Part shown: positions 1 through 64,000 of the stretch, in pieces
Layout of the letters: each line of letters begins with the position of its first letter
Position numbering within the stretch: position 1 is the stretch's first letter
Assembly: GCF_963576615.1 (NCBI RefSeq)
Contig: NC_088717.1
Span: 19,392,108 to 19,456,107 of the forward strand
Reading direction: 5' to 3'
Source: Watersipora subatra
Taxonomy: Eukaryota; Bryozoa; Gymnolaemata; Cheilostomatida; Watersiporidae
Length of the DNA: 64,000 bases
Notes under the pieces: model-generated
Told to the model about the DNA's origin: nothing
Database searches by the model: none
What the model saw: only the letters and a program-made list of their open reading frames with translations
Program-made: the position numbers and the translations under genes

Positions 1-1451
1 GCCGGGCTAATGGCAAGTGGCATGCAAGCAACTACATCATCTGGCATTGTTATATAGGTTGTTTTTTTAATACCAACATTCCGCTAGTCTTTAAACATAA
101 GTGAAATTGTCTGCTTTAATTCCGCTGAAGCTAATCTTTGATGATAGCTGGTCAGTTAGCTAACATCCGTAAGAATAAGCAATTAAGTCATGCAGTGGGA
201 TGTCTTATCTTTGCTTTTAAATCAACCACAAGTTATGTGTTGTCAAGCAATATATTTACTGATTTCCTAGTGGTCCGGTTGGTTATTCGATAAAGCAAAC
301 TTGCCAAACTTAAGATTGAATTCACCAAGGTGACAGCGATAAGGAGTCTGACAAGTAACAGATTAATGATTGAATCAACATTTCTTGAGTCTTGTGAACC
401 CAAATCTTGACCTGTTTACCCAGCAGGTGGGCTATAATCAGACCCAAGGTGATAGTTATCGATAAGACAGTTTGCAAAGCATCAGTTGTGGTAAAAGAAA
501 TGGAGGGTTCTGTAATTACAGCCTATGATTGCTGGTCAATGGCTAACAGTACAGCTATGAAAACCAACCAATTCCCTTCCTAAGGTCACCCAGTGGCGTA
601 TATAGCAAGTAGAAAGTGCAGAGTCAAAATTAGTGTAAAAGATCAAATAAGAAATACATAGCCCAGGTATATGAAATATGTAGCCTATAAACAGACCCTA
701 CATAGAGTATGAACATAGTCTCAGAGGTGGTAAATATTACCTAGCTCTATGGTGACTGATTTGAAATATAGCTACAAAATGTTGTTATGCCATCAATTTC
801 CTCTCGCCTTGCTGATCACCTAAAATTATCCCTCTGTTGATGGAAAAACAGGTGCTTCAAAATTCTTAATTTAGACTTTGCAATCACCATTTTTTGACTG
901 CAAATGCTAACAATCCTTCACTTGAGATGAATTTGACAAAGGAATACAGTCAAATAATGTTTTCGATCACCTTTACATGCGGCACAAAATTTGAGCTAAT
1001 CTTTCAAAACGTTAGTCTTGTAAGATAAAGTGAAAGAGCTGGTAAAAATTAAAACACTATATGTAAAAATAATTTTAAAAAAATGTCAAATGGATTGAAA
1101 CTACTTGTGCATCTGGTGTGATTAAAAGTTATAGCAAACATCAATTTATACTCACTCAATTTATTAACGAACTTATCCAAGGTAAAGTACTAATTACCAT
1201 TTCATTTTATTAATTTGGTTTTTGTAAGACAATTTAGGATTTCACTTCATATTTTTAAAATTATGATATATTAAATTTTATTTTAATGCTGCATGTAATC
1301 ACTTGAAGCTTTTATTATTATTGCTTAGGCTCGAGAACAAACACAACAAAATAGTGCGCAACATATTTTTACAAAGTTTAAACATATGAAGCAATTATCA
1401 GAAAGTATCAACTTCACACGTCATATTTAGACTGTACAGAAAGTGACTAAC
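1..1451 (-). other. Intron 3 of gene A, partial; no exon seen
   Basis: No coding exon is visible. The stretch matches 42700-44151 of gene B nearly base for base. About 528-1256 corresponds to the right arm of the inverted repeat described in gene B; the matching left arm would lie outside the window. The first bases belong to the 3' end of a dispersed repeat (GGGCTAATGGCAAGTGG) also seen near 8470, 42700 and 51910. Confidence 0.6.
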
Positions 1452-2392
1452 CAGTTTGAGAGGGTTTGTACTGCGCTTTGTCCGTCTGGATAAAAATTGA
1501 GACACTCTTAGATACAACAGTCACTTGTCCATATGACACGATTTCAGGAGCAGAAGGGTTAACCAACTGAAAAGCAACCCTAATCTGTGCGGAGCCTGGT
1601 CTTAGGTCTCTAGGGACAGATAGCGGAGCATCAAACACTTTTCCTGAAAAAAATGTTATACTGTTGTATAACATATGTATGTTAATGGTTGTATATAACA
1701 TATGTTAACAGTTGTATAATATATGTATGTAAAAAGTTGTGTGTAACATATGTTAGCGGTTGTATAACATATGTATGTAAAAGATTGTGTATAACATATG
1801 TTAACAGTTGTATAATATATGTATGTTAATGGTTGTATATAACATACGTTAACGGTTATATAAAATATGTATGTAAAAGGCTGTATATAACATATGTTAA
1901 CGATTGTATATATGTATGCAAAGAAGTTCTGAATGAAATTATCCAGAACTTTGACTTTCTGTTAACTTCCACACAACTAACCCTTGCTACGATTACACTC
2001 AGTAAAAAACTTTATAAAAATGCTCTTGCGTCTTTATGGAAACTAACCTGGTGTGAAAGAGTGGTTAGACGAAAACTTCTTCTGATTATTCTGGGAGATC
2101 TCCGTGACAACGCTGGAATACTGAGAGGAACCGCGAGTATTGTACTGAATATTAGCAGTCAGACCGGGGCGTATTATTTTAGGAACGAGTACTACATAAT
2201 CTTCTTGGTTTGATCCATGTGCACAGGAAGCCAGCAGCGCAATGATGAATATCTGTAGGAAACCTGAAACATGATAAAGTGACAAAGCGTTACAAACATG
2301 AAAATTAATACATTGATGAAGTGTTTGCTGAAAAGACATCTGAGAATATTTACCCATGTTTCAGCTGTTATGCCTGCACATGAAGTTGCCAT
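1452..2392 (-). CDS. TEP / CD109-like gene A, 5' end only (exons 1-3)
   Basis: First three coding exons of an alpha-2-macroglobulin-family gene that continues left of the window: exon 1 2354-2392, exon 2 2048-2252, exon 3 1452-1643 (read right to left). Exon 1 starts MATSCAG and exon 2 continues with a hydrophobic run ([13 protein letters not shown]), together a signal peptide; the following [12 protein letters not shown] and the exon 3 motif [11 protein letters not shown] are typical of macroglobulin domains 1-2. The family comprises secreted or surface proteins that trap proteases or tag targets through an internal thioester. Splice phases close exactly. Compared with gene B the encoded protein differs at only two seen places (NQE versus NQK, VPR versus VPS). 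The remainder of the gene is outside the window, so integrity is unknown. The ATG is the only methionine before the signal peptide core, but exon 1 is short and its assignment is the weakest part. Confidence 0.75.
1655..1920. repeat. Minisatellite, about 47-48 bp period, beside exon 3 of gene A
   Basis: Units built on GTTGTATAACATATGTATG alternating with a TATATAACATATGTTAAC half. The array begins about 12 nt upstream of the exon 3 acceptor. The gene B counterpart is about 44355-44620 with a few substitutions. Confidence 0.75.
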
Positions 2393-3677
2393 CAAAATAT
2401 CAGCTTTCTTTTATATATCTACAAAGGTTTCTGACAGGCATTGTGATTAGTCAAAGGCTTAAAAGCAGCAAATACAACAGCCAATCCAGATATTGCATGA
2501 ACTGATAAGCTTGCTTATCAGTCAAAGAGCTTCTCTAGACCTTGTGTTGCTGTCTACTAGGAATATTTCGAATACCGAATGAAAATGATTGCACCAAGTT
2601 TTGTGTTTGTAAAAAGCTGAGATAGTCTGCCTTTTGCAAGTTTACCGGAGGTGATATTATAAACGCAATTCATTTAAGTATCAAACATTTGTCTATATAT
2701 CTTTAAAGTAACTAATTGTTAACAAAATAATTTATTAAAAACAGTTTGTCTACATTGTTAGGCCATAGCTGGCTCTCGATCAGTAGAGTAGGGAGCCTTA
2801 CACAATAAATAAATCTATTTTTTCATTAGTACAATAATTATTTCATTAGTACAATAATTATTTTATTAGTACAATAATTATTTTATTAGTACAACCACTT
2901 AATTCGAATTCTAGTTCAATTACCAAATCAAATATTTATTTTTTCGTATCTCATATAGATATACGGTGTTTAACCTATTTTGCTCTATCCATTGCCAAGT
3001 TGCCTTGTATACATACCATACCCTATCCACAACTCATATCATATGCTCATTTATGTTACAGTTTCTTCTCTTCTAGTATTAGTGAGGTTGACAGAATTCT
3101 GTACTCTCATGCTAACCAAAATAAACATTATACACAAACAAATGAAATGAGCTATTTCATGCATTAAGAGCTGTTGTACAAGTACTTGATATACCACGTA
3201 CATTGTTTAGTTCCCGACAGTTTCCATAGTCAGATATTTTAGATGATCAACTTGAGAGATGTATTTTACAGTACATAAAATGACATAGCGATGAATGGCA
3301 ACAGGAAAACTCATTAAGAGGTCTATTTTAAGGGAGTGACCAAAAGTTAAAAAAATCCGATTTGATACTAGTCAAGAAAACGAAAACTAAATATTTGAAT
3401 ATCTCTATTTTCATCATACACGACTAATTTGACATTGAAATATTGCTTAGAGAGCTCAATAAATTTATAGTCCTTATCATATCTCAGTCTACAGGACAGT
3501 AAAATGCTTGAAGACTTAAGCTGCCTCATAGTAGTCAACAAATCGTCTTAAATTGGGTTTATTTAAATAAAAACCCAATGTAGAATTTGACAAATTTTAT
3601 GGCTTTGCTAATTCTATGGCTGTAAAATAGTTGAGTTAAAAATGTTTTTCATATAAACTGCTATGGAATAAAATTTT
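2393..3677. promoter_or_regulatory. Divergent intergenic region between TEP gene A and AKR gene 1
   Basis: The TEP gene reads left and the AKR gene reads right from this 1.28 kb gap, so it must hold both promoters or a shared one. On the minus strand a TATATAAAAG box lies at 2408-2417, only 16 nt before the proposed TEP ATG, unusually close. In the second copy the same site reads TATATACAAG. A short 22-bp direct repeat (ATTAGTACAATAATTATTT) occurs about four times at 2820-2895. No other gene is seen. Confidence 0.4.
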
Positions 3678-6600
3678 ATGCACCAGAAGCTCAATTTACT
3701 GTTATGTGGCTTAGCTGGGGAAGCTGGTGCATTCCATAGACTTTTCATACAAGGTAGGAGTTAAAAACTTCTGAATAGATGCTTGCATTTGCCCAATACA
3801 TTTGCGTGAGAACTGAATATGTTACTTGTTGAACAGGAGTTGGAAGTGTTGGCCTTTCTGGATTACATGGTCCAACCGATGAGAAGGAAGCTCAAGAAGC
3901 GATAATCTACGCAATAGACAGCGGTGTTAACTTCATTGACACAGCACCATTCTACAACAACCGGCGGTGAGCAGCCAGCCGCTTCTTGCTGCCTAATCAG
4001 ATGTGTATTAATAGCTATTTTGCTCAGTGATGGTTTAAAAAATAACTTGCTAAAAACCTGTTTATTGCTTTAACTTTTACTAGGCAGAGTAAGACAAGTA
4101 AATTAATGGGAAATACCACGGTTATACCTAAACCTGTGTTGAGATAAGTAGGAGAGAATAATTCTTGTAGAGCTGAAGAACTACTAGGCGACATCGTGTC
4201 ACAGTTCGACCGAGAAACTATTTGCTTGGCTACAAAAGTAGGGAGATATATGGATCCTGCCAGTGGCACACAGAGGTGAGTAGCTTGTAACCTGGTTCAG
4301 TGTTTGCTGTGAGACTTACTAGAACTAAAGAACTATGAAATTGCTATTTCTGTTGACAAATTGGCTTCGGGCTTTTTCACTCGCTTAAATATGTATGTTT
4401 AATACACTAGGTTACTCATGACAGTGGAGTTATGGCTCCCTGTACTTGCGCCTATGAGTAGTACGCATCTATGGTAGTACTATACTTTGTTTTACGGCAT
4501 GAATATTATGGCTTTATGAATATTATGGGAACATTCAGCATGTCGCCATGTTCACAATGGACGCCATGGTGCAATCGTTAAATTGGAATGTTGAATGTCG
4601 GGTTTTCTAGTTTTTATTTGTGACTGGTTGGTAGGAATAAATCTAGGTCGCAATCTTTACCATAAACAGCGCAGTGTCTGGTGGCGTCTGACGTCTGAAG
4701 CCAGGGTTGAGAGGTTAAATAAAAGATAGTTTCCTACAGGATTTCAACTCGCGACATACGGGTTAATAGACCTTCACACTAACACCTGCACCAACCAACC
4801 ACCTCTTGACAATTCGGAATAGTTATGGACATACTTATTCTCTGTGCTTGCCGGTGCACATGACTCCTCACTGCCAGGGTGCTAGTGCAATAGTTCACGT
4901 TTAGTTGTTTTTTGACGAGTGCATGTTATACATTATTATTGGGTTTTTGTACATTTTTCTATCCTTTCCAGCTTTGATTATTCTGCTGAAACGACGAAGG
5001 AAAGTGTGCTGAAAAGCTTACAATGTATGAAGCTGTCATACATAGACCTTGTGCAGATACATGATGTAGAACACGTGCCCAGCCTACAGACCCTTATCAA
5101 TGAAACTATTCCATGTTTAGTAGATCTAAAAATGTCTGGACTTATCAAGTCTATTGGTGTTACAGGTACATTTGTTTAGACATGATTGCTGATTGATTGA
5201 TTGATAACAATATTGCAAACATGATTGATTAATAAATTTAACATGATTGCTGTACAGTTAGTTTGTACATAAGGAATGTTTCTTAGACAGCTAAGGTCAT
5301 TGACACGAGCTGTTCCTTAGACAAATACACAATTCTCCCAGAGCTTGGTATTGAAGATGTAAACAAGGAGTCATGTTGGTTACCAACAATATTTGTATTC
5401 AGCATGCTGCCGGCAGTCGGCAAAATGGTTTTAACATTTTTTGTTGTCAGCTCAAATGATGTCACAACTGCCAGAGGAGCTGTCAAAACACTCCTGATTG
5501 ATCCAACACTTCCTACATCAATATTTTTGCCATTGTTTTAGTAAAGATGCGAAAAGTTTAGGCTGTAGTGCCATAAACATCTGATAGCTTTAGATTGGAC
5601 TTGACAACCATTGTGATAGTTACCACAAGCATTCCGAAGCTTTGTTATGTGTTGCAGGCTATTCTACAAGGCATGTTCGGAAACTAGTCGAGGCCTGTAT
5701 GGAGCATATAGATGTGGTCATGTCATACTGCAGACACAATGTGTATGATACCACTTTAGCCAGGGATCTACCATTTTACAAAAATAACAACATTGGAGTG
5801 ATAAATGCATCTCCCCTTGGTGAGTTGGCATCAAATTTGATCTACTGCATTAGCCATTATTGCTCCTATTATAAGTTTTTATCGATGCCTATAAAAATAT
5901 ATCTACATGTATATTCATCTTCATAGTTTTTGTACCTAACAAACATCTTTCCCTACATGCAACAAAACAGCACAGATTATTGACTTACAAACAGACATTT
6001 TACCGACTTTTGCATTATGAGTTGTGTTCTCTTTACAGGAATAGGATTATTCACTAATGGAGAGAGCATAGCTTCTTGGCACCCGGCGACAGATGAGATA
6101 AAAGAAGCCTGCAAAGAAGCTGCAAACTACTGTGACTCTCAGGGAGTAGACATTGCACGACTAGCACTCAGGTACCTTGTCTTTAATTTCTGTAATAATC
6201 GTGCAGTTATTAGACCAGTTAATAGCAGTAATCGTGCAGTTATTAGACCAGTTAATAGCAGTAATCGTGCAGTTATTAGACCAGTTAATAGCAGTAATCG
6301 TGCAGTTATTAGACCAGTTAATAGCAGTGATCGTGCAGTTATTAGACCAGTTAATAGCAGTAATCGTGCAGTTATTAGACCAGTTAATAGCAGTAATCGT
6401 GCAGTTATTAGACCAGTTAATAGCAGTAATCGTGCAGTTATTAGACCAGTTAATAGCAGTAATCGTGCAGTTATTAGACCAGTTAATAGCAGTAATCGTG
6501 CAGTTATTAGACCAGTTAATAGCAGTAACCGTGCAGTTATTAGACCAGTTAATAGCAGTAACCGTGCAGTTATTAGACCAGTTAATAGCAGTAATTTTGC

Positions 6601-7283
6601 AGTTATTAAATTGATGTTAGCAAGTATACAACTGTTCAATTTCTGGAAGTCGATTATGAAAAGATGAGTGCTCTACCGAGGAGCTTATGAATCAGCCAAT
6701 CATCATGTAGCTCTATACACTGTGTAATCACATGCAAATCTATTCATCATAGACTCGCATGTAGGTCGTCTATACACTGTAGGGTTGCATTCAAGAAAGT
6801 GTAATTAATTTTTAAAAAAGAAGGAAACTTCTAAAGCTACTCTAGGAGTCGTGGTCTGCAGTGGAAGATTAAGAATGCAATTTGGAGGACATATCAGATA
6901 AAAGGCAATTATTTCTAGAGCTATCAGTATGAGATTCAAGTTACAGGAGTAGTCCTCTCCTTGATATTATTTGAGCATCTGCTGCGCGCTTTGGTTTAGT
7001 GTTAGCTGAAATATATTGGCATATTACTAATCAACCAAGCTTACCGACTCACCTCTTGTGTTATTACAGGCATTCCGCTGAGACAGAGGACATCTCGATG
7101 ACACTATGGAGTAGCAGAAAGCTACAGCATATGAGGTCAAACATATCTTGCTCTATTCTACCACTGACGAAATTAGAAAAGTCCACTATGCAGTATATCA
7201 AAACAGAAATATTGTCACGCGTTCAGGACAAACATTGGGAAGAGCAGCTGGATAAAGAAAATCCATTTTGGCCAATAGAATGA
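3678..7283 (+). CDS. Aldo-keto reductase, L-galactose dehydrogenase-like, copy 1
   Basis: Seven exons: 3678-3753, 3837-3966, 4171-4275, 4972-5165, 5658-5819, 6039-6171, 7070-7283; 1014 bp, 337 residues. All junctions are GT..AG and phases close to a single frame. The protein is an NAD(P)-dependent oxidoreductase of the (beta/alpha)8 aldo-keto reductase fold; the tetrad is complete: D60 in NFIDTAPFY, Y65, K91 in LATKVG, H134 in VQIHD. Blocks ETIPCLVDLKMSG, GVTGYST, VVMSYCRHN, GVINASPLG and the SWHPATDEIKEACK region point to the L-galactose dehydrogenase-like branch. The final cofactor-binding stretch (ISMTLWSSRKL) departs from the usual hydrophobic-VLVG form, so activity is uncertain. The first exon is the least certain: an in-frame stop lies three codons upstream of its ATG and it aligns without gaps to the family N-terminus, but identity is low. 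The substrate is not determined by sequence. Confidence 0.82.
4600..4835 (-). mobile_element. tRNA-like SINE candidate in AKR gene 1
   Basis: On the minus strand a B-box-like GAGTTGAAATCC follows an A-box-like stretch near 4740-4800. It lies in the intron between exons 3 and 4, and the second copy is at about 47300-47555 with small indels. Identification rests on two short promoter-like boxes only. Confidence 0.35.
5287..5543. other. Unassigned dual-strand open stretch inside the AKR gene
   Basis: About 85 codons are open on both strands between AKR exons 4 and 5. The plus strand reads from TAKVIDTSC to a TAG at about 5540; the minus strand reads NNGKNIDVGSVGS to VSMTLAV then stop. I do not recognise either. 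Base composition is richer and more codon-like than the surrounding intron, and the second copy (about 47984-48240) differs at about one codon. There are no clear splice sites that join it to the AKR protein. It could be a retrocopied exon or transposon relic. Confidence 0.35.
6197..6592 (+). repeat. 33-bp minisatellite, 12 units, in AKR gene 1 intron 6
   Basis: Twelve near-perfect 33-bp units start 26 nt after the donor of exon 6 (CTCAG|GTACCTTG). Because 33 is divisible by three, frames stay open; read through from exon 6 each unit gives NRAVIRPVNSS. Variants GATCGT and AACCGT replace AATCGT in single units. A degenerate thirteenth unit follows. Normal splicing to the exon at 7070 preserves the AKR fold, so the array is taken as intronic. 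Confidence 0.9.
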
Positions 7284-8950
7284 ATGTAGCGCAAGGCAGG
7301 AGGAGACCGGTTCCTTAGATTGCTGATCTGTTATCAACTAAACTAGATTGCTTCAACTAACCAGACACTTGTAACTACTTGTCACTCACACCATGTCTAA
7401 GAAAGACTACACTGAGATTATTTTGTTATTGGAACTTTTTTTGCTGGAAACCTAGATTATTCAACATTAATTAAAAGATCAAAGGGATGTTTTTGTATAA
7501 TTTGTTCAATATAAATAAAATAGTGTTTGAGTACTCAGTAAACGTATAAAATATAAAAGTGCTTTTTAAAAAAGATTAACAATCGAGATGATCACCTACA
7601 ATGATTGCAAATAGTAAAACTTGAACCAGATGGAAGTTATCTGACACTTGCAGAACTGGTCAGACTGACTCTGCTACCAGTAATACCTGTAATCCAGTAC
7701 CACCTGTATATACGTCTGGTTGATGTTGACTAAAGTGTCAAGCCCTATACAAATAGGGTGAACTGGAAAACCTTACGAAATAAAAAAAACAAGATCTGAA
7801 AAGGCGCTGTGCTAAGTGATGAGCCGTGGAAGCATCTAGAGAACAAACAAACCTATCGGTCAGCTACTGCACCAGTAAAGTACAACCGCTGTACTGCACC
7901 TTCCGTCAAGAGTGAATTTGGTCCGGCAAAAATTGCTTCAATAGTATAGTGCAGCTCTATAGAATAAATGGCAAATTTCACAATCAAGCCACAACCATGT
8001 AGACTGCTGTAAGAGAGAGAAACTGAGCAAAGACTTGCTCTTGAGAGTTTTTGCCTATTATCTGCTAGGCGGGTGAGGTGCACAGACAGACTCCTCAGCC
8101 AAAATGTCCCTTTGAAGGATAATTTGGCTGAATGGCAGAACGAAATCTATATGCATATATCTCAGTTTGTGGGTCGTCTGTCGTTCAGCCTGTCCAGCTA
8201 GAGCTATTAGTATCGAGCAATGACAAAATATGCATCGCAAAATATTTGATCTCGGAAACTCACTTTCACTTGGCTATATAGCCTAACTAATTAAGCTATG
8301 TGAGATACAATGGGTTCATTGGGCGATAAAGTCGTTCCACGGGTTAAAATTTGCATAGCGCTCTGCGTTACGCAACGTCACTAAAGCTCTCACAGCTCTT
8401 ATTAATAAGTTTAGCAGTATCGATACTAGTTCACTCAAATTAGCCATTGGCATTGTGCCAGGCTAATGGCAAGTGGAAGGTAACTACATTACCTGCCACT
8501 GTTTATAAGCAGTTTTTTGATACCCGTGCAACTCCAATCATTCGGCTACTTCTCTCTTCTAGAACCTCCATTTGTTTCCTGTTTCTACACATTTCACACT
8601 GTACCCCATGTCTAAAGGGTATGTAGTCATTAGCTTAGAGTGAAGCTCTTGACATTCAGTATAATACCTCTCTTCTGCTTACGCCTCCTTTTTTATAAAA
8701 GTACCCATTTTTGACTGCATATGCAAATTCTTTGATAGTGTACAGGAAGTCGTAACATAAATGCTTCCAAAATGGCAGTTCAACATCGAAGCTGAACATT
8801 AGAGAAGCTTGTAATGCAAAGTTCGAAATGTGCAAAATGGATTGCAAGAAATTGTATTTACTAGAGATTATATAAAAACAGAAGATCTACATAGCTACTA
8901 TTTGTAAATTATGTTTAGTTTTGTGTTTTATGTTTTAGCAAGTTCAGTCT
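7284..8950. other. Convergent intergenic region, AKR gene 1 to TEP gene B
   Basis: Holds the 3' ends of both genes. No coding exon is seen. From about 8080 to 8490 there is a dispersed repeat ending GTGCCAGGCTAATGGCAAGTGG that also occurs at 42415-42720. Compared with the second copy (50824-52404) about 92 bp at 8193-8284 are extra here. Confidence 0.6.
7514..7519 (+). terminator. Polyadenylation signal AATAAA of AKR gene 1
   Basis: AATAAA 231 nt after the stop codon. In copy 2 the same site reads AAGAAA. A second AATAAA lies near 7780 in both copies. Confidence 0.45.
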
Positions 8951-11900
8951 TCACTTTCTTTTCCAGTAAGAGAAACATCCTTCGCAGTTATCTCCACATA
9001 CATCACAAATGTTGACGTTACCGAGACGGGAGCTCGAGTAGAAGATGGTCTGCTGGTTCTCAGGCTCGTAATAATCATAGACCTTTACAGCAACTGGCCT
9101 AGCTTTAGCTACTAATCCTGTTCTGTCAGCATTGACCTCTACACACTTCTCCTCGCTTGTAAGCTGTAATAACAGGGAAACTAAATAATATATATTTAGA
9201 TGTCTATAATTGGCCACAACTGTTGTTTTTTTGAGCAATTTAAAAGGTTGCAAGTGATTATGAGCGTTTTTCCAAAGTTTGCAAGTGATTGTTAATTTGT
9301 GAGCGTTCTTCTTTAGAAAAGTTCGTAATTTATAAGTAGTATGTTAAAATACCATAAACATACTTATGAACTGCCTTCAGTAAACAGAATACATCTTAAA
9401 CAGTTACCATATATGGACATCTGAAGTTTACAACCAATAAACAACCACAGACTCGCTAGAAAGATAGTCTAACAACAGTGAAAGTCCAACAGGTGCTCTT
9501 ACCTCATCAAAATAAAGAATAACCTTTCTGTCACCCTCTTCAATTCTCTTCACTCCGTCGTAGCGTTCCATCTCAAGTGCCTCAATGTCAGCCGTGAAAC
9601 CACTCGGTATACCGATCTCTTTAACAGCCATGCCTGTTGTACCACCCAGCAACCACCTAGTAACCACACACATCTCTTGTCACCTCAGCAGTCTTATATG
9701 GCACTGACTGTATGGAATTTAAACTAGTATAATATTCCTTTACAGAGATATCTGTATATGTACATTTCCTCACTATGAAAACTGCTGCAAAGATGTAAAG
9801 CTCCAACCAGAATATTACATTAGTCATAACTAACCTGGTACAGACTCTCACTGTAATCCTATTGTCTGACTCACTGATTATAGTGGCTACGGTGTCAAAT
9901 GCGGGCTCTTGTTCGTATGCCTCCACATTGTAACTGACAGAAACTTGAGCTAAGGCTACTCCAGAGCCACTGGCTGATATGCTCACAGACTTGGTATCAG
10001 CATCCAACTAGAAACATGTCAGATCCATAATATGTGATACCTGATGAGCATTGAATACACTGGCTGAGGGTTGTCTCAAGAATGTAGGAAGGACTACTAA
10101 CCACCCGACTTTGCAACAAAAGAGCATTGGAAGAGCTGATGCTATAGGAATTGGTTTGTCCTGCTGCTGCAACATCCACAGTCATATTATTTGATCCAAA
10201 TGCTATTTTGGCATATTTAGCGAGTGCTTGTAATGCCACAACTGTATCCTAGAAACAGTAGAAAAGGCATGATATTAGCTCATGTAGAGTAGTTCATAGA
10301 TGTATTCACATCAGACCTCGACACGCACAAACGCATAGCTTTAGTGTGTAGTTGCTAGGCATATTTTGAAAAGGAGTGAAAAAATAGGATTAGTGACTCA
10401 AACCTGAGTTGATGAGAAGCCACCATTGCTGTTTCTCTGAGATGAAATCCATTTAAGGATAGGCATCGCTTCTGTGACACCAGATCTCTCTGTGACCAGC
10501 TGCAGTACATAACCAGCCAGCTCTATGTCAATAGCTCGACCCTGCTGGTGTGGAGCCCTCCATGCTTTGCTGTTGGTTGCAGGAGTAGGTTGGGGCTGGT
10601 GCCAGTATTGCATTCCACCTAATATACACTGAGTTCTTAAAACAATCATAGATCAATGCAGAGAGTAGTAGATGTAGAAAGAAGTAAGAAGTGCGATAAG
10701 ACAACTCTATTTAGTGTGAACCTTTTTGAAGCTAAATATTTGCTATATTATTTTTTATATATATTATTGTATTATGTATTATATTTTGCTAGTTTTATTA
10801 TTAATGAACTAGTACCCCGGTAGTCCGATGTGCTGCAAGAGATTGTCAGGTATGCTAGTGATGCTAATAAAACACAGAAAATAAGTGCACAGTAATTTGA
10901 GCAACGTGGAAGGTGAATGGTTAGTCCAGTTGGCTGCGCGTGAATGCTGCAGGTTCAAATCCTGAATGAGGCAATCATTTTTCTCAACCCGCAACCATAG
11001 CGACGGACTGACAGATGAATATAGCTCTTACTATAGTAAAGATAATATACTTACCAAAATGGCTGACCAGACTATAATCAAACTAATAAATTATTTTCCA
11101 TAAATTATATTACAATGATTAAATAATTAAATGTAAAATTGATATAAAGATTAGTTTTAATTTTCTTTTGTAGCTGAAGATCTTATCTTAGCCCTAGTTC
11201 TAGCCCTAGTATTACCCTTGGTTCTATATAAAAATTATTATCCTCATACCTTCATGTTTGGCCAGCATTTCAAGAGGAAGAAAAGCTCTGTCCACATTGG
11301 AGCTGCCAGCCTTGAAAAGAGCATAGGAAATCAGTGCGAGACTGTAGGGATCAGAGAGAGCGGAAACGTGGCTATCCAAATAAACCTGCGCATTCTTCTG
11401 AGCTCTTGCAAGATTTGCTGACGCGACTGAAGAGGTTTGTGGAATGTCTGATATGGCAATTAAGACAAACGCTGTCAACGTTACATCGCTACTGGCTCCA
11501 CCACCCTGTTATTAGAATCAAATATTAGGAATTATGGTTATGTATGTCAATGGTATCATGATGAGAGTAAACAATTCTATTTCCTTAATCCCAAACTTGT
11601 TTGTTTCTACATTTGTGCTACATTTCTATTTAGTGATACTAACATACTACATCTACCATCGTATGTTTCAGTTTATGTCTATTACTACAATCCGCAATCC
11701 TATTAGATTATTTTTTATGACTACCAATACCAGTAAAAAGTTATACAAACACACCGTCATTCCCTTGTGGATGATGCGACCAGGTTCTGGGAAACTCCCA
11801 TCAGAATTTTGCCTCCTGATTATCCAGCCAACCGCTTTTGAAATTATCTCCTCGTCCACAAAAATAAAGCTTTTCGCTTGTTGGAATGACTTGACTACAA

Positions 11901-14900
11901 AAGCTGTTAGCCACATGCTTCCAGAAGGGTCACTTTGCCCAAATGCGCTGAATGAACCGTCCTCTCTCTGATAGGTCAGTTCTCTCTGATAACCTGCAGT
12001 TGAATTTTATTTATCAGTATCCTCACATATTTTCAGTCAGGGACCAAGAGTTATTTTTAGAACAGACGCACAGCAAGTAAAGACGTGTGTGACATCTTAT
12101 ATACCTAATAGTGACAAGACAGTACAGCTATGAGTTGGCTCCTTGTTTTAAAAAGGCGCACAGAAAATGAAAATCTAGGTGTGACACCTTATATATCTAA
12201 TAGTGACGAAACAGTGCAGGTGGGTTATATCATGTCTTGTAATATATAGATAAATATTATTTCTCTAACACTCTTTATCTTGTGTTAGGATGAAATGCCT
12301 CTAACCAATGACTGTATAGTAATGATGTATGTAAACCAATAGCTGTTATAGCACAGAGACAATAGCCTAAGTTTCTAAACTCCTCTCACATAAACACTAC
12401 AGACCTTTCTCCATGAATCCCAAACTCTTAGCCTTAGTTTCAGCTGTGAGTTGATTGGTCTGCATGAGATACTCAGTAACAAAAATTGTGGGAGCAAAGT
12501 TGAGCATATTTTGTTCTCCACAGCCATAAGGCATCCTGATAAGCTTATCGAGTCCAGTCAAAGCGGGTCCCATGACATCCCCTACATCATACAGCAACTA
12601 TCTGGAATGAATAGCACTATTTTGTGTAGAGAATGCAACTCCTATTCAATTAAATTCAAGTTCTTTAATATAATGAACGCTTACCAATGAGAGAAAACTC
12701 TACCCGTACTGAATCGCTGACAACGTTAGAAGGTAAATCTATAGCCAGAGTTTCTGTGAAGAGAGAGCTGTTGCTCAGATTAATGAGTACAGCTTGGTTG
12801 TATTCCTTCTGCACTCCCTCAGCCTGCAGTTAGTCCAGACACAGGAATGACAATCATATGACCTATATGACATGAGAAGTTTATTGAGAGATATTACCCA
12901 TAACAGACCTCAACTAGCAGAACTCTCTGAACAGCGTCAGCAGCTCCAGGGGTGGTGGCGGTGACCTTGACCTTCATTGAACCAATTGTTACGGGTACTA
13001 TAGGGAAGGAGATGGTGGTGCCACGGTTAGCCACTGCCTACAATATACCAGAGCCAGAATGATCTCTCTAAGCCTGTATAAGTAGTTACAACAGCTACAA
13101 TTACTGAAGAAAAAGGAAGTAGGACTCGTTAACAGCAAAGTGTAGTAGAGTCTTACAGTCTAGAAGGTTTATCATGTTATGCCAGTCAAAGTAACAACAA
13201 AAAACTGCTTAGAATTTATAAATTAGGTTCTAAATGCTCTTCTAAACATGACTTCTACATGTCAAACTTTAGCACAATCTTGGGTTTGCATATCTTGGGT
13301 TTGCATTGTGGCTGAGTGAAAACGCATGCTAGAAAGTGACAAACGTCAGCTAGACGTTATTCCGGATTCATTCAGTGCAAACAGCTAAAGAGACTACAGT
13401 GAAACAATAATTGTGCCTGACCAAAACTGTGACAGCTTCCTGTCGCTTGACATTTCTTGTGGAACCGGAGACGTCAATTACAATAGACCTGTACTCATCA
13501 GACTCTGGAAGTGTGACTGTAACATTTGCATCCCTGTCCAGGTAGTTGAAAACTATGGCTTGAAGAACGAGCTGCTCACCTCTAACCACTGAATATGGTA
13601 GATTGAGAGAAACAAAGAAAGGTCTAAAGACTCTCATCTGAAACATAAATAGAAACCTTCCGCTTGTGCGTAGATAGCCCTAAAGAGAACAATGCTGCAT
13701 AATGTTAAATGGGGAATATGTACATACCTTAGCAGTTTCTGGAGAGACCCCGAGACCAGCTATATCGGATACAGCAAAGGCGCTTGCTACCCACGAAGTG
13801 ATAGTGTCAGGGACTGTAGTAGTTACCACCACCTGACCATTTCTAATAATAAATAAATGGTTGTTTAAAAAATCTTCAAAAATATATGCAACGATTGTTT
13901 TCATATCAATCAGATTAATAAATTATTAAGACATTAATATGATGATAAGGTGAAATATCCATTATAATGGCAGAAAAGAAAAAGTTGGAAAATAAGTACT
14001 AATACTGAGCTATTGTAGTATACTAGTGAGTACTAACACTGAGCTAATGTAGTATACTAGTAAGTACTAACAGTGAGCTATTGTACTATACTAGGAAGTA
14101 CTGACAGTGAGCTAGTGTACTATACCTGTATGTATTAACGGTGAGCTAGTATAGCATACTAGTAAGTACTAACAGTGAGCTAGTGTAGTATACTAGTAAG
14201 TACTAACACTGAGCTAGTGTGGTATACCAGTAAGTACTAACAGTAAGTCAGTGTACTATACTAGCAAGTACTAACAGTGAGCTATTGTACTATACTAGGA
14301 AGTACTGACTGTGAGCTAGTGTACTATACCTGTAAGTACTAACGGTGAGCTAGTATAGCATACTAGTAAGTACTAACAGTGAGCTAGTGTAGTATACTAA
14401 TAGGTACTAACACTGAGCTAGTGTAGTATACTAATAAGTACTAACACTGCGCTAGTGTGGTATACAAGTAAGTACTAACAGTAAGCCAGTGTACCATACT
14501 AGCGAGTACTAACAGTGAGCTATTGTACTATACTAGGAAGTACTGACAGTGAGCTAGTGTTCTATACCAGTAAGTACTAACGGTGAGCTAGTATAGTATA
14601 CTAGTGAGTACTTACAGAGAGTTAGTGTAGTATAATAGTAAGTACTAACAGTGAGTTATTGTAGTATAATAGTAAGTACTAACAGTGAGTTAGTGTGGTA
14701 TACTAGTAAGTACTAACAGTGAGTTGTTGTAGTATACTATTAAGTACTAAAATCAAGCTGCTGTAGACGACATCTCTCATCCATAACACTCAATACTTTC
14801 AATCTCACTCTAATATGCTCCGTACTTTTCTTCCCATTTCATCATGCACCCTTTTTCTATTTTCTTTTTCTTCCTTTAGGATGTTCCCACCTCTCCCTCT

Positions 14901-17900
14901 TTTTTTTATTCCAATCTACAGTAATTGCATTTTTTTCTCCATTCTTTCGTGCATCCTCCCATATCTCTTCTATGGTGCATCCTCTAGTTTTTATTTTTTT
15001 CATTTTTATTTATACCTCCCCTTGTCATTCTTTTTGCTCTCCTGTCCTTTTAATTTTTTAATTCCCAGTTTATTACTTACACAGATGTTACATTAGACCA
15101 AAGCCAGCTTTCAGGAAAAACTTTTCGGACAATTTCAGGATTTCCAGCACGGGGTGGAGCAGCCCCGGTGGGAGGAGCAGCATCGGTAGGAGGAGGATTG
15201 TTGGGTCTTATTGCGTCCATTGGAGCTATTGGAGGCCTAAGCCCATCAATCATCGCAGGTACCCTCCAATAGTCACGATAATCATAATCTGGTGCTAAAA
15301 TCGAAAATATTAAAACCTCAAATTATAAACCGCTCAAGCAAATACTCAACAGATTATCCCCACTCTGGGCAGCAAAATACAAATGTATTTGCATAACTTG
15401 GCACCTTCTCAACAGCCAGAGATCTGTTTGTCTTACTCAACTGTGCTTATGCGTCTTGTTACTAACACTAAGTGTACTGCTGCTGTATCATGTTTATATC
15501 AATAAAAACCAGCATTACCGAACTCCTCAAATGTTTCGACTTCTGTAAGCCGAATTAGTAGCAATACAAACATATTATAGACCTTGGTCTAAACATCTTG
15601 TAAACAGACATTACAATTGGACCTACTAGTGAAATCAGTTTTAGTGACTAAAAACACAGAGCTTGACTGATACAGGTAGCTACATCTATATATATAACTT
15701 TCAATGTTTGTATTTTATTCGGTGGAATTTTTTGTGTTGGTTCGACCATCAAAGAAAGGTTTAGATCTCAGAACCTCCAGTTCTGGAGGCGGCAAGCTCA
15801 CCCATTTGGCTAGGCGTTCAGCTGATGGTGGCGACCAATAATAGTGAAAATATTCATCACATCAGTTAAAATACTCACACTTAAAGCGCTTGGGGTTATT
15901 AAAGTTGAATCTAAAAACCTTTTTTTGTAGATTTCATCAGAAAGTATCAGTATTTTTCTATCATTTATTATTGTTTTTTGTTGTTTGAAATGATCTGAAT
16001 GCCAGGATGTTTCAAAAATAAAATTGATGAAATCTGATCAGGTTTAAAACGCTCGCAAGAAAACTACGTGCAAAATGACATCACTAGTTGTTATCATCGA
16101 TAGTTAAAATCAGCTATTGGGTTCAAGTTGAAGCGCTTACGCGTCTCTGTTCTGCCAGTCTCTTTGCAATTATAGACGTTATAATCATACTCTCGATTGA
16201 TCTGAGCATTTTAATCGTGATCAAGTTTTGTAAAGTTGAATCTTGAAACATCCTGGCCATCAGATCACCTCAAACATCAAAAACAATTGCCAGATGATAA
16301 AAACTATCGATACTTTCTGATAAAATCTTTGTGTAAGTTCATCTTTACCTAGTTATGCGCAACGTAAAAATTATTAAGCCGGTTTCAAACATGGCTATAT
16401 TTTAGTAAAGATTTAACCTACTAGCTTACGAGATAAGTTACTCAAATGCATCGTATAATTATTTTATTATCCTTACAATGCTGGGCATTTGGCTAGTTTG
16501 TTATTAAAGAAAATTACTATTTTTCTTTGATGTCATGCACAGTGCGCAAGAATCTGGAGTGGTAGCTAGCAACATTTAGCTAGTTGGTGGCTGTTTAGCA
16601 AAGCCCAACTAGTTTTCACCATCAGTCAGTAGAATTGCTCCGGTAGATTATATGAAGGTATTTTAAGTTTTTTGTTTTGAAGCAAAATTTATAACGAGCT
16701 TTAACTAGTTATTCCAAAAATTACAAACCTTGGTCCGAATGTAACAAGAATGTTCCGATGAAAAAAAATTCTCGTTAAATTCTGGCCATCGTCAAGATAC
16801 CGCCAGCTGAATGTATATTTAAGAAAATTACAAGAAATTAAGTAAAACAGTCAATTTCATTTGCAGAAGATGGAATTCCGTTCAGGTTACTGACAACTAC
16901 TTGCCAAACTTATGCAGCCAACAAGCAGTCCTGGCACTTGACAACTGTGTTTACTATCCACAAGTTCTGTTAAACCGATTTTCTAAAAGATCTAGCCTAA
17001 TACCAATCACTTTTGATGGCCATGACTATTTACGTGGCACCAAATTGTGTCTACCGAGGCCTCGGCGATTACGTCACTTTGTGTTAGCTGTTTTCGAGAT
17101 ATGCAATTGCTTCAACATCTCTGGCCAGAGGCATTCCTTCACTCACCACGAAATGTGGGTTTCGTCTGTATATCCAGTGATTTCAATCCGCTGTAAGCCT
17201 CAATGACAGGAAACAGATTAGCTTCCTCAAGTTGTGCCATTACTAGTGCTTTTGCATCAGCTCAAACCTTTGGACTGTTTCAGAAAACTGGCCTTGACAA
17301 CCACAATTCATAAACACTAAAAGAATAGTTTTTTTTGGTTTTTTGTTTGATACCTGAGGTGTCTTTCAACTAAGGAGGAATTATTTCAAATTTTATAGCA
17401 ATCAAAGAATTGTTTATTATTTTCGGTGTATGTACCATTATTTTGCCCAGGTATATCCAAAATATCTGTAAATTGTGCACAAAGTACGGTTTTCGTGTCT
17501 CCTAAAAGTTGATGGAATCGATGCAAGCTCCAAGGATGTCTTGCTAATCATAGATTGTATGGAAACAACTGCCTTCTGGTTTCTGTCGGTATCCAGTAAT
17601 AGCCAACAGTAGCAGCCATTGTTCTGAAAGTCTGACTCTGGTCCAGTGTGTTTTAACTATCATAGAGTATGGTGAACATGAACAGTACCCCTTTATTATA
17701 CACAGAATTTTCACTGTAGCGCCCATGCTTTTCTTCTAGAGCTTTCCTTCGTCTCTCACTCATCTTACTGCTCTACCACAACAGATACCATTTTAGTTTT
17801 GTTTAGTTTTTTTCATTTCTTATTATATTCCCTCCCTTTCTTTTTTTCTTTTACCTCTGTCCCTTAACATAATCTTTCCTTTCACCTCTGTCCCTTAACA

Positions 17901-20900
17901 TAATCTTTTCTTTCACCTCTGCCCCTTAACATAATCTTTCCTTTCACCTCTGTCCCTTAACATAATCTTTCCTTTCACCTCTGTCCCTTAACATAATCTT
18001 TTCTTTCACCTCTGCCCCTTAACATAATCTTTTCTTTAACCTCTGTCCCTTAACATAATCTTTCCTTTCACCTCTGTCCCTTAACATAATCTTTTCTTTC
18101 ACCTCTGCCCCTTAACATAATCTTTCCTTTCACCTCTGTCCCTTAACATAATCTTTTCTTTCACCTCTGCCCCTTAACATAATCTTTCCTTTCACCTCTG
18201 TCCCTTAACATAATCTTTCCTTTCACCTCTGCCCCTTAACATAATCTTTCCTTTCACCTCTGTCCCTTAACATAATCTTTCCTTTCACCTCTGTCCCTTA
18301 ACATAATCTTTCCTTTAACCTCTGTCCCTTAACATAATCTTTCCTTTCACCTCTGTCCCTTAACATAATCTTTCCTTTCACCTCTGTCCCTTAACATAAT
18401 CTTTCCTTTCACCTCTGTCCCTTAACATAATCTTTCCTTTCACCTCTGCCCCTTAACATAATCTTTCCTTTCACCTCTGTCCCTTAACATAATCTTTTCT
18501 TTCACCTCTGCCCCTTAACATAATCTTTCCTTTCACGTATGTCCCTTAACATAATCTTTCCTTTAACCTCTGTCCCTTAACATAATCTTATTATTCCTCC
18601 TCACTCCGCCACTCTATCTCATCCAATAAACTACCTCCTCTCCCAGGTTCCTCTAATACACTCCCTCTTTTCTCTCTCTCTCTCTCTCTCCATCTTTTCT
18701 TTTTTGTCCTTCTTTATTTTCTCCAAACTATCTTCCCTTCACTATAATATCTCTTACATACATGTTTAATCCAGTTTATACTTGCCTTCTCAATCTTATT
18801 TCCTTTAATCAGAAAGCTTATATAAATGATTGAGTTAAATTAATGCTGCTTATTTGAATTAATACAATTTTTCAACTCACACAGATGTCACATTAGACCA
18901 AAGCCAGCTCTCTGGAAACACCTTGCGAACAGATACACTTTCAGAATTTGTTGTTTTTGAAGGGGCAGCTCCAGTTGGAGGAGGACGTTGTTTCTCAATT
19001 ATCTTAGGAGCCAGAGCACTCTTTGCAAATGCCTCGTTAGCGAATCCATTTAAGTGAACTAATGGGCGTATTCGCCATATATCTCCAAATCCACCAGTTG
19101 GTTCTGAAATTTTGAGAAGTTCACAACTCAACTCTAACAGGTGTATTTTGTATAGTCATCCAATACAACGTCAGACTGTAACCACGTGTTTAGAAAAATT
19201 AAAAATGATTTGAGACAAATAAATGCGAAAAATTGGAATAAAAATAAAAAAAAATTTGAGAAGACAACTCTGCAGATTTATTTAGTACAGTTGTCTAATG
19301 CAACGCCAGACTGCAACCAAGTGTCTAAAAGCATGATATTGCTCTTGCTTTTTCCCCTGCACCCAATGATCAAGGTGTGTGAATCACCGGCTATACGTGT
19401 GAAAGTTGAGAATACTGTCAATACACAAAATTTGCGAGTTTTTCGGTAGTGCATGAGCAATGTAAAACCTGGTTTATAACTTGATTAGACAGTTTTGTTA
19501 ACCAGTCCTAAAAAATACTTTCCTCATGAGCTACTGTGTTACCTATATTTTTTGCCTCATGTTACATCTCTAGATTATTTACGTCCAAACTAATGTACAT
19601 GAAGCTTTTGCAGACCAGTGGTTTTGCAACCAGCTGTCAAATCACATTAAACCAAGCATTCGATTTATCCAATCACATTAGATCAAGCATTAGACTTATC
19701 CAATCAGATTAGACCAAGCGTTAGACATCCAATCACATTAGACCAAGCATTAGACTTATCTAAACGGATTAAACCAAGCATTATACCTATCCAATCATAT
19801 TAGACCAAGCGTTAGACTTATCCAATCACATTAGACCAAGCATTAGACTTATCCAAATGGATTAGACCAAGCATTATACCTATCTAATCACATTAGACCA
19901 AGCATTACATTTATCTTTACCCAATGGACAATGCATTACATTCAATTTAACCATATAAGAAAGGGTGAATTGCAATATATGGCTAAATCAAATGTTACTA
20001 AATTAGTATAACAACATATGACCTTGACAGAAATACAACACAAAGTATGAGTGGTAGTTCAAGATCCTATAAGCAAAATCTCTCTTCACTACTCCTATTT
20101 GTCAAGATAGTATGTTCTAAAAGTAAGTGTATACAAAAAGGGTATGGCATGTTACAGACTTTCCCGCATGTCAAGCACAACTAACTACACAGCTATGTGC
20201 TATAGCAGAAAAATCAATCAAAAACCAAGAGTAGTTACTATTGGTTTTTGATTTTCAGCTCCTTTTACTTTCTCGCTCTTTTTCACTACTTTCTCATTTT
20301 ACTTCTTAACGTACTTGATTACACATTGCATTAAACCACATGGCTTCCATAAAATTCTATGAAAACCTAAATACAAAAAACTAAATTAAATTTTAAAAAG
20401 AATGAATGAATAAAGCAGTAATATTAAATAAAAATTTTATTGTTACTTTATGGTAGACAGAAAACTGAAAGCGCTGAGCAATGCGGAGGTTCAGAGATGC
20501 AGGTAGCAACACAGATATGCAGTGTAACTGGCTTAGATGTAAACTAGGTAATTCTTATATAGTTTAGCTTAATTCTTATATAGTTTAGCTTATATTTGAA
20601 AATATTTTTATACTTTTTCAAAAATTTATTTTTATTTTCACAAGCTTCTTCACTTTCATTTACAAGATTACAGTGTTTTAACAAACTCTGAAAGTGATAC
20701 GTTGAAAATGTAAATGTTGAGGTGATCGGAAGTTGAGGTTTGACTTCAGATAGTAACTAGCAGTAAGTTTTAAAATAAAAATACAGTGAAACATGGATAA
20801 CTCGCCCTCGGATATAGCGAACACATGGTTAACTCGACTGGATTTGCTTGGTCCGTTCCCACGCAATGATAAATGGCTCTATGTAACTCGAACTCAACAC

Positions 20901-23900
20901 TGTTAATTCGAACTGTTTTTTGCCCAACGGCTACCGAAACAGTTGCTATCGCTTTAGAAAATCACTTTATTTCAAGCCATAGAGGTAAACTCAACTTTTC
21001 GTAATTCATAAGCACCGTTACTACCTCCATCGGCAAAATATTTTTGTCAACGACTGTTCTAAAGGTTTGGTGAAATTTGATTTATACGTACTACTATACG
21101 ATGAATAGCACGGGCTAGCCGGGTCACAGGCGCAAGGATTTTCGCCACGCACATACAAAACAAAAACAGCATGTTGTTTTTGTTTTGTATTTGCGTGGCG
21201 AAAATCCTTGAGTGCGTGACCCGGCTAGCCCGTGATGAATAGTTTTCCGACGTGGATTCCGAGTTGAATCAACGTCGGAATGTTGAATGTTTAAAACGTC
21301 TTAAAAATTGTAATTAAACGTATACATGTACGTTGTCTTAGCTAAAAAAAACTATTCATCGTTTGACCTAAACACAGAATACGTGTGTACATTCAATAAG
21401 TATCCATTCAAAAAACGTTAGTGATATACAATGTACCGTTAAACTTCGTAAAACTTTTAATTGAACTGCCTCGGAGTGTTGCTCTTAATGAATGCCAGGT
21501 AAAGTAAGGTAATCTTTGGATAAACTTCAAGAAAAATCGGCAAAATTGATCGTGGGTAAAACGCTCAAAAGAAAAAGATGTCTTTTCTTTTGAGCATTTC
21601 AGCAACGATCAAGTTTTGCCAATGTCAATCTAAAAAATGTCCTGGCAATAACATCACCTCAAACAACAAACCAATCTCAAGTGATAGAAAAATCTCTATA
21701 CTTTTTGATAAAAAACGTTTTAAACTTTACATTAGAAGCATTTAATTTGAAACAAGCCATTTGTACTTTTGATTTATATTATAGTTTGTATATGTTCATG
21801 TATCTACTAATAAATAAGTAAATACATGGACTTGTGACAGTGCTCTGATAACTTGAACACTCTGATAATTCGAACACTTTTGCTCGGTCCCTTGAAGTTT
21901 GAGTTATCCGAGTTTCACTGTAGTTTTACAAACCTGGCAGAAAGCATGGAACATATGCTTGTGAAATTTGGATGAAATTGGAACAAAAATGTGGAAACGC
22001 ATCGCGTTTACGCAGACTAACAGACAGTCAAGGACAAAATAGGATTTATTACAATGGATGATGTTGAGATGTACTGTAGAGAAAGCATCACACACATCAA
22101 TAGACATCAGAGTGAAGAAAGAAGACATAGTACATATGTTTTATTTGCAAAATAAAAACTTTATGCTCAGTGGAATCAGTCTATTGAATAGGTCTTACAG
22201 CTTACCTGCTTCATACACCTTTGCAGAAGTCAAAGCTAAAAGCCCCGAATTGTCCAGCAATTTCTTTGTATCCTCTCCACTTGTGACATATGGATACCAG
22301 AAAAAGCCCACAGGTTTGGATACAGTGTCATAAGATTGCAACTGCGACACAACCTACATTAAGAGTAGAGACTATGTACAAGTCCTATAAAAATTGATTT
22401 AATGGATTCATTTTGTCAACAGCTCTAAAACAGCTCTGTAACATGACATGATAAGTGCTAAATCACATTTCACATGTGTTACAACATATATACTACATGA
22501 AAACTGTACGTGTAGTACATTCAAATCATAATATATTAAGTTAATCCACTTTGATATATTTTTTTCTTATTCAAACCGTCACATATTAGAGCAAATGTTA
22601 TTATAAGAACATATAATACTGTAAAACCCCTAACTGAACGCCATCTCTATTTGACTGTCACTATTAAAAAAGGGTTGGAAAATCGAGCGCCATGGCGGTT
22701 AATTAGAGGTTTTACGATATGTTTGATTCAAGCCTAGGAAGGAAAAGAACATTTTTAGTGTAGCAGTATATATAGACAAGCATGTTTCTGTTGAATATCT
22801 ATGAACAAGCAGTATATATAGACAAGCATGTTTCTGTTGAATATCTATGAACAAGCAGTATATATAGACAACCATGTTTCTGTTGAATATCTATGAACAA
22901 GCAGTATATATAGACAAGCATGTTTCTGTTGAATATCTATGAACAAGCATGAAGCTATGTTAGTGGTTTTAAGCAATCAAAACGTGACACTGGTAAAACT
23001 ATCCAGTGAAAATTAGTACTAGATGATGTCTGTAATATGCTGCTTGGTCGCAGCTTGACTGTAGCTTGATACACCTACAGTATACTACCTAACACTTTCC
23101 AATATACTGACACAGTAGACAGGCCTACCGTCAGTCTGCTGTGGGTGAAATACAATGGGCCTAACGGAGCAACATACTTTTATTTTCCTCAATTTGTATG
23201 AAAAACTCTTTCACTCTTTTGGTAAGGTCCCCATATCATTAGTTTGCTTGTTTCTAAGAGTACCATATCTGTAGTTTATCCGTTGCTAAGGGCACCATGA
23301 CCTGAGTTTGGCTGTTGCTAAGGTCACTATGACCGTTGTTTAGCTGTTGCTAAGATCATCATATCCTTTATTTAGCCGCTTCTAAGAACACCATGACTTT
23401 CGTTTAGCCATTGCTAAAACTGCTACATCATTAATTCAGCTTTGCTGGTCCTGATGAAGTCACGGAGATGTTAGCATTGCTGTCGCTAAAATCACCTTAT
23501 GTTTATCTTGGCTTTTGACAATAGAACTGTATTTAGTTTTATTGCTGCCAATGTAGTCTGTTACCTCTATTTTATTATATACTAAGTGTCCATACAGCGA
23601 CAGCTTAGAGACGCACCCAGTATGGCACTGCAATGCCATCATGGAAGCAGCCTGTCATTGTCATTCTGTAATGATTCAGCGCCGCTGTTTGGAATCGAAA
23701 TCACCGCACGATGTGCCATCTTTGTGCCATGGAAACGGCCTTAGCGACCAACGGCGTTGCGCTTGCGTGGACAAATAGGTCTTGTTTGCCTGTTGGTTCA
23801 AATGCAAACATACATCTTGACATAAGGCATCACACAACCATCACTCCACTATAGCGCCTGTGGAAACAGGAGCAGCTTGTCAGCCCGGTGTAGAGTTTTA

Positions 23901-26900
23901 GCACTGGCACACTCGGGTGTCACTACACTATCACTGTATGGAGACTTCATAGTTACTATCATTAGTTGCTGAATCTACTTTATTAACTGATAGCCTATGA
24001 GGCACTGAGACATTGAGCCACTTGTGAAGACAGCTCAATATTTGCAGATACCTAGTTGACAGATGAGCTAATATGTGAGTGGTGAAGCCCAGAGTTATTA
24101 GTAAACCAAACCTGCTCAACCATGGGGTATGCGCATATTAAAACAAGTTGAACTTTACAACTCTGTTTGCTATATGAGGCATTATTTGCTAAAATCTTGT
24201 TGTTTTGTACAATTAAAATGACTTGGGCTTACAAAAGGTTTGGCAGAAAGTGTTTAAAAACATGTATTTTTGTAATCTGGTTTAGATTTCGCTTGATTGA
24301 AAATTTCATGATACTTGATGATCCAACAACATAGAGTGTATGTAGAGCGTATGTAGAGTGTATGTAGAGTGTATGTAGAGGAATAAGAATTTGGGCAGCG
24401 AAGAAAGTTTGGTGCTGACAAACTCCTATCACTCCTAAATCTTTCTATTGGTTTCCTGCTCAAGTCGGTAGAAAAATAGGCTACAGCTTCTGCGAGTAAA
24501 GAAAAAGCTGGATTTAGGCAAGCATAGATGCGTCTTGAAAAGTGCTTTGCTCATGAGAAAAGGAATGTACAAAGATATCTTTATCTATCTATTTATTTTA
24601 AATCTCTTTATCTCTTTATCACCTCTCGAGTGTGCGTGTGTGCGTGAGCATGTGTGCGAGCGTGTGTGCGAGCGTGTCTGTGAGCATATGTGCGAGCGTG
24701 TGTGTGAGCATGTGTGCGAGGGTGTGTGCGAGCATGTGCATGAGCGCGTGTGTGCGAGTGTCTGTGAGAGTTTGTGTGCGAGGGTGTGTGTGAGCATTGG
24801 TGCATGAGCATGTGTGCGTGTGTGTGCGAGCATGTGTACGAGTTTGTGTGCAAGCATTTGTGTGCGAGTGTGTGCATGAGCGCATGTGTGCGAGCATGTG
24901 AGCAAGCGTCTGTGTGAGCGTGTGTGCGAGCATGTGTGCGAGTGTGTGTTCAAGCGTGTGCGTGAGTCTGAGCGTTTGTGTGAGCATGTGTGCGAGCATG
25001 TTAGTGTATGTGCAAGCATGCATGCAAGTGTGTGAGCGTGTGTGAGGGCATGTGTGCAAGCATGTGTGCGTGCGTGGGCGTGTGAGCATCTGCGCTCATG
25101 CTCATAGAACTGATAGGTTTTATACAATCTTACCTAACTGCATGGAAACCTGCCTACAACTAAAACATCTATGCATCAACACGCAGCTTCTGCAACTTCT
25201 GTTATTCTGTGGTGTGTCGTTACAACACGACTGTAGTAGGATGCCAGAAAGATGCGTGAACAGATTAAATCATGACTGCAATTCAATACTGCCAAATGAC
25301 ATTGGATTCCGTAAGTCGCTCACAGAAACACCTCACAGGTAGCAGTCAATAAGCATCTCCATACATAATAGGCAGCAATTAAACGTTGTCATGCAATCCT
25401 CTGATGCTAAAATTGTTTTCTATAAACACAAATCCTTTTACAAATGTCATGCGAGGTGAATAGACAGTGACAAAGTCTTCATCGCAGCCTTTGTATCAGA
25501 GCACAAATCAATGTTGAACAACTAGATGAGGTAAATAGCTATGCCCAAACAAACTGCGGAATAAACTGCTACGGAATAATTTTGTGAATACTTATTACAT
25601 GTGGTCTTTTAGGTGCACGGGACCGTCAGTGTACTAGTGTAAAGTAATAATAGAAAGCCTCAAATTCTGGAGTGCATAGACAAACTAAAGTACACATGCC
25701 TTTGGTGTGAATTGCTTCTTTTTAAGTACTATGTGATGAGAATTTGATAGAGAGCTTTGCTGATATGGCAGAATATGCACGTTTCATAAAGTAGAAAGTG
25801 GTGAATGTATGGGAGTTGTCTGAGCTTGTACTCATCAAATTAGACACTGCACCAATCATTAAGGATACGTACATCAGCTTGTGTGATGTCATTTCCTCCA
25901 GCCAGAAGCAGGACACTTTGGTCTACAGCCAGCAAACCAACCATAGAGCCAGAGACTGCAGTGACTTGTACATCAACACTCTCGCCTGGCTGAGCACTTT
26001 CCTTGCTGTATGAGACCGCCACCTGAAAGATACAGACTTATATGCAATAATATACAATATTACACAATACACATGACGATATCATTGATACTTACACATG
26101 GATATATATGACAATATCATTGATACTTACACCTGGATATATATGACAATATCATTGATACTTACACCTGGATATATATGACAATATCATTGATACTTAC
26201 ACCTGGATATATATGACAATATCATTGATACTTACACCTGGATATATATGACAATATAATTAAAACTTACACCTGGATATATATGACAATACCATTGATA
26301 CTTACACCTGGATACATATGGCAGTATAATTAATACTTACATTTGGATATATATATATATATATGACAATATTATTGATACTTACACCTGGATATATATG
26401 ACAATATAATTAATACTTACATTTGGATATATATATGACAATATCATTGATACTTACACCTGGATATATATGACAATATAATTAATACTTATCCCTGAAT
26501 ATACTTATCACTATATAATTAACACATAAAATTAATAATTAACACTTCAAATAAAATATAAGAAGCATCCGCTAGCCTAGCTAAAGCTCTACTCAATAGA
26601 TTTAGAATCACTTACCTTATTTCTGTCAAAAGCACCTTCTACATTGAAGTTCAAGCTGTCCACTAACAGTTCTCCATCGACAACAGCATAGGCAAGAATT
26701 CTGGCAGAAGGAGCCATCTCGGCTTGCATCCCTACACTGAACAAGCACACAGAAACCTTTGTTAAACATGACCATAACAGGCTAATTGTGATGCTCATTG
26801 ATATTGAAAGGTGAGAGAAAGAAAATCAGACTAAGAATACAAAGTAAACCTGAAATTATAGCGTAACAAAAATTTGTATGAGAAAAGACTCTATCAAAAT

Positions 26901-29900
26901 CATATGAAGGCACCGCATAAACATTTATCGTCTCATCATATAAACATCGAACCTCATGAAATAGATCTAAATAACCAAACCAAAACCTGTACCTGAATGA
27001 AGACTTGGTATCAACAATGATACTTCCTGATGTTATCATGGAACCACGCGCCCATATTTGGTAGTCAATTATTTGACTAGATTTTGTGGTGGACAGTGTA
27101 AAGGTTGCCGCAGAATTAGCCTACATTACAAACAAAACAGATACAAATTGTGGTGAAACTCCTTGTTTGTAGCAACTATGAGTTATCAGACTTGATGTCC
27201 CCTTGCAAACTGCAAGTCTCATGTAGCATATTTCCTTATGATTTCACGTCTGTATATATTTGTTCCATATTTTGATACTTCATACAGTTGTTATACATTT
27301 TAATTGTAGGAACTTTGGGTTTAGTTTAACTGTTGCTATGGCCACTATTTCTTTAGTTTGGCCTTTGCGAAGACTAATATACCGGTATCTGTACTTTAGC
27401 TGTTGCTAAGTTCACTACATGTTTAGTTTAGCAGTTGCTATGACTACCATATCTTTAGTTTAACTGTTGCTAACTGTTGTATCTGTAATGTAGCTGTTGT
27501 CAAGGACACAATGTCAATACTACAAGCTGAATACTGAAATACTGAAAGCACAATGCAGTTAACTAAGAATCTCTTACAAGAGTTACGCCGGCCTCTTCAG
27601 TAAAGTTATCAAGGATTACCTTAGGTTTGAGGGTATCTAAAGACAGCTGCAGGAAATTGCTGTTCTGAGATTTGGTCTGTTTGATAATCTTGGATGCTGT
27701 CACACCGACCTTGTTATCGTACTTCGCCTGTAAAACCGGTAAAAACTAGACTTGTTTTGAGGAAAAAGCAGAACAAAGCAAAAAGTCGGTCGTGTATTAG
27801 ATATATATAGCTTTAAGTATAAATAAGAATGCAAAATGTTATGAAATTGCTGCTTTGCAAGTGTCTAGTGGCAGACTTCATGCCTAGACCTCACCCATCA
27901 GGTAACAGTAACAATAGTAGCCTACATATACATTTTATAAACATGCATATGTACATGTATATAAAATTACTATTTATCCTATTTTAAGACAAAGAAACAG
28001 ATAAATGATATATGGTATGGCAACACTGGCTATACACTGAAGGACCGTTTCCTTATGATGAGGAGAGTACATTGTATAGATAAAGAGGAAGTACTGACAT
28101 ACATATACACTGAAGGACAGTTTCCTTATGATGAGAAGAGTATATTGTATAAAAGAAAGAGGAAGTACTGACATACATATACACTGAAGGACAGTTTCCT
28201 TATGATGAGGAGAGTACATTGTATAAAATAAAGAGGAAGTACTGACATACATATACACTAAAGGACAGTTTCCTTATGATGAGGAGTGTACATTGTATAA
28301 AATAAAGAGGAAGTACTGACATACATATACACTAAAGGACAGTTTCCTTATGATGAGAAGAGTACATTGTATGAATAAAGAGGAATTACTGACATACATA
28401 TACACTGAAGGACAGTTTCCTTATGATGAGGAGAGTACATTGTATAAAATAAAGAGGAAGTACTGACATACGTATACACTAAAGGACAGTTTCCTTATGA
28501 TGAGGAGTGTACATTGTATAAAATAAAGAGGAAGTACTGACATACATATACACTAAAGGACAGTTTCCTTATGATGAGAAGAGTACATTGTATAAATAAA
28601 GAGGAATTACTGACATACATATACACTGAAGGACAGTTTCCTTATGATGAGGAGAGTACATTGTATAAAATAAAGAGGAAGTACTGACATACATATACAC
28701 TAAAGGACAGTTTCCTTATGATGAGAAGAGTACATTGTATAAATAAAGAGGAATTACTGACATACATATACACTGAAGGACAGTTTCCTTATGATGAGGA
28801 GAGTACATTGTATAAAATAAAGAGGAAGTACTGACATACATATACACTGAAGGACAGTTTCCTTATGATGAGGAGAGTACATTGTATAAATAAAGAGGAA
28901 ATACTGACATACATATACACTAAAGGACAGTTTCCTTATGATGAGGAGAGTACATTGTATAAAATAAAGAGGAAATACTGACATACATATACACTAAAGG
29001 ACAGTTTCCTTATGATGAGAAGAGTACATTGTATAAAATAAAGAGGAAGTACTGACATACATATACACTGAAGGACAGTTTCCTTATGATGAGGAGAGTA
29101 CATTGTATAAATAAAGAGGAAGTACTGACCTACATATACACTGAAGGACAGTTTCCTTATGATGAGGAGTGTACATTGTATAAAATAAAGAGGAAGTACT
29201 GACATACATATACACTGAAGGACAGTTTCCTTATGATGAGAAGAGTACATTGTATAAAATAAAAAGGAAGTACTGACATACATATACACTTAAGGACAGT
29301 TTCCTTATGATGAGGAGAGTACATTGTATAAAATAAAGAGGAAGTACTGACATACATATACACTGAAGGACAGTTTCCTTATGATGAGAAGAGTACATTG
29401 TATAAAATAAAAAGGAAGTACTGACATACATATACACTAAAGGACAGTTTCCTTATGATGAGGAGAGTACATTGTATAAAATAAAGAGGAAGTACTGACA
29501 TACATATACACTGAAGGACAGTTTCCTTATGATGGGGAGAGTACATTGTATAAAATAAAGAGGAAGTACTGACATACATATACACTGAAGGACAGTTTCC
29601 TTATGATGAGAAGAGTACATTGTATAAAATAAAGAGGAAATACTGACATACATATACACTGAAGGACAGTTTCCTTATGATGGGGAGAGTACATTGTATA
29701 AAATAAATAGGAAGTACTGACATACATATACACTGAAGGACAGTTTCCTTATGATGAGAAGAGTACATTGTATAAAATAAAGAGGAAATACTGACATACA
29801 TATACACTAAAGGACAGTTTCCTTATGATGAGAAGAGTACATTGTATAAAATAAAGAGGAAGTACTGACATACATATACACTGAAGGACAGTTTCCTTAT

Positions 29901-32900
29901 GATGAGGAGAGTACATTGTATAAATAAAGAGGAAGTACTGACCTACATATACACTGAAGGACAGTTTCCTTATGATGAGGAGAGTACATTGTATAAAATA
30001 AAGAGGAAGTACTGACATACATATACACTGAAGGACAGTTTCCTAATGATGAGAAGAGTACATTGTATAAAATAAAAAGGAAGTACTGACATACATATAC
30101 ACTAAAGGACAGTTTCCTTATGATGAGGAGAGTACATTGTATAAAATAAAGAGGAAGTACTGACATACATATACACTGAAGGACAGTTTCCTTATGATGA
30201 GAAGAGTACATTGTATAAAATAAAAAGGAAGTACTGACATACATATACACTAAAGGACAGTTTCCTTATGATGAGGAGAGTACATTGTATAAAATAAAGA
30301 GGAAGTACTGACATACATATACACTGAAGGACAGTTTCCTTATGATGAGGAGAGTACATTGTATAAAATAAAGAGGAAGCACTGACATACATATACACTG
30401 AAGGACAGTTTCCTTATGATGAGGAGAGTACATTGTATAAAATAAAGAGGAAGTACTGACATACATATACACTGAAGGACAGTTTCCTTATGATGAGGAG
30501 AGTACATTGTATAAAATAAAGAGGAATTACTGACATACATATACACTAAAGCAGTGATTTTCAACCACTGTGCCGCGGCACACTAGTGTGCCGTGAGAGA
30601 TCCTCAGGTGTGCCGTGAGAAATTATCCAAGGTCCCTTTTTAAATACAGGTTCCTCAGGCTCTGAGGCAACTTATGCGGTAGGAGTGTTGTATTTGAATG
30701 CCAAGGCCTTGATGTAGTAGGCTAAATATCCAGGCACAGTGATCTAGGTGCATCTACTTTAGTGTTTCATGCATAGTCAATGCATTTAATATCGGCCCAC
30801 AAAACTCAAAGTCCATCGAAAGCCGTCGTTTAGTACAATATGCCTAGTTAGGCACCTCTGATTACTAACTAGTGTGATGAATGTCAAAGTGTCGCTCAAA
30901 TCAATGATATACAGCCCCTAACTGAACTGAAACAGGATCGGGTTTAAAACTAAGATTTGCTTATCCTCCTTTGGACAGTTTTTGGTTGACTGCTGCCAAG
31001 GAGTTCCCCATTCTGACCAACAAAGCTATTCTCACATTGCTCCCATTTTCTACCACATATCTGTGTGAGCTGAGCTTTTCAAGCCTAACTTCTATAAAAA
31101 CTAAAAGCAGAGTGAGACTGAGAGCTGTTGAAGAAGAGCTTCGTGTCTTTCTTTTATTCCTGCCAGGATATTGGCATTATGTTTATCTAAACAGGCCCAG
31201 GTTTCACACTGACTGAGTATCAATAAATTGATGAATTTTATTGTGATTAAATATACCGTTCAGAGTGTCATTTTATAAAATTTTTGGTTAGTGGTGTGCC
31301 GCAAAAATTTTCCAATGTAAAAATGTGCCTTGACTCAAAAAAGGTTGAAAAACACTGCACTAAAGGACAGTTTCCTTATGATGAGGAGAGTACATTGTAT
31401 AAAATAAAGAGGAAGTACTGACATACATATATGGTGGTGCTATCTGTGCCAGCTGGAACATCTACTAAAAGCTCAGCAAGACCATTGCTTGAAAAGTTGA
31501 CAGTCACATCTTTAGAATTAGTTATGTAGCGAGGATAAGGCCAGAAACCTCCAATCGAGCTATCTTCTTCACATAAAAACAAACAATAAAGCATAAAGTC
31601 GCAATAAGTGTGCCCTCAAAGACTAATAGTCTAAAGTTAAAAAGTTTATACAGAGCAGTGGGAGCAACGCCCGTAAACTAGCGTCTTGAAGAATCTGAAT
31701 TTAACTAATTCTCTAAAGATAAAACAGTTTTTGATGTGAATGACCAGAAGAGAGAATATGAATTTTAATTAAAAAAATAGAATACTTCTGTGCCAAAACA
31801 CAACAGGAAACCAACATAACAGACAAAAAAGAACTGAGTGAGAATGGAAAGCGCAGCATAACAGAGAATGAGAATGAAGTAAATGCTACCCAGTCAACAC
31901 CATTCAGACTTACTGGCAACACTTTTAAAGGCAAGGTTCACATTGGCCTGCTTAGGCTGGAGCACGATTCCTCCATCCACTTGTGTTAATGACAGCTGTC
32001 AAACACAAATACGCCATTGGTTAAGACACCAGAAAGTGTACACAGCCTATGGCATACAAGACATCAGGTGAGCAAGAGTATACGGCCCATGAGGTGTTAA
32101 TACAGTATAAGATAACTTGATTTGCAGATACGAACAATATAGAGAGACAGTGGGTGTACACACTATGAGATAACATTGACTTGTTATCTCATAAAGTCTC
32201 TAATAAAAATGTAGGATAAAAGACATGAGAGCTGAGTATATACACTAGGAGATAACAGTGGCTTGTACATATATACAATAGAGCAGGTGGTGTATACACC
32301 ATAAACGACAGCGGGTGTATACATTATAAGACAAAACAAGGATTTGAAAGTGTAGGCTGCAGAACAATTATTAAAAAGAATTTGGATTTGTAAGGAACAT
32401 ACAAGATAGGAACTATGTAATCTATACATATAAATCTCAAAGTCTGTCATCTGTCGTCATCTGTTCTGTGCTGTCTGTTCGGCTATAGAGATTAAAATCT
32501 TAGAATGAATGACACCCTTCATATTGGATTAGAACTCACAAATAATGCGGCCACAATTTTGTAAACACGAGCACCTAACAACACGAGCACCTAACAACAA
32601 AGCTAAACCATTCTTAACATTCACCTCGCTCTTACCATATACGTACTCTGTATCCTTTTCGCAATTTTACATGCTAAATTATCGTTATCAGCTTTTGCAT
32701 TTGTTAATTTTTGAAATTTTTTAAAAGCTAATTTTTTCTACCATTACCTTTTTTAATTTGTAATTTTCAACTGTGCTGTGCCAAATTTGCTGTTATACTC
32801 CTATTTCTGGTTTTTTCTAAGGTTCGATTGTTAAATCGGTAAAGTTTAATACTTTTCACGTGGACAATTGTATTATCTCAAGTAGGAATAGCCTCTACAT

Positions 32901-35900
32901 TCTCTCTTCATTCGGTCAGACAAAGTACTAGACAAAAACAGTACAATACCTCCTTTTGACATTTGTACCAGTATCGAGAGGTATCAGTATCATCGTATTC
33001 AATGTTTTGATGAATAGCTTCTGCTGCAACAGTAACCTTTTTTATACCCACACTTCTAGGCACTTATTAAATATTATTAATTCAACATATTCTGGATTTT
33101 TATTTTGTTTTCTCAGTTCATATTAATTGTATCATCACCAAATTATTTTTTATTGTAATCATAGCAAAACAGACTTTATTTAGCCATTATTTGCTAATTA
33201 TTTCACACTTGCATTTAAACACTTTTACAGCTGTTTTATTTTTCTTCTTATTTATTAACTGCACAAAACACTTTTTTCGTGATATGAAGTTTGAAAGTAA
33301 GAATGGTAACTGTTGTTATATGTTAAATAAAAATAACTTTCCTGTGCAAAAACTTTTTTATTACCCGGGGTACACTCGGCATTCATCTAGAGTACACAGA
33401 AGTATAAGAAAGCCCAGCTTAGAAATACATGACTTTCACCAACTCTGTATAGAAACATTAATTATAATTTTCCAAAACTTAAAATAATACTTGGTGAAGA
33501 AATTTCCAAATACGATCTCTGTAAAAACAGATTGAAATGTACTAGGAACTCAAAGCTAAAAGTAAACGTACATAAGCTCTGTAGGTGAGTCCAGGTTTGA
33601 ATGTACTGGGTGATGATGCTAGGAACTCCAGTTTCTCAGCATATGTGTAGATTGTTAATTCTGAAGTGTCCTTCCGTTGTATTCCTTTAAAGAGATAAAA
33701 TGCAATAATGGAGACAGAACTTCGTTGCTCAAAAACATTAGCTTACATATTTAATAGCACAATTATGGAAAATGTGTCGCTGTATGTTTGCTCGTGACAC
33801 ATAATCGCACGTACTGTGGATAAGAAAATACAACTGGCAATGGACACTTTGCTGTACCTGTAAGTTTCTCTGTTACATTAGCAGTGATTTTCAATTTGTC
33901 ACCAGTTCTAAACAGTGACATCTGATTAAGTAGCTTCTTCGTGAATAACGCTTCAACCTTTCCATCTACTAACTACAAATATAGCATAGTGTTGTATGAA
34001 CAGACAGGTGTAATAGAACACGCATTCCAGTATAGCAAACAGAAGGCACAATCAGATGTTCTATCGGGGAGAGTCAAGACAAAACTTGCATGAACTAGAA
34101 ATGTACAGCTTCTTCTGACTTACTGAAAGATCTTTAAGCTCGATCGATTGTCCACCATGATTATTTTTCATAGTGACTGTGGCTGTTCCATCAACTCCTT
34201 TTCCAAATGTATACCTGTTACAAAGGGTCAAATCATGACATGTGAGAAAGTATGAGAAAAAGTGATATAGCTCTGATACATGAGAAAAAGTGTAAAACCA
34301 TAATATGCTGGAAAGTGTCAAACCATGAGATGGGAGAAAGTTTCAAACCATGACATGAGAGAAAGTTTCAAACCGTGATATGGAAGAAAATGTCAGACCA
34401 TGACATGTGAGAAAATGTCAAACCCTGACATGTAAGAACGTGTCAAATCATGATATGTGAGAAAGTGTCAAACTATGACATGTGAGAAAGAGTCAAACTA
34501 TGACATGAGAGAGTCTCAAACCCTGACATGTGAGAAAGTGTCAAACCCTGACATGTGAGAAAGTGTCAAACCCTAACATGTGAGAAAGTGTCAAACCCTG
34601 ACATGTGAGAAAGAGTCAAACTATGACATGTGAGAAAGTGTCAAACCCTGACATGTGAGAAAGTCTCAAACCCTGACATGTGAGAAAGTCTCAAACCCTG
34701 ACATGTGAGAAAGTGTCAAACCCTGACATGTGAGAAAGTGTCAAACCCTAACATGTGAGAAAGTGTCAAACCCAGGTTCACTGAATGGCAGTCACACAAT
34801 CTTTTACTGCGTATTTTTGTAATAGAAACAAAGCTTACTTTGCTTCTACGGTGACTTTCAGCTGTGAATCCTTCACCAACATAAAGCTTGGGGCGTCAAT
34901 ATTCACCTCAAACTTTGGCAGGACGTATTTAGCAACAGTTACCTTCTTTTCCACAGCTTCTCCCTTAAGCAAATTGAAAATTATTCACTGGTTATATACA
35001 TGTACTTTGATCACTGATAATGTAAGCAATATAGGCAATCACGAGTCCAAACCCTTACAAGTTTTTCAACATACAACCTGAACCATGAAAAAATATTTAC
35101 TTTGAATGTGAAGTCATTTCCATCAAACACAGCTGAAATTATTAAAAGAATTATCCTTCTGCAACTAAAAGAATTACCAAAATATCAACATAATATAACT
35201 TGAGTTAATTTAAATTTAATTATCTGATGGGAATTAGAAAAAGGCAAGCAGCATGTTTCTACCACTCACTCTATCATCAAGGCATTGCAGAGCTTAAATT
35301 TTCATTCACATGTCTTTAACGTAAACTAACAATAAAACATTGTACTCCATTAATGTAATTTTTATATAATTTTGGTTTTTAAATATATTTTTATTATAAT
35401 TTTTATACAGCACATTTATCATAATGCCATCCGCGATTTCTCAAATTAGTTATTGTCGTTTCATTTGAGCTCAAGAAACAATTAAACAAAACACAGTGTA
35501 TCCTTATAAGAATATTTGTTATATAGGATGGTTTTGACATACGGAATAAATGCCACGCCGGATTACTTTCATATGTAAAAGTTTGACTTTATGGAAAATA
35601 TAAACAAATAAAGCATTCTATACAAGAGCAAACCTAATACCTTATTTGTAACAGCTCTGATTGTCCAGTCTCCCAAAACAGGTTGGTCAGACAACTCCAA
35701 GTTAAGAGTGAGTATACCACTTTCCAGCTTAACAGAATTCCACTGTTTGATCTTATTACCCTCAGGATCCTGGTATAAATAATAATTAGCAGGATAAACA
35801 AGCGAATATTTAAAAAATTTCGAGACAAATATAAGTTGACAAATAAGCAAGAAGTAATACATAGAACAAATGTACACTAAAACTAGATGATTTTTACTGT

Positions 35901-37592
35901 TCATGAAACAATGTTAAGTAATACTAACTGATTTTGTATCACTGTTGAGCAGTAAATTTTGGTTCACACTCTATCACATTATATCGGCATTAATCCCACA
36001 ATACATCAGTGATAACAGTGTTCACACTATCACAAACCCATCTGCCTTTATCCAATTTGGATAATATATTGTAATAACGGTCAGTGTACTTGAGATGAAT
36101 AAAATTGAATCAATTTAAGAGCTAAACTATTTCAATTAAATGAAAAATAACTCTTCGTTGAAAATAACTCTTTATTTACTAAATAATTTCGTGCCTGTTG
36201 GTACTCTTTGGATAAAATTGGCTACATTGGAGAAGTCTCCAATATAATGCTCTCAATATACAATATGGCCGCTGAATTGATGAAATACTAGTCTCGCAGC
36301 AACTATCATGAAGAGAAATATAGATCAAATAATCCACGATGGCCAATCACCATCGCTGAAGTAGTGCACAGACTGCTGTGGATAAGTTTGAAAGCTTGAC
36401 AGCTGTCAAACAATATCCGAGGTGAGCCGACAATGTCATCAGTTTATGGTGCACATAGTTGACGAATAATTGACTAAGAGGACAACCCGTTCACACGGCG
36501 GTAAAGTGTGGACCAGCCTTTAACATCTAACTTACCGTTATCGCTATATCACACGAGCCTCTGTACGGCATCATCTTGGAATCGATGACCACCACTCGGA
36601 AATTGACTGGAAGTAAAAATAGCTTGAGTGAGTTAAGCTAGCAATAATGAGACATAATCTACTCCATACGTTGTAAGGGCATCCAATTCTGATAGAAACT
36701 ATGGCAACTTTGCTCAAAAGTTTATAAACGAATTCTAAAAGCTATTTGTAATGAGTTATCACAAAATAGGCTTAGTTCCACATGTATAACATAAACTGCC
36801 TCAACCGTAAAGCAGTCTAAACATTTGGTTACTTCAATAGCTCTACACTATGCATGCAGGGCTGATCATGAAATAACTCACAGAGGTAGCAGCAGGTACC
36901 TGTGGTGGCAGCAGGTACCTATGGTGGCAGTTTTGTACATCCACTACCAAACTAAACTCAATGAATGTATATTGGTTTGCCTTGTCCGATACATATTAAG
37001 TTTATACAGTGTGCAATAATAGAGAAATTAAAGATTTTAAAAGCTTGAATGGCAAACTAGTTAATATTGTCCTGGCAAACTTTAGTAGCAGCCTTTCACC
37101 TTATCATGTTGAAAGGAGTGTATCAACTAGATAATACCTGTTTATAAGTGCATCGTACTTCCGAACTGAGTAAACTAAAACGACAGATCATAAAGCTCAG
37201 TCCTAATGTAGCTACTGCAGACGAGCTTAGGCTCAAGCTAACCAGATCAAGTTGTTCATCATAAATGCGTGCGGTGCGCGTGTAATACCTCAAATATTGA
37301 GTGTGATGCCTGCTTAGCTCACTGGAGGCTGTACAGGTTTTTAAGAGCATTTTGGCACAAACGTCGGCTCTGCGATCTTCACTAGGGTATGTTTTAGTCC
37401 AGTGACAAGAGAACCTTGACTACTGGAGACTTGACCTTGACTACTGGAGACATGCCCAGTTACAGAGAGCAATTTAAAGTTGGTTATCAATTCTTTTACT
37501 GCCAGTGGACTTTTTTAAATTGAGCCCCAACTTGTTGTTTGTAGGTCAGGTGTTCTAGACCACCAGGCTACGGCTGCTCTCTATTATACATG

Positions 37593-37684
<92 letters not shown>

Positions 37685-40600
37685 TGTCAGGCGGAAATTG
37701 ACAGTGACTTGCATCTTAGCGATGTATGTTTGGGTCAAGAGGTATGGTAGAGAAGAGGTGACCCAGTTCTCAGTATCTACCACATCCGGAACTGTCAGAT
37801 TAACCTGAAGGGATGCCAGTGCAACACATCCAGTCTAACAGAGCCCGGTAGCCATTTCACTTGCCCAGTGTGTGAAGGACAGAGGTGGATTTTTAACATG
37901 CCCATGTTGTCAGTTTGGTACACGGGGCCTCCAAGTTATGGTCTAGATCCAAAAGACCCAACAATTAAGGGTTGAAAGCTTGCTGAGAGCTTTTTGTCAG
38001 ATCGGCATTAAGCAGGACTCAGACCACCAGTCAAAGGCGCTACCACTAGGCAACCCTGACACCTCTTGTATACATGTATATGCATTATCCATTATTATAC
38101 ATTTATCATTATACATGTTTATACATTAACTAGTTGAATGGCCAACATTGCACAGGTAATAATAAATGTTTTTGCACAGAAAATTTAACATTAGTTGCTA
38201 AATTTGCTTGCCATTGGCTAAGCTTTTTACCCAATGAATTTGAGTAACTTAAGCTAGTAACTTGAGCTAGTTTAAATCTTTACTATAAAAGAACCTGTTT
38301 GAAGCTGTCTGAAGCCAGATTGCTTATAATCGTTATGCATCAAGCGTAAATTCAAGCATCCTAGTAGTAAACAATAGCATTTTCGCAAGTCCAGTGTAAT
38401 CAGTATGATCTGTACAATTATTCAACAGCATAGCCAGGCAGACACGTAGGGTAATGGATAGTGAGACTGTCTGCAGACCTAAAGGTTTGAAGGTCAAATC
38501 CAGTGTGCAATGGATCTATTATTCCTATAACTTTATTTCCATAACTGGACACAAAAACACTGGGATCTATATATGGAAAGAGCTTCCACGAATAGTCAAG
38601 TTTGGATATCTATCTGGTGAAATTTAATGAAGATTACATTTAGGAATTATAAATGGAAAATTATTTGTAATTCCTAAATTTAATTTTGAAATATATAATT
38701 TCAAAACCTTTTGTTTATAGTTAAGTTTAAAACTGGCTTTCAACTTTTTCGTCTGATTGAATTTTGTTCTGTGATCTAGTAAGACAATTACTAAGAAATA
38801 CACCGTTAAAAACCATTGATGATGGCTCCATATGCTTGGCTAATATATAGCGTGGCTAATATATAGCGTGGCTAATATATAGCGTGGCTAATATATAGCG
38901 TGGCTAATATATAGCGTGGCTAATATGTAGCGTGGCTAATATATAGCGTGGCCAATATATAGCGTGGCTAATATATAGCGTGGCTAATATATAGCGTGGC
39001 TAATATATAGCGTGGCTAATATATAGCGTGGCTAATATATAGCGTGGCTAATATATAGCGTGGTTAATATATAGCGTGGCTAATATATAGCGTGGCTAAT
39101 ATGTAGCGTGGCTAATATGTAGCGTGGCTAATATATAGCGTGGCTAATATATGGCGTGGCCAATATATAGCATGATCAATATATAGCGTGGCCAATATAT
39201 AGCGTGGCCAATATATAGCGTGGCCAATATATAGCGTGGCCAATATATAGCGTGGCCAATATATAGCATGGCCAATATATAGCATGGCCAATATATAGCG
39301 TGGCCAATATATAGCGTGGCTAATATGTAGCGTGGCTAATATGTAGCGTGGCTAATATATAGCGTGGCTAATATATAGCGTGGCTAATATATAACGTGGC
39401 TAATATATAGCGTGGCTAATATATAGCGTGGCCAATATATAGCGTGGTCAATATATAACGTGGCCAATATATAGCGTGGCTAATATATGGCGTGGCTAAT
39501 ATATGGCGTGGCTAATATATGGCGTGGCTAATATATAGCGTGGCTAATATATAGCGTGGCTAATATATAGCGTGGCTAATATATAGCGTGGCTAATATAT
39601 AGCGTGGCTAATATATAGCGTGGCTAATATATAGCGTGGCTAATATATAGCGTGGCTAATATATAGCGTGGTTAATATATAGTGTGGCTAATATATAGTG
39701 TGGCTAATATGTAGCGTGGCTAATATGTAGCGTGGCTAATATATGGCGTGGCCAATATATAGCGTGGTCAATATATAGCGTGGCCAATATATAGCGTGGC
39801 CAATATATAGCGTGGCCAATATATAGCGTGGCCAATATATAGCGTGGCCAATATATAGCGTGGCTAATATGTAGCGTGGCTAATATGTAGCGTGGCTAAT
39901 ATATAGCGTGGCTAATATATAGCGTGGCTAATATATAACGTGGCTAATATATAACGTGGCTAATATATAGTGTGGCCAATATATAGCGTGGCCAATATAT
40001 AGCGTGGCCAATATATAGCGTGGCCAATATATAGCGTGGCTAATATATAGCATGGCTAATATATAGCGTGGCCAATATATAGCGTGGTCAATATATAACG
40101 TGGCCAATATATAGCGTGGCTAATATATGGCGTGGCTAATATATGGCGTGGCTAATATATAGCGTGGCTAATATATAGCGTGGCTAATATATAGCGTGGC
40201 TAATATATAGCGTGGCTAATATGTAGCGTGGCTAATATATAGCGTGGCTAATATATAGCGTGGCTAATATATAGCGTGGCTAATATATAGCGTGGCTAAT
40301 ATATAGCGTGGCTAATATATAGCGCGACCAATATATAGCGTGGCCAATATATAGCGTGGCTAATATATAGCGTGGCTAATATATAGCGTGGCTAATATAT
40401 AGCGTGGCTAATATATAGCGTGGCTAATATATAGCGTGGCTAATATGTAGCATGGCTAGTATATAGCGTGGCTAATATATAGCGTAGCTAATATATAGCG
40501 AGGCTAATATATAGCGTAGCTAATATATTTCGCGGCTAATATATATCGCGGCTAATATATAACCTTCACTTGTCGATAACTAAAACCTCTTGTCACAACT

Positions 40601-43600
40601 CTCAGACATTTTCATTTAATGTGCTATTGATTAGCTAGTAAGCAAACTAACGTGTAAAAATATAAAATATTTGCTATTTCACAGAAAATGTCAATTATTA
40701 AATTCAAGATAAACAATGTAAAAATATAAAGTGAAAACCTAAATTTTCTTATAAAAACCAAATTACCAAAGTGGTATGGTAATTGGTGCTTTACCTTAGA
40801 GAGGTTCGCTGATAAATTGAGTGAGAGAGATATTCACCATAACTTATACTTACTCACACCAGATGTACAATTCAATTCATTTAACACTTTTGCTATTTTT
40901 ACATATAGTGCTGTAATTTTTACCATCTTTTTACTTTATCTTACAAAACTAACGTTTTGAAAGAATTGCTCAAATTTTGTGCCGCATGAAGAGGTGATCG
41001 AAAACAAGATTGGACTGTATTCCTTGGTCAAATTCACCTCAAGTGAAGGATTGTTAGTGCTTGCAGCCAAAAAATGGTGATTGCAGTCTAAATTAAAAAT
41101 TTTGAAGCACCTACCTGCTTTTTTATCAACAGAGGGATAATTTCAGGTGATCAGCAAGGCAAAAAGAACTTGATGGCATTAACAATATCTTTTAACTATA
41201 TTTCAAATCAGTCACCATAGAGCTAAGAAATATTTAGCACCTCTGGGACTATATTCATACTCTATGTAGGGTCTGCTTATAGGCTACATATTTTATATAT
41301 CTGGGCTACATAATTCTTATATTTTTTGTCCCTGCACCCTCCACTTCATGAGGAAATTGGCTGGTTTTCATATACATTCTGCTAACCGTTAACTTGCAAT
41401 CTTATGTTGTAGCTAGTTGAATACCCATTTTATTACCTGTTGCACGGGTAATAAAAAAGTTTTGGCATGGAAATTTTATCTTTAATTGGCTAAATTTCAT
41501 TACCCAATGAATTTGAGTAACTTAAGCTAGTAACTTAAGCTAGTCTAAAGCCAGTTCCTCTGAAGCCAATGTTAGGAAAAAGTTTATGATCTTCAAGCGT
41601 GCTGTTTAAATCAATCGGCATTAAACAGTGACATGGGAAATAAGAATGATGGGCACAATTATTCCATAATATGGCCAGTTGGACGCGTAGTGTAATGAAG
41701 AGTATGTCTGCTTGCAGAACTGGAGGTTCCGAGTTCATTTTTAATGCAAAGTGGATTTTTCATTTTTATAACTTTGTCGCTCTAACTGAACACACAAGGG
41801 ACAAACACTGAGACATATATATATATACATTATATATACAATGTATACATATATAATATATATAATTATATATATAATATATATATTATATATAATATAT
41901 ATAATATATTGTCTGTTCAAGTATTATGTTGTTATATTATAACAACATAATACTTCAACAGACTGAGTCTTAAAATTAAAATTTTAATAATTATGAATTT
42001 TAATCAATTTTATCTGAAAGTATCAGTATTTTTCTATCATTTGCAATTGTTTTTGATGTTTGAGGTGATCTGACTGTCAGGATGTTTCAATATCAAAATC
42101 GAAAAAATTTGATCGTTGGTAAAATGTTCAGATCAAGCAAAAGTGCGATTATGATGTCTATAGTTGCAAAAAGACCAACAGAATAGAAACGCGTAACACT
42201 AACTTAAACGTAATAGCCGATATCAACTATAGCCACGAGTGACATCATTTCAGTGGCACACACTTCTTCTGAGCATTTCAGTCGTGATCAAGTTTTGTCG
42301 ATTCTAATCTTGACACATCCTGCAGTCAGATCGCGTCAATAATCGCTAATCATAAAAAATACCGACACTTTATTATAATAATCTGCGAAGATTTTGCATA
42401 AATTCATCTTCTATATATATATAAATCTCAAAGTTGGTTTGTTGGTTTGTCAAACTATAGCTATTAAAATTTAAGAATGAAATATCCTTTTGATGCTGGA
42501 TTAGATCTCGTAACCTCCCATTCTTCAAACAACATGCTAAACCTTTGAGCTAAGCGAAACACATGGAGATCATAGGGCGATATGAGTGGTTATCTAAGTC
42601 AAAATATGTATATCATTAGGTTACAGTGCAACGTCACAACAGATTGCTCTCACGGCTCTAATTAGTCACTATCTTGCTCAAATTAGCCCTGGGAAATGTG
42701 CCGGGCTAATGGCAAGTGGCATGCAGGCAACTACATTATCTGGCATTATTATATAGGTTGTTTTTTTAATACCAACATTCCGCTAGTCTTTAAACATAAG
42801 TGAAATTGTCTGCTTTAATTCCGCTGAAGCTAATCTCTGATGATAGCTGGTCAGTTAGCTAACATCCGTAAGAATAAACAATTAAGTCATGCAGTGGCAT
42901 GTCTTATCTTTGCTTTTAAATCAACCACAAGTTATGCGTTGTCAAGCAATATATTTACTGATCTCCTAGTGGTCCGGTTGGTTATTCGATAAAGCAAACT
43001 TGCCAGACTTAAGATTGAATTCACCAAGGTGACAGCGATAAGGCGTCTGACACATAACAGATTAATGATTGAATCAACATTTCTCGAGTCTTGTGAACCC
43101 AAATCTTGACCTGTTTACCCAGCAGGTGGGCTATAATCAGATCCCACGGTGATAGTTATCGATAAGACAGTTTGCAAAGCATCAGTTGTGGTAAAAGAAA
43201 TGGAGGGTTCTGTAATTACAGCCTATGATTGCTGGTCAATGGCTAACAGTACAGCTATGAAAACCAACCAATTCCCTTCCTAAGGTCACCCAGTGGCGTA
43301 TATAGCAAGTAGAGAGTGCAGAGTCAAAATTAGTGTAAAAGATCAAATAAGAAATACATAGCCCAGGTATATGAAATATGTAGCCTATAAACAGACCCTA
43401 CATAGAGTATGAACATAGTCTCAGAGGTGGTAAATATTACCTAGCTCTATGGTGACTGATTTGAAATATAGCTACAAAATGTTATTATGCCATCAATTTC
43501 CTCTCGCCTTGCTGATCACCTAAAATTATCCCTCGGTTGATGGAAAAACAGGCGCTTCAAAATTCTTAATTTAGACTTTGCAATCACCATTTTTTGGCTG

Positions 43601-45092
43601 CAAGCACTAACAATCCTTCACTTGAGGTGAATTTGACAAAGGAATACAGTCAAATCTTGTTTTCGATCACCTCTTCATGCGGCACAAAATTTGAGCAATT
43701 CTTTCAAAACGTTAGTCTTGTAAGATAAAGTGAAAGAGCTGGTAAAAATTAAAACACTATATGTAAAAATAATTTAAAAAAAACGTCAAATGGATTGAAA
43801 CTACTTGTGCATCTGGTGTGATTAAAAGTTATAGCAAACATCAATTTATACTCACTCAATTTATTAACGAACTTATCCAAGGTAAAGTACTAATTACCAG
43901 TTCATTTTATTAATTTGGTTTTTGTAAGACAATTTAGGTTTTCACTTCATATTTTTAAAATTATGATATATTAAATTTTATTTTAATGCTGCATGTAATC
44001 ACTTGAAGCTTTTATTATTGTTGCTTAGGCTCGGGAACAAACACAACAAAATAGTGCGCAACATATTTTTACAAAGTTTAAACATATGAAGCAATAATCA
44101 GAAAGTATCAACTTCACACGTCATATTTAGACTGTACAGAAAGTGACTAACCAGTTTGAGAGGGTTTGTACTGCGCTTTGTCCGTCTGGATAAAAATTGA
44201 GACACTCTTAGATACAACAGTCACTTGTCCATATGACACGATTTCAGGAGCAGAAGGGTTAACCAACTGAAAAGCAACCCTAATCTGTGCGGAGCCTGGT
44301 CTTAGGTCACTAGGGACAGATAGGGGAGCATCAAACACTTTTCCTGAAAAAAATGTTATACTGTTGTATAACATATGTATGTTAATGGTTGTATATAACA
44401 TATGTTAACAGTTGTATAATATATGTATATAAAAAGTTGTGTGTAACATATGTTAGCGGTTGTATAACATATGTATGTAAAAGGTTGTATATAACATATG
44501 TTAACAGTTGTATAATATATGTATGTTAACGGTTGTATATAACATATGTTAACGGTTATATAACATATGTATGTAAAAGGCTGTATATAACATATGTTAA
44601 CGATTGTATATATGTATGCAAAGAAGTTCTGAATGAAATTATCCAGAACTTTGACTTTCTGTTAACTTCCACACAACTAACCCTTGCTACGATTACACTC
44701 AGTAAAAAACTTTATAAAAATGCTCTTGCGTCTTTATGGAAACTAACCTGGTGTGAAAGAGTGGTTAGACGAAAACTTCTTCTGATTATTCTGGGAGATC
44801 TCCGTGACAACGCTGGAATACTGAGAAGAACCGCGAGTATTGTACTGAATATTAGCAGTCAGACCGGGGCGTATTATTTTAGGAACGAGCACTACATAAT
44901 CTTTTTGGTTTGATCCATGTGCACAGGAAGCCAGCAGCGCAATGATGAATATCTGTAGGAAACCTGAAACATGATAAAGTGACAAAGCATTACAAACATG
45001 AAAATTAATACATTGATGAAGAGTTTGCTGAAAAGACATCTGAGAATATTTACCCATGTTTCAGCTGTTATGCCTGCACATGAAGTTGCCAT
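8951..45092 (-). CDS. TEP / CD109-like gene B, complete, alternative bait exons
   Basis: Secreted alpha-2-macroglobulin-family protein. Exons in transcript order: 45054-45092, 44748-44952, 44152-44343, 36536-36606, 35641-35769, 34839-34963, 34124-34214, 33858-33972, 33572-33684, 31914-31995, 31427-31566, 27620-27727, 26993-27120, 26616-26736, 25873-26022, 22206-22353, then 18881-19103 (17a) or 15081-15288 (17b), 13728-13842, 13422-13637, 12909-13037, 12685-12823, 12405-12581, 11755-11993, 11250-11505, 10404-10618, 10102-10248, 9835-10007, 9503-9656, 8951-9163. The sum is 4353 bp (1450 residues) with 17a or 4338 bp (1445) with 17b, the usual family length. Signal peptide about 1-26; macroglobulin domains with YVLPKFEV 225-232, FKPGL 351-355 and LLAVDQSV 583-590; bait-like region 653-727; thioester GCGEQ 946-950; then TED and receptor-binding domain. 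The C terminus has four cysteines (1433-1443) and no hydrophobic GPI or membrane tail, so a soluble product is inferred. Every phase closes. It could be called TEP, iTEP or CD109-like; a tree is needed to choose. Confidence 0.88.
9503..10618 (-). CDS. Gene B exons 25-28, end of thioester domain to receptor-binding region
   Basis: Exons 10404-10618, 10102-10248, 9835-10007 and 9503-9656. They encode a block around YWHQPQP and [10 protein letters not shown], then [20 protein letters not shown] at an exon junction, then [16 protein letters not shown], then [20 protein letters not shown], all standard landmarks of the thioester-domain end and macroglobulin domain 8. Differences from gene C are mostly conservative (KIAFGSN versus KVAFGSS, IISES versus IIRES). 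Confidence 0.85.
10802..11047 (+). mobile_element. tRNA-derived SINE-like element in intron 24 of gene B
   Basis: Contains an A-box-like TGGTTAGTCCAGTTGG and a B-box GGTTCAAATCC spaced as in a tRNA gene (about 10918-10963). The surrounding 240 bp is present in gene C at about 54261-54506 with a few substitutions. No intact tRNA cloverleaf was checked, so a SINE is preferred to a functional tRNA. Confidence 0.45.
12405..12581 (-). CDS. Thioester exon (exon 22) of gene B
   Basis: Carries the motif PYGCGEQNM; the five GCGEQ codons are at 12511-12525. In this family Cys and Gln form the intramolecular thioester that covalently attaches to targets after proteolytic activation. The cysteine and glutamine are both present, so the gene is inferred to be a true thioester protein and not a thioester-less paralogue. 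Confidence 0.95.
13991..14752. repeat. 34-bp minisatellite downstream of bait exon 17b (gene B)
   Basis: Roughly 22 units of AGTATACTAGTAAGTACTAA plus CACTGAGCTAGTGT with many single-base variants. It occupies the intron between exon 17b and exon 18. Gene C has only about 8 units (57482-57767), which explains a 479-bp length difference. Confidence 0.85.
15081..15288 (-). CDS. Alternative bait exon 17b of gene B
   Basis: Acceptor CACCAG|AT, donor CTGT|GTAAGTA. It encodes [13 protein letters not shown], a proline/alanine-rich stretch, and then [17 protein letters not shown]. The last block is shared with exon 17a, as are both boundary phases (one base carried in, two carried out). It would replace, not follow, 17a, since inclusion of both shifts the frame. 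The proline/alanine-rich middle is the likely protease-accessible bait. Confidence 0.85.
15690..15860 (-). mobile_element. Short dispersed repeat, possibly tRNA-derived
   Basis: On the minus strand TAGCCAAATGGGTGAGCTT and GGTTCTGAGATCTAAACC resemble A and B boxes. Related sequence occurs near 42500 (GTTACGAGATCTAATCC on the minus strand) and at 58690-58860. Confidence 0.35.
15929..16331. mobile_element. Foldback / MITE with ~130-bp inverted arms
   Basis: Left end GATTTCATCAGAAAGTATC and right end, read in reverse complement, GATTTTATCAGAAAGTATC; homology continues inward through the AGGATGTTTCAA block on both arms. Relatives: 58939-59342 (same insertion in gene C), 42001-42398, and a shortened one at 21493-21716. 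No clear target duplication was found. Confidence 0.7.
17854..18597. repeat. 31-bp polypyrimidine minisatellite, 24 units, between exons 17a and 17b
   Basis: Unit CCTCTGTCCCTTAACATAAT plus CTTTCCTTTCA; purine-rich on the transcribed strand. Spacing was checked as exactly 31 bp and first to last unit gives 24 copies; gene C has 15 (60863-61327). It fills the intron between the two alternative bait exons. A (CT)n tract follows at about 18669-18690. Confidence 0.9.
18881..19103 (-). CDS. Alternative bait exon 17a of gene B
   Basis: Acceptor TTTCAG|AA, donor CTGT|GTGAGT. It encodes [18 protein letters not shown], a variable middle with [15 protein letters not shown], and then [16 protein letters not shown]. 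It is the upstream (first transcribed) member of the pair. In the family this block ends the bait region just before macroglobulin domain 7. Confidence 0.88.
19638..19925. repeat. ~31-bp degenerate minisatellite in intron 16 of gene B
   Basis: About nine units of TCACATTAGACCAAGCATTA with GACTTATCCAA. Gene C has it at about 62365-62645 with the same unit order. It shares the 14-mer TCACATTAGACCAA with the 3' end of bait exon 17a. Confidence 0.75.
21109..21234. mobile_element. 126-bp palindromic MITE nested in the Tigger-like element
   Basis: Two ~60-bp arms separated by about 5 nt, ends CACGGGCTAGCC and GGCTAGCCCGTG, nearly perfect complementarity. It is flanked by an exact 8-bp duplication ATGAATAG (21101-21108 and 21235-21242). 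The 8-bp duplication and end sequence suggest a hAT-type non-autonomous element. Confidence 0.85.
21493..21716. mobile_element. Shortened foldback element nested in the Tigger-like element
   Basis: Arms meet near 21575 (AAAGAAAAAGATG / CTTTTCTTTTGAGC). The right arm carries the family's GATCAAGTTTTGCC, TGTCCTGGC and CACCTCAAACAAC blocks. Shorter and more diverged than the copies at 15929 and 42001. Confidence 0.55.
22621..22715. mobile_element. 95-bp MITE with 24-bp terminal inverted repeats
   Basis: Begins GTAAAACCCCTAACTGAACG and ends, in reverse complement, GTAAAACCTCTAATTAACCG. Located in intron 15 of gene B. Target duplication not clear. Confidence 0.6.
22757..22950. repeat. 46-bp tandem repeat, 4 units
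   Basis: Unit GCAGTATATATAGACAAGCA followed by TGTTTCTGTTGAATATCTATGAACAA split in two blocks; one unit has ACCA for AGCA. Intron 15 of gene B. Confidence 0.85.
23230..23440. repeat. Degenerate ~36-bp repeat family, first cluster
   Basis: Copies of TTTAGCTGTTGCTAAG with a variable CACCATGACC half. A second cluster of the same family lies at about 27310-27505 in another intron of gene B, so this is a dispersed minisatellite family. Confidence 0.6.
24632..25095. repeat. GT-rich degenerate minisatellite
   Basis: About 460 bp of TGTGTGCGAGCATGTGTGCG-type units, open in several frames on both strands because of low complexity. Intron 15 of gene B. Flanking 22,960-25,870 otherwise shows no exon: the coding sequence passes directly from GNDITQAD (exon 15) to VVSQLQSY (exon 16). 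Confidence 0.85.
26085..26500. repeat. 35-bp minisatellite in intron 14 of gene B
   Basis: About 12 units of TATATATGACAATATCATTG plus ATACTTACACCTGGA, spacing 35 bp where checked. On the transcribed strand every unit contains GTGTAAGTAT, a good match to a 5' splice site. It begins about 63 nt upstream of the exon 15 acceptor. Confidence 0.85.
28031..30551. repeat. 74-bp satellite array, about 34 units, intron 11 of gene B
   Basis: Unit ATACACTGAAGGACAGTTTC plus CTTATGATGAGGAGAGTACA plus TTGTATAAAATAAAGAGGAA plus GTACTGACATACAT. Variants include AGAAGAG, GGGGAG and a missing A. One more unit continues at 31358-31427 after a hAT insertion. Overlapping minus-strand ORFs (repeats of [16 protein letters not shown]) are by-products. 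Confidence 0.95.
30552..31357 (+). mobile_element. hAT transposon fragment, 806 bp, inserted in the 74-bp satellite
   Basis: Ends CAGTGATTTTCAACC and GGTTGAAAAACACTG; exact 8-bp target duplication CACTAAAG at 30544-30551 and 31358-31365. Position 30971-31216 encodes [34 protein letters not shown], then [17 protein letters not shown] and a stop, the conserved C-terminal dimerisation block of hAT transposases (ZBED5-like branch). The rest of the transposase is missing, so it is a non-autonomous derivative. Confidence 0.92.
31427..31566 (-). CDS. Exon 11 of gene B, donor lies in satellite sequence
   Basis: Encodes [16 protein letters not shown] and [17 protein letters not shown] up to DSTTIY. 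The donor is ATATAT|GTATGTCAGT; GTATGTCAGT is also part of every 74-bp satellite unit. Two in-frame acceptors three bases apart (31566 or 31563) are possible, changing one residue. Confidence 0.8.
32420..32600. repeat. Dispersed repeat copy (ATATAAATCTCAAAGT family)
   Basis: Shares ATATAAATCTCAAAGT, a CTATAG..TTAAAAT block and GGATTAGA with 42415-42500. It lies in intron 9 of gene B, which spans 31996-33571 and otherwise shows no exon. Degenerate TATACACTATGAGATAAC copies precede it at about 32090-32340. Confidence 0.5.
34222..34772. repeat. 25-bp minisatellite touching the exon 7 acceptor
   Basis: About 21 units of AAAGTGTCAAACCCTGACAT plus GTGAG. The array starts about 8 nt from the 5' end of exon 7 (34214), so the acceptor region is made of degenerated unit sequence. 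Confidence 0.85.
37540..38070 (-). mobile_element. Unclassified dispersed repeat around an (AT)n tract
   Basis: Contains (TA)n at 37592-37681. On the minus strand TTGCCTAGTGG and GGTCTGAGTCC near 38025-38065 look like tRNA A and B boxes. No coding potential is seen. Intron 3 of gene B. Confidence 0.3.
38130..38577 (+). mobile_element. tRNA-derived SINE-like element, copy 1 in intron 3
   Basis: Contains TAGGGTAATGG (A box) and GGTCAAATCC (B box) at about 38447-38500. A related copy in the same orientation lies at 41413-41818 (TAGTGTAATGA and a GGTTCCGAGTTC box), sharing the CCCAATGAATTTGAGTAACT block. Confidence 0.55.
38846..40560. repeat. 16-bp minisatellite, about 107 units, intron 3 of gene B
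   Basis: Unit AGCGTGGCTAATATAT, spacing exactly 16 bp where checked, with variant blocks (GCCAAT, GGTCAAT, ATGTAGC, ATGGCG) that recur in the same order, a sign of higher-order duplication. Confidence 0.95.
40715..41401 (-). repeat. Left arm of a ~0.7-kb inverted repeat in intron 3
   Basis: Reverse complement of 43227-43956 with scattered substitutions and short indels, followed through many blocks such as GCTGATCACC / GGTGATCAGC and AACGTTAGTCTTGTAAGATA. Together the arms enclose about 1.8 kb. Confidence 0.8.
41413..41818 (+). mobile_element. tRNA-derived SINE-like element, copy 2 in intron 3
   Basis: Partner of 38130-38577; diverged more than the gene copies, so inserted independently. 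An AT-only tract follows at 41818-41905. Confidence 0.5.
41911..41963. repeat. 53-bp near-perfect palindrome
   Basis: Arms of 26 bp starting GTCTGTTCAAGTATTATG with one mismatch and a one-base centre. Lies between an AT-only tract and a foldback element. Confidence 0.85.
42001..42398. mobile_element. Foldback / MITE, intron 3 of gene B
   Basis: Same family as 15929-16331: left GAAAGTATCAGTATTTTTCT, right arm in inverse orientation with GTGATCAAGTTTTG and a CATCCTGC block. Confidence 0.65.
42415..42720 (+). mobile_element. Dispersed repeat, possible non-autonomous Helitron-like element
   Basis: Starts TCTCAAAGT after a TATATA tract and ends with a TTAGCCC/GGGCTAA hairpin followed by T. A TC start, 3' hairpin and CTRR end are Helitron traits, but insertion between A and T was not proved. 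Related ends are at about 1-17, 8440-8485 and 51890-51935. Confidence 0.35.
43227..43956 (+). repeat. Right arm of the ~0.7-kb inverted repeat
   Basis: Partner of 40715-41401; also present at 528-1256 in gene A. Confidence 0.8.
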
Positions 45093-46377
45093 CAAAATAT
45101 CAGCTTTCTTGTATATATCTACAAAGGTTTCTGACAGGCATCGTGATTAGTCAAAGGCTTAAAAGCAGCAAATACAACAGCCAATCCAGATATTGCATGA
45201 ACTGATAAGCTTGCTTATCAGACAAAGGGCTTCTCTAGACCTTGTGTTGCTGTCTACTAGGAATATTTCGAATACCGAATGAAAATGATTGCACCAAGTT
45301 TTGTGTTTGTAAAAAGCTGAGATGGTCTGCCTTTTGCAAGTTTACCGGAGGTGATATTATAAACGCAATTCATTTAAGTATCAAACATTTGTCTATATAT
45401 CTTTAAAGTAACTAATTGTTAACAAAACAATTTATTAAAAACAGTTTGTCTACATTGTTAGGCCATAGCTGGCTCTCGATCAGTAGAGTAGGGAGCCTTA
45501 CACAATAAATAAATCTATTTTTTCATTAGTACAATAATTATTTCATTAGTACAATAATTATTTCATTAGTACAATAATTATTTTATTAGTACAACCACTT
45601 AATTCGAATTCTAGTTCAATTACCAAATCAAATATTTATTTTTTCGTATCTCATATAGATATACGTTGTTTAACCTATTTTGCTCCATCCATTGCCAAGT
45701 TGCCTTGCATACATACCATACCCTATCCACAACTCATATCATATGCTCATTTATGTTACAGTTTCTTCTCTTCTAGTATTAGTGAGGTTGACAGAATTCT
45801 GTACTCTCATGCTAACCAAAATAAACATTATACACAAACAAATGAAATGAACTATTTCATGCATTAAGAGCTGTTGTACAAGTACTTGATATACCACGTA
45901 CATTGTTTAGTTCCCGACAATTTCCATAGTCAGATATTTTAGATGATCAACTTGAGAGATGTATTTTACAGTACATAAAATGACATAGCGATGAATGGCA
46001 ACAGGAAAACTCATTAAGAGGTCTATTTTAAGGGAGTGACCAAAAGTTAAAAAAATCTGATTTGATACTAGTCAAGAAAACGAAAACTAAATATTCGAAT
46101 ATCTCTATTTTCATCATACACGACTAATTTGACATTGAAATATTGCTTAGAGAGCTCAATAAATTTATAGTCCTTATCATATCTCAGTCTACAGGACAGT
46201 AAAATGCTTGAAGACTTAAGCTGCCTCATAGTAGTCAACAAATCGTCTTAAATTGGGTTTATTTAAATAAAAACCCAATGTAGAATTTGACAAATTTTAT
46301 GGCTTTGCTAATTTTATGGCTGTAAAATAGTTGAGTTAAAAATGTTTTTCATATAAACTGCTATGGAATAAAATTTT
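45093..46377. promoter_or_regulatory. Divergent intergenic region between TEP gene B and AKR gene 2
   Basis: Copy of 2393-3677. The TATA-like site on the minus strand reads TATATACAAG at 45108-45117. Nothing else gene-like is seen. Confidence 0.4.
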
Positions 46378-49300
46378 ATGCACCAGAAGCTCAATTTACT
46401 GTTATGTGGCTTAGCTGGGGAAGCTGGTGCATTCCATAGACTTTTCATACAAGGTAGGAGTTAAAAACTTCTGAATAGATGCTTGCATTTGCCCAATACA
46501 TTTGCGTGAGAACTGAAAATGTTACTTGTTGAACAGGAGTTGGAAGTGTTGGCCTTTCTGGATTACATGGTCCAACCGATGAGAAGGAAGCTCAAGAAGC
46601 GATAATCTATGCAATAGACAGCGGTGTTAACTTCATTGACACAGCACCATTCTACAACAACCGGCGGTGAGCAGCCAGCCCGCTTCCTGCTGCCTAATCA
46701 GATGTGTATTAATAGCTATCTTGCTCAGTGATGGTTTAAAAAATAACTTGCTAAAAACCTGTTTATTGCTTCAACTTTTACTCGGCGGAGTAAGACAAGT
46801 AGAATAATGGCAAATACCACGGTTATACCTAAACCTGTCTTGAGATAAGTAGGAGAGCATAATTCTTGTAGAGCTGAAGAACTACTAGGCGACATCGTGT
46901 CACAGTTCGACCGAGAAACTATTTGCTTGGCTACAAAAGTAGGGAGATATATGGATCCTGCCAGTAGCACACAGAGGTGAGTAGCTTGTAACCTGGTTCA
47001 GTGTTTACTGTGAGACTTACTAGAACTAAAGAACTATGAAATAGCTATTTCTGTTGACAAAGTGGCTTTGGGCTTTTTCACTCGCTTAAATATGTATATT
47101 TAATACACTAGGTTACTCATGACAGTAGAGTTATGGCTCCCTGTACTTGCGCCTATGTGTAGTACGCATCTATGGTAGTACTATTCTTTGTTTTACGGCA
47201 TGAATATTATGGCTTTATGAATATTATGGGAACATTCAGCATGTTGCCATGTTCACAATGGACGCCATGGTGCAATTGTTAAATTGGAATGTTGAATGTC
47301 GGGTTTTCAAGTTTTTATTTGTGACTGGTTGGTAGGAATAAATCTAGGTCGCAATCTTTACCATAAACAGCGCAGTGTCTGGTGGCGTCTGAAGCCAGGG
47401 TTGAGAGGTTAAATAAAAGACAGTTTCCTACAGGATTTCAACTCGCGACATATGGGTTAATAGACCTTCACACTAACACCTGCACCAACTAACCAACCAC
47501 CTCTTGACAATTCGGAATAGTTATGGACATACTTATTCTCTGTGATTGCCTGTGCACATGACTCTTCACTGCCAGGGTGCTAGTGCAATAGTTCACGTTT
47601 AGTTGTTTTTTGACGAGTGCATGTTATACATTATTATTGGGTTTTTGTACATTTTCTATCCTTTATAGCTTTGACTATTCTGCTGAAACGACGAAGGAAA
47701 GTGTGCTGAAAAGCTTACAATGTATGAAGCTGTCATACATAGACCTTGTGCAGATACATGATGTAGAACACGCGCCCAGCCTACAGACCCTTATCAATGA
47801 AACTATTCCATGTTTAGTAGATCTAAAGATGTCTGGACTTATCAAGTCTATTGGTGTTACAGGTAAATTTATTTAGACATGATTGCTGATTGATTGATTG
47901 ATAACAATATTGCAAACATGATTGATTAATAAATTTAACATGATTGCTGTACAGTTAGTTTGTACATAAGGAATGTTTCTTAGACAGCTAAGGTCATTGA
48001 CACGAGCTGTTCCTTAGACAAATACACAATTCTCCCAGAGCTTGGTTTTGAAGATGTAAACAAGGAGTCATGTTGGTTACCAACAATATTTGTATTCAGC
48101 ATGCTGCCGGCAGTCGGCAAAATGGTTTTAACATTTTTTGTTGTCAGCTCAAATGATGTCACAACTGCCAGAGGAGCTGTCAAAACACTCCTGATTGATC
48201 CAACACTTCCTACATCAATATTTTTGCCATTGTTTTAGTAAAGATGCGAAAAGTTTAGGCTGTAGTGCCATAAACATCTGATAGCTTTAGATTGGACTTG
48301 ACAACCATTGTGTTAGTTACCACAAGCATTCCGAAGCTTTGTTATGTGTTGCAGGCTACTCTACAAGGCATGTTCGGAAACTAGTCGAGGCCTGTATGGA
48401 GCATATAGATGTGGTCATGTCATACTGCAGACACAACGTGTATGATACCACTTTAGCCAGGGATCTACCATTTTACAAAAATAACAACATTGGAGTGATA
48501 AATGCATCTCCCCTTGGTGAGTTGGCATCAAATTTGATCTACTGCATTAGCCATTATTGCTGCTATTATAAGTTTTTATCGATGCCTATAAAAATATATG
48601 TATATTCATCTTCATAGTTTTTGTACCTAACAAACATCTTTCCCTACATGCAACAAGACAGCACAGATTATTGACTTACAAACAGACATTTTACCGACTT
48701 TTGCATTATGAGTTGTGTTCTCTTTACAGGAATAGGACTATTCACTAATGGAGAGAGCATAGCTTCTTGGCACCCGGCGACAGACGAGATAAAAGAAGCC
48801 TGCAAAGAAGCTGCAAACTACTGTGACTCTCAGGGAGTAGACATTGCACGACTAGCACTCAGGTACCTTGTCTTTAATTTCTGTAATATTCGTGCAGTTA
48901 TTAGACCAGTTAATAGCAGTAATCGTGCAGTTATTAGACCAGTTAATAGCAGTAATCGTGCAGTTATTAGACCAGTTAATAGCAGTAATCGTGCAGTTAT
49001 TAGACCAGTTAATAGCAGTAATCGTGCAGTTATTAGACCAGTTAATAGCAGTAATCGTGCAGTTATTAGACCAGTTAATAGCAGTAATCGTGCAGTTATT
49101 AGACCAGTTAATAGCAGTAATCGTGCAGTTATTAGACCAGTTAATAGCAGTAATCGTGCAGTTATTAGACCAGTTAATAGCAGTAATCGTGCAGTTATTA
49201 GACCAGTTAATAGCAGTAATCGTGCAGTTATTAGACCAGTTAATAGCAGTAATCGTGCAGTTATTAGACCAGTTAATAGCAGTAATCGTGCAGTTATTAG

Positions 49301-50823
49301 ACCAGTTAATAGCAGTGATCGTGCAGTTATTAGACCAGTTAATAGCAGTAATCGTGCAGTTATTAGACCAGTTAATAGCCGTGATCGTGCAGTTATTAGA
49401 CCAGTTAATAGCAGTAATCGTGCAGTTATTAGACCAGTTAATAGCAGTAATCGTGCAGTTATTAGACCAGTTAATAGCAGTAATCGTGCAGTTATTAGAC
49501 CAGTTAATAGCAGTAATCGTGCAGTTATTAGACCAGTTAATAGCAGTAATCGTGCAGTTATTAGACCAGTTAATAGCAGTAATCGTGCAGTTATTAGACC
49601 AGTTAATAGCAGTAATCGTGCAGTTATTAGACCAGTTAATAGCCGTGATCGTGCAGTTATTAGACCAGTTAATAGCAGTAATCGTGCAGTTATTAGACCA
49701 GTTAATAGCAGTAATCGTGCAGTTATTAGACCAGTTAATAGCAGTAATCGTGCAGTTATTAGACCAGTTAATAGCAGTAATCGTGCAGTTATTAGACCAG
49801 TTAATAGCAGTAATCGTGCAGTTATTAGACCAGTTAATAGCAGTAATCGTGCAGTTATTAGACCAGTTAATAGCAGTAATCGTGCAGTTATTAGACCAGT
49901 TAATAGCAGTAATCGTGCAGTTATTAGACCAGTTAATAGCAGTGATCGTGCAGTTATTAGACCAGTTAATAGCAGTGATCGTGCAGTTATTAGACCAGTT
50001 AATAGCCGTGATCGTGCAGTTATTAGACCAGTTAATAGCAGTAATCGTGCAGTTATTAGACCAGTTAATAGCAGTAATCGTGCAGTTATTAGACCAGTTA
50101 ATAGCAGTAATCGTGCAGTTATTAGACCAGTTAATAGCGGTAATCGTGCAGTTATTAGACCAGTTAATAGCAGTAATTTTGCAGTTATTAAATTGATGTT
50201 AACAAGTATACAACTGTTCAATTTCTGGAAGTCGATTATGAAAAGATGAGTGCTCTACCGAGGAGCTTATGAATCAGCCAATCATCATGTAGCTCTATAC
50301 ACTGTGTAGTCACATGCAAATCTATTCATCATAGACTCGCATGTAGGTCGTCTATACACTGTAGGGTTGCATTCAAGAAAGTGTAATTAATTTTTAAAAA
50401 AGAAGGAAACTTCTAAAGCTACTCTAGGAGTCGTGGTCTGCAGTGGAAGATTAAGAATGCAATTTGGAGGACATATCAGATAAAAGGCAATTATTTCTAG
50501 AGCTATCAGTATGAGATTCAAGTTACAGGAGTAGTCCTCTCCTTGATATTATTTGAGCATCTGCTGCATGCTTTCCAAGCTTACCGACTCACCTCTTGTG
50601 TTATTACAGGCATTCCGCTGAGACAGAGGACATCTCGATGACACTATGGAGTAGCAGAAAGCTACAGCATATGAGGTCAAACATATCTTGCTCCATTTTA
50701 CCACTGACGAAATTAGAAAAGTCCACTATGCAGTATATCAAAACGGAAATATTGTCACGCGTTCAGGACAAACATTGGGAAGAGCAGCTGAATAAAGAAA
50801 ATCCATTTTGGCCAATAGAATGA
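46378..50823 (+). CDS. Aldo-keto reductase, L-galactose dehydrogenase-like, copy 2
   Basis: Exons 46378-46453, 46537-46666, 46872-46976, 47669-47862, 48355-48516, 48730-48862, 50610-50823; each has exactly the length of its copy 1 counterpart, giving 337 residues. The tetrad D60, Y65, K91, H134 is intact. Seen replacements relative to copy 1 are few: PASS for PASG, HAPS for HVPS, QLNK for QLDK. The gene is longer only because the intron 6 minisatellite has 39 units. About 40 bp before the last acceptor present in copy 1 are missing here. The AATAAA after the stop reads AAGAAA. Divergent with TEP gene B, convergent with TEP gene C. Confidence 0.82.
47984..48240. other. Second copy of the unassigned dual-strand open stretch
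   Basis: Counterpart of 5287-5543, still open on both strands, with about one codon changed (LGI to LGF on plus). Confidence 0.35.
48888..50174 (+). repeat. 33-bp minisatellite, 39 units, in AKR gene 2 intron 6
   Basis: Same unit as copy 1 with 27 extra units (891 bp). Variant units (CCGTGATCG three times, AGTGATCG) recur at intervals, pointing to block expansion. It reads in frame from exon 6 as an 11-residue repeat for 39 units. Confidence 0.95.
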
Positions 50824-52404
50824 TTGTAGCGCAAGGCAGGAGACCGGTTCCTTAGATTGCTGATCTGTTATCAACTAAACTAGATTGCTTCAACTAACCA
50901 GACACTTGTAACCACTTGTCACTCGCACCATGTCTAAGAAAGACTACACTGAGATTATTTTGTTATCGGAACTTTTTTTGCTGGAAACCTAGATTATTCA
51001 ACATTAATTAAAGATCAAAGGGATGTTTTTGTATAATTTGTTCAATATAAAGAAAATAGTGTTGGATACTCAGTAAACGTGTAAAATATAAGCAGTGCTT
51101 TTTAAATAAGATTTAACAATCGAGATGATCACCTACAGCATTTGCAAATAGTAAAACTTGAACCAGATGGAAGTTATCTGACACTTGCAGAACTGGTCAG
51201 ACTGACTCTGCTACCAGTAATACCTGTAATACCTGTAATCCAGTACCACCTGTATATATGTCTGGTTGATGGGGACTAAAGTGTCAAGCCTTATACAAGT
51301 AGGGTGAACTGGACAACCTTACGAAATAAAAAAACAAGATCTGAAAAGGCGCTGTGCTAAGCGATGAGCCGTGGCAGCATCTAGAGAACAAACAAACCTA
51401 TCGGTCAGCTACTGCACCAGTAAAGTACAACCGCTGCACTGCACCTTCCGTCAAAAGAGTGAATTCGGTCCGGCAAAAATTGCTTCAATAGTGGAGCGCA
51501 GCTCTATAGAATAAATAGCAAATTTCACAATCAAGCCACAACCATGTAGACTGCTGTAAGGGAGAGAAACTGAGCAAAGACTTGCTCTTGAGAGTTTTGC
51601 CTATTATCTGCTAGGTGGGTGAGGTGCACAGACAGACTCCTCAGCCAAAATGTCCCTTTGAAGGATAATTTGGCTGAATGGCAGAACCAAATCTATATGC
51701 ATAAATCTCATAGTTTGTGGCCGTCTGTCGTTCGGCCTGAACTAATTAAGCTATGCGAGATACAATGGGTTCATTGGGCGATAGAGTCGTTCCACGGGTT
51801 AAAATTTGCATAGCGCTCTGCATTACGCAACGTCACTAAAGCTCTCACAGCTCTTATTAATAAGTTTAGCAGTATCGATACTAGCTTACTCAAATTAGCC
51901 ATTGGCAATGTGCCAGGCTAATGGCAAGTGGAAGGTAACTACATTACCTGCCACTGTTTATAAGCAGTTTTTTGATACCCGTGCAACTCCAATCATTCGG
52001 CTACTTCTCTCTTCTAGAACCTCCATTTGTTTCCTGTTTCTACACATTTCACACTGTACCCCATGTCTAAAGGGTATGTAGTCATTAGCTTAGAGTGAAG
52101 CTCTTGACATTCAGTATAATACCTCTCTTCTGCTTACGCCTCCTTTTTTATAAGAGTACCCATTTTTGACTGCATATGCAAATTCTTTGATAGTGTACAG
52201 GAAGTCGTAACATAAATGCTTCCAAAATGGCAGTTCAACATAGAACCTGAACATTAGAGAAGCTTGTAATGCAAAGTTCGAAATGTGCAAATGGATTGCA
52301 AGAAATTGTGTTTACTAGAGATTATATAAAAACAGAAGATCTACATAGCTACTATTTGTAAATTACGTTTAGTTTTGTGTTTTATGTTTTAGCAAGTTCG
52401 GTCT
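50824..52404. other. Convergent intergenic region, AKR gene 2 to TEP gene C
   Basis: Copy of 7284-8950 with about 92 bp missing near 51738 and short indels. No coding exon is seen. Confidence 0.6.
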
Positions 52405-55400
52405 TCACTTTCTTTTCCAGTAAGAGAAACATCCTTCGCAGTTATCTCCACATACATCACAAATGTTGATGTTACCGAGACGGGAGCTCGAGTAGAAGAT
52501 GGTCTGCTGGTTCTCAGGCTCGTAATAATCATAGACCTTTACAGCAACTGGCCTAGCTTTAGCTACTAATCCTGTTCTGTCAGCATTGACCTCTACACAC
52601 TTCTCCTCGCTTGTAAGCTGTAATAACAGGGAAACTAAATAATATATATTTAGATGTCTATAATTGGTCACAACTGTTGTTTTTTTGAGCAATTTAAAAG
52701 GTTGCAAGTGATTATGCGTGTTTTTCCGATGTTTGCAAGTGATTGTTAATTTGTGAGCGTTCTTCCTTAGAAAAGTTCGTAATTTATAAGTAGTATGTTA
52801 ACATACCATAAACATACTTATGAACTTCCTTCAGTTCACTGGATACACCTTAAACAGTTACTATATATGGACATCTGAAGTTTACAACAAATAAACAACC
52901 ACAGACTCGCTAGAAAGATAGTCTAACAACAGTAAAAGTCGAACAGGTGTTCTTACCTCATCAAAATAAAGAATAACCTTTCTGTCACCCTCTTCAATTC
53001 TCTTCACTCCGTCGTAGCGTTCCATCTCAAGTGCCTCAATGTCAGCCGTGAAACCACTCGGTATACCGATCTCTTTAACAGCCATGCCTGTTGTACCACC
53101 CAGCAACCACCTAGTAACCACACACATCCCTTGTCACCTCACCAGTCTTATATGGCACTGACTGTATGGAATTTAAACTAGTATAATATTCCTTTACAGA
53201 GATATCTGTATATGTACATTTCCTCACTATGAAAACTGCTGCAAAGATGTAAAGCTCCAACCAGAATATTACGTTAGTCATAACTAACCTGGTACAAACT
53301 CTCACTGTAATCCTATTGTCTGACTCCCTGATTATAGTGGCTACGGTGTCAAATGCGGGCTCTTGTTCGTATGCCTCCACATTGTAACTGACAGAAACTT
53401 GAGCTAAGGCTACTCCTGAGCCACTGGCTGATATGCTCACAGACTTGGTATCAGCATCCAACTAGAAACATGTCAGATCCATAATATGTGATACCTGATG
53501 AGCATTGAATACACTGGCTGAGGGTTGCCTCAAGAATGTAGGAAGGACTACTAACCACCCGACTTTGCAACAAAAGAGCATTGGAAGAGCTGAAGCTATA
53601 GGAATTGGTTTGTCCTGCTGCTGCAACATCCACAGTCATATTACTTGATCCAAATGCTACTTTGGCATATTTAGCGAGTGCTTGTAATGCCACAACTGTA
53701 TCCTAGAAACAGTAGAAGAAGCATGATATTAGCTCATGTAGAGTAGTTCATAGATGTATTCACAAAAACCTAAACACGCACAGACGCATAGCTCTAGTGT
53801 GTAGATACAAGAGCTAGGCATATTTTGAAAAGGAGTGAAAAAATAGGATTAGTGACTCAAACCTGAGTTGATGAGAAGCCACCATTGCTGTTTCTCTGAG
53901 ATGAAATCCATTTAAGGATAGGCATCGCTTCTGTGACACCAGATCTCTCTGTGACCAGCTGCAGTACATAACCAGCCAGCTCTATGTCAATAGCTCGACC
54001 CTGCTGGTGTGGAGCCCTCCATGCTTTGCTGTTGGTTGCAGGAGTAGGTTGGGGCTGGTGCCAGTATTGCATTCCACCTAATATACACTGAGTTTTTAAA
54101 ACAATCATAGATCAATGCAGAGAGTAGTAGATGTAAAAAGAAGTAAAAAGTGCGATAAGACAACTCTATTTAGTCTGAACCTTTTTAAAGCTAAATATTT
54201 GCTATATTATTTTTTATATATATTATTGTATTATGTATTATATTTTGCTAGTTTTATTATTAATGAACTAGTACCCCGGTAGTCCGATGTGCTGCAAGAG
54301 ATTGTCAGGTATGCTAGTGATGCTAATAAAACACAGAAAATAAGTGCACAGTAATTTGAGCAACGTGGAAGGTGAATGGTTAGTACAGTTGGCTGCGCGT
54401 GAATGCTGCAGGTTCAAATCCTGAATGAGGCAATCATTTTTCTCAACCCGCAACCATAGCGACGGACTGACAGATGAATATAGCTCTTACTATAGTAAAG
54501 ATAATATACTTACCAAAATGGCTGACCAGACTATAATCAAACTAATAAATTATTTTCCATAAATTATATTACAATGATTAAATAATTAAATGTAAAATTG
54601 ATATAAAGATTAGTTTTAATTTTCTTTTGTAGCTTAAGATCTTATCTTAGCCCTAGTTCTAGCCCTAGTATTACCCTTGGTTCTATATAAAAATTATTAT
54701 CCTCATACCTTCATGTTTGGCCAGCATTTCAAGAGGAAGAAAAGCTCTGTCCACATTGGAGCTGCCAGCCTTGAAAAGAGCATAGGAAGTCAGTGCGAGA
54801 CTGTAGGGGTCAGAGAGAGCGGAAACGTGGCTATCCAAATATATCTGCGCTTTCTTCTGAGCTCTTGCAAGATTTGCTGACGCGGCTGAAGAGGTTTGTG
54901 GAATGTCTGATATGGCAATTAAGACAAACGCTGTCAACGTTACATCGCTACTGGCTCCACCACCCTGTTATTAGAATCAAATATTAGGAATAATGGTTAT
55001 GTATGTCAATGGTATCATGATGAGAGTAAACAATTCTATTTCCTTAATCCCAAACTTGTTTGTTTCTACATTTGTGCTACATTTCTATTTAGTGATACTA
55101 ACATACTACATCTACCATCGTATGTTTCAGTTTATCAACTCTCTATTACTACAACTTACAATTCACTATCCCGACTCCTCCGCAATCCTATTAGATTATT
55201 TTTTATGACTACCAATACCAGTAAAAAGTTATACAAACACACCGTCATTCCCTTGTGGAGGATGCGACCAGGTTCTGGGAAACTCCCATCAGAATTTTGC
55301 CTCCTGATTATCCAGCCAACTGCTTTTGAAATTATCTCCTCGTCCACAAAAATAAAGCTTTTCGCTTGTTGGAATGACTTGACTACAAAAGCTGTTAGCC

Positions 55401-58400
55401 ACATGCTTCCAGAACGGTCACTTTGCCCAAATGCGCTGAATGAACCATCCTCTCTCTGATAGGTCAGTTCTCTCTGATAACCTGCAGTTGAATTTCATTC
55501 ATCAGTATCCTCACATATTTTCAGTCAGGGACCAAGAGTTATTTTTAGAACGGGCTTACAGAAAGTGAAAACGTGTGTGACACCTTATATATCTAATAGT
55601 GACAAAACAGTACAGCTATAAGTTGGCTCCTTGTTTTAAAAAGGCGCACAGAAAGTGAAAACCTAGGTGTGACACCTTATATATCTAATAGTGACGAAAC
55701 AGCGCAGGTGGGTTATATCATATCTTGTAATATATAGATAAATATTATTTCTCTAACACCCTTTATCTTGTGTTAGGATGAAATGCCTCTGACCAATGAC
55801 TGTCTGGTAATGATGTACGTAAACCAATATCTGTTATAGCGCAGAGACAATAGCCTAAGTTTCTAAACTCCTCTCACATAAACACCACAGACCTTTCTCC
55901 ATGAATCCCAAACTCTTAGTCTTAGTTTCAGCTGTGAGTTGATTGGTCTGCATGAGATACTCAGTAACAAAAATTGTGGGAGCAAAGTTGAGCATATTTT
56001 GTTCTCCACAGCCATAAGGCATCCTGATAAGCTTATCGAGTCCAGTCAAAGCGGTTCCCATGACATCCCCTACATCATACAGCAACCAGCTGGAATAAAT
56101 ACCACTATTTTGTGTAGAGAGTGCAACTCCTATGAAATTACATTGAAGTTCTTTAATGTAATGAAAGCTTACCAATGAGAGAAAACTCTACCCGTACTGA
56201 ATCGCTGACAACGTTAGAAGGTAAGTCTATAGCCAGAGTTTCTGTGAAGAGAGAGCTGTTGCTCAGATTAATGAGTACAGCTTGGTTGTATTCCTTCTGC
56301 ACTCCCTCAGCCTGCAGTTAGTTCAGACACAGGAATGACAATCATATGACCTATATGACATATGAGAAGTTTATTGAGAGATATTACCCATAACAGACCT
56401 CAACTAGCAGAACTCTCTGAACAGCGTCAGCAGCTCCAGGGGTGGTGGCGGTGACCTTGACCTTCATTGAACCAATTGTTACGGGTACTATAGGGAAGGA
56501 GATGGTGGTGCCACGGTTAGCCACTGCCTACAATATACCAGAGCCAGAATGATCTCTCTAAGCCTGTATAAGTAGTTACAACAGCTACAATTACTGAAGA
56601 AAAAGGAAGTAGGACTCGTTAAAAGCAAAGTGTAGTAGAGTCTTACAGTCTAGAAGGTTTATCATGTTATGCCAGTCAAAGTAACAACAAAAAGCTGCTT
56701 AGAATTTATAAATTAGGTTCTAAATGCTCTTCTAAACATGACTTCTACATGTCAAACTTTAGCACAATCTTGGGTTTGCATATCTTGGGTTTGCATTGTG
56801 GCTGAGTGAAAACGCATGCTAGAAAGTGACAAACGTCAGCTAGACGTTATTCCGGATTCATTCAGTGCAAGCAGCTAAAGAGACTACAGTGAAACAATAA
56901 TTGTGTCTGACCAAAACTGTGACAGCTTCCTGTCGCTTGACATTTCTTGTGGAACCGGAGACGTCAATTACGATAGACCTGTACTCATCAGACTCTGGAA
57001 GTGTGACTGTAACATTTGCATCCCTGTCCAGGTAGTTGAAAACTATGGCTTGAAGAACGAGCTGCTCACCTCTAACCACTGAATATGGTAGATTGAGAGA
57101 AACAAAGAAAGGTCTAAAGACTCTCATCTGAAACATAAATAGAAACCTTCCGCTTGTGCGTAGATAGCCCTAAAGAGAACAATGCTGCATAATGTTAAAT
57201 GGGGAATATGTACATACCTTAGCAGTTTCTGGAGAGACCCCGAGACCAGCTATATCGGATACAGCAAAGGCGCTTGCTACCCACGAAGTGATAGTGTCAG
57301 GGACTGTAGTAGTTACCACCACCTGACCATTTCTAATAATAAATAAATGGTTGTTTAAAAAAATCTTCAAAAATATATGCGACAACTGTTTTCATATCAA
57401 TCAGATTAATAAATTATTAAGACATTAATATGATGATATAAGGTGAAATATCCATTATAATGGCAGAAAAGAAAAAGTTGGAAAATAAGTACTAATACTG
57501 AGCTATTGTAGTATACTAGTGAGTACTAACACTGAGCTAATGTAGTATACTAGTAAGTACTAACAGCGAGCCAGGGTACTATACTAGCGAGTACTAATAG
57601 TGAGCTATTGAACTATACTAGTGAGTACTTACAGTGAGTTAGTGTAGTATAATAGTAAGTACTAACAGTGAGTCATTTTAGTATAATAGTAAGTGCTAAC
57701 AGTGAGTTAGTGTAGTATACTAGTAAGTACTAACAGTGAGTTATTGTAGTATACTATTAAGTACTAAAATCAAGTTGCTGTAGACAACATCTCTCATCCA
57801 TAACACCCAATACTTTCAATCTCACTCTAATATGCTCCGTACTTATCTTCCCATTTCATCCCTTTTTCTATTTCCTTTTTCTCTCCTTCAGGAAATTCCC
57901 ACCTCTCCCTCCTTTTTTATTCCAATCTACAGTAATTGCATTTTTCTCTCCATTCTTCTGTGCATCCTCCCAGATCTTTTCTATGGTGCACCCTCTAGTT
58001 TTTATCTTTTTCATTTTTATTTATACCCCTCCTTGTCATTCTTTTTGCTCTCCTGTCCTTTTAATCTTTTGATTCCCAGTTTATTACTTACACAGATGTT
58101 ACATTAGACCAAAGCCAGCTTTCAGGAAAAACTTTTCGGACAATTTCAGGATTTCCAGCACGGGGTGGAGCAGCCCCAGTGGGAGGAGCAGCATCGGTAG
58201 GAGGAGGATTGTTGGGTCTCATTGCGTCCATTGGAGCTATTGGAGGCCTAAGCCCATCAATCATCGCAGGTACTCTCCAATAGTCACGATAATCATAATC
58301 TGGTGCTAAAATCGAAAATATTAAAACCTCAAATTATAAACCGCTCAAGCAAATACTCAACAGATTACTCCCACTCTGCGCAGCAAAATACAAATGTATT

Positions 58401-61400
58401 TGCATAACTTGGCACCTTCTCAACAGCCAGAGATCTCTTTGTCTTACTCAACTGTGCTTATGCGTCTTGTTACTAACACTAAGTGTACTGCTCCTGTATC
58501 ATGTTTATATCAATAAAAACCAGCATTACCAAACTCCTCAAATGTTTCGACTTCTGTAAGCCGAATTAGTAGCAATACAAACATATTATAGACCTTGGTC
58601 TAAACATCTTATAAACAGACATTACAATTGGACCTACTAGTGAAATCAGTTTCAGTGACTAAAAACACAGAGGTTGACTGATACAGGTAGCTACATCTAT
58701 ATATATTACTTTCAATGTTTTTATTTTATTCGGTGGAATTTTTTGTGTTGGTTCGACCATCAAAGAAAGGTTTAGATCTCAGAAGCTCCAGTTCTGGAGG
58801 CGGCAAGCTCACCCATTTGGCTAGGCGTTCAGCTGATGGTGGCAACCAATAATAGTGAAAATATTCATCACATCAGTTAAAATACTCACACTTAAAGCGC
58901 TTGGGGTTATTAAAGTTGAATTTAAAAACCTTTTTTTGTAGATTTCATCAGAAAGTATCAGTATTTTTCTATCATTTATTATTGTTTTTTGTTGTTTGAA
59001 ATGATCTGAATGCCAGGATGTTTCAAAAATAAAATTGATGAAATCTGATCAGGTTTAAAACGCTCAAAAGAAAACTATGTGCAAAATGACATAACTAGTT
59101 GTTATCATCGATAGTTAAAATCAGCTATTGGGTTCAAGTTGAAGCGCTTACGCGTCTCTGTTCTGCCAGTCTCTTTGCAATTATAGACGTTATAATCATA
59201 CTCTCGATTGATCTGAGCATTTTAATCGTGATCAAGTTTTGTAAAGTTGAATCTTGAAACATCCTGGCCATCAGATCACCTCAAACATCAAAAACAATTG
59301 CCAGATGATAAAAAATATCGATACTTTCTAATAAAATCTCTGTGTAAGTTCATCTTTACCTAGTTATGCGCAACGTAAAAATTATTAAGCCGGTTTCAAA
59401 CATGGCTATATTTTAATAAAGATTTAACCTACTAGCTTACGAGATAAGTTACTCAAATGCATCGTATAATTATTTTATTATTCTTACAATGCTGGGCATT
59501 TGGCTAGTTTGTTATTAAAGAAAATTACTATTTTTCTTTGATGTCATGCACAGTGCGCAAAAATCTGGAGTGGTAGCTGGCAACATTTAGCTAGTTGGTG
59601 GCTGTTTAGCAAAGCCCAACTAGTTTTCACCACCAGTCAGTAGAATTGCTCTGGTAGATTATATGAAGGTATTTTAAGTTTTTTGTTTTGAAGCAAAATT
59701 TATAACGAGCTCTAACTAGTTATTCCAAAAATTACAAACCATGATCCGAATGTAACAAGAATGTTCCAATGAAAAAAACTTAATTAAATTCTGGCTATCG
59801 TCAAGATACCACCAGCTGAATGTATATTTAAGAAAATTACTAGCAAAAACAGTTAATTTCATTTGCAGAAGATGGAATTCCGTTCAGGTTACTGACCACT
59901 ACTTGCCAAACTTATGCAGCCAACAAGCAGTCCTGGCACTTGACAACTGTGTTTACTATCCACAAGTTCCGTTAAACCAATTTTCTAAAAGATCTAGCCT
60001 AATACCAATCACTTTTGATGGCCATGACGATTTACGTGGCACCAAATTGTGTCTACCGAGGCCCTCGGCGATTACGTCACTTTGTGTTAGCTGTTTTCGA
60101 GATATGCAATTGCTTCAACGTCTTTGGATGGAGGCATTCTTTCACTCACCACGAAATGTGGGTTTCGTCTGTATATCCAGGGATTTCAATCCGCTGTAAG
60201 CCTCAATGACAGGAAACAGATTAGCTTCCTCAAGTTGTACCATTACTAGTGCTTTTGCATCAGCTCAAACCTTTGGGCTGTTTCAGAAAACTGGCCTTGA
60301 CAACCACAATTCATAAACACTAAAAGAATAGTTTTTTTTGTTTTTTGTTTGATACCTGATGTGTCTTTCAACTAAGGAGGAATTATTTCAAATTTTATAG
60401 CAATCAAAGAATTGTTTATTATTTTCGGTGTATGTACCATTATTTTGCCCAGGTATATTCAAAATATCTGTAAATTGTGCACAAAGTACGGTTTTCGTGT
60501 CTCCTAAAAGTTGATGGAATCGATGCAAGCTCCATAATCTTTTCTTTCTTTCTAATCGTAGATTGTATGGAAACAACTGCCTTCTGGTTTCTGTCGGTAT
60601 CCAGTAATAGTCAACAGTAGCAGCCATTGCTCTGAAAGTCTGACTCTGGTCCAGTGTGTTTAAACTATCATAGAGTATGGTGTACATGAACAGTACCCCT
60701 TTATTATACACAGAATTTTCACTGTAGCGCCCATGCTTTTCTTCTAGAGCTTTCCTTCAACTCTCACTCATCTTACTGCTCTACCACAACAGATACCCTT
60801 TTAGTTTTGTTTAGTTTTTTTTCATTTCTTATTATATTCCCTCCCTTTCTTTTTTTCTTTTACCTCTGTCCCTTAACATAATCTTTCCTTTCACCTCTGT
60901 CCCTTAACATAATCTTTCCTTTCACCTCTGCCCCTTAACATAATCTTTCCTTTCACCTCTGCCCCTTAACATAATCTTTCCTTTCACCTCTGCCCCTTAA
61001 CATAATCTTTCCTTTCACCTCTGCCCCTTAACATAATCTTTTCTTTCACGCCTGTCCCTTAACATAATCTTTCCTTTTACCTCTGTCCCTTAACATAATC
61101 TTTCCTTTTACCTCTGTCCCTTAACATAATCTTTCCTTTCACCTCTGCCCCTTAACATAATCTTTCCTTTTACCTCTGCCCCTTAACATAATCTTTCCTT
61201 TTACCTCTGTCCCTTAACATAATCTTTCCTTTCACCTCTGTCCCTTAACATAATCTTTCCTTTCACCTCTGCCCCTTAACATAATCTTTCCTTTAACCTC
61301 TGTCCCTTAACATAATCTTATTATTCCTCCTCATTCCGCCACTCTATCTCATCCAATAAACTACCTCCTCTCCCAGGTTCCTCTAATACACTCCCTCTTT

Positions 61401-64000
61401 TCTCTCTCTCTCTCTCTCTCTCTCCATCTTTTCTTTTTTGTCCTTCTTTATTTTCTCCAAACTATCTTCCCTTCACTATAATATCTCTTACATACATATT
61501 TAGTCCAGTTTATACTTGCCTTCTCAATCTTATTTCCTTTAATCAGAAAGCTTATATAAATGATTAAGTTAAATTAATGCTGCTTATTTGAATTAATATA
61601 ATTTTTCAACTCACACAGATGTCACATTAGACCAAAGCCAGCTCTCTGGAAACACCTTGCGAACAGATACACTTTCAGAATTTGTTGTTTTTGAAGGGGC
61701 AGTTCCAGTTGGAGGAGGACGTTGTTTCTCAATTAACCTAGGAGCCAGAGCACCCTTTGCAAATGCCTCGTTAGCGAATCCATTTAAGTGAACCAATGGG
61801 CGTATTCGCCATATATCTCCAAATCCACCAGTTGGTTCTGAAATTTTGAGAAGTTCACAACTCAACTCTAACAGGTGTATTTTGTATAATCATCCAATAC
61901 AACGTCAGACTGTAACCACGTGTTTAGAAAAATTAAAAATGATTTGAGACAAATAAATGCGAAAAATTAGAATAAAAAAAAAATTTGAGAAGACAACTCT
62001 GCAGATTTATTTAGTACAGTTGTCTAATGCAACGCCAGACTGCAACCAAGTGTCTAAAAGCATGATATTGCTCTTGCTTTTTTTCCTGCACCCAATGATC
62101 AAGGTGTGTGAATCACCGGTTATACGTGTGAAAGTTGAGAATACTGTCAATACACAAAATTTGCGAGTTTTTCGGTAGTGCATGAGCAATGTAAAACCTG
62201 GTTTATAACTTGATTAGACAGTTTTGTTAACTCCTCCTCAAAAATACTTTCCTCATGAGCTACTGTGTTACCTATATTTTTTGTTTCATGTTACATCTCT
62301 AGAATATTTACGTCCAAACTAATGTACATGAAGCTTTTGCAGACCAGTGGTTTTGCAACCAGCTGTCAAATCACATTAAACCAAGCATTCGACTTATCCA
62401 ATCACATTAGATCAAGCATTAGACTTATCCAATCAGATTAGACCAAGCGTTAGACATCCAATCACATTAGACCAAGCATTAGACTTATCTAAACGGATTA
62501 AACCAAGCATTATACCTATCCAATCATATTAGACCAAGCGTTAGACTTATCCAATCACATTAGACCAAGCATTAGACTTATACAAATGGATTAGACCAAG
62601 CATTATACCTATCTAATCACATTAGACCAAGCATTACATTTATCTATACCCAATGGACAATGCATTACATTCAATTTAACCATATAAGAAAGGGTGAATT
62701 GCAATATATGGCTAGATCAAATGTTACTAAATTAGTATAACAACATATGACCTTGACAGAAATACAACACAAAGTATGAGTGGTAGTTCAAGATCCTATA
62801 AGCAAAATCTCTCTTCACTACTCCTATTTGTCAAGATAGTATGTTCTAAAAGTAAGTGTATACAAAAAGGGTATGGCATGTTACAGACTTTTCTGCATGT
62901 CAAGCACAACTAACTACACAGCTATGTGCTATAGCAGAAAAATCAATCAAAAACCAAGAGTAGTTACTATTGGTTTTTGATTTTCTGCTCCTTTTACTTT
63001 CTCGCTCTTTTTCACTACTTTCTCATTTTCCTTCTTAACGTAATTGATTACACATTGCATTAAACCAAATGGCTTCCATAAAATTCTATGAAAACCTAAA
63101 TACAAAAAACTAAATTAAATTTAAAAAAGAATGAATGAATAAAGCAGTAATATTAAATAAGAACTTTATTGTTACTTTATGGTAGACAGAAAACTGAAAG
63201 TGCTGAGCAATGCGGAGGTTCAGAGATGCAGGTAGCAACACAGATATGCAGTGTAACTGCCTTAGATATACATGTAAACTAGGTAATTCTTATATAGCTT
63301 AGCTTAATTCTTATATAGTTTAGCTTATATTTGAAAATATTTTTGTACTTTTTCAAAAATTTATTTTTATTTTCACAAGCTTCTTCACTTTCATTTACAA
63401 GATTACAGTGTTTTAACAAACTCTGAAAGTGATATGTTGAAAATGTAAATGTTGAGGTGATCGGAAGTTGAGGTTTGACTTCAGATAGTAACTAGCAGTA
63501 AGTCCGGCTATGCCCAAGATATTTTTTATATTCAATCAGATTTTTCAATTTTCAATAATTCAATCAATATTTTCAATCCATTTTCAACCAGATAGCCATC
63601 AGGTGGGTGTTTAAGAGGCTGCTTCTCAGGAACCAGACAGAGTTTAAAATAAAAATAGTTTTACTAACCTGGCAGAAAGCTCGGAACATATGCTTGTGAA
63701 ATTTGGATGAAATTGGAACAAAAATGTGGAAACCCATCACGTTTACGCAGACTAACAGACAGTCAAGGACAAAATAGGATTTATTACAAAGGATGATGTT
63801 GAGATGTACTGTAGAGAGAGCATCACACACATTAATAGACATCAGAGTGAAGAAAGAAGACATAGTACATATGTTTTATTTGCAAAATAGAAACTTTATG
63901 CTCAGTGGAATCAGTCTATTGAATAGGTCTCACAGCTTACCTGCTTCATACACCTTTGCAGAAGTCAAAGCTAGAAGCCCCGAATTGTCCAGCAATTTCT
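52405..64000 (-). CDS. TEP / CD109-like gene C, 3' half (exons 16-29)
   Basis: Exons in transcript order: 63941-64000 (exon 16, cut by the window edge), 61615-61837 (17a) or 58092-58299 (17b), 57218-57332, 56912-57127, 56399-56527, 56173-56311, 55893-56069, 55243-55481, 54709-54964, 53863-54077, 53556-53702, 53289-53461, 52957-53110, 52405-52617. All complete exons equal gene B in length and phase. Thioester GCGEQ codons are at 55999-56013. The C terminus has the same four-cysteine tail. Amino acid differences from B are sparse but cluster in bait exon 17a and exon 24 (SAAS for SVAS, KKAQI for KNAQV, LALT for LALI). No disabling change is seen, so this is taken as a functional paralogue. The 5' half is outside the window. 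Confidence 0.87.
57482..57767. repeat. 34-bp minisatellite, gene C, about 8 units
   Basis: Contracted counterpart of 13991-14752; first and last units correspond, interior units are missing. Confidence 0.85.
58092..58299 (-). CDS. Alternative bait exon 17b of gene C
   Basis: Same length and phases as 15081-15288. Three substitutions seen by eye, one replacing a residue (MDAI to MDAM). Confidence 0.85.
58939..59342. mobile_element. Foldback / MITE, gene C copy
   Basis: Orthologous to 15929-16331, so the insertion predates the duplication. Confidence 0.7.
60388..60711 (-). other. Unrecognised 107-codon open frame between exons 17a and 17b of gene C
   Basis: Contains [20 protein letters not shown] and [19 protein letters not shown]. 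In gene B the equivalent stretch (17394-17720) is broken by a local sequence replacement near 17533. No homology recognised and no splice sites fit the TEP frame; possibly a transposon relic. Confidence 0.25.
60863..61327. repeat. 31-bp minisatellite, gene C, 15 units
   Basis: Counterpart of 17854-18597 with nine fewer units. A (CT)n tract follows at about 61399-61424. Confidence 0.9.
61615..61837 (-). CDS. Alternative bait exon 17a of gene C
   Basis: Same length and phases as 18881-19103. Residue changes from B: FAKG for FAKS, APRL for APKI, TGTA for TGAA, all in the variable middle; the [11 protein letters not shown] end is unchanged. Confidence 0.88.
62365..62645. repeat. ~31-bp degenerate minisatellite, gene C
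   Basis: Counterpart of 19638-19925 with the same unit order. Confidence 0.75.
63503..63642. other. ~140-bp block present in gene C, absent in gene B
   Basis: Lies 14 bp from the empty site of the Tigger-like element. AT-rich with a GC-rich start CCGGCTATGCCC. No inverted ends or clear target duplication, so insertion in C or deletion in B cannot be decided. Confidence 0.5.

Follow-up and report, generated by a model that had tools for sequence, protein, structure and literature searches.

Several thioester proteins (TEPs) have been described in which the bait region is diversified by alternative exons. BgTEP2 of Biomphalaria glabrata is an iTEP in which 12 tandem, mutually exclusive bait-like exons extend over 30 kb, as reported from transcriptomes (PMC7016707). 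In Chlamys farreri, bait isoforms of CfTEP derive from six mutually exclusive exons, and their expression is reported to depend on tissue and challenge (PMC7016707). Drosophila Tep2 produces five isoforms via an alternative exon 5, which covers the hypervariable or bait region (PMC5489563, PMC7016707); insect TEPs are described as having 11 to 15 exons (PMC7016707). Two other genes of B. glabrata, BgA2M and BgCD109, are reported to possess alternative exons (17-18 and 16-17, respectively) at the bait position (PMC7016707). A TEP case in Daphnia was not described in the literature passages searched, where a title on splice variants of a tick A2M bait was the only related citation.

Either-or bait exons are therefore an already described device (BgTEP2, CfTEP, Drosophila Tep2), and the locus presented here, from the bryozoan Watersipora subatra, appears to use the same one with fewer exons and in three gene copies. 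As in BgTEP2, the tandem bait-region exons vary in length and composition and keep a conserved C-terminal part, a trait common to both systems as BgTEP2 is described (PMC7016707). Unlike BgTEP2, with its 12 exons seen in transcripts, this locus has two exons per gene, identified in genomic sequence, and the whole gene is found in three tandem copies. Bait-region alternatives in a TEP are also found in CfTEP, a mollusc gene with more exons (PMC7016707), and an alternative bait exon exists in Drosophila Tep2, an insect gene. The likeness extends to BgA2M and BgCD109, as their alternative exons are described.

The window is the whole stretch of 64,000 nucleotides that was analysed (C10:19392108-19456107). 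The assembly to which it belongs (783.7 Mb, 239 contigs) was found to contain a TEP gene in three tandem copies with one orientation, designated B, A and C. A splice-aware model of gene A was built from protein anchors and then refined by hand. The splicing model was not told of exon exclusivity, and was built to favour the addition of open coding sequence. The features of gene A that are relevant here are the following:

44964-8954, minus strand: gene A, a CD109/iTEP-like TEP, 28 coding exons modelled per isoform, start codon not established
22353-22206, minus strand: exon 16 (e15 in the present model), the shared upstream exon, out phase 1
19103-18881, minus strand: exon 17a, 223 nt, one base in and two out
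15288-15081, minus strand: exon 17b, 208 nt, one base in and two out
15236-15081, minus strand: short 17b, 156 nt, starting from an internal AG acceptor
13842-13728, minus strand: exon 18, the shared downstream exon, in phase 2
12525-12511, minus strand: thioester motif GCGEQ

Six Pfam families of the alpha-macroglobulin superfamily were detected above cut-off in isoform a (MG2, MG3, BRD, A2M, TED and receptor-binding). A seventh match, SQHop_cyclase_C, was below its cut-off, and the Pfam search of isoform a gave no NTR (C345C) family at E 0.001. With this domain set and a GCGEQ motif, gene A belongs to the alpha-macroglobulin/TEP superfamily. When a 518-residue segment running from exon 14 into the TED was compared with solved structures, the best match was CD109 (1.6e-114), followed by A2M; CD109 as closest match, together with the absence of C345C/NTR, would place gene A in the iTEP/CD109 subfamily. 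The C-terminus of the model, which ends [18 protein letters not shown], is a Cys-rich tail with four cysteines. A C-terminal cysteine stretch is named as an iTEP feature (PMC7016707); in contrast, BgCD109 is described as carrying a GPI anchor signal (PMC7016707). A scan of viral contigs, in which records of the window's own genome may be left out, was run with 360 residues of the protein starting at exon 18, and gave one pattern match and no confirmed relative. No matches were obtained in the window with a tRNA scan (bacterial settings) or with Rfam at gathering scores.

The coordinates of exons 17a and 17b, their one-in, two-out phases and their common 16-residue end, all proposed in a first-pass annotation, were confirmed by sequence reading and by the gene model. 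The lengths of both exons equal 1 modulo 3. The exon 16 donor at 22206 (CAG/gtaagc) gives one base to either 17a or 17b, and either exon carries two bases (GT) into exon 18 at 13842. A single exon 16 and a single exon 18 flank each pair. Exons 17a and 17b are thus homologous, lie in tandem and have the same phase, and their neighbours on either side are unduplicated and shared, which is the arrangement of a mutually exclusive cluster. Their C-terminal ends are identical ([16 protein letters not shown]), while the variable bait part comprises 58 residues in 17a, 53 in 17b of genes A and B, and 45 in 17b of gene C. Composition also differs: 17a baits have 3-4 Lys and 3-4 Arg, and Lys is absent from 17b baits, in which 4-5 Arg and 10-13 Pro were counted.

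When the reading frame was examined, either exon alone gave an open frame, of 1441 residues with 17a or 1436 with 17b, counted from GFLQIF at 44964. The view that either exon alone keeps the frame was thus upheld. The protein lengths put forward previously (1450 and 1445 residues) were matched in their 5-residue difference and not in their absolute values, the start codon not being placed. In contrast, joining 17a to 17b at 15288 led to a stop at residue 719 of the model, joining them at 15294 also produced a stop, and skipping both exons led to a stop at residue 649. Use of the internal acceptor at 15236, the sole in-frame 17a-17b join found, would not break the protein: 17a plus 156 nt of 17b stays in frame over 4479 nt with no stop, and each of the three genes has an equivalent of this acceptor that keeps the frame. 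Hence, the idea that serial use shifts the frame holds for acceptors 15288 and 15294, and fails for 15236.

The acceptor of 17b in genes A and B is a tandem pair, 15294/15288, whose members are 6 nt apart and both in frame. Acceptor 15294 would lengthen 17b by 2 codons; however, it has no equivalent in gene C, which keeps only that of 15288. The latter observation favours 15288, the acceptor chosen in the first-pass annotation.

The position of the exons within the protein was also considered. The alignment with CD109 begins at the common end of the bait exon (VRK-FPE-W), and that with A2M spans the exon, with the variable part of 17a falling on the stretch before VRK-FPETW. In human A2M, the bait is tabulated as residues 690-728 (PMC6650032). 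Alignment of the variable part to A2M is loose, and the match is one of position only. The Pfam match named 'bait region domain' lies at 451-584, upstream of the bait exon and not on it.

The 48-nt common ends of 17a and 17b differ at 7 bases, and all 7 differences are silent. Among random sets of 7 base changes, all were silent in 1 and 6 of 200,000 under two mutation schemes. Divergence by silent differences only indicates that both ends have been kept as protein. If gene D, which has one bait exon, is included, the differences over 50 bases of common end are 7 between a and b, 15 between a and D, and 12 between b and D. The comparison between 17a and 17b shows the exon duplication to be older than the gene copies. 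The silent-only differences, and the presence of both exons in all three copies, indicate that the exon pair is no product of chance.

Genes B and C are represented in the window by the following features:

64000-63941, minus strand: gene B exon 16, portion inside the window; the exon continues to 64088 in window numbering
61837-61615, minus strand: gene B exon 17a
58299-58092, minus strand: gene B exon 17b
57332-57218, minus strand: gene B exon 18
2264-2048, minus strand: gene C, first modelled coding exon
1643-1452, minus strand: gene C, second modelled coding exon

The remaining exons of gene C, with a 17a and a 17b among them, are located outside the window. All 29 exons of gene A, 17a and 17b included, were matched in B and C. 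Frames in these copies were modelled with the exon lengths of A, except for 17b of gene C, which was the only one of the 29 exons that needed a different length to satisfy frame and splice sites: it has 184 nt, is 8 codons shorter, and contains a PTGAAP repeat. The modelled isoform frames were open in six cases out of six (A, B and C), and every splice site checked was GT-AG.

Between A and B, exons differ at 65 of 4531 nt (32 differences change a residue and 33 are silent). Exon 17a differs at 5 of 223 bases and 17b at 3 of 208, resulting in 4 and 1 residue differences, respectively. Five introns compared between the same genes differ by 2.1, 3.0, 8.9, 0 and 1.0%, the 8.9% intron being one that holds a tandem repeat. 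Because the divergence of 17a and 17b is within the range of intron divergence, the A-B comparison alone shows no constraint on either exon. Selection for faster change of 17a was also considered, as 4 of its 5 differences change a residue, and was discarded because the differences are too few to support such a claim. In view of the few residues that separate A from B, the notion that two isoforms per gene double specificity across the cluster is overstated. Only 17b of gene C is clearly different, and in our reading the six nominal isoforms represent some three baits that are clearly distinct.

Altogether, these observations are very probably explained by tandem duplication of the bait exon of a thioester protein, CD109/iTEP-like and secreted, whose transcripts are spliced with either 17a or 17b to yield two isoforms; in this explanation, secretion, either-or splicing, decay and protease specificity are elements that we infer. 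That both exons are coding and alternative, as initially proposed, is strongly supported by the frame, the splice sites, the three paralogues, the silent-only divergence and the A2M position, and either-or use would be the best inference from them. One of the two exons would connect exon 16 with exon 18 in each transcript, and the two resulting proteins would be alike except for the bait loop. Double inclusion with the main acceptor, or skipping, would introduce a premature stop located over 1.9 kb upstream of the final junction, and such wrong products should therefore be lost to nonsense-mediated decay. As wrong products stop early, the frame would limit which products become protein. If this explanation holds, the exchange of bait exons has survived intact the tandem duplication that produced three copies of the gene.

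At the protein level, the thioester would be released once a protease has cut the bait. A bait with Lys, Arg and aliphatic residues (17a) and a Pro/Ala-rich bait without Lys and with Arg and aromatic residues (17b) would each answer a different protease; work on engineered human A2M suggests that bait sequence can set selectivity (PMC8267569). A rival on function only, overlapping with the above on splicing, is that two isoforms are indeed made and that the role of exchanging the bait lies in target recognition or in turnover, and not in protease specificity. CD109 is the closest solved relative, and BgTEP2 has been suggested to bind the surface of S. mansoni directly or indirectly (PMC7016707), both of which fit such a role. 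The variable part sits, however, at the protease-bait position of A2M, and we consider this alternative unlikely, if far from negligible.

Much less probable is the possibility that 17a or 17b is a relic exon that is no longer spliced. Donor scores might suggest so, as they are low for 17a and 17b (0.5 each, compared with 5.6 for exon 16 and 3.6 for exon 18, though exon 19 has 0.2), and gene A does contain a decayed exon-like stretch (33045-32950), with a stop in gene C. Yet both 17a and 17b are open and have GT-AG sites in three genes, and the changes accumulated between their common ends are the silent ones described above. Least probable of all is inclusion of both exons by joining 17a to the internal acceptor 15236, which would yield a longer bait: this in-frame join, available in the three genes, was the one picked by the splicing model in spite of its ignorance of exclusivity (and with its preference for added open coding sequence), but the product would repeat the FPESWLW strand, found once after the bait in the A2M and CD109 alignments, and the acceptor has a purine-rich tract and a simple score of about 0, compared with 0.9 for 15288 and 1.2 for 17a, a difference that is weak evidence because the acceptor of exon 18 also scores about 0.

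With either-or use of 17a and 17b as the preferred reading, the underlying cause of exon choice was considered. The frame is the only safeguard on exon choice that could be demonstrated. A search for selector/docking RNA structure detected inverted intron pairing in gene A and none in B or C. A conserved docking/selector mechanism was rejected, as the sole pairing lies inside sequence of A that B lacks: positions 20769-21920 of A correspond to about 150 nt in B, and intron 16 is 3102 nt long in A, 2103 in B and 2106 in C. Steric exclusion is unlikely given the 3.6 kb that separate 17a from 17b in the genome.

The whole genome was searched with a back-translated pattern, F-P-[ED]-[ST]-W-x-W, which yielded 19 sites, with exons departing from the pattern being missed, and none with a reversed control pattern. 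The 19 exon ends were assigned by position to 12 TEP/A2M genes, 5 of which have more than one:

Genes A, B and C: two bait exons each
C3:70.666 Mb and C4:26.93 Mb: three bait exons each
Genes D and E (C10, plus strand): one bait exon each
C3:57.27, 70.707, 70.756, 70.827 and 70.855 Mb: one bait exon each

In the 70.666 Mb gene, one downstream exon follows the three bait exons. At the C4 gene, exon 18 was not found in the loci examined, and the nearest whole-genome match was weak (E 0.044). The best donor after the motif was in phase 2 in 19 out of 19 cases. Of the 13 exons that belong to genes other than A, B and C, 11 had a top-scoring acceptor of the matching phase, the exceptions being 70.707 and 70.756. 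Asymmetric phase of the bait exon thus looks like a family property. A consequence of such asymmetry is that a tandem copy of a bait exon would start life as an either-or choice and, if so, exon phase provides a simple reason why copies of a bait exon become mutually exclusive. A tentative speculation, which we consider somewhat less likely than not, is that the bait exon might be a modular, frame-locked cassette across the alpha-macroglobulin family of this genome, with at least 19 exons in 12 genes sharing one asymmetric phase, and that cassettes might be replaced wholesale, including by collagen sequence acting as a dedicated decoy for collagen-cutting proteases. With this set of bait sequences in one genome, it becomes possible to test how the sequence of a bait relates to the protease it targets, and collagen-like baits would offer a clear test case.

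Collagen-like baits were not described in the open-access titles and abstract openings on bait region, Gly-X-Y, collagen triple helix or collagenase, among the matches listed. Collagen sequence, with 22 consecutive Gly-X-Y triplets (Pfam Collagen, 4.5e-11), makes up the bait exon in one A2M-like gene, located at C3:70.827 Mb. The match of the next exon starts some 260 nt further downstream and is followed by a TED segment containing GCAEQ; the common end plus the next exon have A2M as their best match (3.2e-24). Another A2M-like gene, at C3:70.756 Mb, has broken Gly-X-Y runs of 8, 9, 5 and 4 triplets (Pfam Collagen, 3.8e-12).

Two genes of this assembly outside the window carry three copies of the conserved bait exon end (F-P-[ED]-[ST]-W-x-W), and two others have collagen-like bait exons:

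C3:70666122-70666789 (loci L020-L022), three ends in one A2M-like gene
C4:26933718-26936737 (L027-L029), three spaced ends in one TEP gene on the minus strand
C3:70827024-70827303 (L025, 1259-1538), collagen-like bait exon of the A2M-like gene at C3:70.827 Mb
Locus L024, collagen-like bait exon of the A2M-like gene at C3:70.756 Mb

At C3:70.666 Mb, all three ends lie within ~0.67 kb, followed by a single downstream exon, and one of the bait exons is Asn-rich. Phase is equal across the three ends of the C4:26.93 Mb gene, for which no exon 18 was found within the fetched loci. The C3:70.827 Mb bait exon encodes 22 uninterrupted Gly-X-Y triplets.

A single bait exon was found in another TEP gene:

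Loci L018/L017/L007, plus strand, gene D, inverted

Identity between genes D and A is mosaic: 91-99% in e14 and most 3' exons (numbered as in our gene A model), 66% in e25 and 74-84% in those 5' exons that match, while several gene A exons have no DNA match in gene D. This pattern is suggestive of gene conversion.

Within intron 16 of gene A, a segment of ~1.15 kb (window 20769-21920) corresponds to ~150 nt in tandem copy B and contains palindromic stretches; it is perhaps a mobile element insertion.

Gene A also harbors the following element:

Window 33045-32950, open exon-like stretch, resembling an MG4 segment as judged by eye

Because tandem copies B and C match it at only 75/96 nt and the gene C counterpart contains a stop, it is probably a decayed exon.

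Long tandem repeat arrays are found both inside and between the genes of the window:

Window 17844-18602, unit ~31 bp
Window 28031-30551, unit ~74 bp
Window 38693 to ~40700, unit ~16 bp
Window 48887-50190, unit ~33 bp
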